This document shows, one piece after another, positions 1-64,000 of a DNA stretch of 64,000 bases. Within the stretch, counting starts at the first letter, position 1. Each line of letters starts with the position of its first letter. The position numbers and the translations under genes are program-made. The DNA lies in contig NZ_LXEY01000009.1 of assembly GCF_001657475.1 (NCBI RefSeq), positions 1 to 64,000 on the forward strand. The letters run 5' to 3'. This DNA comes from Enteractinococcus helveticum (lineage in GTDB: Bacteria > Actinomycetota > Actinomycetes > Actinomycetales > Micrococcaceae). Under the pieces are notes generated by a model. It did no database searches. It worked only from the letters and a program-made list of their open reading frames with translations, and was not told the DNA's origin.

Positions 1-114
1 TCCAGAAAACCCATTGCAGAAGCCCTGGAACGGTGGGAACATATTCTCTTTCCGGCCGTCCTCATCGGCCTAGGTATCGTCATCCTCGTCAGCGGCGGAG
101 CCTTCGGACTGTAA
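1..114 (+). CDS. C-terminal end of a cadmium-resistance-transporter-like membrane protein (partial)
   Basis: The frame starting at base 1 is open to a TAA at 112-114 and gives 37 residues: a short charged stretch (RKPIAEALERW) followed by one hydrophobic helix (ILFPAVLIGLGIVILVSGG) and the C-terminus. The pattern W-x3-LFPxVLIGLGIxIL resembles the last membrane segment of CadD-family cadmium transporters, but only the tail is present so the family call is tentative. The gene lies immediately inside a transposon end (207-254) pointing left, so it would be cargo of an element that continues outside the window. Confidence 0.4.
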   Translation, partial: SRKPIAEALERWEHILFPAVLIGLGIVILVSGGAFGL

Positions 115-206
115 GCAACGGCCACACCACGGAATATCCTGAGTGGCTAACATGCTTCAGGCCAGTCATTCCCATTCTCTCGGACCGGCAAGCGACACGA
201 CGAAGA

Positions 207-254
207 CCGCCAAACGAACCTGCAAAAAACCGCCAAATGAAGTTAACAGTCACA
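207..254 (+). repeat. Transposon end repeat, copy 1
   Basis: Two tandem CCGCCAAA-type motifs are followed by GAAGTTAACAGTCACA. The same block recurs at 11261-11287 and 14181-14232, and as a diverged version at 10507-10553, always in the same orientation and always to the right of transposition genes or cargo. Read from its outer edge the terminus is TGTGACTGTTAACTTC. I infer it is the right end of an element lying to the left. The spaced repeats look like transposase-binding sites. Confidence 0.65.
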
Positions 255-869
255 CTACTTGGCGGCCAGGAGCTTGCGCCCGGCTTCGCGGAGTTCTCCT
301 GTCGGGGATACGTGACGGTAGAGGGTTTGGCGAGTGATGCCAAGTTCTTTGCATAACTCACCGACCTTGGTGCCAGGCTGGCCCATGGAGGCCATGGCGA
401 GCCGGAGTTTGGCTGGGGTCATTTTGTAGGGTCGCCCGCCTTTGCGACCGCGTGCTCGCGCTGACGCGAGTCCGGCCTTGGTGCGTTCAGAAATCAGTTC
501 GCGTTCAAACTCAGCCAACGCAGCGAAGATCCCGAACACCAGTTTGCCGGAAGCGGTTGTGGTGTCAATGGCCGCCCCTTGGCCGGTGAGCACCTTCAGG
601 CCCACTCCACGGTCGGTCAAGTCATGGACAACATTGACCAGATGCCGCAAATCCCGCCCGAGCCGGTCCAGCTTCCACACGATCAGTGTGTCCCCAGTCC
701 TCACAGCTTTCAGACAGGCTGCCAGCTGTGGCCGATCATCTTGCTTGCCCGACGCCTGATCTTCGTAAATCTGCTCCGGATCAACACCGGCAGCAAGCAG
801 TGCGTCCCGTTGTAGGTCCGTGGTTTGGGACCCGTCGGCCTTGGAGACTCGCGCGTACCCGATCAGCAC
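255..869 (-). CDS. tniR: TniR, serine resolvase of the Tn5053-like element
   Basis: 204-residue serine recombinase that would resolve the cointegrates formed by TniABQ transposition. The N-terminal catalytic domain begins IGYARVSK with the nucleophile Ser9, followed by the DDRPQL arginine region and the WKLDRLGRD motif near 66-74. The long E helix contains LAEFERELISERT, and a C-terminal helix-turn-helix (LGITRQTLYRHV) ends near residue 190. The GTG start at 869 has AGGAG nine bases upstream. It is the last gene of the tni block, and the res region lies just upstream as in Tn5053. Confidence 0.9.
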   Translation of the reverse strand: MLIGYARVSKADGSQTTDLQRDALLAAGVDPEQIYEDQASGKQDDRPQLAACLKAVRTGDTLIVWKLDRLGRDLRHLVNVVHDLTDRGVGLKVLTGQGAAIDTTTASGKLVFGIFAALAEFERELISERTKAGLASARARGRKGGRPYKMTPAKLRLAMASMGQPGTKVGELCKELGITRQTLYRHVSPTGELREAGRKLLAAK

Positions 870-994
870 CTTGGGTTTCTCCTGTCATGTATTCGATCGT
901 TTATGTGACAATCCGACAGCACAGTGCATGCTCAGCGAAAACTGTCACTTAACCCGTTACGTATTCTACGTCATGCAAACAGGGTCGTCGGCAG
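870..994. promoter_or_regulatory. Probable res site and tniR promoter
   Basis: The 125-bp gap between tniQ and tniR contains short inverted motifs, TGTGACA near 903 and TGTCAC near 946, and further partial dyads around CGTATTCTACG. Position and dyad content match the res site of Tn5053-type elements, where TniR binds and recombines. The individual subsites cannot be assigned with certainty by eye. Confidence 0.5.
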
Positions 995-2152
995 CTAATG
1001 TGACAAAAATTCTGCTGGGATGCCAAGTTTTTCCAGATCGGTGCGAACGCGGTGCACCACGGTCTCATCGTCGCGGCGATACATTGTCAGGATGTTGAAC
1101 AGCTGTTGCGCGGCGTCTGCGTCGTGTTTGGCTTCGTCGATGGACTCCTTGAGCATGTCATCAAGTTTTTTCCAGGGGTTCGGCGCAGCAGCTTTTTGTG
1201 CTGGGCAACCGGGGTCAACCGAGCGGTCTGGCTCGGGCAGAAACAATGGTGCCTGATTTCCTCGACCGGTCAGCATCTCATGCTCAAGCATCTGGATGGC
1301 TGTCGCTGCCGCTTCAAGCATGCGCTGCTGGACTGCTAAGGAGAGCTTCTCGTAGGGATACCAGCTGACTTGTCCGCCTCTGACCGGCTGGCCGATTCGG
1401 TCCCACACTTGGCGGGTGAGTCGATGAGCGGCACCAGACTCGGTCAAAGTCGCACCGAGCTCGTCGAGCAGGGTTCGTAACAGCCGAAACCACATACCGG
1501 CATGGACGCGGCGGCGGGGTAAATCTACGTGCCCGGCGGTGAGCGCCTGCCACGTGCGCGCATCCATGGCTCTGATCGCCGGGTTTGCGGGGCGTGGCGC
1601 AAGGGATTGGTTCTGCCACTTAAAGTGGTACCAGCGCGTTCCTTCGTGGGTTTCCAACAGGCACCGGTGAACAGGACAGGTGAGCATTAGCGGTAGCGAC
1701 CACATCAATTGATACAAATACGGCGGTGAAGACTCCACCATGCAAGTCGGACAGGTTCGCTGTTGCGGGTGCGGCTTCGCCGGTATCCATGGCCGCCATG
1801 GACCCACCTCTCGGTTAGCGCGTTGACCGCCGGGCAGCAAGATGGACAACTGCCGGGTATAAGTGGTGAACGCTTCCGGGTCAGGCTCAAGGCCATCTAA
1901 CAGCCAGGGGACGAAACCATCGAGGCTCATGGCTCGAATCGTGTCGACGTGGACCCCGGTCCGTGTGGCCAGCCGCTCGACAAACCCCGCCGGTGGAGCC
2001 AGGTCCAAGTCCATTTCGCGATCAAGACTGTAGCCGATATCGAGGGCCAGTACCTCGATGCTGATCCCGTACCGGGCAGCGATCCGAATCAGCCACGAAG
2101 ACAGCGCTTCACCCGGTGTGGCTGCAGGATGCAGTGGCCACCGATGGGTCAC
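995..2152 (-). CDS. tniQ: TniQ transposition protein
   Basis: 385 residues with the TniQ N-terminal signature: PGEALSSWLIRIAARYG near 13-29, followed by a zinc-finger-like segment with CPTC, then CPVHRCLL near residues 135-170. TniQ proteins are target-site adaptors working with the TniB ATPase; in Tn5053 TniQ is required for cointegrate formation. The start overlaps the tniB stop by 4 bp, indicating translational coupling. The C-terminal half is not conserved enough for me to assign subdomains. Confidence 0.85.
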   Translation of the reverse strand: MTHRWPLHPAATPGEALSSWLIRIAARYGISIEVLALDIGYSLDREMDLDLAPPAGFVERLATRTGVHVDTIRAMSLDGFVPWLLDGLEPDPEAFTTYTRQLSILLPGGQRANREVGPWRPWIPAKPHPQQRTCPTCMVESSPPYLYQLMWSLPLMLTCPVHRCLLETHEGTRWYHFKWQNQSLAPRPANPAIRAMDARTWQALTAGHVDLPRRRVHAGMWFRLLRTLLDELGATLTESGAAHRLTRQVWDRIGQPVRGGQVSWYPYEKLSLAVQQRMLEAAATAIQMLEHEMLTGRGNQAPLFLPEPDRSVDPGCPAQKAAAPNPWKKLDDMLKESIDEAKHDADAAQQLFNILTMYRRDDETVVHRVRTDLEKLGIPAEFLSH

Positions 2153-3066
2153 AGTAGCTCGCGTTCGAACAACCGTCGGCGTTCGGTCGGGCCGGTGTAG
2201 TCAGCCATGGTCAGCGTCCGGTGGTCGATGGCCTCGATACCGCTTTCCACAGCAGCCACCGCAGCTGCGGTCAGTAGTCGTGCTAGCTCACCGATGGTGC
2301 CTTCACTGCGCGCCAGCAGGTAGCGGGCCATATCGTCAGTATCGATCACCGATGGTTGATGTAGTGGAAACGCTGCGGCGAAACTGGCCAGCAGTGACCG
2401 TGTGGCATCGTTTACTTCCCATAATGGCAACACAAAGGGCTCGAACCGGTTCTCTAACTGGTCATCAGATCGAACCGCCAGGTAGGCTTCTCGGGTGCCG
2501 ACCCCGACCAGCGGGATGCGCAGCTCATTGCCTAAAAACCGCAGCAGGTTCAGAAATTCTCGACGTACATCGTTGCGTCCGGCCAGCACATTGTGCAACT
2601 CATCAATGATCAACATCCGGGCACCGACCTCTCGCAACAACGACAAGGCCAGTTGTTCTAGCTCGATCACCCGAGGCCGGGGACGCATTGGCGCCCCCAG
2701 TGCGGCTAGGATCGCGGTATAAAACCGCAAAGGAGAAGGTTCCGAGGGCATCTGTACCGACACCACCGGGATGTGCTCTCGGTCCGGTTCGGTAATCGGC
2801 TGGTGATCGCGACAGAAGCGTTCGATGATCATCGATTTCCCATTATTTGTCGGCCCAACCAACAACAGGTTCGGCATTCGTTGTTTTTTCGGCCACCCCA
2901 ACAAGGTCTCCAACCGGGCCACGGCCTCGACCGCCTTGGGGTAACCGATCCAACGATCCGCCCGAATCTGCTGAACCCGCTCATCTACCGATAATCGTGC
3001 TACGGGGTGGGCACTGGGATGAAGATGCGACAAGTCCAACGTCTCGTAGTCACCGGCATTCACCAT
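2149..3066 (-). CDS. tniB: TniB, AAA+ ATPase of the Tn5053-like element
   Basis: 305-residue AAA+ protein. Walker A is GPTNNGKS near residue 72 and Walker B is LIIDELHN near residue 155, followed by a sensor-1-like segment (IPLVGVGT). TniB/TnsC-type ATPases bind target DNA and recruit the transposase. The gene overlaps tniA (7 bp) and tniQ (4 bp), forming one transcription unit read leftward. The length agrees with Tn5053 TniB. Confidence 0.9.
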   Translation of the reverse strand: MVNAGDYETLDLSHLHPSAHPVARLSVDERVQQIRADRWIGYPKAVEAVARLETLLGWPKKQRMPNLLLVGPTNNGKSMIIERFCRDHQPITEPDREHIPVVSVQMPSEPSPLRFYTAILAALGAPMRPRPRVIELEQLALSLLREVGARMLIIDELHNVLAGRNDVRREFLNLLRFLGNELRIPLVGVGTREAYLAVRSDDQLENRFEPFVLPLWEVNDATRSLLASFAAAFPLHQPSVIDTDDMARYLLARSEGTIGELARLLTAAAVAAVESGIEAIDHRTLTMADYTGPTERRRLFERELL

Positions 3067-4742
3067 TGTTCAATCTCCTCAAACCGAATTGCTGGTTGTC
3101 TCGCCGCCTCCGTACTCTCCGGGGTAACAGGTGGTTGCAGCATTGGTGGGTCCGTTCCCTTCGTCGGTGCAGCCTTGGCGTGTCTACGGCGTTCGGCCTC
3201 ACGACGGGTACGCTTGGTCGTTTTCTCCGCGGTCTCCGCGATATGCTGCATCTGGTTAATCATGCGAAACAATTCGGCTTCATCGACTTGTTCAGCCCCG
3301 CGTTCTCGCAGTCGGGCCAGTGCTTGGCGGTGCTCCCACACACTGACCGCAGGATTGGACAGCGTCCGGTACGGGACCTCCACGTATTCCACACCCTCAG
3401 GGTCCAGGACCCAGATCCTGCTAATGTCACGCGGGTCCCGCCGGATGATAAACCGGTCCAAATGCTGACGACGGGCAATCCAGGGTTTCAGCACATTAGC
3501 GAAATACCACACATGATCGATCACGAACCCGGTCCGGTTCAGTTTCCGCCGGAGCACGGGCAGAAAGTCCACCAAAAACGCTGTCGGGTTCGTGGTGATC
3601 ATCGGAGCACCAGTGGCAGCAACGTCTTCGGCCCATCGACCGGCAGGGGTTTGTTCCAGGGTGCTGTGGACCGTGCCATGATAGGTGGCCACTGCCAGGG
3701 TCAGCCACTGTTCCAGTTCGCCCAATGTCAGCGCGGCCATCTGCTCCGAGTCGTATTGTCCCCGTTCGGCCGGATTCGAAAACGTTGTGCCGGGCAGTTC
3801 GTGGATTTGTTGCATCGCTGTGCCGATGATACGTTCGACGATCCCACCATAATGTGGTCGGCCCAGCGGTCGGTAGTACAGTTCAATGCCGTGCTGTTGA
3901 CAGCCACGGGTGAGTGCTTCACTTTTGAACTCGGCAGCATTGTCGACAAACAGTGTTTTAGGTTTGCCGCTCATAGGCCAATCGGCTTCTACCCCCAGTT
4001 GTTCCAACCATGGCCGCTTATCAATGGCCGCATGCGCCAGACACAGTCCCACCGACACCGCAGACGGGGCCTCCAGTGTGACGACCATGCCGAGAATGCA
4101 CCGGCTACACACATCAATGGCCACCGTCAGATATGGTCGGCCAATCGGCTGGCGTTCATGCTCGTCGACTATGACAAGATCAATCACCGTATGATCGATC
4201 TGGACTTGTTCCAAGATTGATCCGACCACCGGGACGTCACCACCGGCAGACTGCAACGGTCGCACACTGTCAGCACCTTCGCGTCGTCGCCCGACCTCCA
4301 CCGGGTCCATCTGGGCGATCCGGGCCGCTACCGTATTGCGTGCTGGCGCTGACAACCCCCGCGCTGTACAGTCCCGTACGATTTCGCGATGCAAACTGGC
4401 CACCGTTCGCTTCTGGTGGGTTAAATACCACTTGCGCACCAGCTCGCCAATCACCTGTTCCACCGACTCCGACAACCGGCTGCCATCCTTGCCCCCGTCA
4501 GATCGTCGTCTGACAAGATCAGTGACCAAGCCTGTTCCCTGTCGGTAACGCTCCAACAACACGTACACCTGTCGACGAGAAATTCCCAGCTCCACTGCAG
4601 CTCTATCGGCAGCAATCACTCCCACTGGGCTGCGCTCCGCAAGCTTGCCAATCACCTCTGCTCGCAAAAACGCTTGTTCCCACTCTGTCTCAGACATCGT
4701 CAGATGCCCCGTCGAAACAACGCGGCCTGGTTTATCGTTCAT
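3060..4742 (-). CDS. tniA: TniA, DDE transposase (Mu/TnsB-type integrase core)
   Basis: 560 residues from the ATG at 4742, which has an excellent AAGGAGG 6 bp upstream; the open frame extends to 4838 but that extra N-terminus is Cys-rich and unlike the family. An N-terminal helix-turn-helix (LGISRRQVYVLLERY) is followed by an rve catalytic core: first Asp in VQIDHTVIDL near 182, second in LFVDNAAEF near 265, Glu in GIVERIIGT near 302, a DD(35)E spacing. A Mu-type C-terminal domain follows. The frame is intact, so the element may be active. Confidence 0.92.
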   Translation of the reverse strand: MNDKPGRVVSTGHLTMSETEWEQAFLRAEVIGKLAERSPVGVIAADRAAVELGISRRQVYVLLERYRQGTGLVTDLVRRRSDGGKDGSRLSESVEQVIGELVRKWYLTHQKRTVASLHREIVRDCTARGLSAPARNTVAARIAQMDPVEVGRRREGADSVRPLQSAGGDVPVVGSILEQVQIDHTVIDLVIVDEHERQPIGRPYLTVAIDVCSRCILGMVVTLEAPSAVSVGLCLAHAAIDKRPWLEQLGVEADWPMSGKPKTLFVDNAAEFKSEALTRGCQQHGIELYYRPLGRPHYGGIVERIIGTAMQQIHELPGTTFSNPAERGQYDSEQMAALTLGELEQWLTLAVATYHGTVHSTLEQTPAGRWAEDVAATGAPMITTNPTAFLVDFLPVLRRKLNRTGFVIDHVWYFANVLKPWIARRQHLDRFIIRRDPRDISRIWVLDPEGVEYVEVPYRTLSNPAVSVWEHRQALARLRERGAEQVDEAELFRMINQMQHIAETAEKTTKRTRREAERRRHAKAAPTKGTDPPMLQPPVTPESTEAARQPAIRFEEIEQW

Positions 4743-4817
4743 CCCTGCCTCCTTGCTTTGAAAACAAGACCCTTGCATTAAAGCGACGCTAGCGCACAAG
4801 ACGACTGAACAACCACA

Positions 4818-4836
4818 CTTCAGAAGCCGACAGCAC
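4818..4836 (+). repeat. Tn402-type subterminal repeat upstream of tniA
   Basis: CTTCAGAAGCCGACAGCAC closely resembles bases 8-25 of the classical Tn402/Tn5053 inverted repeat (TTTCAGAAGACGACTGCAC as I recall it). It lies between tniA and the presumed right end of the element, where TniA-binding repeats are expected. Confidence 0.5.
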
Positions 4837-4994
4837 ACCCTGCCAAAAACTCGGGAACTAGGGGGCGTAGTGTGACAATTTTTCTATCGTACGGCTACCA
4901 AGGTGGCGTGACTCAGTTTTGGTCAATAGAAAGGTAGGGTTATTGTGCCTAACCGATATGTAGAAGAAGGGGATGTGCCGTCGGTACCGTTACG

Positions 4995-5669
4995 TTGAAT
5001 GCCCACGGTTTAGCCTGTGGATACAACGATTCTGTTGTCTGTGGACCGTTTGATTTCGCGATGGGTTCTTGTGAGGTTGTAGCGGTCGTGGGCAATAACG
5101 CCGCAGGGAAATCTACCCTATTGCGTACAATCGTAGGTGACCAACGTTCGGTTAGCGGAGAGATTCGCATCAACACCTTGGTCCCGAATCCTGAGGCTGT
5201 AGCGTTCCGGCGGCTGCTGAGCACTGTGACTGATGCAGACGCGTTCTTTTCTAGCCTGACGGTTCAGGAACATCTGACCATGGTGGCTGCTGGTCATGGT
5301 GTGAAAAACGTCGGTTCCAGTGTGGATGCTGAACTCTCATTTTTTGACCTGTTCGATGCTGCTGATTCTTTACCACGCCACTTGTCTTCTGGTCAACGCA
5401 GAAGGCTCCTGCTGGCAGCTGCGTTTATTCGACCCTTTCAACTGCTGGTCTTAGATGAGCCCGAGCAACGGCTCGACACTGGGATGCGTCAGATCCTTGG
5501 TACGCGTTTGGGCAAGCTACGTGGAGGACCAGGCGCTGCCGCCCTGATTGCTACACACGATGCGGATGTACTACTGGCTAGTGCAAGCCGGTGCCTTGTG
5601 ATTGCCGACGGATTAGTCCGGGAGGTTACCCCGCAGGAAGGAGCCCAGTGGATCACCAAAAACCACTAG
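4995..5669 (+). CDS. ABC transporter ATP-binding protein
   Basis: 224-residue ABC ATPase. Walker A is GNNAAGKST near residue 35, the signature is LSSGQRRRL near 129, Walker B is LLVLDEPEQRLD near 152, and the switch histidine is in IATHD. No ATG or GTG lies in frame downstream of the nearest upstream stop; the first usable start is TTG at 4995, with only weak upstream purines (AAGGGG is too distant), so the start is uncertain. The next gene encodes a multi-span membrane protein, so this is the motor of a two-gene export system. Substrate is unknown. It sits between two transposition modules and may be cargo. Confidence 0.85.
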   Translation: MNAHGLACGYNDSVVCGPFDFAMGSCEVVAVVGNNAAGKSTLLRTIVGDQRSVSGEIRINTLVPNPEAVAFRRLLSTVTDADAFFSSLTVQEHLTMVAAGHGVKNVGSSVDAELSFFDLFDAADSLPRHLSSGQRRRLLLAAAFIRPFQLLVLDEPEQRLDTGMRQILGTRLGKLRGGPGAAALIATHDADVLLASASRCLVIADGLVREVTPQEGAQWITKNH

Positions 5670-5761
5670 GCTCAGCCAGTCGACCGGAGCGAACACAGTA
5701 TGACAGGAAACCCAGCTCGCGCGAACGACTGAAATCAGTCTTACAAGAAGATCACCAACGT

Positions 5762-7411
5762 ATGAACGGATGGACGCCTTCCTCGGTGCCAGAGCCGTAT
5801 CGCCCAGATCAACACGTGGCCCAAGCTGGCCGAAACAAGATGGTTGGAAGACGCTGGGAACGGATCAATGATCTCTACATCGCGTTGCTCTACATGGCTA
5901 TACTGGGGGCTTTTGTCACGGGGATCGTGAACTTCTTAGGAAGCAGCGTTGTTGAGGTGGAAGCGCCAGCTATCCGTAGCAGCTTGGCGATCATCCAGAC
6001 TGAAAGCTTGTTAGCCGGTTTCAGTCTGGTCGGGGCTTCGTGGCTTGGTCGGTTCGCAACGGTCCTAGGCCCCGTAGCCGTAGATAAAGCTCAGGCCACC
6101 TGGTGGTTGACTCTTCCCGTGAGCACCGGACCATATCTGCGTCGACGGCTGATCTGGCAGCTTGTCACTGCAACATTCTTGGGGTTTGTCGGTTGGCTAT
6201 TCATCGCCTGGGGTGCTCTTGAGGCCTCCCAGCAACAGCTTGCCGGAGGCTTCGGTGGTGTGCTATCTGCGGCACTGAGCAGCGGTCTGCTCGTCTTATT
6301 GGTGTTCGCGATAAGTGCTCTAGCCCAGACGTGGGGCTGGCATCTGAAACTGCGGAAGCTGTGGTCGCTGATTCCTGGTGTGGTACTGGCTGTGCTAGCT
6401 GTTGAAGCCATCATTTCGGCTAGCGCCACGTTGCCCCCGGGCTTACTACCGTTATGGTTTGTATCCCCGGTTGGAATATTTTCATTGGTTCAACAGGGCG
6501 GGGTCGTATCGGTTACGATCCCAGCGGTGCTCACCGTTATCGCCGGACTCGTCACCTGGCGAACTTTAACTCGCATTGAGAGGATACCGCATGCCGACCT
6601 CATACGCGCCGGTGAATCTAGTGCTCATCTGAGCGGGGTGCTGACGCTGCTGGAATCTCGCCACGTTAATACAGCGGTTCTTGGACGCAAGGACCATCCG
6701 ACAAAAAGACTGACACCCAAACGTCGCGGTGGAGGTCCACGGCATCCGGCACACGTGTGGGCCATGGCAGGTTTTTGGGTTTTGTTGCGTGACCCAACAG
6801 CACGACGAGCAACGCTCACAAGCATAGTTGTCGTAGTATTCGTAATCCTCAGCGAAGTTGGACAAAGTGTCACACTTCTGACTTTCACGATATCTTTGAG
6901 CACGGTCATTGCCATGCGTGGCTTAACCAGTGCTACTGATCAAATTGCTGACCAACCCGGGTTACAGAGACTGCTGCCGTTAGGGCACCAGAGAGCCTGG
7001 ATAACCCACACTATTGCACCAACCGCCTTCCTACTGCCCTGGGGGCTCATCGTAGGAGTCGTGTCCGGATGGGCAGTCCACGGACCAGAAAACCCTATCT
7101 CCTGGTTGCTTACTGTAATTGTTGCTGTATTCTCCGCAACCGCCCTTGCGGCCAGCACAGTTCGAACCTCGACACGACCACCTGTGGAATGGGGCTCAGT
7201 TCTGCAAACACTCCAAGCCGGTCGACTATTTACCACGGTTATCCGATACCTAACCCACGGCATAGACACGGCACTATTAGCTGGGCTCCCACTGGTGATT
7301 TCCCTAACGTTGTCACACATAACTCCCGGATATCTCGTATTTGCGTTGGTCACGTGCCTCGTAGCCTGGTGTATTGCGGTACACGTTTCAGATAAGAAAG
7401 ACGAGCTTTAA
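5762..7411 (+). CDS. Large multi-span membrane protein, probable ABC permease partner
   Basis: 549 residues from the ATG at 5762; an earlier in-frame start at 5591 would overlap the ATPase gene by 79 bp and adds a hydrophilic tail. About ten to twelve hydrophobic helices are visible, starting with LYIALLYMAILGAFVTGIV, and an arginine-rich cytoplasmic loop lies in the middle (TKRLTPKRRGGGPRHP). It resembles the uncharacterised actinobacterial membrane proteins often paired with an ABC ATPase (DUF6297-like, from memory). I infer it forms the membrane part of the exporter with the preceding gene. Confidence 0.7.
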   Translation: MNGWTPSSVPEPYRPDQHVAQAGRNKMVGRRWERINDLYIALLYMAILGAFVTGIVNFLGSSVVEVEAPAIRSSLAIIQTESLLAGFSLVGASWLGRFATVLGPVAVDKAQATWWLTLPVSTGPYLRRRLIWQLVTATFLGFVGWLFIAWGALEASQQQLAGGFGGVLSAALSSGLLVLLVFAISALAQTWGWHLKLRKLWSLIPGVVLAVLAVEAIISASATLPPGLLPLWFVSPVGIFSLVQQGGVVSVTIPAVLTVIAGLVTWRTLTRIERIPHADLIRAGESSAHLSGVLTLLESRHVNTAVLGRKDHPTKRLTPKRRGGGPRHPAHVWAMAGFWVLLRDPTARRATLTSIVVVVFVILSEVGQSVTLLTFTISLSTVIAMRGLTSATDQIADQPGLQRLLPLGHQRAWITHTIAPTAFLLPWGLIVGVVSGWAVHGPENPISWLLTVIVAVFSATALAASTVRTSTRPPVEWGSVLQTLQAGRLFTTVIRYLTHGIDTALLAGLPLVISLTLSHITPGYLVFALVTCLVAWCIAVHVSDKKDEL

Positions 7412-7572
7412 ACACATGCTCCACCTCCTGTAAGAAGAGAGCCAGACGCACAAAATCTTGCAGCGAGAGACCCCCGGCTGAGAATCGACGACTGTCACAA
7501 TGACAGCGCGCTTGACCGATGTTTTCGTGAAGGCGACTATTGAACCTAATGACAGGCTGTGCAGGGGCCTCC

Positions 7573-7652
7573 TGACAATTACCTTTCAGAAGCTAGCTGC
7601 ACAACCCGCGCCACGACTGGCATCGAAGTGCAGTCGACTTCTGAAAATGACA
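7573..7652. repeat. 80-bp inverted-repeat pair made of two Tn402-type ends
   Basis: The right arm (7628-7652) is the reverse complement of TGTCATTTTCAGAAG..., differing at one base from the 25-bp Tn402/integron inverted repeat as I recall it. The left arm (7573-7602) contains TTTCAGAAGCTAGCTGCAC in the opposite orientation, preceded by TGACA with a few extra bases. The core arms agree at 15 of 19 positions and enclose only about 25 bp. It ends exactly where the conserved part of the following resolvase begins. It could be a miniature element, the scar of a larger Tn402-type insertion, or a recombinase-binding dyad. Confidence 0.6.
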
Positions 7653-8239
7653 GCTACGCCCGAGTCTCCACTGGAGACCAAGATGCACGCTTACAACTTG
7701 ATGCGTTAACCGCTGCCGGGTGTTATCGGATTTTCACTGACACCGCGTCCGGCTCGCTACAGAGCCGTCCCGAACTCGACAAGCTCATGGATCAGTTACG
7801 CCCCGGCGACACTCTAGTGGTGTGGCGACTGGATCGGCTGGGTCGTTCGATACGACATCTCATTGATCAATTCACCGAGCTCCAAGAGCGGGGGATTGAG
7901 TTTCGGTCGCTGCAAGAAAATATTGACACCTCCTCGCCTGGCGGTCGATTGGTGTTCCATATTTTTGCCTCGCTAGCGGAGTTTGAACGCGACCTGATCC
8001 GTGAACGTACCAATGCCGGACTGGCGGCGGCGCGGGCACGGGGTCGCACTGGGGGTCGGCCGCCATTGTTGACTGCTGATAAATTATCGACGGCTCGGAA
8101 GCTGTATGCCCAACAAGATATGACGGTCGCCCAAATTGGCGAGGTCTTAGGGGTGAGCCGGACCACGATATATCGGGCGTTACGTCGTGACCCGGAGGCT
8201 GCCCCCTCGTCGCGCCGCGGGTCCACTAAGACGGTGTAG
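7628..8239 (+). CDS. Serine resolvase with its first residues replaced by a transposon end
   Basis: 203 residues if translation starts at the in-frame GTG at 7628, inside the Tn402-type repeat. Homology to Tn3-family resolvases begins abruptly at SYARVSTGDQD, with the usual (M)xxIG before the tyrosine missing. The catalytic serine in YARVST is present, as are WRLDRLGRS, LAEFERDLIRERT and a C-terminal HTH (LGVSRTTIYRALRR). The protein may still fold, but no good ribosome site precedes the GTG, so it may be poorly expressed. The transposase gene starts 2 bp after its stop. Confidence 0.8.
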   Translation: MQSTSENDSYARVSTGDQDARLQLDALTAAGCYRIFTDTASGSLQSRPELDKLMDQLRPGDTLVVWRLDRLGRSIRHLIDQFTELQERGIEFRSLQENIDTSSPGGRLVFHIFASLAEFERDLIRERTNAGLAAARARGRTGGRPPLLTADKLSTARKLYAQQDMTVAQIGEVLGVSRTTIYRALRRDPEAAPSSRRGSTKTV

Positions 8240-8241
8240 TC

Positions 8242-9696
8242 ATGGCCGGGGGCACACATCCACTTGATTCGGATGGTGCCGCTGCACGCACGAACACTGC
8301 TGCCACACGCTGGGATGTGATTCGTCGCCATGTTGAAGATGGCCAACCCTTAACTCAGATCGCCAAAGACGCCGGGGTTTCCTTACGCACTGTGCAACGG
8401 TGGCACGCCGCCTACCGGCGGAACGGCTTGGCCGGGCTGGCCCCGGCAGAGCCGATGAAGCGTGGCCGTCGCACCCACCCAGAGCTCCAACGATTGATCG
8501 AGGGTCTGGCTTTGAGTAAGCCACGACGGTCCATCGCCGCTATTGCTCGCACAGCCCAGATGAAAGCCGCCCAGCAGGGCTGGCCAGCAGTGTCATACAC
8601 CACGGTTCGGTCTATTATTCGGGCACTGGATCCGGGGATGGTCATGCTCGCCCACCACGGGCCGGTGGCTTATCGGGATCAGTTTGAGCTGGTATGGCGA
8701 CACCGAGCCGAACGTCCCAACGCCACCTGGCAGGCCGACCACACCCAACTCGACATTGTCATCCTGGATACGAATTTCCAGCCCGTCCGGCCCTGGTTGA
8801 CTGTGATCTTGGATGACCACTCCCGGGCAGTCTGCGGGTACATGGTGTTTCTTGGCGCGCCGTCCGCACTAAACACAGCGCTAGCCCTGCGCCAGGGCAT
8901 CTGGCCAAAATACCACCCTAACTGGCCGATGTGTGGGATCCCTGAGGTGCTCTATGTGGATCACGGCCCGGACTTTACCAGTGGGCGTCTAGCCCAAACC
9001 GCCCGGGATCTGCATTTCGAAATCATCTACTCCACGATCGCCAGACCACAAGGCCGAGGCAAAATCGAACGCTTCTTCGGCACCCTCAACACCGAATTGC
9101 TCGCCGAGCTTCCGGGGTATCTCACCGATGGGCAGCGTCAACCAGACCCGGTCCTGACGCTGGCTGACCTGGATGTCGCCATCGGGGACTTCATCGCTGA
9201 TAACTACCATGACCGCCCACACCCAGAGCTTGGCGAAACTCCGCAGCAGGCGTGGCTCGGGGACGGATGGCTTCCGCGTCTGCCCGAGTCAGTCGACGAG
9301 CTGAATTTACTTTTGCTTCGCGTGGCCAAACACCGCATTGTGCGCCGCGATGGGATTCACTTCCAGGGATTGCGCTACGTCTCCCCGCTGCTGGCAGCCT
9401 ATGTGAAAGAACCCGTGGTGATTCGCTATGACCCGCGGGATATCTCCGAGATCTGGGTCTTTTACAATGACCAGTTCCTGTGCAAAGCCGTTGATCCTGG
9501 CCATGCGGCCGCCACGGTGAGTCTCAAAGAGATTCAAACAGCCCGGGCTGCACGCCGACGCGAACTGCGCGGTCAAATCAACCAGCGCATTGCCGTGGTG
9601 GCCGACCAACGCAGCCTTGCTGCCGCAACCCTGGCGAAACCTGTTGCCAAACCGCCCAAGAAACCAAAACTGCGCACCTACTTTGAGGATGACTAG
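8242..9696 (+). CDS. DDE transposase (rve integrase core, TniA-related)
   Basis: 484 residues. The N-terminal HTH (LTQIAKDAGVSLRTVQRW) is followed by an rve domain with Asp in WQADHTQLD near 165, Asp in LYVDHGPDF near 238 and Glu in GRGKIERFFG near 275, then a Mu-type C-terminal domain containing IRYDPRDISEIWVF. It is shorter than TniA of the first element and clearly a different lineage. The stop overlaps the following AAA ATPase gene by one base. The pair forms the core of a second transposon. Confidence 0.9.
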   Translation: MAGGTHPLDSDGAAARTNTAATRWDVIRRHVEDGQPLTQIAKDAGVSLRTVQRWHAAYRRNGLAGLAPAEPMKRGRRTHPELQRLIEGLALSKPRRSIAAIARTAQMKAAQQGWPAVSYTTVRSIIRALDPGMVMLAHHGPVAYRDQFELVWRHRAERPNATWQADHTQLDIVILDTNFQPVRPWLTVILDDHSRAVCGYMVFLGAPSALNTALALRQGIWPKYHPNWPMCGIPEVLYVDHGPDFTSGRLAQTARDLHFEIIYSTIARPQGRGKIERFFGTLNTELLAELPGYLTDGQRQPDPVLTLADLDVAIGDFIADNYHDRPHPELGETPQQAWLGDGWLPRLPESVDELNLLLLRVAKHRIVRRDGIHFQGLRYVSPLLAAYVKEPVVIRYDPRDISEIWVFYNDQFLCKAVDPGHAAATVSLKEIQTARAARRRELRGQINQRIAVVADQRSLAAATLAKPVAKPPKKPKLRTYFEDD

Positions 9697-10505
9697 TGGC
9701 CCAGCAACGATTTGTAGCGACCAAAGAGCACCGTCGATTCGTCGAGTTCGCCGATGCCGTGCGCAGGCACCACACTATTGGCATCTGCTACGGCCAAGCC
9801 GGTGTTGGCAAGACCCTATCTGCCAAGCGCTATGCTAACTGGCACAAAGCCCAAACCCTGCTGGAAGAATGGGGCCCACGCGAGGGCTCAGATTTCCAGG
9901 TCTATGCCGCACTGGCTAGAAAACGCACCGTGTTTTTCACCCCCGGCGTGCTCACAACTCCCAGACAATTCCAACAAGACCTCGCCGAGCTGACCGCCCG
10001 GGTCTCGATTTGTATTGATCAGCATTTCGAGACCCTGGGCAAGCTCACCGGACCACCCGGAATGCGACTCAAAAACATTGAACTGCTCATCGTGGATGAA
10101 TCCGAACGTCTCAGCCCCAACGCGTTGGAATATCTGCGCGACCAACACGATCGCACCAACATGGGCCTGATCCTGATCGGTATGCCCGGGATCGAAAAAC
10201 AATTCAGCCGCTACCCGCAGCTCTACAGCCGGGTAGGCTTCGCCCACGAATACCGCCCGCTAGCCGAGGACGAACTGCGCTTTGTCCTCACACGGCGATG
10301 GCGCAAACTTGGCCACAGCCTCGACCCCGACGATTTCACCGACGCCCAAGCCCTGGCCGCTATTGCCCGGATCACTCACGGTAACTTCCGGCTTGTAGAC
10401 CGGTTGTTCACCCAGATGGAACGCATCATGAAAATCAACGAACTGCACACCATCACCGACGACGTCGTCGAGGCCGCCCGCTCCACCCTGGTCATCGGCA
10501 TCTGA
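9696..10505 (+). CDS. TniB-like AAA+ ATPase of the second transposon
   Basis: 269 residues. Walker A GQAGVGKT lies near 33-40 and Walker B LLIVDESERL near 130; GLILIGMPGIEK is the sensor-1 region. The family is TniB/IstB-like target-selection ATPases paired with an rve transposase. The GTG start overlaps the transposase stop (TAGTG). A partial, decayed copy of its 3' end is found at 13962-14180, which shows that a second element of this type was once present. Confidence 0.9.
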   Translation: MAQQRFVATKEHRRFVEFADAVRRHHTIGICYGQAGVGKTLSAKRYANWHKAQTLLEEWGPREGSDFQVYAALARKRTVFFTPGVLTTPRQFQQDLAELTARVSICIDQHFETLGKLTGPPGMRLKNIELLIVDESERLSPNALEYLRDQHDRTNMGLILIGMPGIEKQFSRYPQLYSRVGFAHEYRPLAEDELRFVLTRRWRKLGHSLDPDDFTDAQALAAIARITHGNFRLVDRLFTQMERIMKINELHTITDDVVEAARSTLVIGI

Positions 10506-10506
10506 C

Positions 10507-10553
10507 ACCACCATCGAAACTTGCGAACAGCGCCAAACGAAAGGATCGGTCAC
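10507..10553 (+). repeat. Diverged transposon end downstream of the second tniB
   Basis: The sequence after the tniB stop contains ACCATCGAA, GCGCCAAACGAA and GGTCACC in the same order and spacing as the end repeat at 14181-14232, but with several substitutions. It probably marks the ancestral right end of the transposase/ATPase element. The next resolvase gene would then lie outside it or have been acquired later. Confidence 0.5.
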
Positions 10554-10594
10554 CAACTGGCGTATCGTACATTGACATCTTCTCTAGGAAGGCT

Positions 10595-11170
10595 GTGAAA
10601 GTGGTTGGACAAATCGTCGGCTATCTTCGAATAAACACAGTGGATCAAGATCCAGCACCACAGCTTGAGCAGCTGAGGACGTGTCAGAAGATTTTTCAGG
10701 ACACTGGTAGCGGGAAGTCGCGCGAAGCCCGAGCGGGGCTCCACAACGTCATACAATATGTGCGCCATGGGGATGTGGTGATGGTGCCGTCGATGGATCG
10801 CTTAGGCCACGACACCTTAGATCTGTACCGAATTCTGGACGAGCTGACGCGCAAAGGTGCCACCGTCAAACTGCTCTCCGAAGGCTTCACTATTTCGCGC
10901 GACGACACCCAACCCACCCAGCAACTGCTCTTGCAATTCCTGGCGGTCATCGCGGACTTGGAACGCGCCAAAATCAAAGAACGACAAGTCGAAAGCATCG
11001 CCCTCGCCAAAGCCAAGGGCAAATACACCCAACAGCCCAAGCTAAACGAAACCGATCTGGAACAGATTCATATCTTGCTGGAACAAGGCACGAGTAAAAC
11101 CGAGATCGCTCGACAGTTCCAGGTCTCTCGCCAAACGGTGTACAACACCTTGAACCGCAACCAGACCTGA
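10595..11170 (+). CDS. Serine-recombinase homologue lacking the catalytic serine
   Basis: 191 residues with the resolvase fold: VGYLRINTVDQD, a RAGL arginine region, MDRLGHD near 67-73, a long E helix (LAVIADLERAKIKERQ), and a C-terminal HTH (FQVSRQTVYNTL). The position of the nucleophile in GYxRVST is Asn14 (codon AAC) instead of Ser, and the second arginine of DRLGRD is His72. Both changes should abolish strand cleavage. The GTG start has AGGAAGG nearby. The frame is intact and the HTH is kept, so a DNA-binding or regulatory role is possible; it could also be an early-stage pseudogene. Confidence 0.8.
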   Translation: MKVVGQIVGYLRINTVDQDPAPQLEQLRTCQKIFQDTGSGKSREARAGLHNVIQYVRHGDVVMVPSMDRLGHDTLDLYRILDELTRKGATVKLLSEGFTISRDDTQPTQQLLLQFLAVIADLERAKIKERQVESIALAKAKGKYTQQPKLNETDLEQIHILLEQGTSKTEIARQFQVSRQTVYNTLNRNQT

Positions 11171-11260
11171 ATAGCACACCGCCGCCTACCGATTTCTCAG
11201 GTATACATCGAACATCTCTCATCCAAATGGTGCGCAGTATTCGTACAAAATCGCGGGGGA

Positions 11261-11287
11261 CACCGCCAAACGAAGTTAACAGTCACA
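11261..11287 (+). repeat. Transposon end repeat, copy 3
   Basis: CACCGCCAAACGAAGTTAAC followed by AGTCACA is identical in its core to the copies at 207-254 and 14181-14232. The sequence diverges after the final CA. It would be the right boundary of an element that includes the inactive recombinase gene. Confidence 0.65.
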
Positions 11288-11678
11288 CAGTGATCCACCG
11301 GGGTGCTACTAGAACACGGTGATCCCGTAAACCCCGAAGAGCACCAAGTGAGCCGCCCCGTGCAAGGAGGTGCTTGTGTCTTTGACGATATGGGTGAACG
11401 GTTCCTCATCCTCGATGTGGCGACGGACCATCTACCGCCACGTCGTCGTGGACGCGGCACGATCAACACTGGTCCTCGGCATTTGAAACCGTAAAGGACG
11501 CTGCGAAATACCGCCAAATAGTCAGATCTTAAACGACTGCCATCCTCTCAAATACGGGCAGAACGAAATACAGAACGATTCGAACTATACAAAAACCGAA
11601 TACAAGCATATTATTTCCCAGAGATGCACAATAGTCATCATTTATCCTCTTCCTTCATATTGAAAAGAGTAAAGAACT
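11288..11678. other. Gene-poor junction between transposon end and phospholipase gene
   Basis: No convincing coding sequence is seen. A short open frame at 11303-11494 has no recognisable relatives and no clear ribosome site. A partial echo of the end repeat (ATACCGCCAAATAGTCAG) lies near 11508-11525. From about 11530 the sequence becomes A+T-rich and probably contains the promoter of the downstream phospholipase-like gene. Confidence 0.4.
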
Positions 11679-11752
11679 ATGAGCTCACTTCCTGCAAGCT
11701 TACTGGCCATCACCACTGCGGTTTTGATATTCGGCTTTGCAACCGATGGGGG
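11679..11752 (+). other. Signal-peptide coding segment out of frame with the gene that follows
   Basis: ATG at 11679, with GAAAAGAG upstream, begins MSSLPASLLAITTAVLIF, a typical signal peptide. The frame runs on into a stop within about 35 codons. Removing one G from the five-G run at 11748-11752 would join it directly to the 11737-12849 reading frame. Either this is a real or phase-variable frameshift or a sequencing error. Confidence 0.65.
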
Positions 11753-12849
11753 TGCAGACGCTACAAGGTGCAGTAGTCGATTCATCAGAAGAGTCACGCC
11801 CAGAGGCTACCGAAGAGATTTTGCTTGAGAATGACGGAGTTGATCCTGACATCGAAGCTGCAGAGGTCGGTGAAATCATCGAAGTACTCGATGCTGATCC
11901 GGAACTGCCAATGTTGACGGTGTACGAACCACGCATACTTGAGGGGCCCTTGCCGGGCGAGAACGGCCTTGTTGATGAAGCCACTGCCGTCTTCCCCGTC
12001 CCGAATGACTGTAGTCCGTCCATAAAGGAAGCGTCTTTGGCATGCTCGACTGGGCCAGTTGATTTGTCTTCCACAGTGATCGACAGCAATGGGGAGTTTA
12101 TTCCCGTCGAGATCAGCGCTGATCTCGAGGAAATATTTCTCACCTCCCCGATCAATGGCGACCTCGCTTTTCCCTTGGTCTTTACAATCTACCTCGCTGA
12201 ATCACAGTCACCCGAACTGCTGGATACTGCAGAAGAAACATTGGCCTGGATGATTTCAGAGGACCAAGGGCCGGGCCTGTCTCAGGAGGAGCTGGATGCA
12301 GAAGAACTCCAGCTCAACGAAGAAGCCGAAGCCAAGAGTTATACCGAGGATAAAGATGCCCTCCAGCTTCCCGAGGCTCAACCAGCGGTCAGTGCAGTCG
12401 CCTACATCATCCCGGGCACCCCTGTTCAGACTCTGCCTAAAGCAAGTATTACTGTCGTGCCAGCATCGACTAGTCGGCCCCGTAAGGTGACTATTCCGAG
12501 TAATTATCGCTACTGCCCCAATACCTGTAAACCCAAGGCTCGACACGATTATTGCACCTCGCCAGCAGTGAACTACTGGGGGACGACACGAGGAATCGCT
12601 GATTTCCGCGGACCATGTGCACGCCACGATATGATGATTGCTAACATCGCCAAGAAAAAGATCTCACTCTCGACGAAGAAGACCCAGCGGCGTCAGGGTG
12701 ACTTGCAGTTCAGAGCGAATCTTCAACAGAATTGTCGCAATGGTTTCTATACGCTCAAGCAGGCAGGAAGTAAAGCGTCGTGCTTCGCTGCAAGCGGGGG
12801 TTATTATGCAGCGGTAGCTTACACTACGTCACGATGGAACGGAAAATAG
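11737..12849 (+). CDS. Secreted phospholipase A2-like protein, 5' end frameshifted
   Basis: From the TTG at 11737 the frame encodes 370 residues. The first 240 are acidic and without recognised domains. The last 110 carry a prokaryotic phospholipase A2-type domain: cysteines in YRYCPNTC, then DFRGPCARHD near 290-299 with the catalytic His-Asp pair, and further cysteines in LQQNCRNGF and KASCF that could form disulphides. This family hydrolyses glycerophospholipids and is exported. The needed signal peptide lies upstream in another frame (see 11679-11752). The small membrane protein 3 bp downstream is probably co-transcribed. Lipase activity is inferred only from the motif. Confidence 0.7.
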   Translation: MQPMGVQTLQGAVVDSSEESRPEATEEILLENDGVDPDIEAAEVGEIIEVLDADPELPMLTVYEPRILEGPLPGENGLVDEATAVFPVPNDCSPSIKEASLACSTGPVDLSSTVIDSNGEFIPVEISADLEEIFLTSPINGDLAFPLVFTIYLAESQSPELLDTAEETLAWMISEDQGPGLSQEELDAEELQLNEEAEAKSYTEDKDALQLPEAQPAVSAVAYIIPGTPVQTLPKASITVVPASTSRPRKVTIPSNYRYCPNTCKPKARHDYCTSPAVNYWGTTRGIADFRGPCARHDMMIANIAKKKISLSTKKTQRRQGDLQFRANLQQNCRNGFYTLKQAGSKASCFAASGGYYAAVAYTTSRWNGK

Positions 12850-12852
12850 ATT

Positions 12853-13287
12853 ATGAGCATCCGCCGTCGAAGTGTGCTCTACCTGGGCCTGGCTAGTTTG
12901 TTAAACTTCAGTGTGTCTGTCCTGGCTTGGGACTTCCTGGGATTATTTGCTAACACGCTGCCGCCGGTATTGAGCATCTGCGTGATCAGTCTTTCCATCA
13001 CGGCGCTCTTCGTGAGTGTCTGGGTCTTGACTACAGTCGTGACGATGACGTGGCTCAGGCGCATCGCGCTGATGGTGGTATTCGCTGCGTCCCTCGCGAC
13101 AGTGCTCGGCGAGGTCATGGTGCTTATCAGTGAAGACGGCAGTATCGGTGTCGGTCTGATTCCGGCTACAGGAACGTTGCTCCACGTGCTGTTGGCAGCA
13201 CTCTTGTTCACGCTATGTTTTATCCATAACGCAGCAAAGAATATTGCAGGTATGACAAGAGATCAGAGCATCAGTACCCGTGATTAA
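12853..13287 (+). CDS. Small four-helix membrane protein next to the phospholipase gene
   Basis: 144 residues starting 3 bp after the phospholipase stop. Four hydrophobic segments are visible, beginning SVLYLGLASLLNFSVSVLAW, with a positively charged N-terminus (SIRRRS) and a short hydrophilic tail. No family recognised. Tight spacing suggests an operon; a role in immunity to, or export of, the lipase is possible but purely positional. Confidence 0.6.
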   Translation: MSIRRRSVLYLGLASLLNFSVSVLAWDFLGLFANTLPPVLSICVISLSITALFVSVWVLTTVVTMTWLRRIALMVVFAASLATVLGEVMVLISEDGSIGVGLIPATGTLLHVLLAALLFTLCFIHNAAKNIAGMTRDQSISTRD

Positions 13288-13379
13288 TGAGTGTCGTGTG
13301 GTTCAAAATAGGAATGTAACGGGAGTTTCAGGAGCCCGGGGTGTCTCACCTCAAGGTGAGCGCGAAACCTGAGGGTGCT

Positions 13380-13886
13380 TCACAGATCGTGAGCGCCGAG
13401 CTGTTGAGTGTCAGTCAAGTCTGGTTTTCGCATCATGTCGGTACCCTCGTCTTCCAACATCCATCGGGTGGACTTCTGGTCGTAGGCGATATCCGAGGAG
13501 AACCAATAGGTCTCATCGGTCCCAGCCGACGATCACGCTGGCAGAAGCTGGGGCCTGTCATTGACGGAAATCGCGACACATGCTGCGGCCAGGTATGCGC
13601 TCACCTGAAGATGAACTGCATCATAATGCTCTGCGACCTGCACCCAACGGCCTGTCCGTCCGGTCGTGCGATACTAATCGTGGCGCTTTTGCGCGGTGAC
13701 ATCCAGGAGAAACCGCGCGTACAGTGCTGCCCAGTCTGCAGCATCTTCGATCTCGAACACAGACACACCCTCCGGCACGTCCAGCTCCATGCTGTCTGCT
13801 CGCTCCCACCCGAGGCTGTCTTCGACAAACCACAGTCCTGTAGAGCTGCCATCACATAACAAGCGAGTCGATGATGGCAGAGTCAT
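13380..13886 (-). pseudogene. Decayed actinobacterial hypothetical gene
   Basis: Reading leftward, coding-like segments continue across frames: GLWFVEDSLGWERADSMEL and ALYARFLLDVTAQKRHD, then after a frameshift WVQVAEHYDAVHLQVSAYLA, then after a stop (TGA) DETYWFSSDIAYDQ to a final stop at 13380-13382. The AEHYDAVHL and ETYWF strings fit a family of uncharacterised actinobacterial proteins I recall only as hypothetical. At least one frameshift and one internal stop are present. Its 5' end is cut off next to the Tn402-type end at 13903, which suggests transposon damage. Confidence 0.6.
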
Positions 13887-13902
13887 AGGGGGACGCGACC
13901 CC

Positions 13903-13927
13903 TGTCATTTTCAGAGGTCGTCTGCAA
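13903..13927 (+). repeat. Tn402-type inverted repeat, left-end orientation
   Basis: TGTCATTTTCAGAGGTCGTC plus five more bases matches the 25-bp Tn402/Tn5053 inverted repeat at about 21 positions. It points rightward, into the tniB remnant at 13962-14180, and so looks like the left end of a deleted element whose right end is at 14232. Confidence 0.6.
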
Positions 13928-13961
13928 ACTCGTGTCAGCGTTTTAGGGGTTTTGCAGTCGA

Positions 13962-14180
13962 GAACTGCGCTTTGTCCTAGAACGCCGATGGCGCAAACTC
14001 GGCCCCGAGGACTTCACCGACGCCCAAGCCCTGACCGCGATTGCCCGGATCACCCATGGCAACTTCCGGCTCGTGGACCGGCTGTTCACCCAAATGGAAC
14101 GCCTCATGAAAATCAACGAACTGAACACCATCACCGACGACGTCGACGAGCCGCCCGCTCCACTTTGGTTATCGGCATCG
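13962..14180 (+). pseudogene. 3' remnant of a tniB-like ATPase gene
   Basis: The sequence from GAACTGCGCTTTGTCCT onward matches the 3' part of the intact ATPase gene at 10270-10500 with substitutions and a small deletion; the original stop codon has changed to GGA. There is no start and the upstream two thirds are missing. Together with the flanking ends at 13903 and 14232 it is the relic of an internally deleted transposon. Confidence 0.75.
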
Positions 14181-14232
14181 GACACCGCCAATCGAACCTG
14201 CGAAAAACCGCCAAACGAAGTTAACAGTCACA
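14181..14232 (+). repeat. Transposon end repeat, copy 4
   Basis: GACACCGCCAATCGAACC, a second CCGCCAAACGAA motif and GTTAACAGTCACA repeat the structure at 207-254. It forms the right boundary of the tniB-remnant element. Confidence 0.65.
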
Positions 14233-14305
14233 TGTGATCCGCGTCAGCCACAAGCAGGTATCGTAGTTAATGCCCCGAGCAGGTAAGTGTGTAGGAAATT
14301 GGTCT

Positions 14306-14563
14306 ATGGGTTTCTTCGCTGAGTTAATCCGCGCCGATGATTGGCGAAGCATGGCCCTGTCTATATCAGTGCCCACTGCTGTATTCTGCGTTACCAGCGT
14401 GCTGACCGTCGTCGTACTGATCTTTTTCGGCTGGCCCAGCGACTCGTGGCGAACATTCTTTGCGCTACTGACGGGCAGCACAGCAGCCGGGGCTGCCCGA
14501 TGGATTTTTGCCCGACGACAACAATCCCGAAATGCATCAGCACCTGTGAAGAACCCAAACTGA
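14306..14563 (+). CDS. Small membrane protein
   Basis: 85 residues from the ATG at 14306, which has AGGAA about eight bases upstream; an earlier in-frame codon at 14270 is less well placed. Two hydrophobic helices (SVPTAVFCVTSVLTVVVLIF and FFALLTGSTAAGAARWIF) precede a basic tail. Family not recognised. The SdpI-like gene begins 4 bp downstream, so the two are probably one operon. Confidence 0.55.
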   Translation: MGFFAELIRADDWRSMALSISVPTAVFCVTSVLTVVVLIFFGWPSDSWRTFFALLTGSTAAGAARWIFARRQQSRNASAPVKNPN

Positions 14564-14567
14564 ACTA

Positions 14568-14969
14568 GTGGAGGAGGTGCTGGCCATCGCATTCTTGGTG
14601 ACCGCCTTATCTGTAGGCGTCTCGATCTATACGCTGTGGCAAGCCAACCCCACGCGTATGCAGCGTCTCGGGAGAAACGCGGCGGTAGGTATGCGTTCCT
14701 CTACGACGATGAAATCCGATGCCGCATGGAATGCCGGACATAGAGCTGCTTGTCCGAAAGTAAAGCAGGGATCTGTTTTGCTACTCGTTGGGTCATTGGT
14801 TTCCTTAGGTGTTTTACCCTTTACCGAAACCAACCCAGGCACTGCACTCTGGGGCGTTACAGTATGCCTCAGCTATGTTGCATACCTGTGGCTGCTTCTT
14901 GTCGGCTTTAAGCACGCAAACCGAGCAGCACAGAACCTCACCAGCTCAGCAAACGACACGACCGCATAA
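14568..14969 (+). CDS. SdpI-family-like membrane protein
   Basis: 133 residues from a GTG. A first hydrophobic helix is followed by the motif VGMRSSTTMKSDAAWNAGHR, which resembles the xGIRxxxTxxSxxAWxxxHR signature of SdpI-like proteins, then two more helices. In Bacillus SdpI confers immunity to the SdpC toxin; actinobacterial members are mostly uncharacterised. No Sdp toxin gene is seen nearby, so an immunity role is not supported by context. Confidence 0.6.
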   Translation: MEEVLAIAFLVTALSVGVSIYTLWQANPTRMQRLGRNAAVGMRSSTTMKSDAAWNAGHRAACPKVKQGSVLLLVGSLVSLGVLPFTETNPGTALWGVTVCLSYVAYLWLLLVGFKHANRAAQNLTSSANDTTA

Positions 14970-15414
14970 AATTGCGAAAAGTCGCGACGAAAGATGCGAG
15001 TCACACCGACAGAAACAATACGCATAGCTCGCCATCACCTTGGAAGAAAGCACCTGAGCCGGTGTATCTTTCTGCACGCCGACTAAGTCGAGAGATGAGT
15101 GCTGTAAAATTCAGGCCCCTTGTCACTATTAACTCCCGCTAACTACTTTTGCAGTTCGGTTGGCAACGGCAGTGACTGATGGCAGGAATTTGAGCAGGGT
15201 TACAGCGATAGGTAACCGAGCCGGGCTCTGGACAAAAGACCACTCCAATCAAATGAATGCGCACTAGCAGCGTGATCCTTCAACTGGCTGCTCGGCCAGG
15301 GACGCTCTTGGATGGTCTCGCGCAGATACCTGCGCGTTTTGGTGAAGTAATGCTCGCGGGACAGCCACATATCACGGTGGCTGACTATCGGGCGATTTCT
15401 CGGCCGGTGACAGT
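14970..15414. other. Intergenic stretch without a supported gene
   Basis: Short open frames on both strands (for example 15257-15568 +, 15200-15418 -) have no recognisable relatives, and the first runs into the antisense of the DMT transporter gene. I see no clear terminator or RNA gene. It may be residual decayed DNA at the edge of the transposon-rich segment. Confidence 0.35.
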
Positions 15415-16320
15415 TCATCTGGCGGCTAATTCAGCCGGCTTCCTGTCGGGTAGCTGTAATACCACGGCACCGGCCAGGATCAATACCGTGGCAATGATTG
15501 TGATGGGAGTGATGGGTTCACTGAGCAGCCCGACACCGATGACCAGCGCGACAACGGGTGCAATGTAGGTTGCCGTAGACGCGGTGAGCGAGCCAAGGCC
15601 GTTGACAGCTACATAATAGAACACGAAGGCAAAGCCGGTCCCCAACATGCCAAGGCCAAGGCCAACACTGAGCAGTACACCCGGATGTTCGGCAATCGCG
15701 GTAATCCCCTCAAGGTCAATGAATATTGCCAGTCCTGCTGCAGCCAGGACCATTTGATAGGTGGCCGTTGCCGCAGCCGGTATACCCAATGGGGTGATAA
15801 ACCGGCGAGCATAGCCAAAGGACAGTCCCAGGCTTGCCGAACCCAGCAGCATCCACAGCACACCAGTTAAATCAATCTCGGTGGCTGACCAGGGTTGGGC
15901 TAACATGACCACACCGGCGGCACCCACTACTACACCGGTGAGCTTTCGTGCTGTGAAGCGTTCCGTGCGAAAGACCAGTAGAGCAGCGATAGAGGCAAAG
16001 ATCGGAATCGATCCCGATAATACCCCGGCGACTGAACTTTCCAAACGGTAGGTGCCTGCTGCATACGCGTAATAGTAGAACCCAGCAGCAAGAACACCTT
16101 GAACCGCGAAATGGTGGAGATAGCGTACATGTTCGGCGCGGATGGCCTTGGTGACCAGGCCGAAGATCAGCACCGGAATGATGCCGAAAACCAGGCGCAC
16201 CAAGGTCGTTTGCCCGGCGGTGATGTAAGGTTCGGCCATCTGCATGAACATGAAGGCCGTACCCCACACCACTCCTAGCGCGATATAGGCAGCGATCGCA
16301 GGCTTCGAGATGTGGTTCAT
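15415..16320 (-). CDS. EamA/DMT-superfamily exporter
   Basis: 301 residues with about ten hydrophobic helices in two EamA repeats. The first begins YIALGVVWGTAFMFMQMA; the second begins near residue 150 with GVLWMLLGSASLGLSFGYA. The family exports metabolites or drugs; substrate unknown. The gene overlaps the upstream SDR gene by 4 bp (ATGA), so the pair is translationally coupled, and a LysR gene is divergent from the pair. Confidence 0.85.
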   Translation of the reverse strand: MNHISKPAIAAYIALGVVWGTAFMFMQMAEPYITAGQTTLVRLVFGIIPVLIFGLVTKAIRAEHVRYLHHFAVQGVLAAGFYYYAYAAGTYRLESSVAGVLSGSIPIFASIAALLVFRTERFTARKLTGVVVGAAGVVMLAQPWSATEIDLTGVLWMLLGSASLGLSFGYARRFITPLGIPAAATATYQMVLAAAGLAIFIDLEGITAIAEHPGVLLSVGLGLGMLGTGFAFVFYYVAVNGLGSLTASTATYIAPVVALVIGVGLLSEPITPITIIATVLILAGAVVLQLPDRKPAELAAR

Positions 16321-16913
16321 GGCAGAATGGTTTGTCCCGTGGCGGCGCCTTCGACACTTTTTTGGAAACCGCGAGCCACATCGGCCAGATCTACCGGAAT
16401 AAACCCTGGGAAGAAATCTCCGAAGGTATCCAAGCTTTCGGTAAAGACCGATGGACTGACCGCGTTGATCCGAATCGGTGCCATCTCAATGGCTGCTGCT
16501 CTGACGAACGCATCGACGGCGCCATTGACGGTGGCTGCGGCGACACCTGAAACCACTGGGTCGCGTGATGGGATGCCACTCATCAAAGTAAATGATCCCC
16601 TCGGTGCGATGTGGTCAAGCCCGGTGCGCACCAGGTTGATTTGTGCCAGTGCCTTTTGCTGCCAAGCGGACTCAAAATCCGCGGAGCTTAAGGCCTGGAA
16701 TTCGGCGTAGCGGACCTCCCCGGCTGCATAGACCACAGCGTCTACGGTGCCAGCTTGCTGCCACATGTCTTGCAGCTGGTTGAGGTCGGAAACATCGGCT
16801 TGGATATCGCCGCGTGTTCTTCCGACGGTGATCATATCGTGGCCTCGCGATGCCAAATGCTCGGTAATCGCGCGGCCAGCTGTTCCATGTGCTCCAATAC
16901 TTAATATCTTCAT
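16317..16913 (-). CDS. Short-chain dehydrogenase/reductase family protein
   Basis: 198 residues. The N-terminal Rossmann motif is IGAHGTAGRAI near 6-16, followed by DAVVYAAG in place of the common NNAG. The usual YxxxK is replaced by a VAAATVNGAVDAF segment, so classical SDR catalysis is doubtful; many small SDR-like proteins of this type exist. The start has AAGGAGC directly upstream. It is the first gene of an operon with the DMT exporter, probably controlled by the divergent LysR protein. Confidence 0.75.
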   Translation of the reverse strand: MKILSIGAHGTAGRAITEHLASRGHDMITVGRTRGDIQADVSDLNQLQDMWQQAGTVDAVVYAAGEVRYAEFQALSSADFESAWQQKALAQINLVRTGLDHIAPRGSFTLMSGIPSRDPVVSGVAAATVNGAVDAFVRAAAIEMAPIRINAVSPSVFTESLDTFGDFFPGFIPVDLADVARGFQKSVEGAATGQTILP

Positions 16914-16917
16914 GCTC

Positions 16918-16945
16918 CTTAGTGAAACTTATTCCAAGCACTAAG
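16918..16945. promoter_or_regulatory. Inverted repeat in the SDR/LysR divergent promoter
   Basis: CTTAGTG and CACTAAG form a perfect 7-bp inverted repeat separated by 14 bp, in the 71-bp gap between the divergent SDR and LysR genes. Size and place suit a LysR-type operator, although the exact T-N11-A form is not obvious. Confidence 0.5.
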
Positions 16946-16984
16946 TGAAATACGTCACTGAATATCCTGTTATACACTGGGCGT

Positions 16985-17896
16985 ATGACTGTAGAAATTC
17001 GGCACCTTCGAGCGCTGGTAGCGCTGAGTCAGGCGGACACCTACACGACTGCAGCAGCTATGCTGGGCACCACGCAACCCACCTTGTCGCGCACGATTGC
17101 ACAGCTCGAAGAGCTCACCGGCGCACAGTTGGTGCAACGCACTACCAGGCATATGGGCCTCACGGCTGCCGGGGCACAATTTGCCGAAACCGCACAGACA
17201 ATGCTGCAGCAATTGGATGCGGCAATCCAGGCGCTTGGATCACCGGCTGATACGCCCTTGCGGCTCGGATGGGCCTGGGCTGGCTTCGGCAAACATACGG
17301 TGCCACTGTTGACGCAGTGGAAAGATCACCATGGTCACAGTGTGTACATGTCTCGGCCTGATGATCCGCTGCAAGCACTGCTCAATGGCGATATTGATGT
17401 GGCCCTGATCCGACGGTCACCACCGACCGATACGCTACTGGACGGTATAACTACCCAGACACTGTTCACCGAAGAACTGGTTGCAGTTATCCCCGCCAAT
17501 GATCCGCGCGCACAGTACGCAACCGTGCAACTGGCAGATTTTAGTCACGACGTCGTGGCGATGTGTGCCACGGCTCCCACCGTTACAACCCAGTTGTGGT
17601 CCTTTGTCGATCCGGCTCCACGAACGGTGACTGTGGCCAATACCGAGGAATGGTTGACCCATATCGCCATGGGGGAGGCCGTTGGTATTACCGCTGCAGC
17701 CACGCTTCATAGCCATCGCAGCAGCGACGTCAACTACCTGCCCATTGATGACGCACCCGCCGTAGAAGTCTTGCTGGCCTGGAGTCAACAGACACCACAC
17801 CCGCGGGCGGCTGAGTTTGCTCGGCTGGCCAGACAATACTTCACGCAATTCATTGCTACCTCCACCCCGCCGCTGGTACTGACCGCCGAGGAATAG
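16985..17896 (+). CDS. LysR-family transcriptional regulator
   Basis: 303 residues. The N-terminal winged HTH contains LVALSQADTYTTAAAMLGTT and LSRTIAQLEELTGAQLVQRT, the normal LysR pattern at 10-60, followed by a substrate-binding domain. It is divergent from the SDR-exporter operon, the usual arrangement for a LysR regulator and its target. The effector is unknown. Confidence 0.88.
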   Translation: MTVEIRHLRALVALSQADTYTTAAAMLGTTQPTLSRTIAQLEELTGAQLVQRTTRHMGLTAAGAQFAETAQTMLQQLDAAIQALGSPADTPLRLGWAWAGFGKHTVPLLTQWKDHHGHSVYMSRPDDPLQALLNGDIDVALIRRSPPTDTLLDGITTQTLFTEELVAVIPANDPRAQYATVQLADFSHDVVAMCATAPTVTTQLWSFVDPAPRTVTVANTEEWLTHIAMGEAVGITAAATLHSHRSSDVNYLPIDDAPAVEVLLAWSQQTPHPRAAEFARLARQYFTQFIATSTPPLVLTAEE

Positions 17897-17931
17897 TTCG
17901 TCGTGCCTACGCTCGTACCGCATGCACGCGG

Positions 17932-19059
17932 TTAGAGGGTCGCAAGCTCAGCGACAGCTAGCGAGAGATTCCGCCACAGCTCCTGATGAGTTGCCCTGCC
18001 CGACTTCCAGAAAAGGACCTGGCTACCAGCTGTACTGCTGCCCCCGTCGGTGTGTGAAGTGATACCTAGCTGGCCGTTTCGCCATAGTCTCGGACGCTGC
18101 AAGGATGCATGCAGCGTCCGATGCGCGGTGCGAATCTGAGTGTGGCCGAGTTCTAAAAGCTCGGTGGCTGCTGCTTTCACGGCGTCATCTAGCCAACCGG
18201 TGAAACGAAGGGTCGCCCGATCCTGGGGCTTAGCAGGCAGCGCTTCAAGCGCAGGATCAGCGAGCACCTGGTCCACGAGTGAAGCCGACCCCGACAGATA
18301 GGTCCAGGCAAGGTCTATTTCGGAAGCGACACACCAGCTGCGGTCTGCCGGCCACCACAGATTTGGCGTCTGCTGATACTCCTGAATAAAGGACAACGCA
18401 GCCTCGACTGGGCCGGTGAAGAGCAGGTAGGTGCGTTCCGGCAGCTCGACCAGGGGTCCATCGCGCACTTCGGAGGGCACCGGGTCAATGGGTGGCTCCA
18501 ACTGGTGTGCTGGTTCCCCTTCGCCGATGAGTTCGAAGCGGGCGGCGCCGTCCCAGCCGTACCCATTCCACAGTGCGAACCAACAATGTTCGGGAGTCGT
18601 GGTGTGATTCCGGAGGACGGACACCAAGTGCGCAGCTTCCGAGGCATCCAGTGTGCCTTCGGCCGGCCCAGAACTATCCCATGGAACCGGAGCTGCTGGG
18701 CGGTGGGGTGGCAGTGCGATGTCATGGAACTGTACGTCGTTGGTAACGGGCGTCTGACTCCACGCGGCGACCTGTGACCATCTGACGGGATCTTCACCTT
18801 TTTGAACGGGGTGGAGCAGTCGAGTATAAGCTTCAAAGCCCTCCGGGATGACGGAACGTACTGTGCCCTGGTCAAACGGTGCCAAACGGGCGGCAATCCA
18901 GTCGGCTTCGTGCACTGCTGTGCTCCATTGCACCTGTGGGTTGCTGATCACAACTCTCCTATCCGCCGGAGTCTCTGACTCGGGGTAAGCTGACTTGCCC
19001 AAACTGTCCCGGAGCTCCTCAGTCACTCTTGTTCTCACGATAGTACTTTGCGCAGTCAC
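17932..19059 (-). CDS. Hypothetical protein (actinobacterial, unknown function)
   Basis: Up to 375 residues; later in-frame starts such as the GTG encoding VVISNPQ are possible. It is soluble and tryptophan-rich, with segments such as HCWFALWNGYGW, LFTGPVEAALSF and PNLWWPADRSWCVASEIDL that suggest a conserved actinobacterial family of unknown function. No catalytic motif is recognisable. It is isolated and convergent with the LysR gene. Confidence 0.7.
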   Translation of the reverse strand: MTAQSTIVRTRVTEELRDSLGKSAYPESETPADRRVVISNPQVQWSTAVHEADWIAARLAPFDQGTVRSVIPEGFEAYTRLLHPVQKGEDPVRWSQVAAWSQTPVTNDVQFHDIALPPHRPAAPVPWDSSGPAEGTLDASEAAHLVSVLRNHTTTPEHCWFALWNGYGWDGAARFELIGEGEPAHQLEPPIDPVPSEVRDGPLVELPERTYLLFTGPVEAALSFIQEYQQTPNLWWPADRSWCVASEIDLAWTYLSGSASLVDQVLADPALEALPAKPQDRATLRFTGWLDDAVKAAATELLELGHTQIRTAHRTLHASLQRPRLWRNGQLGITSHTDGGSSTAGSQVLFWKSGRATHQELWRNLSLAVAELATL

Positions 19060-19136
19060 GCGCTCTCCCTACACTTTGCAACGACGGAACACGCTGCGAC
19101 GTACACGGCGATATGCCGGTTGCCTAGTATTGGACT

Positions 19137-19304
19137 ATGCAAAATATCGCGATAGAAATTGAAGCAACGAATCAAATCGAAGCGGATCGCATTCTGGCGC
19201 TCTACCAGCGAGGTAAACGACACGGCGAGCTGGAAACAGAAGTGACGAGCGAAGTGTGGAACCGAGGATGGACACCGGGGGTAGACCCGTCTTTATCGGT
19301 TTGA
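19137..19304 (+). CDS. Possible 55-residue protein
   Basis: ATG at 19137 to TGA at 19302-19304 encodes a hydrophilic peptide beginning MQNIAIEIEATNQIEADRI, with a basic middle (YQRGKRHGELE) and a C-terminal VWNRGWTPGVDP. It is divergent from the hypothetical gene, with about 78 bp between them for a promoter. The ribosome site is weak and no relatives are recognised. Confidence 0.35.
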   Translation: MQNIAIEIEATNQIEADRILALYQRGKRHGELETEVTSEVWNRGWTPGVDPSLSV

Positions 19305-19462
19305 GTCATGGAGCACCAGTGTTCTACCGATTCGAAGTACCAGTTGAGACGAGCCTTGGACGCTAAGTCCACTGCGTCAAAACCGGGTGCGTCCGAACAG
19401 GTAACATCGAAGAGGCCCAGCTACGTGAGCTGGGCACTGATATTTTCGCAGCTTAAAGGTCC

Positions 19463-19500
19463 GGGGCCGGGATGACTCCGTGTGGAATCATCCCGGCCCC
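19463..19500 (-). terminator. Hairpin terminator after paaZ
   Basis: GGGGCCGGGATGA (19463-19475) pairs perfectly with TCATCCCGGCCCC (19488-19500) around a 12-base loop. It lies 28 bp beyond the paaZ stop codon on the leftward strand. No long U-tract follows, as is common in actinomycetes. Confidence 0.75.
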
Positions 19501-19528
19501 GAGTGGAAGGTGTGAGATGGAAGCGTAG

Positions 19529-21631
19529 TTACTTCGCGTACTGCTCCGGCCAGGTCTTAGTGACCAGGGTCAGGACGTCGTAGGTTGCCACGATCTCGTC
19601 GTTCTGATTATGCAGTACAGCATCCCAGCGGACCTCACCGTATTCGTCGGTTACGCGAGGAGTGATCTGTTTTGCGGTCAGAGTGACGCGAATGGCGTCG
19701 TCGTAGGTAACCGGGGTGATGAACGACAGGTTCTCCAGGCCGTAGTTCGCCAGGACCGGCCCTGGTGCGGCGTCAACAAACAGTCCGGCGGCCCAGGAGA
19801 CCAATAGGTAACCGTGTGCGACACGACGCGGGAAGAACGGGTTGGCCATGGCGGCTTCTTCGTCAGTGTGCGCATAGAATTTGTCGCCGGTTTCTTCGGC
19901 GAAATCTAGAATGTCGTCTAGGGTCACGGTGCGCAGTTCGGAGGCGAACTGATCGCCGATGCGCAGGGTTTCTAGCGACTTGCGGAATGGGTGTTCGCCG
20001 GCGCCGTCGTCGACCATCTGACGGGTCACAGTATTAGCTTTGGCGCCCTGGTGCCACACACCGGTGATGGCGGTGAGCATATCGGGGGACCCCTGCAGCG
20101 AGGAGCGCTGCATGTAATGTTTGACGGCGCGCACGCCACCGAGCTCTTCGCCACCACCTGCGCGGCCCGGACCACCGTGGACCAGGTGCGGCATGGGTGA
20201 ACCATGGCCGGTTGAGGTCTTGGCGGTGTCACGGTTCAGCACGTGCAGTCGGCCGTGGTGAGCCGAGATGCCCAGGGTGGTTTCGGCAACGTAGGCCTCG
20301 TCGTCAGAAGCTACGGTTGCCACCAGGGAACCGCCACCCAGTGCGGCTAGGCGCACTGCTTCCGCCGGGGTGCCGTCGTAGCCGATGACCGAGGTGACCG
20401 GGCCGAAGGCCTCAACATTGTGGACGGCGTGGGTATCGGCGTCGTCGAATTCCAAGATCGTGGCCGGGAAGAATGCGCCAGAAGCATCGTATTGGTCGAT
20501 CTGATCTGGACCACCCAGGCGAAGTTTGCCGCCGGCGTCGATCAATTGACGTGTGGCTTTGGCAACGTCTTGCTGCTGTTCCTTGGAGGCCAGTGGGCCC
20601 ATGGTGGAGCCCTCGGCATCCGAGGCGCCCACGGAGACCTTATCGGTCAGGCGTGTGGATAGCGCGGTGATGAAGGGTTCCTTGATGGACTCTGGGACGA
20701 TGACGCGGCGGATCGCGGTACATTTCTGCCCGGTCTTGGTGGTCATCTCAACGAATACAGCCTTGACGAATGCGTCGAATTCTTCGGTGCCTTCGGTGGC
20801 ATCCGGGCCCAGGATTGCGGCGTTCAGGGAGTCGGCTTCTGCGGTGAAACGCACTCCGCCGTTCAGGACGCTGTCGTGACTGCGCAAGGTGTTGGCGGTG
20901 GACAGGGAACCGGTGAAGGCCACATGGTCGCGGTAGTCCAGATGATCCAGCAGATCACGCGCCGAACCCGACAGCAGCTGCAGGGAACCCTCCGGCAGAA
21001 TGCCCGATTCCAGCATCATACGCACCACGGCCTCGGTAACGTACCCGGTCGACGTCGCTGGTTTCACAATGGTGGGGACCCCGGCAATAAACGATGGGGA
21101 GAATTTCTCTAAGAAACCCCAGACCGGGAAGTTGAACGCGTTGATCTGTACGGCAACGCCGGGGATGCGCTGGTAGATGTGGGTGCCCAAGAATGAGCCA
21201 TCGCGCGATAGGACCTCGGTTTTGCCGTCGATGATGACGTTGCTGTTGGGCATTTCGCGGCGACCCTTGGACGAGAACACAAACAGTGTGGAAATTCCGC
21301 CGTCGGTATCGATGTAGTGGTCGCGCTGGGTTGCACCGGTGCGGAAGGAGACTTTGTAGAGTTCCTCCTTGCGGCCGTTCAGGTACTGTGCCAGCTCTTT
21401 GAGTTTGAGCGCGCGCTCGTGGGTGGTCAACTCGCCGAGCGAACGCTGGCCAACTGTGCGGGCATAGTCCACCATGCCGGCTGTGTCGATGCCGTCGGAG
21501 GAAACCTGGGTAATCAGTTCCCCGGTATTCGCATCGAGTACTTGGGCGATATTTTCTGGAGCGTCAGGAGCTTGCCACTTTCCCTGTGCATACGACGACA
21601 GGACAGTTTGCGCTGGTGCGTTGATTGTCAT
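19529..21631 (-). CDS. paaZ: PaaZ: bifunctional aldehyde dehydrogenase / oxepin-CoA hydrolase
   Basis: 700 residues from the ATG at 21631 (AAGGAG nine bases upstream); the longer frame to 21712 lacks a ribosome site. The N-terminal aldehyde dehydrogenase domain has FTAEADSLNAAIL and the catalytic cysteine in KTGQKCTAIRRV near 304. The C-terminal MaoC hot-dog domain from about 545 has FYAHTDEEAAM and RRVAHGYLLVSW. In the phenylacetate pathway PaaZ opens the oxepin-CoA ring and oxidises the resulting semialdehyde. The rest of the core paa operon (paaABCDE, paaK) is not in the window. A TetR-type operator lies just upstream. Confidence 0.92.
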   Translation of the reverse strand: MTINAPAQTVLSSYAQGKWQAPDAPENIAQVLDANTGELITQVSSDGIDTAGMVDYARTVGQRSLGELTTHERALKLKELAQYLNGRKEELYKVSFRTGATQRDHYIDTDGGISTLFVFSSKGRREMPNSNVIIDGKTEVLSRDGSFLGTHIYQRIPGVAVQINAFNFPVWGFLEKFSPSFIAGVPTIVKPATSTGYVTEAVVRMMLESGILPEGSLQLLSGSARDLLDHLDYRDHVAFTGSLSTANTLRSHDSVLNGGVRFTAEADSLNAAILGPDATEGTEEFDAFVKAVFVEMTTKTGQKCTAIRRVIVPESIKEPFITALSTRLTDKVSVGASDAEGSTMGPLASKEQQQDVAKATRQLIDAGGKLRLGGPDQIDQYDASGAFFPATILEFDDADTHAVHNVEAFGPVTSVIGYDGTPAEAVRLAALGGGSLVATVASDDEAYVAETTLGISAHHGRLHVLNRDTAKTSTGHGSPMPHLVHGGPGRAGGGEELGGVRAVKHYMQRSSLQGSPDMLTAITGVWHQGAKANTVTRQMVDDGAGEHPFRKSLETLRIGDQFASELRTVTLDDILDFAEETGDKFYAHTDEEAAMANPFFPRRVAHGYLLVSWAAGLFVDAAPGPVLANYGLENLSFITPVTYDDAIRVTLTAKQITPRVTDEYGEVRWDAVLHNQNDEIVATYDVLTLVTKTWPEQYAK

Positions 21632-21655
21632 GGGGTGAAGACTCCTTATTACAGT

Positions 21656-21671
21656 CTGAACGTTCGTTCGG
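21656..21671. promoter_or_regulatory. Putative TetR/PaaR-type operator upstream of paaZ
   Basis: CTGAACGTTCGTTCGG contains the palindrome GAACGTTC and overlapping CGAACG units, and lies 25 bp upstream of the paaZ start. A related sequence is found upstream of the MHS transporter gene at 24119-24135. Phenylacetate genes of actinobacteria are commonly controlled by a TetR-family PaaR; no tetR gene is seen here. Confidence 0.45.
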
Positions 21672-21746
21672 TTATTGCGGCCAGTATAGCGTAGATAACA
21701 TTTTGCAGCCACCGAGTATTGCGACGCACGTCACGTGCGTGCTGGG

Positions 21747-22565
21747 TTATTTCTTGCGTCGGTCGAGGAATGCCTGCATGCGATCGAACTTGGCCTCTGA
21801 CTCAAACAAGATGGCCTGGCCGAGGTCATCGGCCCACGGGTGGGCTTCGCGCGGCAGTTTGAAGACCCGTTTGGTGACCTGAACTGCTAGCGGGTCTTGT
21901 TCGGCAATCTTGTCGGCCAGGGCGTGAGCGGCGTCCATGAGGTCTTCGGGTTCATGAATTGAGTTGATCAGCCGGTACTGCAGGGCTTCTTCGGCGTCGA
22001 GCATCCGCCCGGTGAGTAGTATTTCCAAGGCGATGCTCTCACCGGCTAGTTCCTTGATGCGCCACATCGCACCGGCGGCAGGGGAGATGCCCAGGCCGGT
22101 TTCGGGCTGACTGAAACGCACCTTGGTGGTGGCCACTCGGAAGTCTGCCGCCCAGGCCAATTCGGCGCCACCGCCCAGGGCAAAACCGTCGATCGCTGCG
22201 ATGACTGGCATGGGCAGTTCGTTGATGCGGTTGAAGATTTTCGAGTTCACGCCCCGCAAGGCGTCGTGCCGACGGCGCTCGCGGAGCTGGGCAATGTCAG
22301 CGCCCGAAGCAAAGATTCCGCGGGTGCGAGTTGGGTCTTTGGGGTGCGGGGTTTCGGTGCCGGTGATGATCAGGATGTGTGGGTGATCTTCCAGCCACTG
22401 GCACAGGGTATGGAACTCGTTGACCATGGTCTGGTCAATCGCATTGAGCACGTTGGGGCGGTTCATTGCCGCGACCACCCGGTCTGGTTTCTCCTCGTCG
22501 AGCCGCACTTCAAGTGCCTGGAAATCCGCGGTGAGAGTTTTCAGATCGTCAAATAGTGTCGACAT
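21747..22565 (-). CDS. Enoyl-CoA hydratase/isomerase family protein (PaaF/PaaG type)
   Basis: 272 residues from the ATG at 22565 with GAAAGGAAA upstream. Crotonase-fold motifs are present: ASGADIAQL (oxyanion-hole strand), AIDGFALGGGAELAWAADF near 130-148, and QPETGLGISPAAG, whose glutamate corresponds to a crotonase catalytic position. Lying between paaZ and an MHS transporter gene, it probably acts in phenylacetyl-CoA ring degradation or the following beta-oxidation. Which step cannot be decided from sequence. Confidence 0.85.
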   Translation of the reverse strand: MSTLFDDLKTLTADFQALEVRLDEEKPDRVVAAMNRPNVLNAIDQTMVNEFHTLCQWLEDHPHILIITGTETPHPKDPTRTRGIFASGADIAQLRERRRHDALRGVNSKIFNRINELPMPVIAAIDGFALGGGAELAWAADFRVATTKVRFSQPETGLGISPAAGAMWRIKELAGESIALEILLTGRMLDAEEALQYRLINSIHEPEDLMDAAHALADKIAEQDPLAVQVTKRVFKLPREAHPWADDLGQAILFESEAKFDRMQAFLDRRKK

Positions 22566-22602
22566 GAGTGTTTCCTTTCGTGTGGTGTAGTTCAACGGCC
22601 GA

Positions 22603-22640
22603 CGGCGCCGGAAACCGTGATGAAACGGTTTCCGGCGCCG
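22603..22640 (-). terminator. Strong hairpin terminator after the MHS transporter gene
   Basis: CGGCGCCGGAAACCGT (22603-22618) pairs with ACGGTTTCCGGCGCCG (22625-22640) around a 6-base loop. It lies between the transporter stop codon and the next gene on the leftward strand, so the hydratase and the transporter are probably separate transcripts. Confidence 0.75.
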
Positions 22641-22669
22641 AAGCGAGGTGCTTTGTAGTTATAACCAGG

Positions 22670-24034
22670 TTAGGCCTTAACGTCAGCAACTGCTGTTGCC
22701 TGCTCGGCGCTCAGCGCGGCGCCGTCGTCACTGAGATCACGGCCTTCGACGGATTTTGGCACGAGAATTACGGCGATGAGTGAGGTCGTAGCCAGTACCG
22801 CGATGTAGACACCGATCATCCACGACTGACCGGTGGCATTGAGGATCATTTCGGAGATCATCGGGGCAAACGCGCCACCGATGATCGAACCGAATGCATA
22901 GCCGATGGATACGCCCGAGTAGCGAACAGCTGCTGGGAACATCTCGGCATACAGTGCAGACTGTGGTCCATAAGAGGGCCCCAGCCCAACGGTCAACATA
23001 AAGATTGCCAGGGTGAACAGCGCCAGGGAAGCGGTATCGATCAGGAACCACATCGGGATGGCCCAAATAATGATCCAGGCGTAACCGATGATGAAGGTTT
23101 TGCGTTTGCCAATCTTGTCGCCGATCCAGCCACCAAACATGGTGAAGGCTAACCAGCCCAGACCGCCGATAATCGAGGCCACCAGGGTTGCCGAGCGTGG
23201 CATGCCCAACACGTTGGCGCCGTAGGAAGCGAAGAAGGCGATGACCAGGTAGCCGGCGGCGTTATTAGCGGCGAAGATCAGTGCGGCCAACACGACGGGG
23301 CGTTTGTGGTTGCGCATCAATTCGCCCAGCGGTGCGGAGGATTCTTTGCGGCGTTGCTGCATTTCGGTAAATACCGGTGATTCGGCCACGGCGCGGCGAA
23401 TGAGGTAGCCGACCAGGATCAGTACGACCGACGACAGGAATGGCACACGCCAGCCCCAGGCCAGGAATTGTTCTTCGCTCAGGAAGCTGGTCAGGCCGAA
23501 CATGAACAGCGTGGCCAAGATCATGCCGAGCGGTACGCCAATTTGCGGGTAGGAGCCGAAGAAGGAGCGCTTATTGGTTGGGGCATGTTCGACGGACATT
23601 AATGCCGCTCCGCCCCATTCACCACCTGCAGAGAAGCCTTGTAAAATGCGCATCAGGATCAGCAGGATTGGAGCAGCGACCCCGATGGTGGCATAGGTTG
23701 GCAGCAGGCCGATTGCCGCAGTGGCGACACCCATACCCATCAAGGTGATGACGAGCATGAGCTTGCGCCCGTATTTATCACCGAGGTGCCCGGCAACGAT
23801 GGCGCCCAGTGGGCGGAAGAGGAAGGAAATGCCGACGGAGGCCCACGAAACAATCTGTGCTAGGCCAGGGCTGTCGGCGGCAAGTGGTTCAAAGAACAGG
23901 GGTGCCAGGACGAATGCTGCGGCCTGGGCGTAGATGAAGAAGTCGTACCATTCGATGGTGGTGCCGACGAGTGTTCCTGCAAGAACGCGGCGCTGTTCAG
24001 ATCGAGTGCGCGCGCGAGGCGTGGTCGTGGTCAT
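22670..24034 (-). CDS. MFS transporter, metabolite:H+ symporter (MHS) family
   Basis: 454 residues from the ATG at 24034. MHS hallmarks: GTTIEWYDFFIYA near the N-terminus, GAIVAGHLGDKYGRK in loop 2-3, and LQGFSAGGEWGGAALM in helix 5. Twelve hydrophobic helices are visible. MHS proteins take up organic acids such as shikimate, ketoglutarate or aromatic acids. Location between paa-type genes suggests uptake of an aromatic acid. A TetR-type operator-like site lies about 85 bp upstream. Confidence 0.88.
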   Translation of the reverse strand: MTTTTPRARTRSEQRRVLAGTLVGTTIEWYDFFIYAQAAAFVLAPLFFEPLAADSPGLAQIVSWASVGISFLFRPLGAIVAGHLGDKYGRKLMLVITLMGMGVATAAIGLLPTYATIGVAAPILLILMRILQGFSAGGEWGGAALMSVEHAPTNKRSFFGSYPQIGVPLGMILATLFMFGLTSFLSEEQFLAWGWRVPFLSSVVLILVGYLIRRAVAESPVFTEMQQRRKESSAPLGELMRNHKRPVVLAALIFAANNAAGYLVIAFFASYGANVLGMPRSATLVASIIGGLGWLAFTMFGGWIGDKIGKRKTFIIGYAWIIIWAIPMWFLIDTASLALFTLAIFMLTVGLGPSYGPQSALYAEMFPAAVRYSGVSIGYAFGSIIGGAFAPMISEMILNATGQSWMIGVYIAVLATTSLIAVILVPKSVEGRDLSDDGAALSAEQATAVADVKA

Positions 24035-24118
24035 GTTCTCCCCAGTGACAATAGGAAAATGATGCATTGGTGTGTGAGTGATGGCCCGCCAGGGGCGCTA
24101 TCGCCAACCGTTAACTCA

Positions 24119-24135
24119 CTGAACGATCGGTCTGG
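24119..24135. promoter_or_regulatory. Putative TetR/PaaR-type operator upstream of the MHS gene
   Basis: CTGAACGATCGGTCTGG contains CGATCG and shares CTGAACG-TCG with the site before paaZ. It lies upstream of the leftward MHS gene and could place it in the same regulon. Confidence 0.4.
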
Positions 24136-24210
24136 AAAGACATTATGACACAGGTGTGAGCACAATCACAAACTTCGCGTGTTTTCGTCGAAGTGTATTG
24201 AGGAAAGCAG

Positions 24211-24243
24211 AAATCCTGGCGGCTACAAGGCCTGCCAGGATTT
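24211..24243 (-). terminator. Hairpin terminator after the PaaI gene
   Basis: AAATCCTGGC (24211-24220) pairs with GCCAGGATTT (24234-24243) around a 13-base loop, 30 bp beyond the thioesterase stop codon. Confidence 0.7.
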
Positions 24244-24272
24244 CTACTGCAGTATGGACTTGGTGCGCTGCG

Positions 24273-24743
24273 TTAGGAGCGCTGAGCTCGTGGGATGGTT
24301 CGGAACCGGCCGCGGAACTCTGCGATGAGCTTTCCTTGATCATCGGTGATCGTGACATCGCACAACCCCGAACGTCCCGAGGTGTTGTGACGGCGTCCAA
24401 CAGCGATCAGCGGTGTATCGACGGGCGCGGAAGCGATGAAATGAATATCTGAACCCTGGGTGACGGAGATGGTGGAGCCATCGCCGTCGGGGTTATTGCA
24501 GGCCCACGCGAATAACGTGTCCGCAAAAGCAAATAACATCCCGCCGTGGGCGATGTCGAAGCCGTTGAGCATTTCGGGCCGAATGGTCATGTGCCCTTTG
24601 GCATATCCCTCGGCGTATTCGGAGATCGTGATGCCCAACCAGTCGGCTGCTTTATCAGTGCCAAGTATCGGATGATCATGGGGGCCAAAATTTCCCCGCT
24701 TGATGGACTGATCATTCGAAGCGGAATGCGCATTATTCGTCAT
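24273..24743 (-). CDS. paaI: PaaI-type hydroxyphenylacetyl-CoA thioesterase
   Basis: 156-residue hot-dog thioesterase. The PaaI motif NGFDIAHGGMLFAFADTLFA carries the catalytic region (Asn, HGG, and Asp in the helix) near residues 60-80. PaaI hydrolyses stalled hydroxylated aryl-CoA esters and protects the phenylacetate pathway. It has its own terminator and lies between the MHS gene and the muconate-cycloisomerase-like gene on the same strand. Confidence 0.85.
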   Translation of the reverse strand: MTNNAHSASNDQSIKRGNFGPHDHPILGTDKAADWLGITISEYAEGYAKGHMTIRPEMLNGFDIAHGGMLFAFADTLFAWACNNPDGDGSTISVTQGSDIHFIASAPVDTPLIAVGRRHNTSGRSGLCDVTITDDQGKLIAEFRGRFRTIPRAQRS

Positions 24744-24794
24744 GGTGGATATCGTAGCCGTGATTGCTTCAGGCCGCAGGATGAGCTCTTAGCG

Positions 24795-25925
24795 TTATGC
24801 GCCGCTGGTGACAAGCACCTGCTGTTTATCGGTGCGGTAGTGTTCCAGCTTGTCTGCATCGATCTCGGCGCCAACCCCCGGCAGGTCGCGAACCGAGATG
24901 CGACCATCCACGATCTGAATTGGCTCAGCCAGCAGGTCATCCAACATATCTAAGAAGTTCGACAGTTCCCCGGCGCGGGCCGAGGTTGCGCGGTGGGCTG
25001 CACCAAAGGTTACGGTCGCTAGCGATCCCACCTGGGTGTCAATCTGGTTGCCCATGGTCACATCAACACCGAGCCCCGTGCACAGGCCAAGAATCTCGGT
25101 GGCCTCGGTGAAACCGGAGCGCGCAGTCTTGATGCAAATGGCATTGGCCCCACCGGAGAGCAATTCACGCGATGCATCCCCGGCGGTCGGAACCGACTCA
25201 TCGGCAACAATCGGAATCGGGGAGTGGTCCACCAGACGACGACGGCTCATGGCCTCTTTCGCGTCGCAGGGTTCCTCCAACATCGTCAGGCCCAAATCAG
25301 CCGTACGGCGCAGTACTTCCATCGCTTCATTGGCCGTCCAGCCGCGGTTGGCGTCAAGGTAAATTTCGACGTCGTCGCCCAGTCCTTTTCGCAATACATG
25401 GCAGGCCTCGATGTCCAGCGAGAGTGGACGGCGTCCGACCTTGAGTTTGAAGGTGGTGATGCCGTACTGCTCGCCGAAGCGCTGAGCCTCTTCGAGTAGT
25501 TCTTCGGCCGGTTTGAAGCCCAGCATGTGGCTAACGCGCATCGAGTCGGTGTAGCCGCCCAGTAATTTGTGCACCGGGGTCTGCAAGGCTTTGCCCATCA
25601 GGTCCCACAGGGCAATATCGACGGCACCTTTGGCCACCTGATTGTTGATGGTCCGGTGCAGCACGGCGTGGACTTTTTCGCGGTCGAAGGGGTCCAGCCC
25701 GACGATGTCGGGTCCGAAAACATCCTCAATGATCACTTTGATCGAAGTCTGTGTCTCACCGTAGGTGTATGGCCGTGGCGGGGCATCGGCGATACCGGTG
25801 ATCCCAGCATCGGTGTGGATACGCACCAGAATGTGGTCGGCGGTAGTGACTTCACCGGAGGCAAATTTCAGTGGATGCGTATAGGGAATCGCATACGGAA
25901 TTGCTTCGACGGCAGTGATCTTCAT
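24795..25925 (-). CDS. Enolase-superfamily enzyme, muconate cycloisomerase type
   Basis: 376 residues with the mandelate racemase/muconate lactonizing layout: an N-terminal capping domain, then the barrel with the KxK motif in TFKLKVGR near 158-160, metal ligands in YLDANRG, MLEEPCD and VADES, and the opposing lysine in CIKTAR. In the beta-ketoadipate pathway this enzyme closes cis,cis-muconate to muconolactone. A LysR gene is 16 bp upstream on the same strand and a muconolactone isomerase gene is about 2.8 kb away, which favours the CatB role over dipeptide epimerase. No catechol dioxygenase gene (catA) is in the window. Confidence 0.8.
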   Translation of the reverse strand: MKITAVEAIPYAIPYTHPLKFASGEVTTADHILVRIHTDAGITGIADAPPRPYTYGETQTSIKVIIEDVFGPDIVGLDPFDREKVHAVLHRTINNQVAKGAVDIALWDLMGKALQTPVHKLLGGYTDSMRVSHMLGFKPAEELLEEAQRFGEQYGITTFKLKVGRRPLSLDIEACHVLRKGLGDDVEIYLDANRGWTANEAMEVLRRTADLGLTMLEEPCDAKEAMSRRRLVDHSPIPIVADESVPTAGDASRELLSGGANAICIKTARSGFTEATEILGLCTGLGVDVTMGNQIDTQVGSLATVTFGAAHRATSARAGELSNFLDMLDDLLAEPIQIVDGRISVRDLPGVGAEIDADKLEHYRTDKQQVLVTSGA

Positions 25926-25941
25926 GTTTGCTCCATAGTTC

Positions 25942-26853
25942 TTATGCAGATTGAATGCTGTGGTTTTCTAAATTTCTGGTGGCCTCACGGGCCAATTCGA
26001 TAAACGAGGACAGCAGCGGACTGTCGTTGCCGGTTTTCCACGCGGTGCCCAGCCCCACGGTGACCTCTTCTTCAAGTGGTCGTACCGCGATCGACGAGTT
26101 CAGTGGGAATGATTGGGAACCGGGGACAAAACTCACGCCCAACCCAGCACTGACCAGCGCAATGAGTGTGGAGGTTTCGGTGGCTTCTTGAACGATGCGC
26201 GGCCGGAACCCGGCCTGGCGGGCCATCTCCGAAATCACCGAGAATACCGAGGAACTGCGGGGGTATCCCACGATGTCATCTTTAGCAAATGCTTTAATGC
26301 TGACCGGCCCGGCTTCCTGGGCCAGCTCGTGCTGTTGCGGCAGGACGGCGACCAGGCGGGTCTGCTGGATTTCATCAATACTGATCTCAGAGGATTGCAC
26401 CGGTGGCCGCAGAATAGCGACGTCTAGCCGGTTTTCTAATAATGCCTCTTCCATCTGTGGTGTGAGCTTTTCTCCAGCAACCTGGAGCCGGACCAGTGGC
26501 ATGCGCTCGCGGGCAACACGCACGATCTCTGGCATGAGCCGATAAGTTGCGGTGCCTGCGAAGCCCACGCGAAGAATACCTGCCGCGCCGCGGCCTACCT
26601 CGGCGACGTCGTGTTTGGTTGCCTCGACTTCGGCCAGAATCTGTCGAGCGCGTTCCATCAACAAGGCGCCTGCCTCGGTGAGTTCAACTTTTCTCGTCGT
26701 GCGTTCTAACAACAAAGTGTCGAGCTCGGCTTCGAGTTGTTTGATCTGGCTGGACAATGGGGGCTGAGCCATATGCAGGCGATCGGCTGCGCGGCCGAAG
26801 TGCTTTTCTTCGGCAACGGCGAGGAAGTACCGCAGGTGACGTAATTCGACCAT
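25942..26853 (-). CDS. LysR-family regulator (CatR/BenM-like)
   Basis: 303 residues beginning MVELRHLRYFLAVAEEKHFG, the signature of the CatR/BenM/CbnR branch, followed by AADRLHMAQPPLSSQIKQLE. It is transcribed with the muconate-cycloisomerase-like gene and divergently from the DASS transporter gene. Members of this branch respond to cis,cis-muconate. It probably controls both directions from the 270-bp gap at 26854-27123. Confidence 0.88.
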   Translation of the reverse strand: MVELRHLRYFLAVAEEKHFGRAADRLHMAQPPLSSQIKQLEAELDTLLLERTTRKVELTEAGALLMERARQILAEVEATKHDVAEVGRGAAGILRVGFAGTATYRLMPEIVRVARERMPLVRLQVAGEKLTPQMEEALLENRLDVAILRPPVQSSEISIDEIQQTRLVAVLPQQHELAQEAGPVSIKAFAKDDIVGYPRSSSVFSVISEMARQAGFRPRIVQEATETSTLIALVSAGLGVSFVPGSQSFPLNSSIAVRPLEEEVTVGLGTAWKTGNDSPLLSSFIELAREATRNLENHSIQSA

Positions 26854-27123
26854 GGTTTCCCTCCTCTACGATCCGTTAGCCGGTGAAGTTAGCTGTGATT
26901 GCGATGACATCAGGCTACGCCGGCCACCCATGACAAGTGAAAGACCTATTTCGATATAATTCATATGCTTAGCATATCAATGCAGGCCATTCTCGTACTT
27001 CTATATCTAGATCAAACGGTCTATGGTGAGTCAGGTCATCGCGTGAGGTGACTGTATGCATAAGCACTGCGGTCTTGAATAAGGGGCCGCGAAAAAACTC
27101 ACTACATCTATCGAAGAGGAACC

Positions 27124-28680
27124 GTGACTGCCACAAAACATCACGAAGTAACGGTGGACGCGCCTACCACCGGTTCGCAAGATGGCACCCAGGATGCGCT
27201 TGATCGCGCAACGAAGCGAAACTGGTGGCTGGTTGCGCTAGGTCCACTTGCAGCACTAGTTCTCGGCTTGATTCTGCCCGACTCGCTGAGCTTTGAAGGT
27301 AAGGCAGTGGCCGGGATCGCGTTGTGGATGGCGCTCTGGTGGATGACTGAAGCCGCGCCAATCCCAGTAACTTCATTACTGCCCCTTGCGCTATTTCCGA
27401 TATTCGGTATTGGCACCATGTCCGAAGTCGCAGCACCATACGCCAACACCGTCGTTTTTCTTGTCATGGGCGGCGTCATCCTTGGCCTCGCGACTGAAAA
27501 ATCCAATCTCCACATGCGTGTCGCGCTCTTTACGATCCGATTGGTGGGTACAAAGCCGTCGCAGATCGTGCTTGGGCTGATGATTGCCTCAGCCTTTATT
27601 TCCGCATGGGTCTCGAATACTGCCACCGCCGTGATCATGGTTCCGATCGCCGTTTCAATTCTGAATTTGGTGCGCACCATCGATCCAGACGCTGCCGGTA
27701 AGAAATTTGCGGCCTCGATGCTATTGGGCGTTGCATACGGCGTCACCATCGGTTCCACGGCCACACTTATTGGCCAGCCACCGATGGCTCTCATGAAGGG
27801 CTATCTGTTGGACTCCCATGGGATCGATATGGCCTTTGGAACCTGGATGCTTATCGGTGTGCCGTGGGCTATCGTCATGCTGTTGATTGCGTGGCTTGTT
27901 TTAACCAAAGTCGTGTTCCGTCCAGAAATTGATTCGCTACCAGGTGGTAAAGAACTCATTCAGGAGGAAATCGCAAAGCTCGGTAAAATGTCGACTCCAG
28001 AACGTCGGGTCGCCTGGATCTTCGCTGGTGCCATCTTCTTCTGGATCGCCGTACCATTCATTGCACCCATAGGTTGGGTTGCAGAGAACCTGCCATTTTT
28101 GTCTAGGATTGACGACGCTCAGGTGGCCATGGCTGCTGCTATTGCATGCTTCGTGGTGCCCGCAAACCGTGCCAAGGACGACAAGATGGGAATGCCGCTG
28201 CTTCGTTGGTCTGCAGCCAAAGAAATTCCTTGGGGCTTGTTGCTGTTGTTCGGTGGCGGTCTGTCCTTGTCCGCCATGTTCACTCAAACTGGGTTCAGTG
28301 AATGGGTTGGTGGACAAGTCTCGGGGCTGAGCTCGCTGCAGTCCTGGATGATCATCGTGGCAGTCATCGTGGTGAGCTTGGTGTTAACCGAACTGACTTC
28401 CAACACAGCAACGGCTGCAGCCTTCTTCCCAATCTTTGGCGCTGTGGCGCTGGGTGTGGGGATCGATCCACTGTTCATGACCATTGCCGTTACCTTGGCT
28501 GTCTGCTCCGCGTATATGCTGCCGGTTGCAACCCCGTCGAATGCCGTGGCCTTCGGGTCTGGTGAAATCACCATCAAGCAGATGGTACGTGCAGGTTTCT
28601 GGTTGAACGTGATTTCCATCGGTCTGATCATGCTGGTCATGTACACCCTGGTGCCATTTGTTTTTGGCGTTAGCCTGTAA
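27124..28680 (+). CDS. DASS/SLC13-family sodium:dicarboxylate symporter
   Basis: 518 residues with about twelve hydrophobic helices. Typical DASS motifs are MALWWMTEAAPIPVTSLLP, the SNTATAVIMVPIA hairpin motif near 160, and SNTATAAAFFPIF near 430. The GTG start has GAGGAA upstream. The family carries succinate, citrate or other dicarboxylates. Position between muconate-cycloisomerase/LysR and muconolactone isomerase suggests uptake of a dicarboxylic aromatic breakdown product such as muconate; this is inference. Confidence 0.87.
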   Translation: MTATKHHEVTVDAPTTGSQDGTQDALDRATKRNWWLVALGPLAALVLGLILPDSLSFEGKAVAGIALWMALWWMTEAAPIPVTSLLPLALFPIFGIGTMSEVAAPYANTVVFLVMGGVILGLATEKSNLHMRVALFTIRLVGTKPSQIVLGLMIASAFISAWVSNTATAVIMVPIAVSILNLVRTIDPDAAGKKFAASMLLGVAYGVTIGSTATLIGQPPMALMKGYLLDSHGIDMAFGTWMLIGVPWAIVMLLIAWLVLTKVVFRPEIDSLPGGKELIQEEIAKLGKMSTPERRVAWIFAGAIFFWIAVPFIAPIGWVAENLPFLSRIDDAQVAMAAAIACFVVPANRAKDDKMGMPLLRWSAAKEIPWGLLLLFGGGLSLSAMFTQTGFSEWVGGQVSGLSSLQSWMIIVAVIVVSLVLTELTSNTATAAAFFPIFGAVALGVGIDPLFMTIAVTLAVCSAYMLPVATPSNAVAFGSGEITIKQMVRAGFWLNVISIGLIMLVMYTLVPFVFGVSL

Positions 28681-28712
28681 TTGGTTAGCTCTCATCGTTG
28701 AAAGGACACCGC

Positions 28713-29009
28713 ATGTTATTTCTTGCACGCATGGACGTCGTCTTCCCGGAATCCATGGACGCCGCCACCAAGGCCGATTTCCAGGTTCGGGAGAAAGAAT
28801 ACTCGGGCAACCTGCAGCAGCAGGGCATCATGAAAGGCATCTGGCGAGTTGTTGGGGAATATGCCAACTACTCAATCTTTGATGTCGACGGCCACGATGA
28901 GCTGCATGAGATTCTGTCGGGCTTCCCGATGTTTGCCTACATGAACGTCAAGGTCACACCGTTGGCCAAACACCCCAATGCCACCACTGATGATTTCTTT
29001 GGCGCGTAG
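28713..29009 (+). CDS. catC: Muconolactone delta-isomerase
   Basis: 98 residues from the ATG at 28713 (GAAAGGA upstream). It begins MLFLARMDVVFP and carries WRVVGEYANYSIFDVDGHDELHEIL in sections, the standard muconolactone isomerase pattern with the conserved P-x-h and LP/FP-hxxh ends. The enzyme converts muconolactone to beta-ketoadipate enol-lactone. It follows the DASS transporter by 32 bp and probably shares its transcript. A strong terminator follows. Confidence 0.85.
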   Translation: MLFLARMDVVFPESMDAATKADFQVREKEYSGNLQQQGIMKGIWRVVGEYANYSIFDVDGHDELHEILSGFPMFAYMNVKVTPLAKHPNATTDDFFGA

Positions 29010-29027
29010 TTCAAGATAGACAGGCTC

Positions 29028-29070
29028 AAAGCTCGGAGTGACGGTCGGTAGATCGTTGCTCCGAGCTTTT
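29028..29070 (+). terminator. Terminator after muconolactone isomerase
   Basis: AAAGCTCGGAG (29028-29038) pairs with CTCCGAGCTTT (29059-29069) followed by T and CTAT. It separates the transporter/isomerase transcript from the esterase gene. Confidence 0.75.
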
Positions 29071-29169
29071 CTATATGCTGAAGACAAAGAAGTTGTTCTG
29101 ACAGTTGGGATCTGTCCGGGCTGCTGGGCTACCGCTTCATCTATTTCAGTCGATGAAAGGGTTTTCGTC

Positions 29170-30120
29170 TTGGCAAAGCTTGATTTTTCATTCCGTCTTC
29201 TTAGTCCTCTGCTGCGAAGGTTCTCTCTGGCGAGGAAGACGAGAGAACAGCTTCTACGCGACCAGCAAAGAGGAATAAGCCACAGCTTTTTTGTCGACTT
29301 GTTGATTGGTAATGTCGTGGAAGGCGTGACGACGCGCGACGGCTGGGTTAAAGGTGCAGCTGGGCCGATCGAGATGAGAATCTACCGCGCTGATTGCACC
29401 ACGGGTGATCGTCTACCGCTGGTCATTTTCCTGCACGGGGGCGGTTGGGTATCAGGTAAATTTGTCAGTCATGATTGGCTGGCAAGCAGCCTTGCTCGGC
29501 AGTCCAAAAGTATTGTGATATCTCTAGCTTATCGACTAGCGCCCGACCATCCCTGGCCCGCCGCTGCCGAGAATGCTTATGCGGGAATGATCGATGTGGT
29601 GCAACGAGCCGATGCATTTGGGGCAGATAGTTCGCGAGTTGCTGTTGTTGGCGATAGCTCCGGCGGTAACCTGGCCGCAGTGATAGCTCTGATGGCTCGA
29701 CATCGCAAAGGACCCAAAATTTCCTTTCAGGGGTTGATGTACCCCGCTACCGATCTGATGCTTGAGTCACCGTCAATTGACGCTCATGACGATGCACCAA
29801 TCTTGACGAAGGCAGATGTCATCGCAGTGGTGGATCACTACCTCAACGGTGCTGACGCATCCGACCCGTATGTCTCGCCCCTCCGCGCAAACAGCCATAG
29901 TGATCTCCCGCCAGCTTTGATTCAAGTCGCCGAATACGATCCCCTGCGCGATGATGGGACCCGCTATGCGGCTGCGTTGCAAGCAAGTGGTGTGCCCGTG
30001 CGCCTAACTACGTATGTAGGACAGCCGCACGGATTTATCTCGTTTCCGCATATGAGCAGTGCAGCATCGCAAGCCATAGCAGAGATGGCCGCTGAGCTCC
30101 GGGTGGCATTGAGCAGTTAA
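29170..30120 (+). CDS. Alpha/beta hydrolase, hormone-sensitive-lipase (HSL) family
   Basis: 316 residues from the TTG at 29170, with GAAAGG nine bases upstream; the open frame begins at 29038, inside the terminator hairpin, which makes the longer start unlikely. HSL motifs are HGGGWVSGKF (oxyanion hole), VVGDSSGGNLAA (nucleophile Ser), AEYDPLRDDG (Asp) and VGQPHGF (His). The family hydrolyses short-chain carboxylic esters. No clear operon partner; an aryl-ester role is possible but unsupported. Confidence 0.8.
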   Translation: MAKLDFSFRLLSPLLRRFSLARKTREQLLRDQQRGISHSFFVDLLIGNVVEGVTTRDGWVKGAAGPIEMRIYRADCTTGDRLPLVIFLHGGGWVSGKFVSHDWLASSLARQSKSIVISLAYRLAPDHPWPAAAENAYAGMIDVVQRADAFGADSSRVAVVGDSSGGNLAAVIALMARHRKGPKISFQGLMYPATDLMLESPSIDAHDDAPILTKADVIAVVDHYLNGADASDPYVSPLRANSHSDLPPALIQVAEYDPLRDDGTRYAAALQASGVPVRLTTYVGQPHGFISFPHMSSAASQAIAEMAAELRVALSS

Positions 30121-30197
30121 TATCGACGGCGTGATGGTCAGCGTTGTCTTGTCGCATGCCAGCTCAACGCAACACGGCTGTGCAGGTATGGTGCCCG

Positions 30198-30398
30198 ATG
30201 CGGGTTATTTTCCAAAGACATTTCAGGCGGCCGTTGGTTCATGCACGCTCCTGGATTCGGACCGCAGTCACCGGTGACGAATTGTTCGACGAATTGCCAA
30301 TGGCCCTTGACACCGACACACAACTTAATGAGATGATCGTCACACATCTTGTTGCGCATAGTGCAACAATACGAGCTAGCGGTGGTGGTAACCCATGA
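30198..30398 (+). CDS. Possible small protein upstream of the Rieske ferredoxin
   Basis: An open frame (66 residues from ATG at 30198) ends with a TGA that overlaps the ferredoxin ATG (ATGA), an arrangement typical of coupled genes. The product (IFQRHFRRPLVHARSW..., then ALDTDTQLNEMIVTHLVAHS) has no recognised family and the ribosome site is poor. It may be real or chance. Confidence 0.2.
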   Translation: MRVIFQRHFRRPLVHARSWIRTAVTGDELFDELPMALDTDTQLNEMIVTHLVAHSATIRASGGGNP

Positions 30399-30742
30399 GT
30401 TTGAAAGTTTGTCGTCTCAGTGAACTGACCCCAGGTGAGGGGCTTCGGATTGAGTCGGTGAGTCCGCCCATTGCCGTGTTCCTCACGGATGAGGGAACGG
30501 TGCATGCAATTGATGACACCTGCACACATCAGGACGCATCCTTAGCTGCAGGCTGGGTCGAAGACTGCAAGGTTGAATGTCCGTTACACGAAAGCTCGTT
30601 TTGCCTACTCACGGGCCAAGTGGATCAACCGCCCGCCAAACAGCCAGTCCGTGTTCATACCGTTGAAATTCACGGCGACGACGTAGTGGTCGAATTATCC
30701 AAAGAAGCCCCGAATCTGCCACCAGGAGTGACTGTGCCATGA
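30395..30742 (+). CDS. Rieske-type [2Fe-2S] ferredoxin
   Basis: 115 residues with the Rieske cluster motifs DDTCTHQDASL (C-x-H) near 46 and ECPLHESSF (C-x2-H) near 64. It resembles the BphA3/NdoA-type electron carriers of multicomponent ring-hydroxylating oxygenases. It overlaps the reductase gene downstream by 4 bp. It would pass electrons from that reductase to the oxygenase at 32033. Confidence 0.9.
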   Translation: MSLKVCRLSELTPGEGLRIESVSPPIAVFLTDEGTVHAIDDTCTHQDASLAAGWVEDCKVECPLHESSFCLLTGQVDQPPAKQPVRVHTVEIHGDDVVVELSKEAPNLPPGVTVP

Positions 30743-31941
30743 ATGCCCCAGCAGCTAATCTTTCGTCACAGGGCACGCTGATCATCGTTGGGGCAGGGTT
30801 GGCCGGTTATCACGTAGCACGGCAAGCTCGACAACAAGGTCACACCGGAGCCATCAGTATCATCGGCGACGAGCCTCGACCCGCTTACGATCGTCCCGCT
30901 TTGAGTAAGGCATTCCTCAATGGAACCGTGAACTTCGAAGACTTGCATCTTGATGACCCAGCTAATCCACTCGAGGTGACCTGGCACAGTGGGTCTGGTG
31001 CGGTTGAACTGTCGACCGAGCCCCTCGGTGTGCTCACCGCAGATGGTACTTTCCACGCTGGCGACAACGTCGTCATCGTGACTGGTGCAGAGGCTCAGCG
31101 GCTCCCGTCCTTTGGGCGCAGTGGCGGTGCATTTGTATTGCGGAACGTCGAAGACGCGTTAGCTTTGCGGGAGCGCATGATTGAAGGCCAGCGCATTGCC
31201 ATGGTTGGTGGCGGGTTCTTAGCACTGGAAGCCGTCAGTACCTTCATTGATCGAGGTGCCGCCGAAATTACGATCATTGCCAATGAACAGTTTCCCGGCG
31301 AAGCGCGGTTGGGAACATCCGTAGCACAAGCGATTCGAGGACTACACGAAAAGCGCGGGGTGGCCTTTGGACCGTCCGTCTTTGCGCATTCCGTGACCGA
31401 CATCGAAGATGGCAGTCAGGTGCTGAACCTGACGAATGGAGACACCGTCCAAGCGGACATCATTGTGTGCGCGATCGGTGCTACTCCGGCGACTCGCTGG
31501 CTGCGCGACGGGGATCTGGCGTTAGATCCGTCCGGTGCCATATTGTGTGATGATTTCGGGTTTACCGGCATCCCGGGCGTCTGGGCAGCCGGCGACTGCT
31601 CGCAATGGACCTCGCAAGCCGCTGGACTACGACCCATTGGCCAATGGCAAGAGGCCGTGGAACAAGCAGGCATCGTTGCCGCAGCGATCATGGGTGCACC
31701 ACCGGTGCCGTTCCAAGAGCCGTATTTTTGGTCCGAACAGTATGACGTGATGATCCAGGGTGCTGGACGCATCGCGCAATCTAATGAAGTGCACGTGCTC
31801 GACGGTTCCATCGAAGACGGCGATCTCTTAGTGAGTTACCGGTTGGACGGCGAAGAGATTGGCATCCTTGGCATGAACCGAATGCGTGAAGTCAAACGCT
31901 GGCGAAAAATGCGGACGGCGCGCGCATTGGCCACTGCATAA
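30739..31941 (+). CDS. FAD-dependent ferredoxin reductase of the Rieske system
   Basis: 400 residues. The N-terminal FAD motif is IIVGAGLAGYHVARQAR near 14-30, the NAD(P)H motif MVGGGFLALEAV near 155, and the second FAD motif GIPGVWAAGDC near 280. The PDRPALSK string near 50 is typical of the BphA4/HcaD/rhodocoxin reductase family. It is co-transcribed with the Rieske ferredoxin and lies 91 bp before the oxygenase gene. Confidence 0.9.
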   Translation: MNAPAANLSSQGTLIIVGAGLAGYHVARQARQQGHTGAISIIGDEPRPAYDRPALSKAFLNGTVNFEDLHLDDPANPLEVTWHSGSGAVELSTEPLGVLTADGTFHAGDNVVIVTGAEAQRLPSFGRSGGAFVLRNVEDALALRERMIEGQRIAMVGGGFLALEAVSTFIDRGAAEITIIANEQFPGEARLGTSVAQAIRGLHEKRGVAFGPSVFAHSVTDIEDGSQVLNLTNGDTVQADIIVCAIGATPATRWLRDGDLALDPSGAILCDDFGFTGIPGVWAAGDCSQWTSQAAGLRPIGQWQEAVEQAGIVAAAIMGAPPVPFQEPYFWSEQYDVMIQGAGRIAQSNEVHVLDGSIEDGDLLVSYRLDGEEIGILGMNRMREVKRWRKMRTARALATA

Positions 31942-32032
31942 CCAATCCAACCGTAACTTTTTCCCAGGTCATTCTTTTGCACCTCAGGGTGCCTATTAGC
32001 CACGCCCAAAAACTTATGAGAAAGGCTGCTCC

Positions 32033-33235
32033 ATGATCATTGACTCCCTTGACGCTCCAGCGCCGGGCTCCTCCTTGTTGCCGACACCTGCCGGAGATGT
32101 CTACACCGACCCCGAAATTTTCCGACTTGAACAACAAAATATTTTCGAAACCATGTGGAACTGCGTGCTACGTGTCGATTCCTTGGCCAGTGCTGGGGAA
32201 TGGAAGACCGTGACGGTGGGCCGCGAAGAGATTATCGTGGTCCGCACGAGGAAAGCCGGAATTCAGGCGTATTACAACGTGTGCCGTCACCGTGGCATGA
32301 GAGTTTGCACCACTAGTGAAGGTAAAAATAAAACCCTGCAGTGCGGTTACCACGCGTGGACCTATGCGCTCGAAGGAGACCTCGTTGCGGCACCGAATCT
32401 GACCTCCATGCCGGATGTAGACCGGCAAGAATATGGTCTCAAACCAGTACAAGTGCGCGAATGGTTGGGCTACATTTGGGTGTGCTTGGCTGACGAGCCG
32501 CCGTCGTTTGAAGACACCGTGCTCGGGGAGGTGCGCACCCGGTTTGGTGAAGTCCAATCCATCGATAACTACGGTATCGAGAACCTCAAGCTCGGAGAAT
32601 CTAAAACCTATGAGGTCGAGGCGAACTGGAAGCTGATCATCGAGAACTTCATGGAATGCTATCACTGCGCAACGATTCACCCGGAACTGACCGAGGTCAT
32701 TCCAGAATTCGCCGACGGGCTAGCCTCCCAACGCAAAAACGGTGAGATTCATGGTGCAAGTTTTGGTAGTGATATCGAAGGGTTCACCGTAGACGGTTCC
32801 AGTGGCGTAACAGCACTGCCCGCCATCGCACCCAGCCAGGATCGCAAGTACTACGCGATCACCGTCAAGCCACAAGTCTTTATCAACACTGTGCCGGACC
32901 ATGTGATTATTCATCGAATGTTTCCACAGTCTGAATCCCGGACCACCGTGATCTGCGATTGGCTATTTTTGCCCGAAGTTGTCGAACAGGGCATGGATAT
33001 TTCCAAGTCGGTGGAGTTATTCCATCGTGTCAATCAGCAAGATTTCGAGGCGTGCGAGTTGACCCAACCCTCCATGTCGTCCAAAGCCTACAACCGTGGT
33101 GGGGCTCTGGTTCCGAGTGAACACCACATTGAAGAGTTCCATCAGTGGTGGAACGAGACGATGGGATATCAGCGGGCTGGCGCTACTGAAAGCCCGATGA
33201 CCACTTCTGGTGGCTCCGTCACAACTGACCAATGA
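32033..33235 (+). CDS. Rieske oxygenase alpha subunit, glycine-betaine/quaternary-amine demethylase type
   Basis: 400 residues. The Rieske motif is CRHRGMRVC...CGYHAWTY near 85-110, and the mononuclear iron site is NFMECYHCATIHPEL near 205-219, with His and His as ligands and Glu in the bridging position. Glu instead of Asp here, and the C-terminal GALVPSEHHIEEFHQW, are features I associate with the quaternary-amine group (choline, carnitine and glycine-betaine monooxygenases such as GbcA). The neighbouring BCCT transporter and PurU fit demethylation of a betaine. Stachydrine or carnitine are alternatives. Confidence 0.82.
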   Translation: MIIDSLDAPAPGSSLLPTPAGDVYTDPEIFRLEQQNIFETMWNCVLRVDSLASAGEWKTVTVGREEIIVVRTRKAGIQAYYNVCRHRGMRVCTTSEGKNKTLQCGYHAWTYALEGDLVAAPNLTSMPDVDRQEYGLKPVQVREWLGYIWVCLADEPPSFEDTVLGEVRTRFGEVQSIDNYGIENLKLGESKTYEVEANWKLIIENFMECYHCATIHPELTEVIPEFADGLASQRKNGEIHGASFGSDIEGFTVDGSSGVTALPAIAPSQDRKYYAITVKPQVFINTVPDHVIIHRMFPQSESRTTVICDWLFLPEVVEQGMDISKSVELFHRVNQQDFEACELTQPSMSSKAYNRGGALVPSEHHIEEFHQWWNETMGYQRAGATESPMTTSGGSVTTDQ

Positions 33236-33244
33236 GTTCGATCC

Positions 33245-33282
33245 GACGGGAGGCGACTGCACTGCGGCGGTCGCCTCCCGTC
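33245..33282. terminator. Perfect hairpin between the oxygenase and purU genes
   Basis: GACGGGAGGCGAC (33245-33257) pairs with GTCGCCTCCCGTC (33270-33282) around a 12-base loop. It lies directly after the oxygenase stop codon. It could terminate part of the transcription or protect the upstream mRNA end; no U-tract follows. Confidence 0.55.
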
Positions 33283-33313
33283 GTCATTCCTGTCCCCTTC
33301 GAAAGGCTCCACC

Positions 33314-34228
33314 ATGTCTACAACCATTGCTCTGCCAGTTTCCTCATCCTCAGCAACAGCTCTACTACCCACGGATCACGGGTTAGTGGTCACCGTAGAA
33401 TGTCGCTCCACGCTCGGAGTGGTCCATGCGGTGAGCGGAGTGTTGCTGGAACACGGCTACAACATTATGGAACTTCACCAGTTCAACGACATCCGCGATG
33501 AACGCTTCTATTTGCGTATCCATGCCGAACCAGGACTCGAGACGGCCTCGCCAAAGTCTGAAATAGCACGAGGATTCCAGGACCTCGCTGCACAGTTCGG
33601 TATGACCTGGCAACTGCGTGACGCAACCACTCGGACCCGTACTGTGGTCATGGTTTCGAAATTCGAACACTGTCTTAACGACCTGCTCTTTCGCACCGCA
33701 AAAGGCGAGCTACCAATAGATATCGCCGCGGTGGTATCGAATCACTCAGATCATCAACGTCTCGTCGAGTGGCATGGCATCCCGTTCTTTCACATCCCGG
33801 TAACTCCAGAGACCAAACCCGAAGCCGAAGCGCAGCTGATCGAATTAGCGGAGCGGATGGACGTGGAACTGGTCGTGCTTGCTCGGTACATGCAGGTACT
33901 CAGTGATGAACTGTCTACCCGTTGGCAGGGAAGGGTGATCAATATTCATCATTCTTTCTTACCAAGTTTCAAAGGGGCAAAGCCCTATCATCAAGCGTTT
34001 GAGCGCGGCGTCAAGACGATTGGTGCCACCGCGCACTATGTAAACTCTGAACTCGATGAAGGCCCAATTATTGCTCAGCGAGTCACCGAGGTCGATCACG
34101 CCTATAGTCCCGAAGCCCTCGCGGCAGTCGGTCGGGAAACGGAATGCAAAGCTCTATCGGAGGCAGTGCGTTGGCACGCTGAAAGCCGTGTATTCCTTGC
34201 CGGAGCCAAGACGGTTGTCTTGAAGTAA
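33314..34228 (+). CDS. purU: Formyltetrahydrofolate deformylase (PurU), copy 1
   Basis: 304 residues: an N-terminal ACT domain (VVTVECRSTLGVVHAVSG) and a C-terminal formyltransferase-like domain with VLARYMQVLSDEL, the INIHHSFLPSFKGA segment holding catalytic Asn and His near 209-211, and Asp in ELDEGPI near 248. PurU hydrolyses 10-formyl-THF to THF and formate. Glycine-betaine catabolic clusters often include purU, since demethylation feeds C1 units into folate. It is about 55% similar by eye to the second copy at 45074. Confidence 0.9.
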   Translation: MSTTIALPVSSSSATALLPTDHGLVVTVECRSTLGVVHAVSGVLLEHGYNIMELHQFNDIRDERFYLRIHAEPGLETASPKSEIARGFQDLAAQFGMTWQLRDATTRTRTVVMVSKFEHCLNDLLFRTAKGELPIDIAAVVSNHSDHQRLVEWHGIPFFHIPVTPETKPEAEAQLIELAERMDVELVVLARYMQVLSDELSTRWQGRVINIHHSFLPSFKGAKPYHQAFERGVKTIGATAHYVNSELDEGPIIAQRVTEVDHAYSPEALAAVGRETECKALSEAVRWHAESRVFLAGAKTVVLK

Positions 34229-34272
34229 GCCGTGGCTCAGCAAACCACAACCGAATACGTGACGGAGATGAG

Positions 34273-36153
34273 ATGACCGAGCTTGAGAACCGCGAGTCCG
34301 AGGCAGCCAACGAAAGAAACTGTAGTTTCCTGGGAGACCAGCCTCCGCAGGGTCCCGCTGAACATCTGTTATTAGAAGACACTGATAGTGATGCCCGCAT
34401 CGCTGCCAAACTGAGGCTGCAGGGTATCCACCTGGGTGCAGGGCTGATCGCACCTCGGGTGTTTTGGCCGGCCTTGCTGATCATCGTAGCTGTCACCCTC
34501 ACGGCCATTGCTGCACCGGCGTTCACCGAGGCGGTACTGCAAACGATTCAGAACTGGATTGTTGAGACTCTGGGCTGGTATTACGTCCTCGTCGTGGCCG
34601 TGTTCATCCTGTTTTCTTTGGGGATCTGCTTCTCGAAATACGGCAAGATTACGCTAGGCCGGGATGGCGACCAGCCAGAATTCGGTCTCCTAACGTGGTT
34701 TTGTATGCTATTTGCCGCTGGAATGGGCATCGGGTTGGTGTTCTATGGCGTGGGTGAACCACTAACCTATGCCACCGTTGATCCCAAGCCCGGGTGGGAA
34801 GGCCAAGAGAATCAGCTGGCCAAGTTGGCGATGGCACAGACGTTCGTGCACTGGGGCTTGCATCCGTGGGCGATCTACGCGGTGATCGGTTTAGCTGTAG
34901 CGCATAGCATCCATCGACGTGGGCGTCCGGTCTCTATTCGCTGGGTGGTCGAACCGATCCTCGGGAGCAGGGTCAAAGGATGGATCGGGGATGTTATTGA
35001 CATCCTGGCAATCTTCGGCACGATCTTTGGTGTAGCCACGTCCTTGGGGCTAGGAGTGCAACAGATCGCCTCTGGGATGCAAGCCATCGGCATCGTCGAA
35101 GGCACAGATAACGTGCTGTTGGTGGTGCTGATCGTTGTGATCACGTTCATCGCCACGGCTTCGGTGGTCTCCGGCGTCGGACGTGGCATGAAATGGTTAT
35201 CGAATATCAACCTGTCTTTAGCTGCAGTGCTGCTGATTTCCGTGCTCCTGTTGGGGCCCACAGTGTTCTTGTTTCAGAATTTGGTTGAATCGCTTGGCGC
35301 CTACCTGGCCAACTGGATGAATATGACATTCGACGTGGGCACATACACGGGTGAGCAAGGCCGTACTTGGTCTTCGGCGTGGACCCTGTTTTATTGGGGC
35401 TGGTGGATTTCCTGGGCACCCTTCGTTGGTATCTTCATCGCGCGGATCTCCCGTGGCCGCACGGTTCGACAGTTTGTGACCGGGGTCTTGTTGGTGCCAG
35501 CGTTCGTGGGAATCGTCTGGTTCGCGGTGCTTGGCGGTACCGGGATTCATCGTCAGTTTTTTGGTGATGCAAACTTGGTTGATGCAGATGATGGAGTGGT
35601 AGCAGAACGGGCGCTATTTGATGTTCTCGATTCACTGCCGTGGGGAACTGTGCTGTCAGTGTTAGCTATCATTTTGGTAGCGCTGTTCTTCATCACCTCC
35701 TCAGATTCCGGTTCACTGGTGATCGACATGCTCGCATCGGGAGGGCATCCCAACCCACCGACCTGGTCGCGGGTACTGTTTTCACTGCTGGAAGGCGCTC
35801 TCGCGGTAGGTCTGTTACTCGCCGGAGGACTTCAAGCATTACAGGCCGGAGCATTGGCCACTGCATTGCCCTTTAGTGTGCTCTTGCTGTTGATGTGCGT
35901 GGCGACGTGGCGGGGCTTGCACCAAGACCATGTCCAGCACGAAGAGATGACCAGACAGCTGCACTATCAAGAGCTGAGCCGGGCGTTGTCGGCAGATCTC
36001 GCCAAGGCTAGAAGTCCGCATGTTGCCGAGCACGGACGGTGCACGACGTGTTCCCTCACGCAGAACGGTCACGTGCCCAGGCACGATCGAAGAATAAATA
36101 ACCAGCCTCAAAACGGACGAGCTGATAAACGGCCCCCAAACCTGCCTGACTGA
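34273..36153 (+). CDS. BCCT-family betaine/choline/carnitine transporter
   Basis: 626 residues with about twelve hydrophobic helices. The BCCT signature in helix 8 region is present: FYWGWWISWAPFVGIF followed by ARISRGRTVR, and the early motif FAAGMGIGLVFYGVGEP near 150. The long hydrophilic N- and C-terminal tails are usual. It takes up quaternary amines with Na+ or H+, and lies 44 bp after purU, completing an uptake-demethylation-C1-disposal unit with the Rieske system. A C-terminal CTTC pair is unusual. Confidence 0.92.
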   Translation: MTELENRESEAANERNCSFLGDQPPQGPAEHLLLEDTDSDARIAAKLRLQGIHLGAGLIAPRVFWPALLIIVAVTLTAIAAPAFTEAVLQTIQNWIVETLGWYYVLVVAVFILFSLGICFSKYGKITLGRDGDQPEFGLLTWFCMLFAAGMGIGLVFYGVGEPLTYATVDPKPGWEGQENQLAKLAMAQTFVHWGLHPWAIYAVIGLAVAHSIHRRGRPVSIRWVVEPILGSRVKGWIGDVIDILAIFGTIFGVATSLGLGVQQIASGMQAIGIVEGTDNVLLVVLIVVITFIATASVVSGVGRGMKWLSNINLSLAAVLLISVLLLGPTVFLFQNLVESLGAYLANWMNMTFDVGTYTGEQGRTWSSAWTLFYWGWWISWAPFVGIFIARISRGRTVRQFVTGVLLVPAFVGIVWFAVLGGTGIHRQFFGDANLVDADDGVVAERALFDVLDSLPWGTVLSVLAIILVALFFITSSDSGSLVIDMLASGGHPNPPTWSRVLFSLLEGALAVGLLLAGGLQALQAGALATALPFSVLLLLMCVATWRGLHQDHVQHEEMTRQLHYQELSRALSADLAKARSPHVAEHGRCTTCSLTQNGHVPRHDRRINNQPQNGRADKRPPNLPD

Positions 36154-36677
36154 TATGCGTGACATATCTGTCAGACGTTCGACGGATTCGAACCGGAGCA
36201 TCCCTGGTCTAGGATCGGACGTTACGCGAAGCATGTTTCGGGTTGCCCATAGACAGCACTCGGATCGGCGCCTGATGCTGCCTCTGCACGTCCAGGCCTG
36301 CCTGCCGGAACCTCCCAACGGACATATGCTGGTACGACCGATACCGGTTTCAGCGGAAGCGAAGAGTGCAACACACTGGGCAACCCACGAAACCTTTGAA
36401 CCCGGAGGTTCCGACTTCACCCTTCCCTTCATATTGTCGAGGGATGTCCCCGGTCTCAGGTTTCCAATACCGCCGGTTTTATCAGATGCGCTGTAGTGCG
36501 TCGCTTCAAGCACATTTTAGATGCAATAGAATGCCACGGGGAGTCAGGACATTTGTCTCGGTTCTGTCTAGGACACCTTGCGCATCCGTGTTTGGCCATT
36601 TCTCTATACCCTGAGTGAGATAGTTCACTATAGTCAGAGCGGTGTATCACTGCACAATGGGACAAGGGGTATGATCC
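36154..36677. other. Intergenic region with putative operator before the MHS gene
   Basis: No supported gene. The open frames at 36155-36496 (+) and 35839-36513 (-) have no recognisable content. The sequence AGGACATTTGTCTCG at 36546-36560 matches the palindrome family found before ligA and ligM and probably belongs to the promoter of the MHS transporter gene at 36678. Confidence 0.45.
36546..36560. promoter_or_regulatory. Candidate CAAATG-type operator, site 1
   Basis: AGGACATTTGTCTCG contains GACA-TT-TGTC, the same core as in the sites at 38045 and 45969, about 120 bp before the MHS transporter gene. It is the weakest of the four copies outside the core. Confidence 0.4.
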
Positions 36678-38036
36678 ATGAGTGACTCGACCAGGCTCTC
36701 TTCAAGTGTTTCTGCTGTTGCAGAAGCAAATCTGGATAGCCAAACAGCCAGCGCACCAACCGCGAAAGAGCGGCGCAGGGTCTTAGGCGCATCATTGCTC
36801 GGAACTGCTGTCGAGTGGTACGACTTCTTCATCTATGGCTCAGCTGCTGCGCTAATTTTCGGTCCGCAATTCTTCCCAACTGAGGATCCGCTAGCCGGTA
36901 CCCTCGCGGCATTTGCTACATTTGCGGTGGGATTCATTGCCCGCCCGCTTGGCGGCGTCATTATGGGACACTACGGCGACCGCATTGGTCGAAAATCCAT
37001 GCTCATGTTCTCTATGATGCTCATGGGGATCGCTACAGTAGGGATTGGACTGCTGCCAAACTATGCTGCGATCGGCGTGTGGGCACCAATCCTGCTGGTC
37101 CTCCTGCGTCTGTTGCAAGGCGTCGGTGTGGGCGGCGAATGGGGTGGTGCGGTGTTGATGGCCGTGGAGTACTCCCCGTCCAATAAACGAGCCCTGTACG
37201 GGGCCTTCCCGCAGATGGGTCTGCCCATTGGGATCATCGCATCCAACATGGTCTTCATCGTCGTCACCAACATCATGGCTCCAGAAATGTTTCAGGCTTG
37301 GGGCTGGCGCATCCCATTCCTCTTTAGTGCCGTGCTTGTTGGTATCGCGCTTTGGATCCGGTTGCGAGTTGAAGACTCCCCGGCGTTTAAGAAAGTCCAG
37401 TCCAAGGACGAAGTCGCCAAAGCGCCACTGGTCGACCTATTGAAAAATCACCTGGGGACCGTGTTGCTGGCCGGCACCATTTGCATCGCTTCGCCTGCAC
37501 TGGGCTATCTGTACTCGGTGTGGATGCTGTCGCATCGCGAAAACCTGGGCACCGACGGTATCTCACAGAACCTCATGCTCGCACTGATCATCTGGGGTGC
37601 AGTATGCCACCTGATAACCGTCGCACTGGGTGCGGTGCTAGCCGATAAGTTCACCCAGAAACGCATCTTCTTGTGGGGCGCAGGCTTACTGGCCGTCTTT
37701 GCTTTCCCATTCTTCTGGCTCGTGGATACCGGTGCTTGGTATAACATCGCCATAGCCTTCGCCCTGATGCTGTTGGCCCAGTCGCTGATGGCCGGACCAC
37801 AAGCGGCACTCGTGGCTGAACTTTTCCCTGCCGAAGTACGGTACTCGGGTGCCTCGGTCGCTTATCAAATCGGGTCGATTCTGGGAGGCGGGTTCATGCC
37901 ACTGATTGCTACCAGCCTGTATGCAGCATTCAATGACTCGTGGCCGATTGCGACCTACATGTTCATTCTCGCCGCCGTCAGCTTTATTGCCATGGCTGTG
38001 CTGAAAGTTGGCAAATACCGCGCATCGGTCGACTAA
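36678..38036 (+). CDS. MFS transporter, MHS family, upstream of ligAB
   Basis: 452 residues. MHS motifs: GTAVEWYDFFIYGSAAAL near the N-terminus, GGVIMGHYGDRIGRKSM, and LLQGVGVGGEWGGAVLMAVE in helix 5. It is 118 bp upstream of ligA on the same strand with a candidate operator on each side. By position it is the likely importer of the aromatic acid handled by LigM and LigAB. It is related to but distinct from the MHS proteins at 22670 and 47390. Confidence 0.88.
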   Translation: MSDSTRLSSSVSAVAEANLDSQTASAPTAKERRRVLGASLLGTAVEWYDFFIYGSAAALIFGPQFFPTEDPLAGTLAAFATFAVGFIARPLGGVIMGHYGDRIGRKSMLMFSMMLMGIATVGIGLLPNYAAIGVWAPILLVLLRLLQGVGVGGEWGGAVLMAVEYSPSNKRALYGAFPQMGLPIGIIASNMVFIVVTNIMAPEMFQAWGWRIPFLFSAVLVGIALWIRLRVEDSPAFKKVQSKDEVAKAPLVDLLKNHLGTVLLAGTICIASPALGYLYSVWMLSHRENLGTDGISQNLMLALIIWGAVCHLITVALGAVLADKFTQKRIFLWGAGLLAVFAFPFFWLVDTGAWYNIAIAFALMLLAQSLMAGPQAALVAELFPAEVRYSGASVAYQIGSILGGGFMPLIATSLYAAFNDSWPIATYMFILAAVSFIAMAVLKVGKYRASVD

Positions 38037-38044
38037 GTAGGTCC

Positions 38045-38060
38045 GCGACATTTGTCGTAG
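38045..38060. promoter_or_regulatory. Candidate CAAATG-type operator, site 2 (ligA promoter)
   Basis: GCGACATTTGTCGTAG reads on the opposite strand as CTACGACAAATGTCGC, matching 45969-45984 exactly. It lies 95-110 bp before the ligA start. Confidence 0.55.
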
Positions 38061-38154
38061 TCGAGGTAGGTCACTAGCCACTGCAGAACTTTGCGCGGCA
38101 TTCCTAACCTGTTAGTGAGACCAATCACAAGGATAGTAAGGAGTGGAGGAAACG

Positions 38155-38514
38155 ATGTCTACGCTTACCCCCGTCGTCGAGGGCGCATACGTTTACGACA
38201 CCAAGCTGAGCAACCAAGGTCGTAATCTCAACAGAATGTGCTTCTCTCTGAAAGATGCCGAGAACCGCGAGAAATTCCAGGCGGACGAAGTAGCATACTG
38301 CAACGCGTATAACCTCACCGAAGAACAAAAGCAGGCCGTCTTGGATCGTGACTGGATCAGCATGATCGAAAAAGGTGGCGCTTCGATTTTCTACATCATC
38401 AAATTAGCGGCAATTGACCGCAAATCCATGCAGGATCTCGGGGGCATTTTCACCGGGATGACTACTGATGAATTCGTTGCAGAGTTGCGCGCAGGAGGAC
38501 GGAAGTTTGGCTGA
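38155..38514 (+). CDS. ligA: LigA-type small subunit of an extradiol (protocatechuate 4,5-) dioxygenase
   Basis: 119 residues from the ATG at 38155 (GGAGGAAACG upstream). The all-helical LigA fold is suggested by LNRMCFSLKDAENREKF, EEQKQAVLDRDW and GGASIFYIIKLAAID. The alpha subunit caps the LigB active site in the alpha2beta2 enzyme. Its last 8 bp overlap the ligB start. Substrates of the family include protocatechuate, gallate and 3-O-methylgallate. Confidence 0.85.
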   Translation: MSTLTPVVEGAYVYDTKLSNQGRNLNRMCFSLKDAENREKFQADEVAYCNAYNLTEEQKQAVLDRDWISMIEKGGASIFYIIKLAAIDRKSMQDLGGIFTGMTTDEFVAELRAGGRKFG

Positions 38515-39385
38515 AATCATTTGGGGTCTGGCAACCTCGCACGTACCATCCATTGGTGCTGCGATGGACCACAACAAGACCGAAGACGAATACTGGAAGC
38601 CACTGTTTGACGGCTACGGCCCAGCTCGCGCATGGATGGCCGAACATAAGCCCGACGTCGCCATTGTTGTGTACAACGATCATGCCAACGCCCTCGGGCT
38701 GGAAATGATCCCGACATTCTCTATCGGTACTGCCGAACGCTACAACGTCGCTGATGAAGGGTACGGCCCACGCTCCGTGCCAAATATCGAAGGCGACTTG
38801 GATCTATCTGAACACCTGCTGGTCAACCTGGTTGACGAAGGCTTCGACATGACCGCCCTGCAGGAACTGGATGTTGATCACGGCTGCACCGTGCCGCTGT
38901 CGGTCTATACTCCAGATCCGGGTGATGCCTGGCCATGCCGTGTGGTGCCCATGCTGGTCAATGTTCTGCAGTACCCACAGCCAACGGCAGCTCGCTGCCT
39001 CGCGCTGGGTGAAGCACTGGGACGAGCCATTCGGTCCTATCCAAAAGACATCAAAGTTGCCGTCTTCGGCACCGGTGGCATGTCGCACCAGCTGTCCGGT
39101 GAACGTGCCGGGCTGATCAACGAAGAATTCGACCGGAACTTCTTGGAAAAAATCGAAACAGATCCACAGTCTCTGGCCGCAATTTCTCGTGGTGAATACA
39201 TTGAACAAGCCGGCTCGGAAGGCATTGAGATGATCATGTGGCTGATCATGCGCGGGGCGTTGGGCGACGACATCACCAGAATCCACGACACCTATCATGT
39301 CCCGGCGTCCAACACAGCAGCTGCCCTGGCCTTATTTGCCACGGAAGCCGTCAACGCCAAGAATAACGAACTCGCGGCAGTTTAG
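38507..39385 (+). CDS. ligB: LigB-type catalytic subunit of an extradiol dioxygenase
   Basis: 292 residues from the TTG at 38507 (GAGGACGGAAG upstream), giving MAEIIWGLATSHVPSIG, which puts the first iron ligand at His12 as in LigB. The second is in VYNDHANAL near 59, and FGTGGMSHQLSGE contains the conserved catalytic histidine near 190. It splits the ring of a dihydroxybenzoate next to the carboxylate side using Fe(II) and O2. Overlap with ligA ensures coupled synthesis. It is adjacent to an alpha/beta hydrolase and not to ligC. Confidence 0.9.
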   Translation: MAEIIWGLATSHVPSIGAAMDHNKTEDEYWKPLFDGYGPARAWMAEHKPDVAIVVYNDHANALGLEMIPTFSIGTAERYNVADEGYGPRSVPNIEGDLDLSEHLLVNLVDEGFDMTALQELDVDHGCTVPLSVYTPDPGDAWPCRVVPMLVNVLQYPQPTAARCLALGEALGRAIRSYPKDIKVAVFGTGGMSHQLSGERAGLINEEFDRNFLEKIETDPQSLAAISRGEYIEQAGSEGIEMIMWLIMRGALGDDITRIHDTYHVPASNTAAALALFATEAVNAKNNELAAV

Positions 39386-39440
39386 GACTCGAAACGAAGA
39401 GGCGGTGGGAGAAAATCCACCAGGTATTGAGGGGAGAAAA

Positions 39441-40154
39441 ATGAGTACATTTGTACTGGTCCACGGTGCTTGGCACGGTGGATGGTGCTGGCAGCGGACC
39501 GCTCCATTGCTGGAGCGTGCTGGCCACGAAGTCCACACACCCACACTGACGGGGCTATCGAATAAGGCCCATTTGTTGTCGCCGGCGGTAGGTCTGGATA
39601 CCCATATCGAAGACATCGTCAGCTACATCGAGGCATACGATCTCAGCGAGGTAACCCTGGTCGGTCACAGCTACGGTGGCCAGGTCATCACCGGTGTCGC
39701 GGATCGCATTCCAGATCGTCTGGCTCGTCGGGTTCACTTAGACGGTTTTATCGGTGACGGCCGCCCAGCTATTGAGCTGCTGCCAGATGGTCCTGCCGGG
39801 CACTACCGACATTCCGTAACAGAACAGGGCTTCGACTGGCTCATTCCACTGCGTCCCCTGGAGAAGCTGGGCGTCACCGAGTCCCTGGACCTGGAGTGGC
39901 TGACCCCGCGGCTAACCCCGCATCCGTGGAAGACCTATACCGATGCATTGTCGCTAAGGGGTAACCATGAGAAGGTCACCGGCGTGTTCATTGAAAGTGT
40001 CGACTGGATGCGTGTCTTCCAAAAATATGCCGAGATCGCCGAAGAATCTGGCTGGGAAACCTACACACTGAACACCGGACACGAAGCGATGGTCACGGCG
40101 CCGGGCGAACTGGCAGACACCTTGCTGACCATTGTTGAAAAGGATAACGCATGA
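39441..40154 (+). CDS. Alpha/beta hydrolase in the ligAB operon
   Basis: 237 residues. It begins STFVLVHGAWHGGWCWQ (oxyanion region), has the nucleophile elbow VGHSYGGQVI near 75-84, and the histidine in NTGHEAMVTAP near 215. This short esterase/hydroxynitrile-lyase-like type acts on esters, lactones or C-C bonds. Translationally coupled to the next gene by an ATGA overlap. In this operon it may hydrolyse a lactone or ring-cleavage product, the step done by LigI in sphingomonads, though LigI belongs to a different fold; this is inference. Confidence 0.8.
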   Translation: MSTFVLVHGAWHGGWCWQRTAPLLERAGHEVHTPTLTGLSNKAHLLSPAVGLDTHIEDIVSYIEAYDLSEVTLVGHSYGGQVITGVADRIPDRLARRVHLDGFIGDGRPAIELLPDGPAGHYRHSVTEQGFDWLIPLRPLEKLGVTESLDLEWLTPRLTPHPWKTYTDALSLRGNHEKVTGVFIESVDWMRVFQKYAEIAEESGWETYTLNTGHEAMVTAPGELADTLLTIVEKDNA

Positions 40155-40432
40155 GCATGGAATTCTTGGTTCGTTTTGAAACCTTCTTGCCAGAGTCCAT
40201 GAATCAGGAGGCAGTCAAAGCCCTGAAAACTGCTGAACGGCAGCGTGCCATAGAACTGCGTGAAGCCGGCATTTTGAAAAGGCTGTGGCGGGTCCCAGGA
40301 CGACGGGCAACCGTTGGGCTGTGGCAAGCCACCTCAGCCACTGAGCTTCACGAAGCCCTGGCATCACTGCCGCAGTTCCCATGGATGGACGTTGAGGTCG
40401 AAACCTTGGCAACCCACCCGCAGGAGCAGTAG
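40151..40432 (+). CDS. Muconolactone-isomerase-like protein in the ligAB operon
   Basis: 93 residues beginning MSMEFLVRFETFLPESM, with KRLWRVPGRRATVGLWQ and ALASLPQFPWMDVEVETL, the muconolactone isomerase pattern. It is a diverged paralogue of the protein at 28713. Placed between a hydrolase and an SDR in a meta-cleavage operon, it is unlikely to act on muconolactone itself; isomerisation of an oxo-dicarboxylate or pyrone-type intermediate is plausible. Confidence 0.8.
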   Translation: MSMEFLVRFETFLPESMNQEAVKALKTAERQRAIELREAGILKRLWRVPGRRATVGLWQATSATELHEALASLPQFPWMDVEVETLATHPQEQ

Positions 40433-40436
40433 TTTC

Positions 40437-41213
40437 GTGACAAAAACACACGATCACGACACCGGACAGCCGCGAGCCATCGCACAACGGCTGTCCGGTA
40501 CGTGCGCCATCGTCACCGGCGCAGCACAGGGTATTGGCCGGGCCATCGCCGACAGGCTGGCCGCCGAAGGCAGTATTGTCGTGTGCCTGGATATCCAAGA
40601 AATGGCAGCACCGGTGGTCCAGGGTCAAGAATTTCACTTCTGTGATGTCACGGATGCCCACCAGGTACAAGATGTCGTAGCCAAAGTGCTCGACGAGCAC
40701 GGTGGCGTGGACATTCTGGTCAATAACGCTGGATTATTAGAACAGGCGCGCTCACTGCGCGACGTCACTTCCGAACAATTGCATAAGTACTTCGATACCA
40801 ATGCCGTTGGTCCGATGCTGATGGTCCAAGCCGCCTACGATGCGCTCATCGCTAGTAAGTGGCGGGGCAGAGTCATTAATATCGCCTCGCGCACCTTCTT
40901 CACAGGCAGCTCCAGGCAGCCGGCCTATGTCGCGTCGAAAGGCGCGCTACTGGGCCTGACAAGGGTCATGGCACATGAGCTTGGACAGTACGGCGTCACC
41001 GTGAATGCCGTGTTGCCATCCCAGATTGCCAGCCCCGGAACACGCCGATACACCTCCGATGAATCCTTTGCTTCAACCATGAGCCGTCAGGCGATTCGTG
41101 AGTTCGTCAGCGGCGATGACGTCGCTGGCACCGTTGCATTCCTCGCGTCCCCGGATGGGACTATGATGACGGGACAAACCGTGGTCTGCGATGGCGGCGG
41201 ATTGATGCGATAA
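40437..41213 (+). CDS. Short-chain dehydrogenase/reductase in the ligAB operon
   Basis: 258 residues from the GTG at 40437 with AGGAG upstream. Classical SDR motifs: TGAAQGIGRAIAD (cofactor), NNAGLLEQ, the serine in NIASRTFFTG, YVASKGAL (YxxxK), and a C-terminal DGGGLMR. Acidic residue after strand 2 (CLDIQE) favours NAD. It could oxidise the semialdehyde product of LigAB in place of LigC, or act on another step. The gene ends 25 bp before the histidine kinase gene. Confidence 0.85.
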   Translation: MTKTHDHDTGQPRAIAQRLSGTCAIVTGAAQGIGRAIADRLAAEGSIVVCLDIQEMAAPVVQGQEFHFCDVTDAHQVQDVVAKVLDEHGGVDILVNNAGLLEQARSLRDVTSEQLHKYFDTNAVGPMLMVQAAYDALIASKWRGRVINIASRTFFTGSSRQPAYVASKGALLGLTRVMAHELGQYGVTVNAVLPSQIASPGTRRYTSDESFASTMSRQAIREFVSGDDVAGTVAFLASPDGTMMTGQTVVCDGGGLMR

Positions 41214-41238
41214 CCGTGAATTTCCCACCGTTTGAAGG

Positions 41239-42582
41239 ATGAATCTTTCCATGGGCACACCAGATTTCAATGCTGCAGACATAGCTGCTCGTGACGCCCA
41301 AATCCAAGATCTTCAGCAACAGCTTGCCGACGCTCGCCGTCAAGAACAATATTTGACGGCGGTGACTCGCACGACCGCTAACCTGGCCTCGGAACGGTCG
41401 TTGCCCCTAACCTTGACGGCAATGGCCGAGGAGATTGTGCAGGCCGATGAGCTAGTCGGTGTCCAAGTACTGACGAATGAGCATGCCAGCGGCAAGCTAC
41501 ACATGTTGGGCATGGCAGGGTTCCCGCCATCACTGGGCAGCTCATTCTATGCCAAGCTCAAACAATGTGAGCAGCTTGGAGCAGACCTGTTAATGCTCAA
41601 AGCATTCCACATCGCTAAACCAGTGGTCATCGAAAACCGCTACGAGCAGGTCATGTCGGATCCGTCCTGGGAACCGCTGCACGAATACCACCGTGAACCG
41701 CGCTGGGGAGACTTCGCGTCGTTTCCGATCATTGTGCGAGGGAAGACCGTGGGGATTCTGAATGCCTTTGTAGCTCCCGGATTTAAGGTTGACACTCGCA
41801 GTTACGCATTTTTGAGTTCTATGGCCGAACAGGCCGCTTTTGCCATTGACTATGCGTCACTGTTGGACGAGGAACGGCAGATTGCTCAGCGCCAAGAACG
41901 GCAGCAACTCGCCCGAAATCTGCATGACTCCGTTGTTCAACAGGTCTTTTCGATGGGTATGTTGTCGCAGACCGTGAGCATTTTGGCCCAGAAAAATGAT
42001 GTCAACGTTTTAGAACGGATCTTGGAAACCTCCCGCGATCTGGAAGACATCACATCATCGGTGCTCAAAGATCTCCGGATGCTAGTTGCACAGCTGAAGC
42101 CCACGGTCATTGACGAGGGAGAATTTCGGCGCGCGTTGGAGACCTTTCAATCCACCACTCACCGGCAAACCGGGTTGGAGATTTCCAGTCGCGTGGATCC
42201 GGTAGTCGATATGCTGGAACGAGAATTGGCCGAAGACCTGTATCACGTGATTGCAGAAGCAGTGCATAACGCGGTCAAACATAGCTCGGCCAGCGAGATC
42301 GACATCGATATCGCCATTGATGACCAACTGATGCTGACTGTCCAAGACAACGGGAATTCGACTAATAATCAACTCTCACCGCACCACCTCGTAGCTGCCG
42401 ATCACCCTCCAAAACCCGGTAACGGTTTGAGTTTCATGCGCGAACGTGTGGAACGGTGGCAGGGAGAATTTTCTGTAGACTTTGGTGTCCCTCGGGGTAC
42501 CGTTGTGCGGGCAACGATGCCCGTGCTGATACGACAGTCCCTAGATGAAGACAGTCTTTTGGGTCCTGGAGGGAACGAATAA
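41239..42582 (+). CDS. Sensor histidine kinase (GAF, NarL/DesK type)
   Basis: 447 residues (a start at 41251 is also possible). An N-terminal coiled coil (DAQIQDLQQQLADARRQEQ) leads to a GAF domain at about 45-205, then a HisKA_3 domain with the phosphorylated His in ARNLHDSVVQQVFSMG near 229, and an HATPase with AEAVHNAVKHSSASEID (N box) and GNGLSFMRERVERW (G box). No membrane helix is seen, so it is a cytoplasmic sensor, possibly of an aromatic acid bound by the GAF domain. Its stop overlaps the response-regulator start. Confidence 0.9.
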   Translation: MNLSMGTPDFNAADIAARDAQIQDLQQQLADARRQEQYLTAVTRTTANLASERSLPLTLTAMAEEIVQADELVGVQVLTNEHASGKLHMLGMAGFPPSLGSSFYAKLKQCEQLGADLLMLKAFHIAKPVVIENRYEQVMSDPSWEPLHEYHREPRWGDFASFPIIVRGKTVGILNAFVAPGFKVDTRSYAFLSSMAEQAAFAIDYASLLDEERQIAQRQERQQLARNLHDSVVQQVFSMGMLSQTVSILAQKNDVNVLERILETSRDLEDITSSVLKDLRMLVAQLKPTVIDEGEFRRALETFQSTTHRQTGLEISSRVDPVVDMLERELAEDLYHVIAEAVHNAVKHSSASEIDIDIAIDDQLMLTVQDNGNSTNNQLSPHHLVAADHPPKPGNGLSFMRERVERWQGEFSVDFGVPRGTVVRATMPVLIRQSLDEDSLLGPGGNE

Positions 42583-43271
42583 TGCCGAAAGAAATTGATA
42601 TGCCGTCCGACACAGATCAACAGGATACGCTCAAGGTTTTTGTTGTCGACGACCACGCAATAGCTCGTCGCGGGATCGCCGCATACCTAGACGTCCTAGA
42701 CGATATGGAGACCATCGGGGAGGCCATTGACGGACAAGATGCGCTTGACCAAATGGCCGAATTCGCAGCATTCAATAAATTACCGGATGTCGTGCTGCTG
42801 GATTTGTTGATGCCACGGTTAGACGGCGTGAGCACTCTGAAGATTCTGCGTGAAAAATATCCGCAAGTCCAAGTGGTCATTCTAACCAGCTATGACGAAG
42901 TCGAGCGCATGAACACTGTGATGCGCCTGGGTGCGGCTGGTTATCTGTTAAAAGATGCCGGACCACTTGAAGTCGCTTCAGCCATTCGCGCCGCGGTGAA
43001 GGATGAAGTATTTATTGCCACGTCGATGGCTAAGAAACTCACCCAAATGATGAGCTCACCAGCCAGCGGTATTTCCTCGTTGACCGAACGTGAGCGGACC
43101 GTGCTGATGCTTGTGGGGGAGGGGTGCTCCAACCAGGAGATCGCGAAGCGACTCCACATTAGCGAGCGGACCGCCCGGACCCACGTATCCAACATGTTGG
43201 GCAAACTCAATCTGAGCTCTCGGACCCAAGCAGCGCTGCTGGCCGTCAACTCGGGGCTCATCGCTCCATAA
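42582..43271 (+). CDS. NarL/LuxR-family response regulator
   Basis: 229 residues. The receiver domain has VVDDHAIARRG, the phosphorylation Asp in VVLLDLLMPRLDG near 70, and LKDAG with the conserved Lys. The C-terminal LuxR HTH contains LTERERTVLML and NQEIAKRLHISERTARTHV near 160-210. Paired with the kinase by overlapping stop/start. It lies between the ligAB and ligM units, and the repeated palindromes before those units are likely binding sites. Confidence 0.92.
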   Translation: MPKEIDMPSDTDQQDTLKVFVVDDHAIARRGIAAYLDVLDDMETIGEAIDGQDALDQMAEFAAFNKLPDVVLLDLLMPRLDGVSTLKILREKYPQVQVVILTSYDEVERMNTVMRLGAAGYLLKDAGPLEVASAIRAAVKDEVFIATSMAKKLTQMMSSPASGISSLTERERTVLMLVGEGCSNQEIAKRLHISERTARTHVSNMLGKLNLSSRTQAALLAVNSGLIAP

Positions 43272-43284
43272 GAACGCGGCGCCA

Positions 43285-43304
43285 GCTACGTCAAATGACG
43301 TAGC
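43285..43304. promoter_or_regulatory. Candidate CAAATG-type operator, site 3 (ligM promoter)
   Basis: GCTACGTCAAATGACGTAGC has perfect 9-bp arms and a 2-base centre, too tight for a hairpin, so it is an operator and not a terminator. It lies about 150 bp before the ligM start and shares CTACG-CAAATG-CG-AG with the sites at 38045 and 45969. Confidence 0.6.
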
Positions 43305-43408
43305 TACTTTCGACAGTTTGGCCCAAGAATGCCAAGGGATCTGAAACTACAGTGGAGTGAGACGGGTCACGATCGTGGGATAGAAAATTCTCCTACACCG
43401 CCCACTAG

Positions 43409-44863
<1,455 letters not shown>

Positions 44864-45073
44864 ACGCTTGAGCAAGCTGCGGCGTCCGTTTCCTTATTTC
44901 AGGCGCTGCAGCTTTGCTGACTCTTCGCAAGAGCGATACATGCTGCTAGGAAACTGTGTTTGACTAGCAGCATTGTCATTACGAAATCTTTTTCTACGCC
45001 GCAGGCAGCGGTATGTAGAAACCTCGACGGCGCGCACCACGTTGAGGTATACCCTTCAAAGGATCCAATAGAC

Positions 45074-45943
45074 ATGACTTCTGATTCCAACAATCTGATC
45101 GTCACTCTGTCCGGCCCGAACCAGCCGGGGATTGTGCATGCCATCACCGGCGCATTGCTGAGAGTCAATGCCGATATTGCAGAGTCAAAACAGTTCGACT
45201 CTCCGCACAGTGGAACGTTTTTCATGCGCGTGCAATTTTCCACGGATTGTTCCGTTCAAGACACTCAAACAGCGATCGCCGATGTCGTGGAGCAATACGA
45301 TATGGATGCTGAGGTCTATGATGCCGCGGTGAAAACCCGCACCTTGATTATGGTGTCCAAAGACGGCCGGACCATGAATGAACTGTTGTTCCAGCAACAC
45401 GCCGGCACCCTGCCGGTGGAAGTCCCCGTGATTGTGTCCAATCACCTGGATCTACAACCCATGGCCTATTTCTACGATGTGCCCTTCGTGCACATTCCGC
45501 TGATCAAACACGCCGACGGCACCGATAATAAGGCCGAGGCCGAAGCCCGGCTCATGCAGATCATCGACCAGTACGACATCGAACTCGTGGTCTTGGCCCG
45601 GTACATGCAGATCCTGTCCGATGAGCTCACCCGCAAACTCGATGGCAAAGCCATCAATATTCACCACTCGTTTTTGCCTTCCTTCAAAGGCGCCCGGCCG
45701 TATCACCAGGCCCATGACCGCGGGGTCAAACTCATCGGGGCCACCGCCCACTACGTCACCGCTGACCTGGACGAGGGCCCGATCATCGAACAACGCGTCC
45801 AACGCGTCAACCACGCCCTAACCGCCCAAGACTTCGTCCAACGCGGCCGCGCGGTCGAAGGCGCCACCCTGGCCCAGGCCGTGCAATGGCACACCGAACA
45901 CCGAGTCCTCCTCGACGGCGACCGCACCGTCATCTTCGAATAA
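45074..45943 (+). CDS. purU: Formyltetrahydrofolate deformylase (PurU), copy 2
   Basis: 289 residues from the ATG at 45074 (AAAGGATCC upstream); the open frame to 44960 is without a ribosome site. ACT domain LIVTLSGPNQPGIVHAITG, then VLARYMQILSDEL, INIHHSFLPSFKGA with catalytic Asn/His near 194-196, and DLDEGPIIEQ near 232. It is located after ligM, so it would regenerate THF by releasing formate from 10-formyl-THF once the methyl group has been oxidised through folate. The 3' third is notably more G+C-rich and codon-biased than the 5' part. Confidence 0.9.
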   Translation: MTSDSNNLIVTLSGPNQPGIVHAITGALLRVNADIAESKQFDSPHSGTFFMRVQFSTDCSVQDTQTAIADVVEQYDMDAEVYDAAVKTRTLIMVSKDGRTMNELLFQQHAGTLPVEVPVIVSNHLDLQPMAYFYDVPFVHIPLIKHADGTDNKAEAEARLMQIIDQYDIELVVLARYMQILSDELTRKLDGKAINIHHSFLPSFKGARPYHQAHDRGVKLIGATAHYVTADLDEGPIIEQRVQRVNHALTAQDFVQRGRAVEGATLAQAVQWHTEHRVLLDGDRTVIFE

Positions 45944-45968
45944 ACCCCAGCTCCGACCGCGGACGTGT

Positions 45969-45988
45969 CTACGACAAATGTCGCATAG
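45969..45988. promoter_or_regulatory. Candidate CAAATG-type operator, site 4
   Basis: CTACGACAAATGTCGCATAG carries the same core as the ligA-promoter site in inverted orientation. It lies 24 bp from the MarR-type palindrome at 46013 and about 190 bp before the SBP start. Confidence 0.5.
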
Positions 45989-46012
45989 CCGACTGCGACA
46001 ACCCACGTATTA

Positions 46013-46025
46013 TCAGGTAGCCTGA
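46013..46025. promoter_or_regulatory. MarR-type operator, site 1 (SBP promoter)
   Basis: TCAGGTAGCCTGA has 5-bp arms around a 3-base centre and is identical to the core at 49513-49525. It is followed by ATATACACT, a possible -10 region, so binding would block transcription of the SBP gene. Confidence 0.55.
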
Positions 46026-46175
46026 AACGATATACACTGTGATGTGAGTCGCGTTACATTTTCGCGGCTCGACCCATTGGGAGTCCTGATCATCTGTTCC
46101 GGTAGCCCACGTGGCGTCTGCCATCTGCCTTTCAATGGCTGGAGTGGCGCTTGGAAAACTCTTAAGGAGCTTGAA

Positions 46176-47144
46176 TTGAAGTTCAAGAAAACGATTTCGT
46201 TGACGTCGGCAGCCCTCTTAGCGCTGTCCTTGTCGGCATGTTCCAATAATGAGCCCGATGCTGCGGCTGATGGCGAGCTGGACGAACTTACTGTGGGTAT
46301 CATTCCGATTGCCGCTTATGCGGCAATCCCCTACGGTGTCGACCACGGCATCTTCGAGGAGCACGGACTCGATGTCACCGCACAAGCAAGCTCGGGTGGC
46401 GCCGAAATGCTTCCGGCGCTCCAAACCGGTGACATGGATGTCGTTATCGGCAACGTCTCCAACCTCTTGCTCGCAGTAGACCAGGGCCTCGATATGCGAG
46501 TCGTGAGTGGTTATCAGAACTCACTGCAAGAGGGACAAGATGTTAATGGCGTCGTCGTGCGAGCCGACTCGGGCATCGAGACATGGGCTGACCTTGAGGG
46601 TGCTGAAGTCGCAGTCAACGCACTACGGGGCCAAGGCGATCTGACCATTATGGAATCTGTTGACCAAGACGGCGGGGACCCGGAGCAGGTGAATTTCGTC
46701 GAGCTGAACTTCCCTGATATGGAATCTCAGTTGGAGCGTGGCAATGTGGACGCAGTCTGGTTGCCCGAACCGTTCATGCATAATGCCCTGGAGAGCGACG
46801 ACTATAAACTGCTAGGTCACCCGAACCAAATTGTGTCCGGAATGCCAACTGTGGTCAGCTTTGTCACCGGGGGGCTCGTTGATGAGGACCCCGACCTTGT
46901 GCGACGCTATCAAGCAGCCATGGATGACGTGCTCACCGCCTTTGCTGCTGATGAAGAGGGTGCCATGGAAGCTGTCGTCGAGTTCATGGACGTTCCGCCA
47001 GAAGTCGCTGAGATCGCATCTGATTTGGAAAGCCACGATGCTGCCATCCCAACAGAAGCAATTCAACAGCTGGCTGACCTGATGGTCAAATACGACTTCG
47101 TAGAAGAAAACCCAATATCAGAAGGCTTCTTCTTCGAAGAGTAG
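46176..47144 (+). CDS. ABC transporter substrate-binding lipoprotein (NMT1/SsuA-like)
   Basis: 322 residues from the TTG at 46176, chosen because AAGGAG is 8 bases upstream and it gives a proper lipoprotein signal (MKFKKTISLTSAALLALS, then LSAC with the lipidated Cys). The mature part begins ELTVGIIPIAAYAAIPYGV and has the NMT1/SsuA fold pattern (GIFEEHGLDV, ALQTGDMDVVIGN). No ATPase or permease gene lies beside it. Both operator families found in the window precede it. Confidence 0.85.
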   Translation: MKFKKTISLTSAALLALSLSACSNNEPDAAADGELDELTVGIIPIAAYAAIPYGVDHGIFEEHGLDVTAQASSGGAEMLPALQTGDMDVVIGNVSNLLLAVDQGLDMRVVSGYQNSLQEGQDVNGVVVRADSGIETWADLEGAEVAVNALRGQGDLTIMESVDQDGGDPEQVNFVELNFPDMESQLERGNVDAVWLPEPFMHNALESDDYKLLGHPNQIVSGMPTVVSFVTGGLVDEDPDLVRRYQAAMDDVLTAFAADEEGAMEAVVEFMDVPPEVAEIASDLESHDAAIPTEAIQQLADLMVKYDFVEENPISEGFFFEE

Positions 47145-47309
47145 CTCTTTTGCGGGATGCGCGACCGCGACCATACGATCTGTGCCCCGCGGTGCCGAGG
47201 TCGGCAGTGCCTTGGCGCCGCGGGGAATCGAAGATTCCACACTGCGCAGTTCTATTAGTAGCGACACCCCAAAATTTGACCGCTCAAAGGCAACGTCTCG
47301 CCACATATT

Positions 47310-47322
47310 TCAGGTGGCCTGA
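47310..47322. promoter_or_regulatory. MarR-type operator, site 2 (MHS promoter)
   Basis: TCAGGTGGCCTGA differs by one central base from the sites at 46013 and 49513. It lies about 70 bp before the MHS transporter start. Confidence 0.5.
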
Positions 47323-47389
47323 TGATCTCAAGGTGTTGCTGCGTGCGCAGAGCTACCGGTAGTTGCGGACCCTTAGAGAGGACCACGAT

Positions 47390-48763
47390 ATGTCCAGGAA
47401 AGACTCCACTACTCATGCCGCAAGTCTCGCGGGGTTGAGTAGAGCCGAACAACGCGCCGAAGCCCGGCGCGCAGTGCGCGCAACATTTATGGGCACCACA
47501 ATCGAGTGGTACGACTTTTATCTTTATGCCGCGTGCGCCGCACTGATCTTTGGTCCACAATTCTTCCCGTCCGATAGCTCCACGGCGTCCCAACTGGGTG
47601 CATTTGCGAGCTTCGCTCTCGGGTTTATTGCGCGACCGCTCGGCGGGATCCTTGCTGGCCACTTCGGTGACAGGGTGGGCCGCAAAAAGATGCTGATCCT
47701 ATCGCTGACAGTCATGGGGATCGTGTCGACTTTCATCGGCCTCCTGCCGTCCTATGAGCAAATCGGTGTCGCTGCTCCGGTCTTGCTGGTCGTGCTGCGA
47801 CTCGTACAGGGACTTGCGGTAGGTGCTGAATGGGGCGGCGCTGTCACCATGGCTGTTGAGCATGCTCCAGCGAATCGCAAGGCGCTCTACGGTGCGGCCC
47901 CAATGATGGGACTGCCTGCCGGATTATTGCTGAGCAGTCTGGTCCTGATCGTGCTCGGTGCACTGACCGGTCCGGCCTTTATTGAATGGGGCTGGAGAAT
48001 CGCGTTTCTGTTTAGCGTCCTACTCGTTGTGCTGTCAATCTGGTATCGCCGACGCTTGACTGAAAGTCCTATCTTCGAGGCCTCAGTTGCCAATGAGCCA
48101 AAAGCCCTGCCGCTGATGGAGGTGCTGCGCGGATACAAAGCCCCGCTGGGCTTTACGATTATCATCGCCGCCGTCCCACCAGTGCTCGCCTACCTGGTGC
48201 TGACTTGGGCGCTATCCTATGGCACCACCTCGTTGGGTTATGACCGCAACCATCTGCTGTGGATCGGTATCTTATGCTGCGTGATCCAGCTGATCATGAT
48301 GCCCTACTTGGCAACTGTGGTTGACCGGACTAACCCGAGGATCCTTGCAGGGGTCGGCGCCGTGCTGATGTCGATTACCGCAATTATGTTCTTTCCGCTA
48401 TTTGAGACCGGCAATCTCCTATTGGCGGGTATGGCAACCGTTGCTGCGCATGCCTCAACAACCTTTGCCTTTGCAGCCATTCCACCGATTCTGACCCAAG
48501 CATTCCCAAGCAGGATGCGGTACACGGGCGTATCGATGGCCTATCAGTTCGGGTCCATACTCGGCGGCGGTTTCGCACCGATGATCGCCACTACTTTATT
48601 TGCGGCCACGGGCCAGACCTGGCCCATCGGCCTATACGTTGTCACCGCAAGCGTGCTGATGCTGCTCAGCATCGCAGGTTTAGGCCTCTACTATCGAGCG
48701 CAAAGCGCTGCTGGTCGTGACACAGCTGCCGAAGAGCGCCAGGAGATGGTCTCGGTGCAGTAA
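47390..48763 (+). CDS. MFS transporter, MHS family
   Basis: 457 residues from the ATG at 47390 (GAGAGGA upstream). Motifs: GTTIEWYDFYLYAACAAL, GGILAGHFGDRVGRKKM and VQGLAVGAEWGGAVTMAVEH. It precedes marR and the CoA-dependent operon and carries a MarR-type operator, so it is the likely importer of the substrate of that operon. Confidence 0.88.
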   Translation: MSRKDSTTHAASLAGLSRAEQRAEARRAVRATFMGTTIEWYDFYLYAACAALIFGPQFFPSDSSTASQLGAFASFALGFIARPLGGILAGHFGDRVGRKKMLILSLTVMGIVSTFIGLLPSYEQIGVAAPVLLVVLRLVQGLAVGAEWGGAVTMAVEHAPANRKALYGAAPMMGLPAGLLLSSLVLIVLGALTGPAFIEWGWRIAFLFSVLLVVLSIWYRRRLTESPIFEASVANEPKALPLMEVLRGYKAPLGFTIIIAAVPPVLAYLVLTWALSYGTTSLGYDRNHLLWIGILCCVIQLIMMPYLATVVDRTNPRILAGVGAVLMSITAIMFFPLFETGNLLLAGMATVAAHASTTFAFAAIPPILTQAFPSRMRYTGVSMAYQFGSILGGGFAPMIATTLFAATGQTWPIGLYVVTASVLMLLSIAGLGLYYRAQSAAGRDTAAEERQEMVSVQ

Positions 48764-48928
48764 TCTGACGGCTTCTGGACGTCGGTATGGTGGAATGTGC
48801 AATCGTTGGCAGCTGGGTAGCGCTCCAGTGTCGATATCTAGGAGTGGGACTCTGTAAGGTATTGTCATTGCACACTCGTTGGGCGACGCTGAAGGACCGC
48901 TTAACGAAAGACTGGGGAGTGATGCCGC

Positions 48929-49405
48929 ATGACATTCGAAGCAGAATCTTCGAGCTCTGCTGATGTACTTCAGGATCTTGATTCAGGATGGTTTATTTAC
49001 ACCATCAAGCAAATTGAGCTGGGTTTGCGTGTCCCGACGGAAGAAGTCGCTCAACAGGCCGGGCTGACGACGGCACAATTCACCGCCCTTGCCGTGCTCG
49101 AGCGCTGGCCCGGCATTACGTCATCTGAACTGGCCCGCAGGTCGTTTGTGCGCGCCCAGACGATGGCTGAGAATGTTTCAGTGCTTTTGGAGTCTGGTTT
49201 CATTCAGCGTGAGCGAGATCCAGAGAACATGCGCAGGTTTCACCTGTATATCACCGACACTGGCCACGACACGTTGAGTTCTGCACGTTCCGCGATGGAC
49301 GATCTCGAAGCCAAATTACTCGTAGCTTTGACTCCGCGAGACCGCGAAGAATTTGCAAAACACCTACGAAATGTCAGGCGAGCGCTGCGCGACCTGCCGC
49401 GTTAG
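48929..49405 (+). CDS. MarR-family transcriptional regulator
   Basis: 158 residues. Winged HTH: LTTAQFTALAVLERWPGITS, ELARRSFVRAQTMAENVSVL (recognition helix) and the wing around RERDPENMRRFHLYIT. MarR proteins typically repress catabolic genes and are released by an aryl-CoA or aromatic ligand. Three TCAGGTRGCCTGA palindromes lie nearby at 46013, 47310 and 49513; its own promoter does not contain an obvious copy. Confidence 0.9.
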   Translation: MTFEAESSSSADVLQDLDSGWFIYTIKQIELGLRVPTEEVAQQAGLTTAQFTALAVLERWPGITSSELARRSFVRAQTMAENVSVLLESGFIQRERDPENMRRFHLYITDTGHDTLSSARSAMDDLEAKLLVALTPRDREEFAKHLRNVRRALRDLPR

Positions 49406-49479
49406 CCTCCATCTTTACTGGATTATGGTCGAACGACTCGAATAAGACAGTCTTCTTTTTCAAGAATTGAATTGATCAC

Positions 49480-49508
49480 TTGACAACGTGTGCCCTGTCG
49501 CACAGTAT
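49480..49508 (+). promoter_or_regulatory. Promoter of the MaoC-led operon
   Basis: TTGACA (49480-49485) and CAGTAT (49503-49508) are separated by exactly 17 bp. The MarR-type palindrome at 49510-49528 begins immediately after the -10 element and covers the expected transcription start, a classic repression layout. Confidence 0.6.
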
Positions 49509-49509
49509 G

Positions 49510-49528
49510 GTTTCAGGTAGCCTGAAAC
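49510..49528. promoter_or_regulatory. MarR-type operator, site 3 (MaoC operon)
   Basis: GTTTCAGGTAGCCTGAAAC is a perfect 19-bp palindrome, the best of the three copies, next to the -10 element of the operon promoter and about 105 bp downstream of marR. Confidence 0.7.
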
Positions 49529-49572
49529 ACAGGCGCGATACTTCCTGACATGAATTGAAAGACAGGATGAAA

Positions 49573-50046
49573 ATGTCTTCGTCAACAATAGATAATCAGC
49601 TTTCCATCGCCATCGATGATTTGCCCAACCATGAGGGCCAGTCTTTTGGGCCATCGGCGTGGCAACAACTGACGCAATCAGATGTCAGCGCCTACGCGGA
49701 GGTCTCCGGTGACCACAACCCCATTCACGTCGATCCGGTAGCTGCGGCGGATAGCCCCTTCGGGCAGACGATCGCCCACGGCTATCTGACGTTGAGTCGC
49801 GTCGTGCCACTGATGGCAGAAGTCTTCACCGTAACGGGTTTCAAAACCGGGGTGAACTACGGACTCAACCATCTGCGTTTTCCCGCACCGGTGCCAGTGG
49901 ATAGCAGTATCCGACTGAGCGGAACCCTCCAAAAAGTAGAAGAAATTGCCGGTGGCTATCAGCTCATCGTCGAAGTCGTTTTTGAAGTAGAAGATAATCC
50001 CAAGCCCGCGTGCGTGGCAGAACTAGTTTTGAGGTACTACAAATGA
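49573..50046 (+). CDS. MaoC-like (R)-specific enoyl-CoA hydratase
   Basis: 157 residues from the ATG at 49573 (AGGATGAAA upstream; 49567 is also possible). The hydratase-2 motif is present: YAEVSGDHNPIHVDPVAA with the catalytic Asp-His, then FGQTIAHGYLTLS. It would add water to an enoyl-CoA. ATGA overlap with the SDR gene links hydration to oxidation of the 3-hydroxyacyl-CoA formed. Confidence 0.87.
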   Translation: MSSSTIDNQLSIAIDDLPNHEGQSFGPSAWQQLTQSDVSAYAEVSGDHNPIHVDPVAAADSPFGQTIAHGYLTLSRVVPLMAEVFTVTGFKTGVNYGLNHLRFPAPVPVDSSIRLSGTLQKVEEIAGGYQLIVEVVFEVEDNPKPACVAELVLRYYK

Positions 50047-50984
50047 GCAATATTGAAAACGGTTATGACCTGAGTGGAAAAGTCGTCATCGTCACCGGCA
50101 GTGGCCGCGGACTCGGTAAGGCGTATGCCTTGTGGCTTGCCAAGCGTAGCGCCTCGATCGTGGTGAATGATCTCGACAAGCAAGGTGCCCATGACACCAC
50201 CCAGGAAATTCTGGCGTCCGGTGGTAAGGCAACTGCAGTTGTGGCTCCCGTGGGTGACACTGAGGCTGCCGAGCAGCTCGTTTCTGCCGCGGTCTCCGAG
50301 TTTGGTCGACTGGACGCACTGGTCGCTAACGCCGGGGTGCTACGAGACCGGGTTTCATGGAAAATGAGCGACGAAGATTTCGACCTCGTCGTCAAGACAC
50401 ATTTGCGCGGCACCTTCCTGTGCGGTCGAGAAGTTATCAAACATCTGCGTGAACAAGGAACGGGCGGTCGACTCATCGTCATCGGTTCCCCAGCGGGCCA
50501 GCTCGGCAGCTTTGGTCAGAGCAACTATGCGGCAGCCAAAGCAGGCCTGGTGGCCATGGCCCGCACATGGTCCATGGAACTGGCCCGGGACAACATCACT
50601 GCAAATGCTGTGATCCCAACCGCGATGACTGCAATGACCGCAACCATTCCGATGTATAAGGACTGGGCAGAGCAATTTGAACAGGGTCAGGAGCTGCCAC
50701 CGTTGGCTCGCCAGGAACACGCACTGGGTAGCCCAGAAGACGTCGCCCCACTGCTGGAGTGGCTGGTTTCGGATGCCTCAGCCAACGTGACTGGCCAGGC
50801 CATCGGGATTGGTGGGGACCGCTTGACGCTCTACTCTCACCCAACCGAACTCGTTAATGAGATTCAGGACGGCGGCTGGTCAGCCTCTGGCATCAATGCA
50901 GCATGGTCCCAGAGCATGGAAGCACAGGCTCAGCCAAGTGGCCCAATTCCACGCCCGGCACCTGAAACCCAAACTGCCCGATAA
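50043..50984 (+). CDS. Short-chain dehydrogenase (multifunctional-protein-2-like)
   Basis: 313 residues. TGSGRGLGKAYALWLAKRSA is the longer cofactor loop typical of the 3-hydroxyacyl-CoA dehydrogenase domain of MFE-2-type proteins; NDLDKQG gives an NAD-type Asp; NAGVLRDR, then YAAAKAGL (YxxxK). The C-terminal extension of about 50 residues is Pro/Gln-rich. It is coupled to the MaoC hydratase, and the pair mimics the two activities fused in MFE-2. Confidence 0.87.
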   Translation: MSNIENGYDLSGKVVIVTGSGRGLGKAYALWLAKRSASIVVNDLDKQGAHDTTQEILASGGKATAVVAPVGDTEAAEQLVSAAVSEFGRLDALVANAGVLRDRVSWKMSDEDFDLVVKTHLRGTFLCGREVIKHLREQGTGGRLIVIGSPAGQLGSFGQSNYAAAKAGLVAMARTWSMELARDNITANAVIPTAMTAMTATIPMYKDWAEQFEQGQELPPLARQEHALGSPEDVAPLLEWLVSDASANVTGQAIGIGGDRLTLYSHPTELVNEIQDGGWSASGINAAWSQSMEAQAQPSGPIPRPAPETQTAR

Positions 50985-51007
50985 ACCACGGAGACCCAGG
51001 AGTCATC

Positions 51008-52600
51008 ATGCGTGGAAGTTACGCAGAGCTTTGGAAACTTGTCGCAGCGGCGGTGCCGGAACGTACCGCAATTGTCGCTGGCGACCAACGCCTGAGCTAT
51101 CAAGAATTTGAGGACCAAGCAGCACGCTTCGCCGCTCTCCTGCGGTATCACGGTCTTGGTGCCGGCGATACGATCGCTTTCTATATGTATAACCGTGCCG
51201 AGTACCTCACCGCATTCTATGGGGCCTTGAAAATCGGTGCCGTGCCGGTATCGATCAACTTCAGATACCGCGAAGGCGAAGTCACCGCACTGTTGGATAA
51301 CTGTGAGGCCGCAGTGCTGATTTATCCATCGTCGCTGGCAGAGACAGTCAAACAAATCGACGCCACCTCGGTGCCCAAGGTCCTGATCGAAGTGACTGAC
51401 GAACCACTGGGTGTTGCCGGTGCAATCGCATACGACTCACTGGCAGAATTCGCGCCACTGGACGTCGAAGCGCCACCTTCCGGTGGAACGCTGATGGTCT
51501 ATACTGGCGGGACCACGGGCCTTCCGAAAGCAGTCGTCTGGGATGAACCAGATCTGCTAGAGATCCAAATGTTCTCGACCTACGGTGCGCTGGGCATCTC
51601 AGACCCGCAAAGCCCAGCAGAAGTCGTGGCGATAGCCCAAGACCCTTCCCTGGAACCCACGGTCATGTTTGCGCTCGCGCCCTTTATCCATGCCACGGCA
51701 CTGTTCACTGCGATGAACACTTTCCTACTTGGCGGAACCGTGGTGCTGTTGCCGTCGCCAAGTCTGGATACCCGCCAGGCCGTGGCAACGATCGAGCAAG
51801 AAAACGTCACTCGTATCATCGTTGCCGGCGATGCGGTGGCCATCCCCTTGATGGACGCCTGGGACAAATATGCTAGCTCACCGCAGTCAGAGAGTTTAAC
51901 CTCCGCGATGAGCTCCGGCATGCGTTTCAGCGATGAAACCAAGGCCAGGATTCATAACCTTGGCAACGTCGTCATCATAGATATCCTTGCCTCGACCGAG
52001 GGCGGGCCCTATGCGCTGGGGATCAGCCGCAGTGCGCAGGATTTGCCGACGCGTTTCCAACTCACCCCCGATGCGGTGGTGCTGGATGATGCAATGCACG
52101 AGGTTCAAGACCAACCCGGCGCTTACGGCATTCTGGGCTACCGAGGTGCGCTGCCACGCGGTTACTACAAGGACGACAAGAAAACCCAAGAGACCTATCC
52201 GATCATCAACGGGACCAGGTACGTTATGCCCGGCGACCACGTCAAAGTCGAATTAGACCGCTATATCGAATTGCTAGGTCGTGGATCGTCGGTGGTCAAC
52301 ACCGGTGGTGAAAAGGTCTTTCCGGCCGAAGTCGAAGAAGTGCTTCTGGACCATCCAGCCGTGACCGACGCCGTCGTCTTTGGTGTTGCCGACGAGCGCT
52401 GGGGAGAACGCGTCGTGGCTATGGTGGCCGTGGAAGATGCCGACGACGTCACGGAAGAAGTCCTGTTGGAGTTCGTTGGTCAACGACTGGCCGGGTATAA
52501 GAAACCGCGACAGATTTTCTTACGGGATAGTCTCGATCGGGGCCCGACGGGCAAACTTGATATGCGCACTATCAAATCCGGTATCACCTCGACGAAGTAG
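51008..52600 (+). CDS. Acyl-CoA ligase (AMP-forming)
   Basis: 530 residues. ANL-superfamily motifs: MVYTGGTTGLPKAVVW (P-loop) near 165, STEGGPYAL (in place of YGxTE), GRGSSVVNTGGEKVFPAEVE near 420, and PTGKLDMRTIK with the catalytic Lys near 520. It would activate the carboxylic acid that the operon degrades. The acid is unknown; resemblance to long/medium-chain or cyclic-acid ligases of actinomycetes is general. Confidence 0.88.
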   Translation: MRGSYAELWKLVAAAVPERTAIVAGDQRLSYQEFEDQAARFAALLRYHGLGAGDTIAFYMYNRAEYLTAFYGALKIGAVPVSINFRYREGEVTALLDNCEAAVLIYPSSLAETVKQIDATSVPKVLIEVTDEPLGVAGAIAYDSLAEFAPLDVEAPPSGGTLMVYTGGTTGLPKAVVWDEPDLLEIQMFSTYGALGISDPQSPAEVVAIAQDPSLEPTVMFALAPFIHATALFTAMNTFLLGGTVVLLPSPSLDTRQAVATIEQENVTRIIVAGDAVAIPLMDAWDKYASSPQSESLTSAMSSGMRFSDETKARIHNLGNVVIIDILASTEGGPYALGISRSAQDLPTRFQLTPDAVVLDDAMHEVQDQPGAYGILGYRGALPRGYYKDDKKTQETYPIINGTRYVMPGDHVKVELDRYIELLGRGSSVVNTGGEKVFPAEVEEVLLDHPAVTDAVVFGVADERWGERVVAMVAVEDADDVTEEVLLEFVGQRLAGYKKPRQIFLRDSLDRGPTGKLDMRTIKSGITSTK

Positions 52601-52612
52601 AAACGGTGCAGT

Positions 52613-53491
52613 ATGTACGAATCCAATATTGATCTTGATGCCGTCACTGCTATTGATACGCACGTGCATATCGAAGCCGATGACTGCGGGCACGCAGCAC
52701 TGCCACAACCGTTGCTCGACGCCGCCGACGCATATTTTAAACGCACCGGACCATCACCAACCATCGACCAGATCGCGGAGTATTACCGCGAATTGTCCAT
52801 GGTGGCGGTGGTGTTTACCGTCGATTCGGAAACCAATATGAAGACGCGTCCGAATAGTAGTGAAGAAATTGCTCGGGGTGCCGCACGCAATAACGATGTG
52901 CTCATTCCGTTTGCCAGTGTTGACCCGCTGCAAGGGGAAAAGGCGGTGCACAAGGCGCGCACCCTGGTGGAGGAATTCGGGGTGCGAGGATTCAAATTTC
53001 ATCCAAGCACCCAGGGCTTTGCCCCCAATGACGAACAATTCCTGCCGCTGTTCACCCAGCTCGAAGCATACGGGCTGCCGGTGGTCTTCCATACCGGCCA
53101 GACGGGCATCGGCGCGGGTATGCCGGGTGGCTTCGGCATCCGGCTGTCACTGTCCAACCCAATGTTTTTGGATGATCTGGCAGCCCGGCACCCGTATATG
53201 CCGATCATCATGGCGCACCCTTCGGTCCCGTGGCAAGACGAAGCGATCGCTATTGCCACCCATAAAGCCAACGTGTGGATTGACTTATCGGGATGGTCAC
53301 CAAAATACTTTGAACCCAAACTGGTCCAAGCCGCCCGTACATATCTGCAAGATAAAGTCCTGTTCGCATCAGATTATCCGGCTATCAAACCGGAGCGCTG
53401 GATGCGCGATTATGCCGGGCTTGGTCTGCCAGATGAGATCAGCCAGAAGATTTTCAAAACCAATGCGGCCCGATTACTGAAACTCGTGTGA
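52613..53491 (+). CDS. Amidohydrolase-2 family protein (ACMSD-like)
   Basis: 292 residues. Metal-site motifs: AIDTHVHIE (HxH) near 16-18, VFHTGQTG, IIMAHPSVPW and FASDYPAIKP (Asp). This family includes decarboxylases acting on aromatic or semialdehyde carboxylates (ACMSD, gamma-resorcylate decarboxylase) and some lactonases/hydratases. Located between the ligase and the acyl-CoA dehydrogenase genes; the role is not clear. Its end overlaps the next open frame. Confidence 0.82.
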   Translation: MYESNIDLDAVTAIDTHVHIEADDCGHAALPQPLLDAADAYFKRTGPSPTIDQIAEYYRELSMVAVVFTVDSETNMKTRPNSSEEIARGAARNNDVLIPFASVDPLQGEKAVHKARTLVEEFGVRGFKFHPSTQGFAPNDEQFLPLFTQLEAYGLPVVFHTGQTGIGAGMPGGFGIRLSLSNPMFLDDLAARHPYMPIIMAHPSVPWQDEAIAIATHKANVWIDLSGWSPKYFEPKLVQAARTYLQDKVLFASDYPAIKPERWMRDYAGLGLPDEISQKIFKTNAARLLKLV

Positions 53492-53499
53492 GGCTGAAA

Positions 53500-54690
53500 A
53501 TGCAAACCAACCTTGAATCCAAACTGTATGCGGCAGATTTTTGGGGCTATGAACAACAGCTCACCGATGCTGAACGAACAGTTCTGCAACGCCTGCGCAG
53601 GTTTTTGGAAGAAGAAGCCGCCCCGGTGATCAATGATTACTGGGAGCGTGGGGAAACGCCGCTACATCTCCGCGAGGGTCTCGCCGGGCTTGACCTTGTC
53701 GACCCTGCAGAATTGCGCGCTGCCGGGGAGTCCCCGAGGGGCCTCTTCGTAGGGTTCCGCAACTATGAGCTGTCTCGAACCGATAGTTCACTGGGCATTT
53801 TATTCGGCGGTCAGGCGGGCATGTTCCGCACCGTTGTCTGCGATGGTGGCAGCTCTGAGCAGGTCGAGCAGTGGGATGAAGCCATCAAGGATTTCTCGAT
53901 GACCGGCTGCTTTGCACTGACGGAACCAGATCACGGGTCCGACGTCGCACGTGGTTTGGAAACCACAGCACGCTTTGAGAATGGCACCTGGATGCTCAAC
54001 GGTGCCAAGCGCTGGATCGGCAACGCAGCGCTGTCCGAGTACATGGCCGTGGTCGCAAAGGACGTGGCAGACGGGCAAGCCAAAATCTTCTTGGCAAGAA
54101 CCGATGATCCAGGAGTACGTCTGACAAAAATTGCGGGCAAGACTTCGGTTCGGATGGTCAACAACTCCAACATCGAACTGACTGACGTTCCGGTTCCTGA
54201 CGCCTACCGTCTGAAGCGTGTGAATTCCTTTGACGATATTAACCGTATTTTCCGCACCCTGCGCCCTGACGTCGTCTGGAATGCTGCCGGCCTGCAAGCT
54301 GGCGTGTACGAGGCCGCGTTGGCATATGCGAAGCAGCGAGAGCAGTTCGGCAAACCAATCGCCAGCTTCCAACTCATCCAAGAAAAACTGACTCGCATGC
54401 TTGGCAACGCCGCAGCCTCCCTGAGTGTTGCGGTACGCATCACTGAGCTCCAAGAGCGGGGCGAGTGCCGGGATGAGGACGCTGCGCTGGCGAAAATGTG
54501 GGTCTGTGACAGGATGCGGGAAACCGTCGCCCTCGGCCGTGAAATTGGCGGCGGCAACGGTATTGTCCTGGACTACAACTTGGCGCGGTTTTTCGCCGAC
54601 GCCGAGTCACTGTATACTTTTGAAGGCACCCGTGAGGTCAACGCCCTGATCGTCGGCCGCGCGATCACCGGGATCTCTGCTTTCGTCTAA
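53500..54690 (+). CDS. Acyl-CoA dehydrogenase, glutaryl-CoA-dehydrogenase-like
   Basis: 396 residues from the ATG at 53500 (GAGG 8 bp upstream; a GTG at 53488 overlapping the previous stop is also possible). FAD/acyl-binding motifs FALTEPDHGSD and KRWIGNAALSEYM; the C-terminal YTFEGTREVNALIVGRAITG is the glutaryl-CoA dehydrogenase pattern with the catalytic Glu in FEGT. It would oxidise an acyl-CoA to an enoyl-CoA for MaoC. The arginine that binds the glutaryl carboxylate cannot be judged by eye. Confidence 0.88.
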   Translation: MQTNLESKLYAADFWGYEQQLTDAERTVLQRLRRFLEEEAAPVINDYWERGETPLHLREGLAGLDLVDPAELRAAGESPRGLFVGFRNYELSRTDSSLGILFGGQAGMFRTVVCDGGSSEQVEQWDEAIKDFSMTGCFALTEPDHGSDVARGLETTARFENGTWMLNGAKRWIGNAALSEYMAVVAKDVADGQAKIFLARTDDPGVRLTKIAGKTSVRMVNNSNIELTDVPVPDAYRLKRVNSFDDINRIFRTLRPDVVWNAAGLQAGVYEAALAYAKQREQFGKPIASFQLIQEKLTRMLGNAAASLSVAVRITELQERGECRDEDAALAKMWVCDRMRETVALGREIGGGNGIVLDYNLARFFADAESLYTFEGTREVNALIVGRAITGISAFV

Positions 54691-54718
54691 TACCCCTTGG
54701 CTCGTCATCAGCATTCAA

Positions 54719-54760
54719 CACTTTGGCGGCCACCCACGGTTGTGAGTCGCCGCCAAAGTG
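54719..54760. terminator. Bidirectional terminator between convergent genes
   Basis: CACTTTGGCGGC (54719-54730) pairs with GCCGCCAAAGTG (54749-54760) around an 18-base loop, in the 78-bp gap between the acyl-CoA dehydrogenase and the ThDP-enzyme genes. Confidence 0.75.
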
Positions 54761-54768
54761 CTGATCGG

Positions 54769-56466
54769 TTATTCATTTTCAGTAAAACTGTGGGCCAGAA
54801 CCCACGACGGGAATGACGTAATTTTGGCATCGATGACCAACGGACGATCTCGTGGACCATCGACCCAGTTCCGTACTGCATCCAAATCGGAAGCTTGACG
54901 CACTGTGATGGCCTCGCAGCCATAGCCTCGTGCGACGGCAGCGATATCGGTTTCTGGGAAAACCACTGTATCCAGGTTGCTGGTTTCATGGATGAAGTGA
55001 TGGACTTCGGCACTATAGGCGTCGTCGTTATATACCACCACGACCAGCGGGATCTTATGGCGGACAGCCGTATCGAGTTCGACATGTGACATCATGAAGC
55101 CGCCGTCCCCGACGCCGGCGATCGCGATACGATCAGGCAGTGCAAATGCTGCGCCGATCACTGTGGAGAGTGCCAACCCGATGGATTGGAAACCCAGTGA
55201 CAGGCTGTAGCCGAGGTTGTCGGGCACCCGGAAGTGCATGGCCGGGTAGGCGTTGAAGTTCCCGCCGTCAGGGGCTACCACGCGTTCCATAGGCAGCATC
55301 TCGTCAAGAATATTCGTCAGCGTGCGCGGGTCGATTTTCCCGTGGTGAGATTCGCCGGCAGGTTCTGAATTATCCTCATATACCTGGTCACGCCAGTGGA
55401 GCGATGCGGCAATGCGCTCTTTGACCTCTGTGGTGCGGTACCCGGTTCGTGGGGTGCCGCCGAGGCATTGTTCCAGTTCGTCGCGGATCGCGTGTGCTGT
55501 CAGTGCTGCGTCGCCAAGAATCGTGATGCTTACCGGATAGTGCTTGCCGAATGCGGTGGCATCGTCGTCGATCTGAATAACGGTTTTGTTCTGTAGCAGT
55601 GTGCCGTCACGGGTGGTCCAGCGGTTGAGAGCCGCACCGAAGACGACCAGCAGATCGGCATCGTGTACTAGCTCTGCGGCACCGTCTGTGGCGAACCCAC
55701 CCATGGCGTCCATGTGCCACGGATCCTCGTTGAATAAGCCGCGCCCGACCGCCGATGTGGTCAGCAGTGCTCCAGACAATTCGGCGACCTGGCGCAGCGG
55801 TTCTACCGCTTGTGCACTGCCACGTCCCGCCAGGATCACGGGACGCTGCGCATCGGCAAGCATCTGGGTGACTGAGGCGACTGCATCGGGAGACGCAACC
55901 GCGGGTGCCGGTAGTTGCGGCGGTGCAATGTTGGTCAGAAGTTCTTCCTGATCTTTGGAAAGTTCAGACTCCTGAATATCCAATGGCATCGACAACACAA
56001 CGGGCACTCGGTTCATTTTGGCTCGAGTGATGGCTCGTATGGTGTCGGTGACGGCTCGTGTGGGTGAGTGCAGGCGTTCGGCGATCGCACCCATGCCTTC
56101 AATCACGGTGTCTTGATCGATCCAGAAGTTGGAGCCATACTCGCCACCCGGGGTATCACCCGAGATAACCAGCAGCGGAGTGTGGGCTTTGACAGCTTCG
56201 CCAATGCCGGTGAGGGCATTCGACAGACCGCAGCCTTGATGCACGGTGACCACCGCGAGTTTGCCGGTGGCTCGCGCGTAGGCGTCGGCCATGCACGCCG
56301 CGCCCATTTCGTGGCGGGTCGCGGTGAATTGTGGGTGTTGGCCATCGGGGCCGGTGGCTTCTAAGAGCGCATTGGTTGCCCGGAAATTTCCGGAGCCGAC
56401 GACGCCGAAGACGTGGGCGGCCCCCATTCGGGCGATGGTTTGGCCTACTGCCTGACTGACTTTCAT
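54769..56466 (-). CDS. Thiamine-diphosphate-dependent enzyme (acetolactate synthase/benzoylformate decarboxylase family)
   Basis: 565 residues from the ATG at 56466 (GGAAG upstream). The ThDP-activating Glu is in ATRHEMGAACMADAYARATG near 50, a central domain follows, and the ThDP/Mg motif is GVGDGGFMM...VVYNDDAYS near 435-465. The family decarboxylates 2-oxo acids or forms C-C bonds. It is encoded just downstream of an SBP gene. A benzoylformate-decarboxylase- or aldehyde-lyase-like role in aromatic metabolism is possible; the substrate is not visible. Confidence 0.82.
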   Translation of the reverse strand: MKVSQAVGQTIARMGAAHVFGVVGSGNFRATNALLEATGPDGQHPQFTATRHEMGAACMADAYARATGKLAVVTVHQGCGLSNALTGIGEAVKAHTPLLVISGDTPGGEYGSNFWIDQDTVIEGMGAIAERLHSPTRAVTDTIRAITRAKMNRVPVVLSMPLDIQESELSKDQEELLTNIAPPQLPAPAVASPDAVASVTQMLADAQRPVILAGRGSAQAVEPLRQVAELSGALLTTSAVGRGLFNEDPWHMDAMGGFATDGAAELVHDADLLVVFGAALNRWTTRDGTLLQNKTVIQIDDDATAFGKHYPVSITILGDAALTAHAIRDELEQCLGGTPRTGYRTTEVKERIAASLHWRDQVYEDNSEPAGESHHGKIDPRTLTNILDEMLPMERVVAPDGGNFNAYPAMHFRVPDNLGYSLSLGFQSIGLALSTVIGAAFALPDRIAIAGVGDGGFMMSHVELDTAVRHKIPLVVVVYNDDAYSAEVHHFIHETSNLDTVVFPETDIAAVARGYGCEAITVRQASDLDAVRNWVDGPRDRPLVIDAKITSFPSWVLAHSFTENE

Positions 56467-56512
56467 GACTTCCTTTTTTATATGTGCTTTTCGTGCTGTT
56501 GTGTATGGTGAT

Positions 56513-57544
56513 TTACTGCTCAGGCAGCAGTGCATCGAGATCTGGTTCCTCGGTGAGGTAGCCGTGTTCTTTGGCGGATCGGCCGAGATCCTCAAGACCT
56601 TCGCGGGTGAACTCTGGCTTGAACCGGGGCAGCTGGATACGCTGGAGGATTTCTTCGTCGATTTCGGTGTAGGTCGCTACAATCTCGCGGACCTCGTCTG
56701 GGTTTTCATCAGCAAACTCCAGCGCGCGGTTGATAGCATTGCGGAAGCTTACGACAAGTTCTGGACTTTCTTCAACGGTCTCGGAGCGTGTGAAGTAGCC
56801 ACCGGTATCGAGTTCGGGGTGGGCTTCTGCATAAGGTGAAGAGACGACTTTCAAGCCGGCGTCCTGAGCTTGGGTGAGGTAAGGCTCGGCCAGCAGCGCG
56901 GCTTCGACATTGCCGTTTTCGACTGCCGCTTGTGCTTCACCGAATGCTAGTTCGAGAAATTCGATATCGGCACCATCGCCACCAGCGTTATCGACAGCCA
57001 ATCGGGTGGCGATGTCGCCGATGTTATTCAATTGGTTTGAGGTGGATTGGGTCAGATCAGCGGTGGATTCGACTTCTGAGTCTTCGGCGACGACGATGCC
57101 AATATTATCGGCACCAGGTTCCCCGGTGGTGGTCGTGCCATTGGCAATAAATTCGACGTCAAGCCCCTGATCTCGCGCGATCATCAGTGAGGCAACATTG
57201 AGGAAGGCGAAGTCGTAATCACCTGCGACAACCCCGGGTAGGGACACCGCGCCACCGGTGGTTTCGATGATCTCAACGTCGAGGCCTTCTTCTTCGAAGA
57301 ATCCTTCTTGTACTGCAAGGTGCAGTGGTGCGACGTCGGCGATTGCGATCGCGCCGACGGTGACTTCTTGCAGTTCGCCTTCTGGAGTTGATTCTGCATC
57401 CTGGTTGGCGTTGGAATCACCATTGCACGCTGCCAGTGTCAACGCGAGAACGCTTCCGGTCAAACCCGCTGTGACAGCTCGGACGAGTCCTCTACGCTGG
57501 TGCGAGGAGGAAACGAATTTTGGTGACATAAGATTTTTGGTCAT
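56513..57544 (-). CDS. ABC transporter substrate-binding lipoprotein (NMT1/SsuA-like)
   Basis: 343 residues. Lipoprotein signal with VRAVTAGLTGSVLALTLAAC and an acidic linker, then TVGAIAIADVAPLHLAV, GFFEEEGLDVEIIET and VAGDYDFAFLNVAS, the NMT1/SsuA fold. It is 46 bp upstream of the ThDP-enzyme gene on the same strand, probably the same operon. It is a paralogue of the SBPs at 46176 and 58587. Confidence 0.87.
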   Translation of the reverse strand: MTKNLMSPKFVSSSHQRRGLVRAVTAGLTGSVLALTLAACNGDSNANQDAESTPEGELQEVTVGAIAIADVAPLHLAVQEGFFEEEGLDVEIIETTGGAVSLPGVVAGDYDFAFLNVASLMIARDQGLDVEFIANGTTTTGEPGADNIGIVVAEDSEVESTADLTQSTSNQLNNIGDIATRLAVDNAGGDGADIEFLELAFGEAQAAVENGNVEAALLAEPYLTQAQDAGLKVVSSPYAEAHPELDTGGYFTRSETVEESPELVVSFRNAINRALEFADENPDEVREIVATYTEIDEEILQRIQLPRFKPEFTREGLEDLGRSAKEHGYLTEEPDLDALLPEQ

Positions 57545-57612
57545 GCAATCAATCTATGGCCTACATCACAGCGCGTCTACGAATGAATGTCAATCTATCG
57601 CATAAGCGGTGG

Positions 57613-58500
57613 TTATGTATTGTTGAGGCTTGGATCGCGCAGTGTCTCGATCACGAGATGCACAAACCACGCCGAGGCACTCGACCCGGGAGATTTCGCA
57701 AAATACGCGCGGACTTCTGTCTGGGTTTCTACTTCATCGATTTTCCAAATATCAAGGTTTTCTCGGGCTTGCCAGGTGTTGACGAGGTCTTCTGGAACGA
57801 ACCCGACGAGATCCGTTGAAGCCACGAGGTTGGGAATAGCGGCAAAGGTGTTCACAACGATGGAACCAGGAGGAATCGGCGTGAGATATTTTTCCATGAG
57901 TGTGTGCCCGGTAAAAGTCGTCACAGCGACCCGTGGATGACTCCTGAGGTCTTCCAGACTGGGCCCAGGATTTGCAAATAAGCCACGACGGGTAATGCAC
58001 AGGTAGTCACCGAGATGTAAGACTGCTGATCGAATGTCGTTGTGGAGGTCTGTCGATAAGATGGCCAGGTCGAGCTCTCCGCTTTCGAGCTGATCAGCGA
58101 CACTTTCGGTATTTGGTCCTAGGACCTCGAGTTGCGCCTGTGGAGCCGTTGACCGCATGACTTGGCTCAAGCGTGGGAGGAAGACCTGTTGGCCGATATC
58201 GGTCAGTGCGATTCGAAAGGTTGCGGTTGTGGTGTAAGGATCAAATGCGATCAGGCCCCTCACCGCTGCATCGGCTTGATGAACATGCTCCGAAGTGTCG
58301 CTATACAGCTGCAGGGCAACCCTATTCGGGGTGATGCCGCGACCTTCTTTGACGAACAGGTCATCCTTAATAACCTTGCGCAGCCTATTGATACTTTGTG
58401 AAATAGCCGGCTGACTCATCTGCAGTTTTTCTGCTGCAGCGGTGATCGAGCCTTGCTCGATGACGGCCGCGAGCACGCGTAAGAGATTGAGGTCGAACAT
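57613..58500 (-). CDS. LysR-family regulator (NodD/LinR-like N-terminus)
   Basis: 295 residues from the ATG at 58500, giving MFDLNLLRVLAAVIEQGSIT, the pattern of the NodD/NahR/LinR branch, and LQMSQPAISQSINRLRKVIK as the recognition helix region. It sits between two SBP genes on the same strand and may control the SBP/ThDP operon downstream. The effector is unknown. Confidence 0.88.
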   Translation of the reverse strand: MFDLNLLRVLAAVIEQGSITAAAEKLQMSQPAISQSINRLRKVIKDDLFVKEGRGITPNRVALQLYSDTSEHVHQADAAVRGLIAFDPYTTTATFRIALTDIGQQVFLPRLSQVMRSTAPQAQLEVLGPNTESVADQLESGELDLAILSTDLHNDIRSAVLHLGDYLCITRRGLFANPGPSLEDLRSHPRVAVTTFTGHTLMEKYLTPIPPGSIVVNTFAAIPNLVASTDLVGFVPEDLVNTWQARENLDIWKIDEVETQTEVRAYFAKSPGSSASAWFVHLVIETLRDPSLNNT

Positions 58501-58586
58501 ATAGTCATTCTTGCCTATCCATGACGCGACCACGGTCTTGGCACTGCCTGTGGCGGAGCGGGAGCACCCGCCCCGCACTTCAGCAG

Positions 58587-59570
58587 TTATTCCACAACAA
58601 GTTCGGCCACATCAAGCGGACCGGAGGTAATGCCGTATTGTTCCATGAGGTCAGCCCCGTATTGCAGTGCATCGATGTTCAGCTCGGTGTCGTAATGCGG
58701 CAGCGTGAGATCTTGGGCCACAGCATCGTCGATTTCTGTGTATTGCGGGACAAGCTCCAAATGCAGGTCATGGTTGCCTTGGAGGTCCTCAGACGACTGG
58801 CTCAGCGCTTGTCTGAAAGCAGCAATGACTTCCGGGTTTTGTTCCGCGAATTCTTTGGTCGTGACCCATCCGCCTACCGGCATATCGGCTGTTGGTCCAG
58901 CAAACATATCGTCAATGCGTTTCAAACCGGATTGTTTGGAGATGGTTTGGAACGGCTCGACCTGCCAGATTGCATCGACATTACCGTTGGCTACGGCAGG
59001 GGCCATATCAGGGTTCGGCATCTCCACCAGGTCCACACTGTCTGGACTGAGTCCAAGTTCTTCAAGTTGTGCATACACGGACACGGTGCCGATGTTTTGC
59101 AGATTATTGACCGCAAAGCTCTTGCCTTCAATATCGGCGAACTGATCGATATCAGAGTCTTCTGCAACGAAAATGCCGTGATCGTCCTTAGCGACGTCGT
59201 TCCCTGAGACCAGCACGACCGGAAGTCCTTGCTCAGCAGCCAACAGAATCGAAGTGTAGTTGCTGTACAGAATATCGACGTCGCCTGAGATGAGCGACGG
59301 GATAGCTGCTGCGCCGCCCTCTGTTTGCGTCATTTCAGCATTGATACCTTGTTCTTCCAGATAACCGGATTGATCGGCGTGCACGATGGTAGAGGTATGC
59401 ACCAGTGGAAAATAGCCGATGTTGACTGTTTCCAGTCCTTGCGAATCGGTAGGTGAAACGTCGTCGGCAGCACTGGATGAGCCACACGCTGATAAGACCA
59501 GCGCGCCGATTGTTGCAGCACCGACGAGCAGCGGGCGTTTTTGGGCAGAGTGAGAGTGGGACATGGGCAT
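58587..59570 (-). CDS. ABC transporter substrate-binding lipoprotein (NMT1/SsuA-like)
   Basis: 327 residues. Lipobox VLSACGSS near residue 30, then TVNIGYFPLVHTSTIVHA, GYLEEQGINAEM, SGDVDILYSNYTS and the conserved EPFQTI. It is 43 bp downstream of the P450 gene on the same strand, so the P450, reductase and SBP genes form one leftward unit. Confidence 0.87.
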   Translation of the reverse strand: MPMSHSHSAQKRPLLVGAATIGALVLSACGSSSAADDVSPTDSQGLETVNIGYFPLVHTSTIVHADQSGYLEEQGINAEMTQTEGGAAAIPSLISGDVDILYSNYTSILLAAEQGLPVVLVSGNDVAKDDHGIFVAEDSDIDQFADIEGKSFAVNNLQNIGTVSVYAQLEELGLSPDSVDLVEMPNPDMAPAVANGNVDAIWQVEPFQTISKQSGLKRIDDMFAGPTADMPVGGWVTTKEFAEQNPEVIAAFRQALSQSSEDLQGNHDLHLELVPQYTEIDDAVAQDLTLPHYDTELNIDALQYGADLMEQYGITSGPLDVAELVVE

Positions 59571-59613
59571 GGGAAGGCTCCTTGTAGGCGAAAAGTGATG
59601 AATAGGGTGGGTG

Positions 59614-60903
59614 CTATGCCGGGATGAGGCGAATCGGCAGGGACTTCCAACCGATGAGCGTGTTGTTGATTTTGCGTTCGGGTGGGGCAGTAAATTCGAT
59701 GCGCTCTACCCGCTCAATAATGGCTTCCATGACGCAGGATGCTTCCAAACGAGCGACGTGTTGACCCACGCACTGGTGCACGCCACTGCCAAATGCGACG
59801 TGACCGGAAGGATCACGATCCAAATCGAAGGCATCGGGGTTCTTCCAGCGGCGCGGGTCACGGTTTGCTGCACCCAAGAACATGAGAACTTTTTGGTTCT
59901 TATCCAGGGTCGTGTCACCGATCTGGACTTGCGTCGTCGTGGTTCTAAAGAACGTCTGGACGGGGGACTCAAGACGCAGGGTTTCTTCAAAGACCCGGCG
60001 CACCAGTTGCGGGTTTTCGCGTAGGCGAGCGTATTGGTCTGGGTTGGAAGCCAGATGGTACAGCACCGCAGAAATACCGTACACGGTGGTGTCGACTCCG
60101 GCGGTCAGAAGTGAGCGAACGATGAACGGGGCCTGTTCTTCGGTAATGTGGCGTTGATCTGCGGCGCGCCAAATATCCCCGCCGAAACCGTCGAGTTTGA
60201 GCGCATCGCGGGGGCACTGATTGCCAATCCACTCCAGCACCGGGCCGATGGTGTCCAGTTCGTCGGTGACTAATCGGTTGCGTGGCCCAAAGGCGTTGAA
60301 CGCAAAGTTTCCATAGGGCAGCAGGTTTTCAAGGCCACCCTGTTGTAGCCCGACGGCATCCGGGAAGACACTGAGTGGATAGACTTCAGAGATCTTGCTG
60401 ACCGCGTCGAGTTCAATTCCGCCGTCACCGGTGCTGCGCTGGCCGCCGGTCAACAGTCCGTCGATTAATTCATGGGCGGTTTCGCGCCAGTCCTCGTGGT
60501 ACTGACGCAGTTTCCTGGCGCCCAAGATCTTTTCAAGCACGGCGCGTGGCGCATCGTGCTGCGGGGCATCAGCCTCCAAGAGCAGCGATGGTGCTCGCCA
60601 CGGCTTTTCGGAGTTGAAGTTGGCCAGCCCGACCCCCGCCGCGCTGGAAAAGTGCTGCCAGTTTTCCAAAGTGGAGCGCACGGCATCATAGCGTGCAACA
60701 GCATAGATATCATAGGCGGGAATGTAGACGACGTCGGCACCGGCTTCACGCAGTTGTTCGTGCATTGCATACGGACTGCCCAGAGTCGCTTCATCAAAAG
60801 GGTCCAGATCAATGATTGGGGCATCGACGTGTCGTTCGGTAAGGGTATTAGCTGCCGCTGGCATGCCAGAGAACGGGCAGCGCGTGGTGGAGTTGACAGA
60901 CAT
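59614..60903 (-). CDS. Cytochrome P450, CYP199-like (para-substituted benzoate demethylase type)
   Basis: 429 residues from the ATG at 60903 (AAGGAA upstream). I-helix LLTAGVDTTVYG, K-helix ExxR in FEETLRLE, and heme motif FGSGVHQCVGQHVARLE with the Cys near 378. The C-terminal INNTLIGWKSLPIRL closely resembles the CYP199A ending as I recall it. CYP199A enzymes remove the methyl of 4-methoxybenzoate as formaldehyde. The reductase gene 13 bp upstream supplies electrons. Guaiacol-type GcoA (CYP255) is a less likely alternative. Confidence 0.85.
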   Translation of the reverse strand: MSVNSTTRCPFSGMPAAANTLTERHVDAPIIDLDPFDEATLGSPYAMHEQLREAGADVVYIPAYDIYAVARYDAVRSTLENWQHFSSAAGVGLANFNSEKPWRAPSLLLEADAPQHDAPRAVLEKILGARKLRQYHEDWRETAHELIDGLLTGGQRSTGDGGIELDAVSKISEVYPLSVFPDAVGLQQGGLENLLPYGNFAFNAFGPRNRLVTDELDTIGPVLEWIGNQCPRDALKLDGFGGDIWRAADQRHITEEQAPFIVRSLLTAGVDTTVYGISAVLYHLASNPDQYARLRENPQLVRRVFEETLRLESPVQTFFRTTTTQVQIGDTTLDKNQKVLMFLGAANRDPRRWKNPDAFDLDRDPSGHVAFGSGVHQCVGQHVARLEASCVMEAIIERVERIEFTAPPERKINNTLIGWKSLPIRLIPA

Positions 60904-60916
60904 TGTGAATAATTCC

Positions 60917-61876
60917 TTACAGATCAAGAACCAGACGTTTGGACAGTGCACGGGAAACGCACGGGAACATACAGGTGTTCGCGGCGCGTTCGTCGTCGTC
61001 AAGAATGGCATCGCGGTGATCGATTTCGCCTTCGACCACTTCGACTTCACACGTCCCGCACACGCCTTTGGAACACGACGTGATGACATCAACACCGGCT
61101 TCGGCCAGTACCTGGGTTACCGGTGTGGTTCCCGGAGCGTGGATGACGCGGCCGCTGCGGTCAAGCACAATTTCATAGGGTTCAGAACTGACGGTGGCCT
61201 CGGCCAGGGTGTTCGTGAATCGTTCGGTTCGCAGGAACTGTGGGGGCAGTTCGGGGCATTGTTCGGGCAGTGCCTCAAGCATGGCTTCGGGACCGCACGC
61301 ATACACCATGGTGTCTTCGGGCAGGGTGCCCAGCCACTGCCGGATCGAAGTCCGGCCGTTGTCAACACTGGTGTGCATGGTGACCCGGTGGGGATACTGC
61401 TCTGCAAGATTCCGATAGGCCATCCGGTCAGCGGTTTTCCCCAAATACAGCAGCTGCCATTCCAGGCGAAGTGTTTCGGCCTGCTCGATCATCGGCAGTA
61501 CCGCAGTAATACCGATGCCGCCGGCGATGAAACGGTACTGCGCGGCCGGGGCTAGTCGAAAGTTATTTCGGGGTCCGCCAAAACTCACAACGTCACCAAG
61601 CTGCACTTGGTCGTGGATTTCCCTGGAGCCACCGGTGCCACCGTCGTCTCGTTGGACGGCGATGCGATATTGGTGAGGTGCCCAGCGGTCGCCACACAGT
61701 GAGTATTGGCGGATCTTGCCGCTGGGGAGCACCACATCAATGTGGGCGCCCGGGGCCCAATCTGGCAGTCGAGAGCCATCGGCGCGTTCCAGCACGAACT
61801 CCATCACGCTTGTGGAACGCTCAATGCGATCGACGACCACGAGCTGGTCGGTTCGTGTTGCGGTCTGCAACGTCAT
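60917..61876 (-). CDS. Phthalate-dioxygenase-reductase-type oxidoreductase partner of the P450
   Basis: 319 residues from the ATG at 61876 with GGAGGAAATC directly upstream. Flavin-binding RQYSLCGD near 50, NAD domain FIAGGIGITAVLPM near 115 and YACGPEAML, then a C-terminal plant-type [2Fe-2S] domain with CSKGVCGTCEVEV and CMFPCVS. This is the VanB/PDR layout (flavin, NAD, ferredoxin), normally serving Rieske oxygenases. Here it is the first gene of the P450 operon, so one protein probably replaces the separate ferredoxin and reductase of known CYP199 systems. Confidence 0.9.
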   Translation of the reverse strand: MTLQTATRTDQLVVVDRIERSTSVMEFVLERADGSRLPDWAPGAHIDVVLPSGKIRQYSLCGDRWAPHQYRIAVQRDDGGTGGSREIHDQVQLGDVVSFGGPRNNFRLAPAAQYRFIAGGIGITAVLPMIEQAETLRLEWQLLYLGKTADRMAYRNLAEQYPHRVTMHTSVDNGRTSIRQWLGTLPEDTMVYACGPEAMLEALPEQCPELPPQFLRTERFTNTLAEATVSSEPYEIVLDRSGRVIHAPGTTPVTQVLAEAGVDVITSCSKGVCGTCEVEVVEGEIDHRDAILDDDERAANTCMFPCVSRALSKRLVLDL

Positions 61877-61950
61877 GATTTCCTCCAACGTGCGGCAATG
61901 AATAGGGAATGTGAGTAATTGTGGCATTCGTCACCTACAATGTGGAGAAG

Positions 61951-61970
61951 ATTTTCCAATCATCGGAAAT
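61951..61970. promoter_or_regulatory. Possible IclR operator
   Basis: ATTTTCC and GGAAAT form an imperfect inverted repeat 7 bp apart in the 103-bp gap between the divergent reductase and iclR genes, just upstream of the iclR ribosome site. Confidence 0.35.
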
Positions 61971-61979
61971 GAGGAAGTA

Positions 61980-62843
61980 ATGCCTACGCAGCGTGATGGA
62001 ACACCGGTCTCGGTGCTCGCCCGACAATTGCGGATTCTGGACACATTCGACGCAGGAACGGTGTTTCTGTCCTTGTCGGAAATTGCTGAGCGTAGTGGAC
62101 TGCCTATGACCACAACCCACCGGCTTGTTGCCGAGCTCGTTGAAGAACGCATGTTGGAGCGATTGCCGGATCGTTCGTATCAGCTCGGTTTACGTTTGTG
62201 GGAGCTTGCTGCGCGAACCCCGAGAGCCATGGGGTTGCGAGAAATCGCCGCGCCGATGGTGCAGTTTGTGCAAGGTCAAGTGCGCCAGCACACCCAGCTG
62301 GGCGTTGAGGGCGGTTATGACGTGGTCTACCTTGACCGTGCCTCTGCCCCCAATGCGGTGGTGAATGCAACAATCGTGGGCGGTCGCATTAGTTTGGGCG
62401 CCTCGGCTATCGGACATGTCTTGCTGTCGGATAAGCCCAGAGCATTCCTAGCGAAGATCGTCGAGGCTGGCATCCGGCGATATACCGACAAGACACCCCA
62501 GACTTTGGATGAGCTGGTTGATGTCGTTGATCGGGTGCGAGAGCTGGGATATTCCGTAGCCGACGGCTTTATTCATCCTGCGGCTCGTGGCATGGCCGCG
62601 CCGATTTATGGTCCAGATGGCAGAGTCTTGGCCGGTCTGGGTATGGTCGTGCCATCGGGGGAGCCGGTGAATATGCGCATTGTGGAGCTGCTGCGCAGTG
62701 CTGCGCGCAGGGTAAGTCAGCAGATGAGAGCAGCATATATCGATCCAGATCATCCGCACGCGTTGCCGGGTGCGAAGTTTCGAGTGTTGATTAACTCATC
62801 TAAAAGTTCAATGGAGTACTTCGAGGGAAACGAAGGCGGCTAG
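61980..62843 (+). CDS. IclR-family transcriptional regulator
   Basis: 287 residues from the ATG at 61980 (GAGGAAGTA upstream). The N-terminal winged HTH contains LSEIAERSGLPMTTTHRLV near 45-63; the effector domain has GRISLGASAIGHVLLS and ARGMAAPIYGPDGRVLAGLGM, both IclR hallmarks. It is divergent from the reductase-P450-SBP operon and is its likely regulator, responding to an aromatic acid such as 4-hydroxybenzoate. Confidence 0.9.
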   Translation: MPTQRDGTPVSVLARQLRILDTFDAGTVFLSLSEIAERSGLPMTTTHRLVAELVEERMLERLPDRSYQLGLRLWELAARTPRAMGLREIAAPMVQFVQGQVRQHTQLGVEGGYDVVYLDRASAPNAVVNATIVGGRISLGASAIGHVLLSDKPRAFLAKIVEAGIRRYTDKTPQTLDELVDVVDRVRELGYSVADGFIHPAARGMAAPIYGPDGRVLAGLGMVVPSGEPVNMRIVELLRSAARRVSQQMRAAYIDPDHPHALPGAKFRVLINSSKSSMEYFEGNEGG

Positions 62844-63240
62844 CGGCAGGCAGTTCTGGGTGCGATTCTGGGATTGTAAACGATCTTGTTAGAAGTTAGT
62901 CTAGGAAAGCTACTTCACATTGCTTCGACGTTTGCGAAGCGAAGTTATTGGCGAATGCTCGTGTCGCAGCTATTTGCTAGGAGTGCATGGACGGCTCTTT
63001 CGGGCCTGGATTTTTCTCTGGCTCTAGAGTGTGACCCAGTTATATGCTTGGGTCATGGCTATTTGCTCTTGACGCCGTTCAATAATGCCAGTAATCCTTG
63101 ATCAATAAAACAATTGAGTACTTGAATCATTTCTGACTGCGGGTTACTCTTATTCAACGTGGCGTACTTCACATAATGCTTACTTCTCTGAAGCGACGGC
63201 ACACATCAACTTCAACTTGCACACGTAGTGGAGAAAACAC
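62844..63240. other. Intergenic region before the ABC permease gene
   Basis: No supported gene in about 400 bp; a 71-codon frame at 62886-63101 has no recognised content. GTGACCCA and TGGGTCAT (about 63030-63056) form an inverted repeat with a 10-base loop and could be a terminator for iclR. The segment from 63100 to 63200 is A+T-rich and probably holds the permease promoter. Confidence 0.4.
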
Positions 63241-64000
63241 ATGACAGAACGCGACCCTTCGAGGGGATCCGCGCCGCACGATGATGAGGCGGTGACGAGA
63301 GAGCGGCAGTCTCAGGATTTGCATCGGTTGGAGACTGGTCGGGCTCCGGAGAATTTCCCTGCGGGGTATCGGGTGGCCGGTTTGGATACGTCAACGCGGC
63401 CCGATCCGGGTGCTCCGGCAGTCTCGGTTGCTCAGCGTGGGGCCACGGGCCGACGAACCAGTACTGGCCGGGCGCAAGCAGTGCGGCAGCGGCGTGCCAC
63501 CTGGACCAATCGGTTGTTAGGCCTGGTCGGCATTTTGCTGTTTCTGGGGATCTGGGAACTGCTGCCACTGTTAGGCATTGTCGATGCTCGGTTTATGCCA
63601 CCGGCCTCGGCGGCGATTGCTGATCTGTTGACTAAGTTTGGTGATCCGGTGTTCTGGGTTGCGGTCTGGGATACCCTGGTCGCGTGGTTTGTGGGGATGT
63701 TGATCTCTGTTGTGGCTGCTGCGGTGTTGGGCTTTGTGATTGGCTCGTCGCCGTTTTTGCGCAAATTTACCAACTCCACCATTGAGTTTTTGCGTCCGGT
63801 GCCCTCAGTTGCGCTGATCCCGCTGGCGGTGTTGGTGTTTGGTGTGGGCGTTGAATCGGCCCTATTGCTGATTGTGTATGCGTGCTTCTGGCAGGTGCTG
63901 ATCCAGGTGCTCTACGGGGTGGCCGATGTCGATGTGGTGGCCATGGATACTGCTAAGTCCTATGGGATGGGTCGGTTGGCACGGGTCCGGTATGTGGTGT
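63241..64000 (+). CDS. ABC transporter permease (SsuC/TauC-like), truncated by window end
   Basis: 253 residues visible from the ATG at 63241 (GTGGAGAAA upstream), open to the last base. A hydrophilic N-terminal tail of about 85 residues is longer than usual. Hydrophobic helices follow: LLGLVGILLFLGIWELLPLL, TLVAWFVGMLISVVAAAVLG, and the FLRPVPSVALIPLAVLVFG segment typical of BPD_transp_1 permeases of the nitrate/sulfonate/taurine group. It is likely the partner of one of the SBPs; the ATPase would be beyond the window. Confidence 0.85.
   Translation, partial: MTERDPSRGSAPHDDEAVTRERQSQDLHRLETGRAPENFPAGYRVAGLDTSTRPDPGAPAVSVAQRGATGRRTSTGRAQAVRQRRATWTNRLLGLVGILLFLGIWELLPLLGIVDARFMPPASAAIADLLTKFGDPVFWVAVWDTLVAWFVGMLISVVAAAVLGFVIGSSPFLRKFTNSTIEFLRPVPSVALIPLAVLVFGVGVESALLLIVYACFWQVLIQVLYGVADVDVVAMDTAKSYGMGRLARVRYVV

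Follow-up and report, generated by a model that had tools for sequence, protein, structure and literature searches.

Which substrate is opened, and how is the cleavage product processed, when ligA and ligB of an actinobacterium are followed by a hydrolase, an isomerase-like protein and a short-chain dehydrogenase? Such an arrangement is found in Enteractinococcus helveticum, in the 64,000-nucleotide stretch of DNA that was analysed as a whole and is called the window here. The alpha/beta hydrolase gene of the operon is labelled ABH and the muconolactone-isomerase-like gene MIL. The features of the region are:

36678..38036, +, MFS metabolite/H+ symporter, probable aromatic-acid uptake (profile matches and homologues in related loci)
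38155..38514, +, ligA, alpha subunit; Met92 aligns with Phe103 of SYK-6 (PF07746)
38507..39385, +, ligB, catalytic class III extradiol dioxygenase (PF02900; equivalents of the SYK-6 iron-ligand/catalytic His conserved)
39441..40154, +, ABH, of the SABP2/methylesterase/hydroxynitrile-lyase fold group; proposed esterase of the methyl ester CHMOD (Abhydrolase_6, predicted fold)
40151..40432, +, MIL, muconolactone-isomerase family; proposed isomerase of 4-carboxy-2-hydroxymuconate (CHMA) (MIase PF02426)
40437..41213, +, SDR oxidoreductase (adh_short_C2; nearest named model pyridoxal 4-dehydrogenase, below cut-off)
41239..42582, +, GAF sensor histidine kinase (profile match)
42582..43271, +, LuxR-type response regulator (profile match)
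43451..44863, +, tetrahydrofolate-dependent O-demethylase, LigM type (NF047885, 819.4 bits, above the cut-off of 580)
45068..45943, +, PurU formyltetrahydrofolate deformylase, probable recycling of methyl carbon (profile match)

The five reading frames from ligA to SDR (38155-41213) are intact and lie on the + strand. The first-pass annotation, made from the letters alone, had recognised ligA and ligB, with the iron ligand His12, and the hydrolase, muconolactone-isomerase paralogue and SDR behind them, and the profiles agree: LigA scores 118.5 bits (cut-off 25.3) and LigB 228.5 bits (cut-off 26.3), His12 is present, and the next three proteins score 65.7 bits (Abhydrolase_6), 108.2 bits (PF02426) and 181.2 bits (adh_short_C2). 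Its statement that the genes are coupled by overlaps holds for MIL, which overlaps ABH by 4 nt, but not for ABH, the ATG of which (39441) lies 55 nt downstream of ligB without overlap, nor for SDR, the GTG of which (40437) follows MIL after a gap of 4 nt. The TTG start of ligB (38507) overlaps ligA by 8 nt. The sensor kinase begins 25 nt past SDR, is overlapped by the response regulator and is followed by the LigM-type O-demethylase; the kinase/regulator pair probably controls the gene set. Homologues of the symporter (73-75%) sit between ligB and ABH in the related loci L045, L123 and L125.

LigB belongs to the subfamily described by NF009903 (376 bits, cut-off 317); its alignment with SYK-6 LigB spans 277 residues at 49% identity. 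Positions His12, His61, His195 and Glu242 of the SYK-6 enzyme, which we take to be the iron-ligand/catalytic ones, align with His12, His59, His194 and Glu241. LigA narrowly misses the protocatechuate 4,5-dioxygenase equivalog TIGR02792 (103.4 versus 108.6 bits), stays below the cut-off of NF009918 (119.1 versus 161 bits) and carries Met92 where the SYK-6 protein has Phe103. According to the accessible part of PMC10094722, Phe103 senses the substituent at C5 of the ring and controls selectivity for it, and Phe103 mutants, among those named there none with Met, gained activity on gallate and 3-O-methylgallate (3MGA). Among the matches listed, the site is Met in 25 of 27 related loci (Leu and Val once each), whereas the 61 other rows have Phe in 48, Met in 9, Tyr in 2, and Val and Ala in 1 each; five of these nine Met-containing LigA proteins are encoded near LigI or LigC. 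PcaA of Pseudarthrobacter phenanthrenivorans Sphe3 is likewise an actinobacterial LigAB-family enzyme. As far as the available text goes, it is a single-subunit protocatechuate 4,5-dioxygenase, in contrast to the two genes of the window, and is highly specific for PCA but also converts gallate (PMC8431788). LigA and LigB are fused in one reading frame in genomes G390, G183 and G296.

The first-pass annotation had raised the question whether the five-gene order recurs in actinobacteria; an arrangement of this kind is conserved there. In a midpoint-rooted LigB tree of 89 rows including the window (the best 80 of the scan plus others), a branch with 100/100 support sets off 28 actinobacterial rows among the matches listed. 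Hosts include Arthrobacter, Rhodococcus, Streptomyces, Pseudonocardiaceae, Blastococcus, Micromonosporaceae and others. Neighbours were counted at identities of at least 40% for ABH and MIL and 45% for SDR, with query coverage of 45% or more, and contig ends affect the counts: among the matches listed, 24 of the 28 rows have ABH or MIL near LigAB, four have neither in the neighbouring DNA, and LigI or LigC occurs there in none of the 28. Conversely, 50 of the 61 listed rows outside the clade have LigI and/or LigC and none has ABH or MIL. One listed locus, L130, has ABH without MIL. The LigB threshold of 66% that delimits the 27 related loci was set post hoc, and the tree yields the identical split. 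In the neighbouring DNA of these loci, among the matches listed, LigK is found in 14, LigJ or GalB in 14, and O-demethylase genes in 14, as against O-demethylase genes in 0 of the 61 others. On a plasmid of Rhodococcus opacus DSM 44186, genes for an O-demethylase, metF, purU and folD are directly followed by ligA-ligB-ABH-MIL, with folE, folP, pabB, FdhF, LigK and a PIG-L protein nearby. Within the order, five genomes with ABH-MIL-LigAB lack any listed LigC-like match above 38% identity, whereas LigC is present, at 70-100% identity, in seven further genomes with LigAB.

ABH is predicted to fold like the methyl-salicylate esterases, with the hydroxynitrile lyases close behind. The model is matched best by 6tj2 (Z 25.1) and the methyl-salicylate-esterase-like SABP2 (1y7i, Z 23.0), with which hydroxynitrile lyases tie (Z 22.8), followed by a pyrethroid hydrolase (Z 22.1) and zearalenone lactonases (Z 20.5-20.6). 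As residues 38-45 and 132-138 are poorly modelled, the pocket is unreadable. Ser77, Glu185 and His214 are invariant among 18 aligned sequences (the window and 17 of 18 homologues, the near-copy L134 being left out). Glu29 of MIL, position 27 of 1mli and 4fpi, is likewise invariant among 17 sequences (the window and 16 of 17 homologues, again without L134). The MIL profile matches CatC (1mli, E 3e-19) and 5-chloromuconolactone dehalogenase (4fpi, E 5e-19) over near full length with Glu27 kept, but MIL remains below the CatC equivalog TIGR03221 (85.7 bits, cut-off 130.6), and its context is LigAB whereas that of CatC is the ortho cleavage of catechol. A survey of the order for ABH, with at most seven candidates scored in many genomes so that absences and totals are incomplete, found among the matches listed ABH-MIL pairs without adjoining LigAB in 5 of 10 genomes, four of these five pairs being near an amidohydrolase 26-28% identical to LigJ. 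Because pairs occur away from LigAB, they may also act on other substrates. All 10 ABH genomes of this incomplete survey fall among the 26 of 396 genomes with LigA; the chance of 2e-13 ignores kinship and is given no weight, as the genomes are related.

The later steps are encoded on the same contig, 35-37 kb downstream and beyond the window:

76654-77805, LigU (NF033377, 452 bits, above the cut-off of 440)
77846-78868, LigJ (PF04909 and PDB matches; without NCBIfam model match)
78877-79557, LigK (TIGR02798, 368 bits, above the cut-off of 304.5)

The best PDB matches of LigJ are solved 4-oxalomesaconate hydratases (E 1e-152 and 4e-138). A search of the genome with G390 LigC found no LigC at E 1e-15. 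The G390 LigI query matches two places at E 1e-20, both on contig C116; one, at 59298-60212, encodes a protein 56% identical to G390 LigI and similar to the LigI structure 4d8l (E 1.5e-81), the function of which is predicted from sequence and which is unlinked to LigAB. With this homologue in the assembly, PDC might be handled too. Given an estimated assembly contamination of 6.11%, C116 could be foreign; its G+C values of 0.553 and 0.561 are close to the 0.562 of the window. An amidohydrolase encoded in the window at 52613-53491 was not accepted as LigI: none of the NCBIfam models matched it at E 1e-10, and the G390 LigI query at E 1e-20 did not recover it. The first-pass annotation saw the three genes as standing instead of LigC, LigI, LigJ and LigK. 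This remains correct in that LigAB is followed by enzymes other than LigC and LigI and no LigC was found, but LigJ and LigK lie on the same contig, which rules out their replacement, and a LigI homologue lies elsewhere. Homologues of this kind elsewhere in the genome, with matching regulation, had been named in advance as speaking against the proposal, and their presence goes part of the way towards its refutation. With LigU, LigJ and LigK on the contig and, among the matches listed, LigK and LigJ/GalB each in 14 of the 27 related loci, the lower pathway as a whole is not new, contrary to what had been suggested.

From these genes we infer the following substrates and reactions. The operon would form the ring-opening section of a syringate/3MGA catabolic island in which LigAB, ABH and MIL act ahead of LigU, LigJ and LigK, a reading to which we assign a probability of roughly 0.7. 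GcvT-type O-demethylases would remove one methoxyl group from syringate to yield 3MGA, the methyl group passing to folate (MetF, PurU). In this genome none of 13 matches to the DesA syringate O-demethylase model NF047633 reaches 800 bits, the best scoring 619. LigAB would then convert 3MGA, named in the first-pass annotation as a substrate to try and its likely substrate as predicted here, to the methyl ester CHMOD. ABH would hydrolyse the ester to methanol and CHMA, MIL would shift a proton to form 4-oxalomesaconate (OMA) and LigU, LigJ and LigK would yield pyruvate and oxaloacetate. The earlier idea that hydrolase and isomerase handle the ring-cleavage product probably holds.

The same genes can be read differently. 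LigAB might cleave protocatechuate to CHMS, with SDR substituting for LigC in the oxidation of the CHMS hemiacetal to PDC, ABH substituting for LigI in the opening of the PDC lactone, and MIL adjusting the double bond. Pyridoxal 4-dehydrogenase, the best NCBIfam model of SDR (203 bits, cut-off 325), converts a cyclic hemiacetal to a lactone, LigC is unmatched in the genome at E 1e-15 and SDR lies next to MIL in 7 of the 28 clusters including the window (among the matches listed), all in favour of this route. However, SDR is an accessory of the operon, near LigAB in only 10 of the 28 clusters, window included, among the matches listed; esterase-like structures rank first for ABH, O-demethylases are common in the clusters and LigU is there to serve OMA. 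Moreover, adjacent PcaHG-like pairs occur in this genome and in all five ABH-MIL-LigAB genomes of the order versus one of seven other LigAB genomes. Oxidation of the semialdehyde by SDR and passage through a pyrone lactone, as first suggested, have thereby become less likely, and we consider this reading improbable.

Nor does it seem any less doubtful, on balance quite improbable, that the operon serves two substrates, LigAB-ABH-MIL acting on 3MGA while SDR, as a LigC substitute, rescues CHMS from vanillate-derived protocatechuate. The LigM vanillate/3MGA model is matched by the O-demethylase nearby, SDR and a LigM-type O-demethylase are direct neighbours in L122 and L042, and LigI homologues occur in this genome and G373, but LigI is unmatched at E 1e-20 in G148, G115 and G101, two of which have SDR. 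LigAB as a gallate dioxygenase that gives OMA directly, with ABH and MIL acting on an intermediate of another pathway, would agree with the ABH-MIL pairs away from LigAB and with the conversion of 3MGA to gallate by SYK-6 LigM (PMC6888825, as far as available). Cleavage of gallate requires no hydrolase, yet 24 of the 28 rows among the matches listed have ABH or MIL, which makes this reading very unlikely.

The 3MGA route proposed for the window probably works like the linear syringate pathway of Pseudomonas sp. NGC7, with the likeness between ABH and MgaC drawn from description. According to the accessible part of PMC12314914, NGC7 MgaAB-MgaC-MgaD unites in a single operon a LigAB-like dioxygenase with an alpha/beta hydrolase and an isomerase, as here, and GalDBC (OMA tautomerase, KCH hydratase, CHA aldolase) follows with the steps proposed here. 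NGC7 is described there as lacking a PDC hydrolase, and deletion of mgaC led from syringate to PDC at 95%. The differences are that NGC7 demethylates by VanAB instead of GcvT-type O-demethylases, that MgaD is SnoaL-like whereas MIL, in its place, belongs to the PF02426 MIase family, and that MgaA and MgaB are 21% and 41% identical to SYK-6 LigA and LigB, compared with 49% for the window LigB. In Novosphingobium aromaticivorans, similar by description, DesC and DesD, part of a pathway that includes DesA, demethylate CHMOD and isomerise it cis-trans to OMA, but desCD (Saro_2864-2865) lies apart from ligAB (Saro_2812-2813) and the PDC hydrolase LigI is also present (PMC8091115 and PMC6888825, in the parts available). 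A hydrolase stands beside the O-demethylase in L204; ABH or MIL matches at E 1e-3 were found neither there nor in L203, both O-demethylase neighbourhoods. L164 (Pseudomonas sp. Q11) is not of the NGC7 type, as it carries LigI and LigC. Organisms with all pathway steps at >50% identity to the reference enzymes include Actinomycetes, with possible overlap with this clade (PMC12314914, same part). In the sources as far as available, syringate catabolic genes are assigned in few Proteobacteria (SYK-6, DSM 12444, NGC7), and in the open-licence PMC literature we found no description of an actinobacterial LigAB-hydrolase-MIase operon.

Two textbook-pathway enzymes are probably replaced by an ester hydrolase and an isomerase; otherwise the route is ordinary. 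3MGA is a breakdown product of hardwood lignin and PDC a polymer monomer. Tentatively, at slightly less than even odds, the Actinomycetota evolved their own CHMOD-to-OMA module, consisting of an MIase-family member acting on an open-chain hydroxymuconate, a hydrolase resembling methylesterases and a LigAB adapted to the C5 methoxyl through loss of Phe103. If so, an open-chain hydroxymuconate in place of a lactone would be a new reaction for the muconolactone-isomerase family. The clade provides testable genes across several actinobacterial groups, with clear predictions for a single residue, Met92 of LigA, and a single knockout, that of ABH, the loss of which might turn such hosts into PDC producers, as reported in the available account of the mgaC deletion in NGC7.

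The five genes of the operon lie intact in the window, where the first-pass annotation had placed them, although their start sites needed correction. They and the related genes on the same contig are:

38155-41213 (+): ligA, ligB, an alpha/beta hydrolase (ABH), a muconolactone-isomerase-like protein (MIL) and an SDR
Downstream of SDR: sensor kinase, response regulator, LigM-type tetrahydrofolate O-demethylase and PurU, in that order
Beyond the window, named by eye: ABC transporter, MetF, alcohol and aldehyde dehydrogenases, flavin oxidase
Beyond the window, 68233-69657: second LigM-type O-demethylase (820 bits, cut-off 580)
Beyond the window, 76654-80569: LigU, LigJ, LigK and a catechol-2,3-dioxygenase-like gene

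The operon had been said to stand in place of LigC, LigI, LigJ and LigK. This held for LigC and for a linked LigI but not for LigJ and LigK, both of which are on the same contig. LigU and LigK pass curated models; LigJ matched no NCBIfam model, and its top PDB hits are 4-oxalomesaconate hydratases of solved structure. LigC had no match in the genome at E 1e-15, and a LigI homologue, 56% identical to the LigI that adjoins LigA in genome G390, is located on another contig. What is missing alongside the operon is thus LigC and a linked LigI, rather than the lower pathway as a whole. The contig with the LigI homologue, C116, carries two LigI-like genes 17 kb apart (41405-41806 and 59298-60212, the latter being this homologue), one in a frame of just 169 residues; no other lig genes were recognized by eye around them. 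The catechol-2,3-dioxygenase-like gene scores 281 bits, below the cut-off of 320, and follows LigK (L015:15566-16570). In genome G148 it lies between LigU and LigJ (L044:6820-7782), with a 6-phosphogluconate-dehydrogenase-like NAD-binding protein (by eye; L044:7626-8612) between it and LigJ.

A midpoint-rooted LigB tree of 89 rows was built from the window and 88 loci. Of the 88, 80 were the best-matching of 589 relatives; the others, five ABH-MIL loci and three of LigC type, were added from elsewhere. A 100/100 branch has on one side 28 rows, all actinobacterial. In the DNA around LigAB, ABH or MIL occurs in at least 24 of these 28 rows and LigI and LigC in none; among the other 61 rows ABH and MIL are absent, LigI is found in at least 45 and LigC in at least 46, and 11 have neither. 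Presence counts are lower bounds because many loci stop at contig ends. The 27 actinobacterial loci besides the window include ABH in at least 23, MIL in at least 22, kinase and regulator in at least 20 each, O-demethylase, LigK, and LigJ or GalB in at least 14 each, and SDR in at least nine; O-demethylase, kinase, regulator and SDR are each absent around LigAB in the other 61. Seven clusters have SDR directly next to MIL, and in two it neighbors a LigM-type O-demethylase.

The AlphaFold model of ABH, made from 18 sequences (mean pLDDT 79.5; weak at 38-45 and 132-138), has its best match among solved structures in 6tj2, an extracellular hydrolase resembling SABP2 (Z 25.1 over 227 aligned residues, rmsd 2.8). 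Next, tied with each other, come SABP2 itself, a methyl-salicylate esterase (Z 23.0), and hydroxynitrile lyases (Z 22.8). Ser77, Glu185 and His214 are invariant in the aligned sequences. The modeled fold would suit CHMOD, the product of 3-O-methylgallate (3MGA) ring cleavage, as substrate, since CHMOD is a methyl ester. The glutamate of the muconolactone-isomerase family, which has a catalytic role, is kept in MIL. The chemistry proposed here would be that of NGC7 and of DesC/DesD of N. aromaticivorans. The isomerase family differs from that of the NGC7 isomerase, demethylation is folate-based, unlike in NGC7, and the window dioxygenase is closer to SYK-6 LigB than the figure published for NGC7 MgaB.

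Met92 of the window LigA aligns with Phe103 of SYK-6 LigA, which touches the ring C5 substituent; several position-103 mutants acquired gallate and 3MGA activity, and those named as active in the excerpted text include Val and Leu, with Met unmentioned there (PMC10094722). Position 103 is Met in 25, Leu in one and Val in one of the 27 actinobacterial loci, and Phe in 48, Met in nine, Tyr in two, Val in one and Ala in one of the other 61. Met is consistent with a bulky C5 group but falls short of proof, because of the nine outside cases, five of which are near LigI or LigC.

On a plasmid of R. opacus DSM 44186, O-demethylase, metF, purU and folD directly precede ligA, ligB, ABH and MIL. The flanks of this run carry genes for folate synthesis and one resembling formate dehydrogenase. 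The cluster looks like an island for methoxyl carbon and ring cleavage and is the plainest display of the proposed logic. Five strong GcvT-type O-demethylases are encoded in the genome studied here. Three are closer to LigM; the remaining two are closer (53% and 58%) to the R. opacus enzyme, which leans towards DesA. Conversion of syringate to 3MGA by one of them is plausible and no firmer, as none passes the DesA cut-off.

Elsewhere in the window are:

255-4838: transposition module, named by eye (resolvase, TniQ-like, AAA ATPase, integrase)
7559-11170: second transposition module (resolvase, integrase, AAA ATPase, resolvase; by eye except the integrase, which scores 112 bits with the IS481 model, under the cut-off of 224)
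19529-24743 (-): PaaZ (1023 bits, cut-off 563), accompanied by genes resembling enoyl-CoA hydratase and thioesterase (by eye), a predicted part of the phenylacetate pathway
30739-36153: an apparent glycine betaine demethylation set next to the lignin genes, made up of ferredoxin reductase, Rieske oxygenase (GbcA is the best-fitting model, at 223 bits, short of its cut-off of 670), PurU and a BCCT transporter (betaine uptake fits best, at 533 bits, short of the cut-off of 650)
59614-61927 (-): cytochrome P450 (by models) and VanB-like reductase (by eye), a candidate aryl-ether demethylase, with an IclR-like regulator (by eye) opposite

Within the order, LigA was matched in 26 of 396 genomes, 25 over the cut-off. 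Ten, all among the 26, have an ABH with roughly 50% identity or higher, and MIL adjoins it in every one, the window included. Four ABH-MIL pairs (L080-L083) have no adjoining LigAB and an amidohydrolase 26-28% identical to LigJ at 2-4 kb; L080 and L082 have LysR-like, carboxymuconolactone-decarboxylase-like and fumarylacetoacetase-like neighbors (by eye), perhaps those of another aromatic pathway. Five genomes combine ABH-MIL with LigAB, kinase and regulator: our own, G373, G148, G115 and G101. Among their clusters only that of G148 yielded no SDR of at least 45%. LigC is unmatched in our own genome and G373, both of which encode a LigI homologue at another locus; G148, G115 and G101 gave partial LigC matches (31-38% identity) and no LigI at E 1e-20. 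All seven other LigAB genomes of the order taken for contrast have LigC (70-100%) and LigI (76-100%) beside LigAB. A pair of neighboring intradiol-dioxygenase genes, interpreted as PcaHG, is present in all five ABH-MIL-LigAB genomes and in one of these seven. The simplest reading of these gene contents is that the five would degrade protocatechuate via PcaHG and use LigAB for another substrate.
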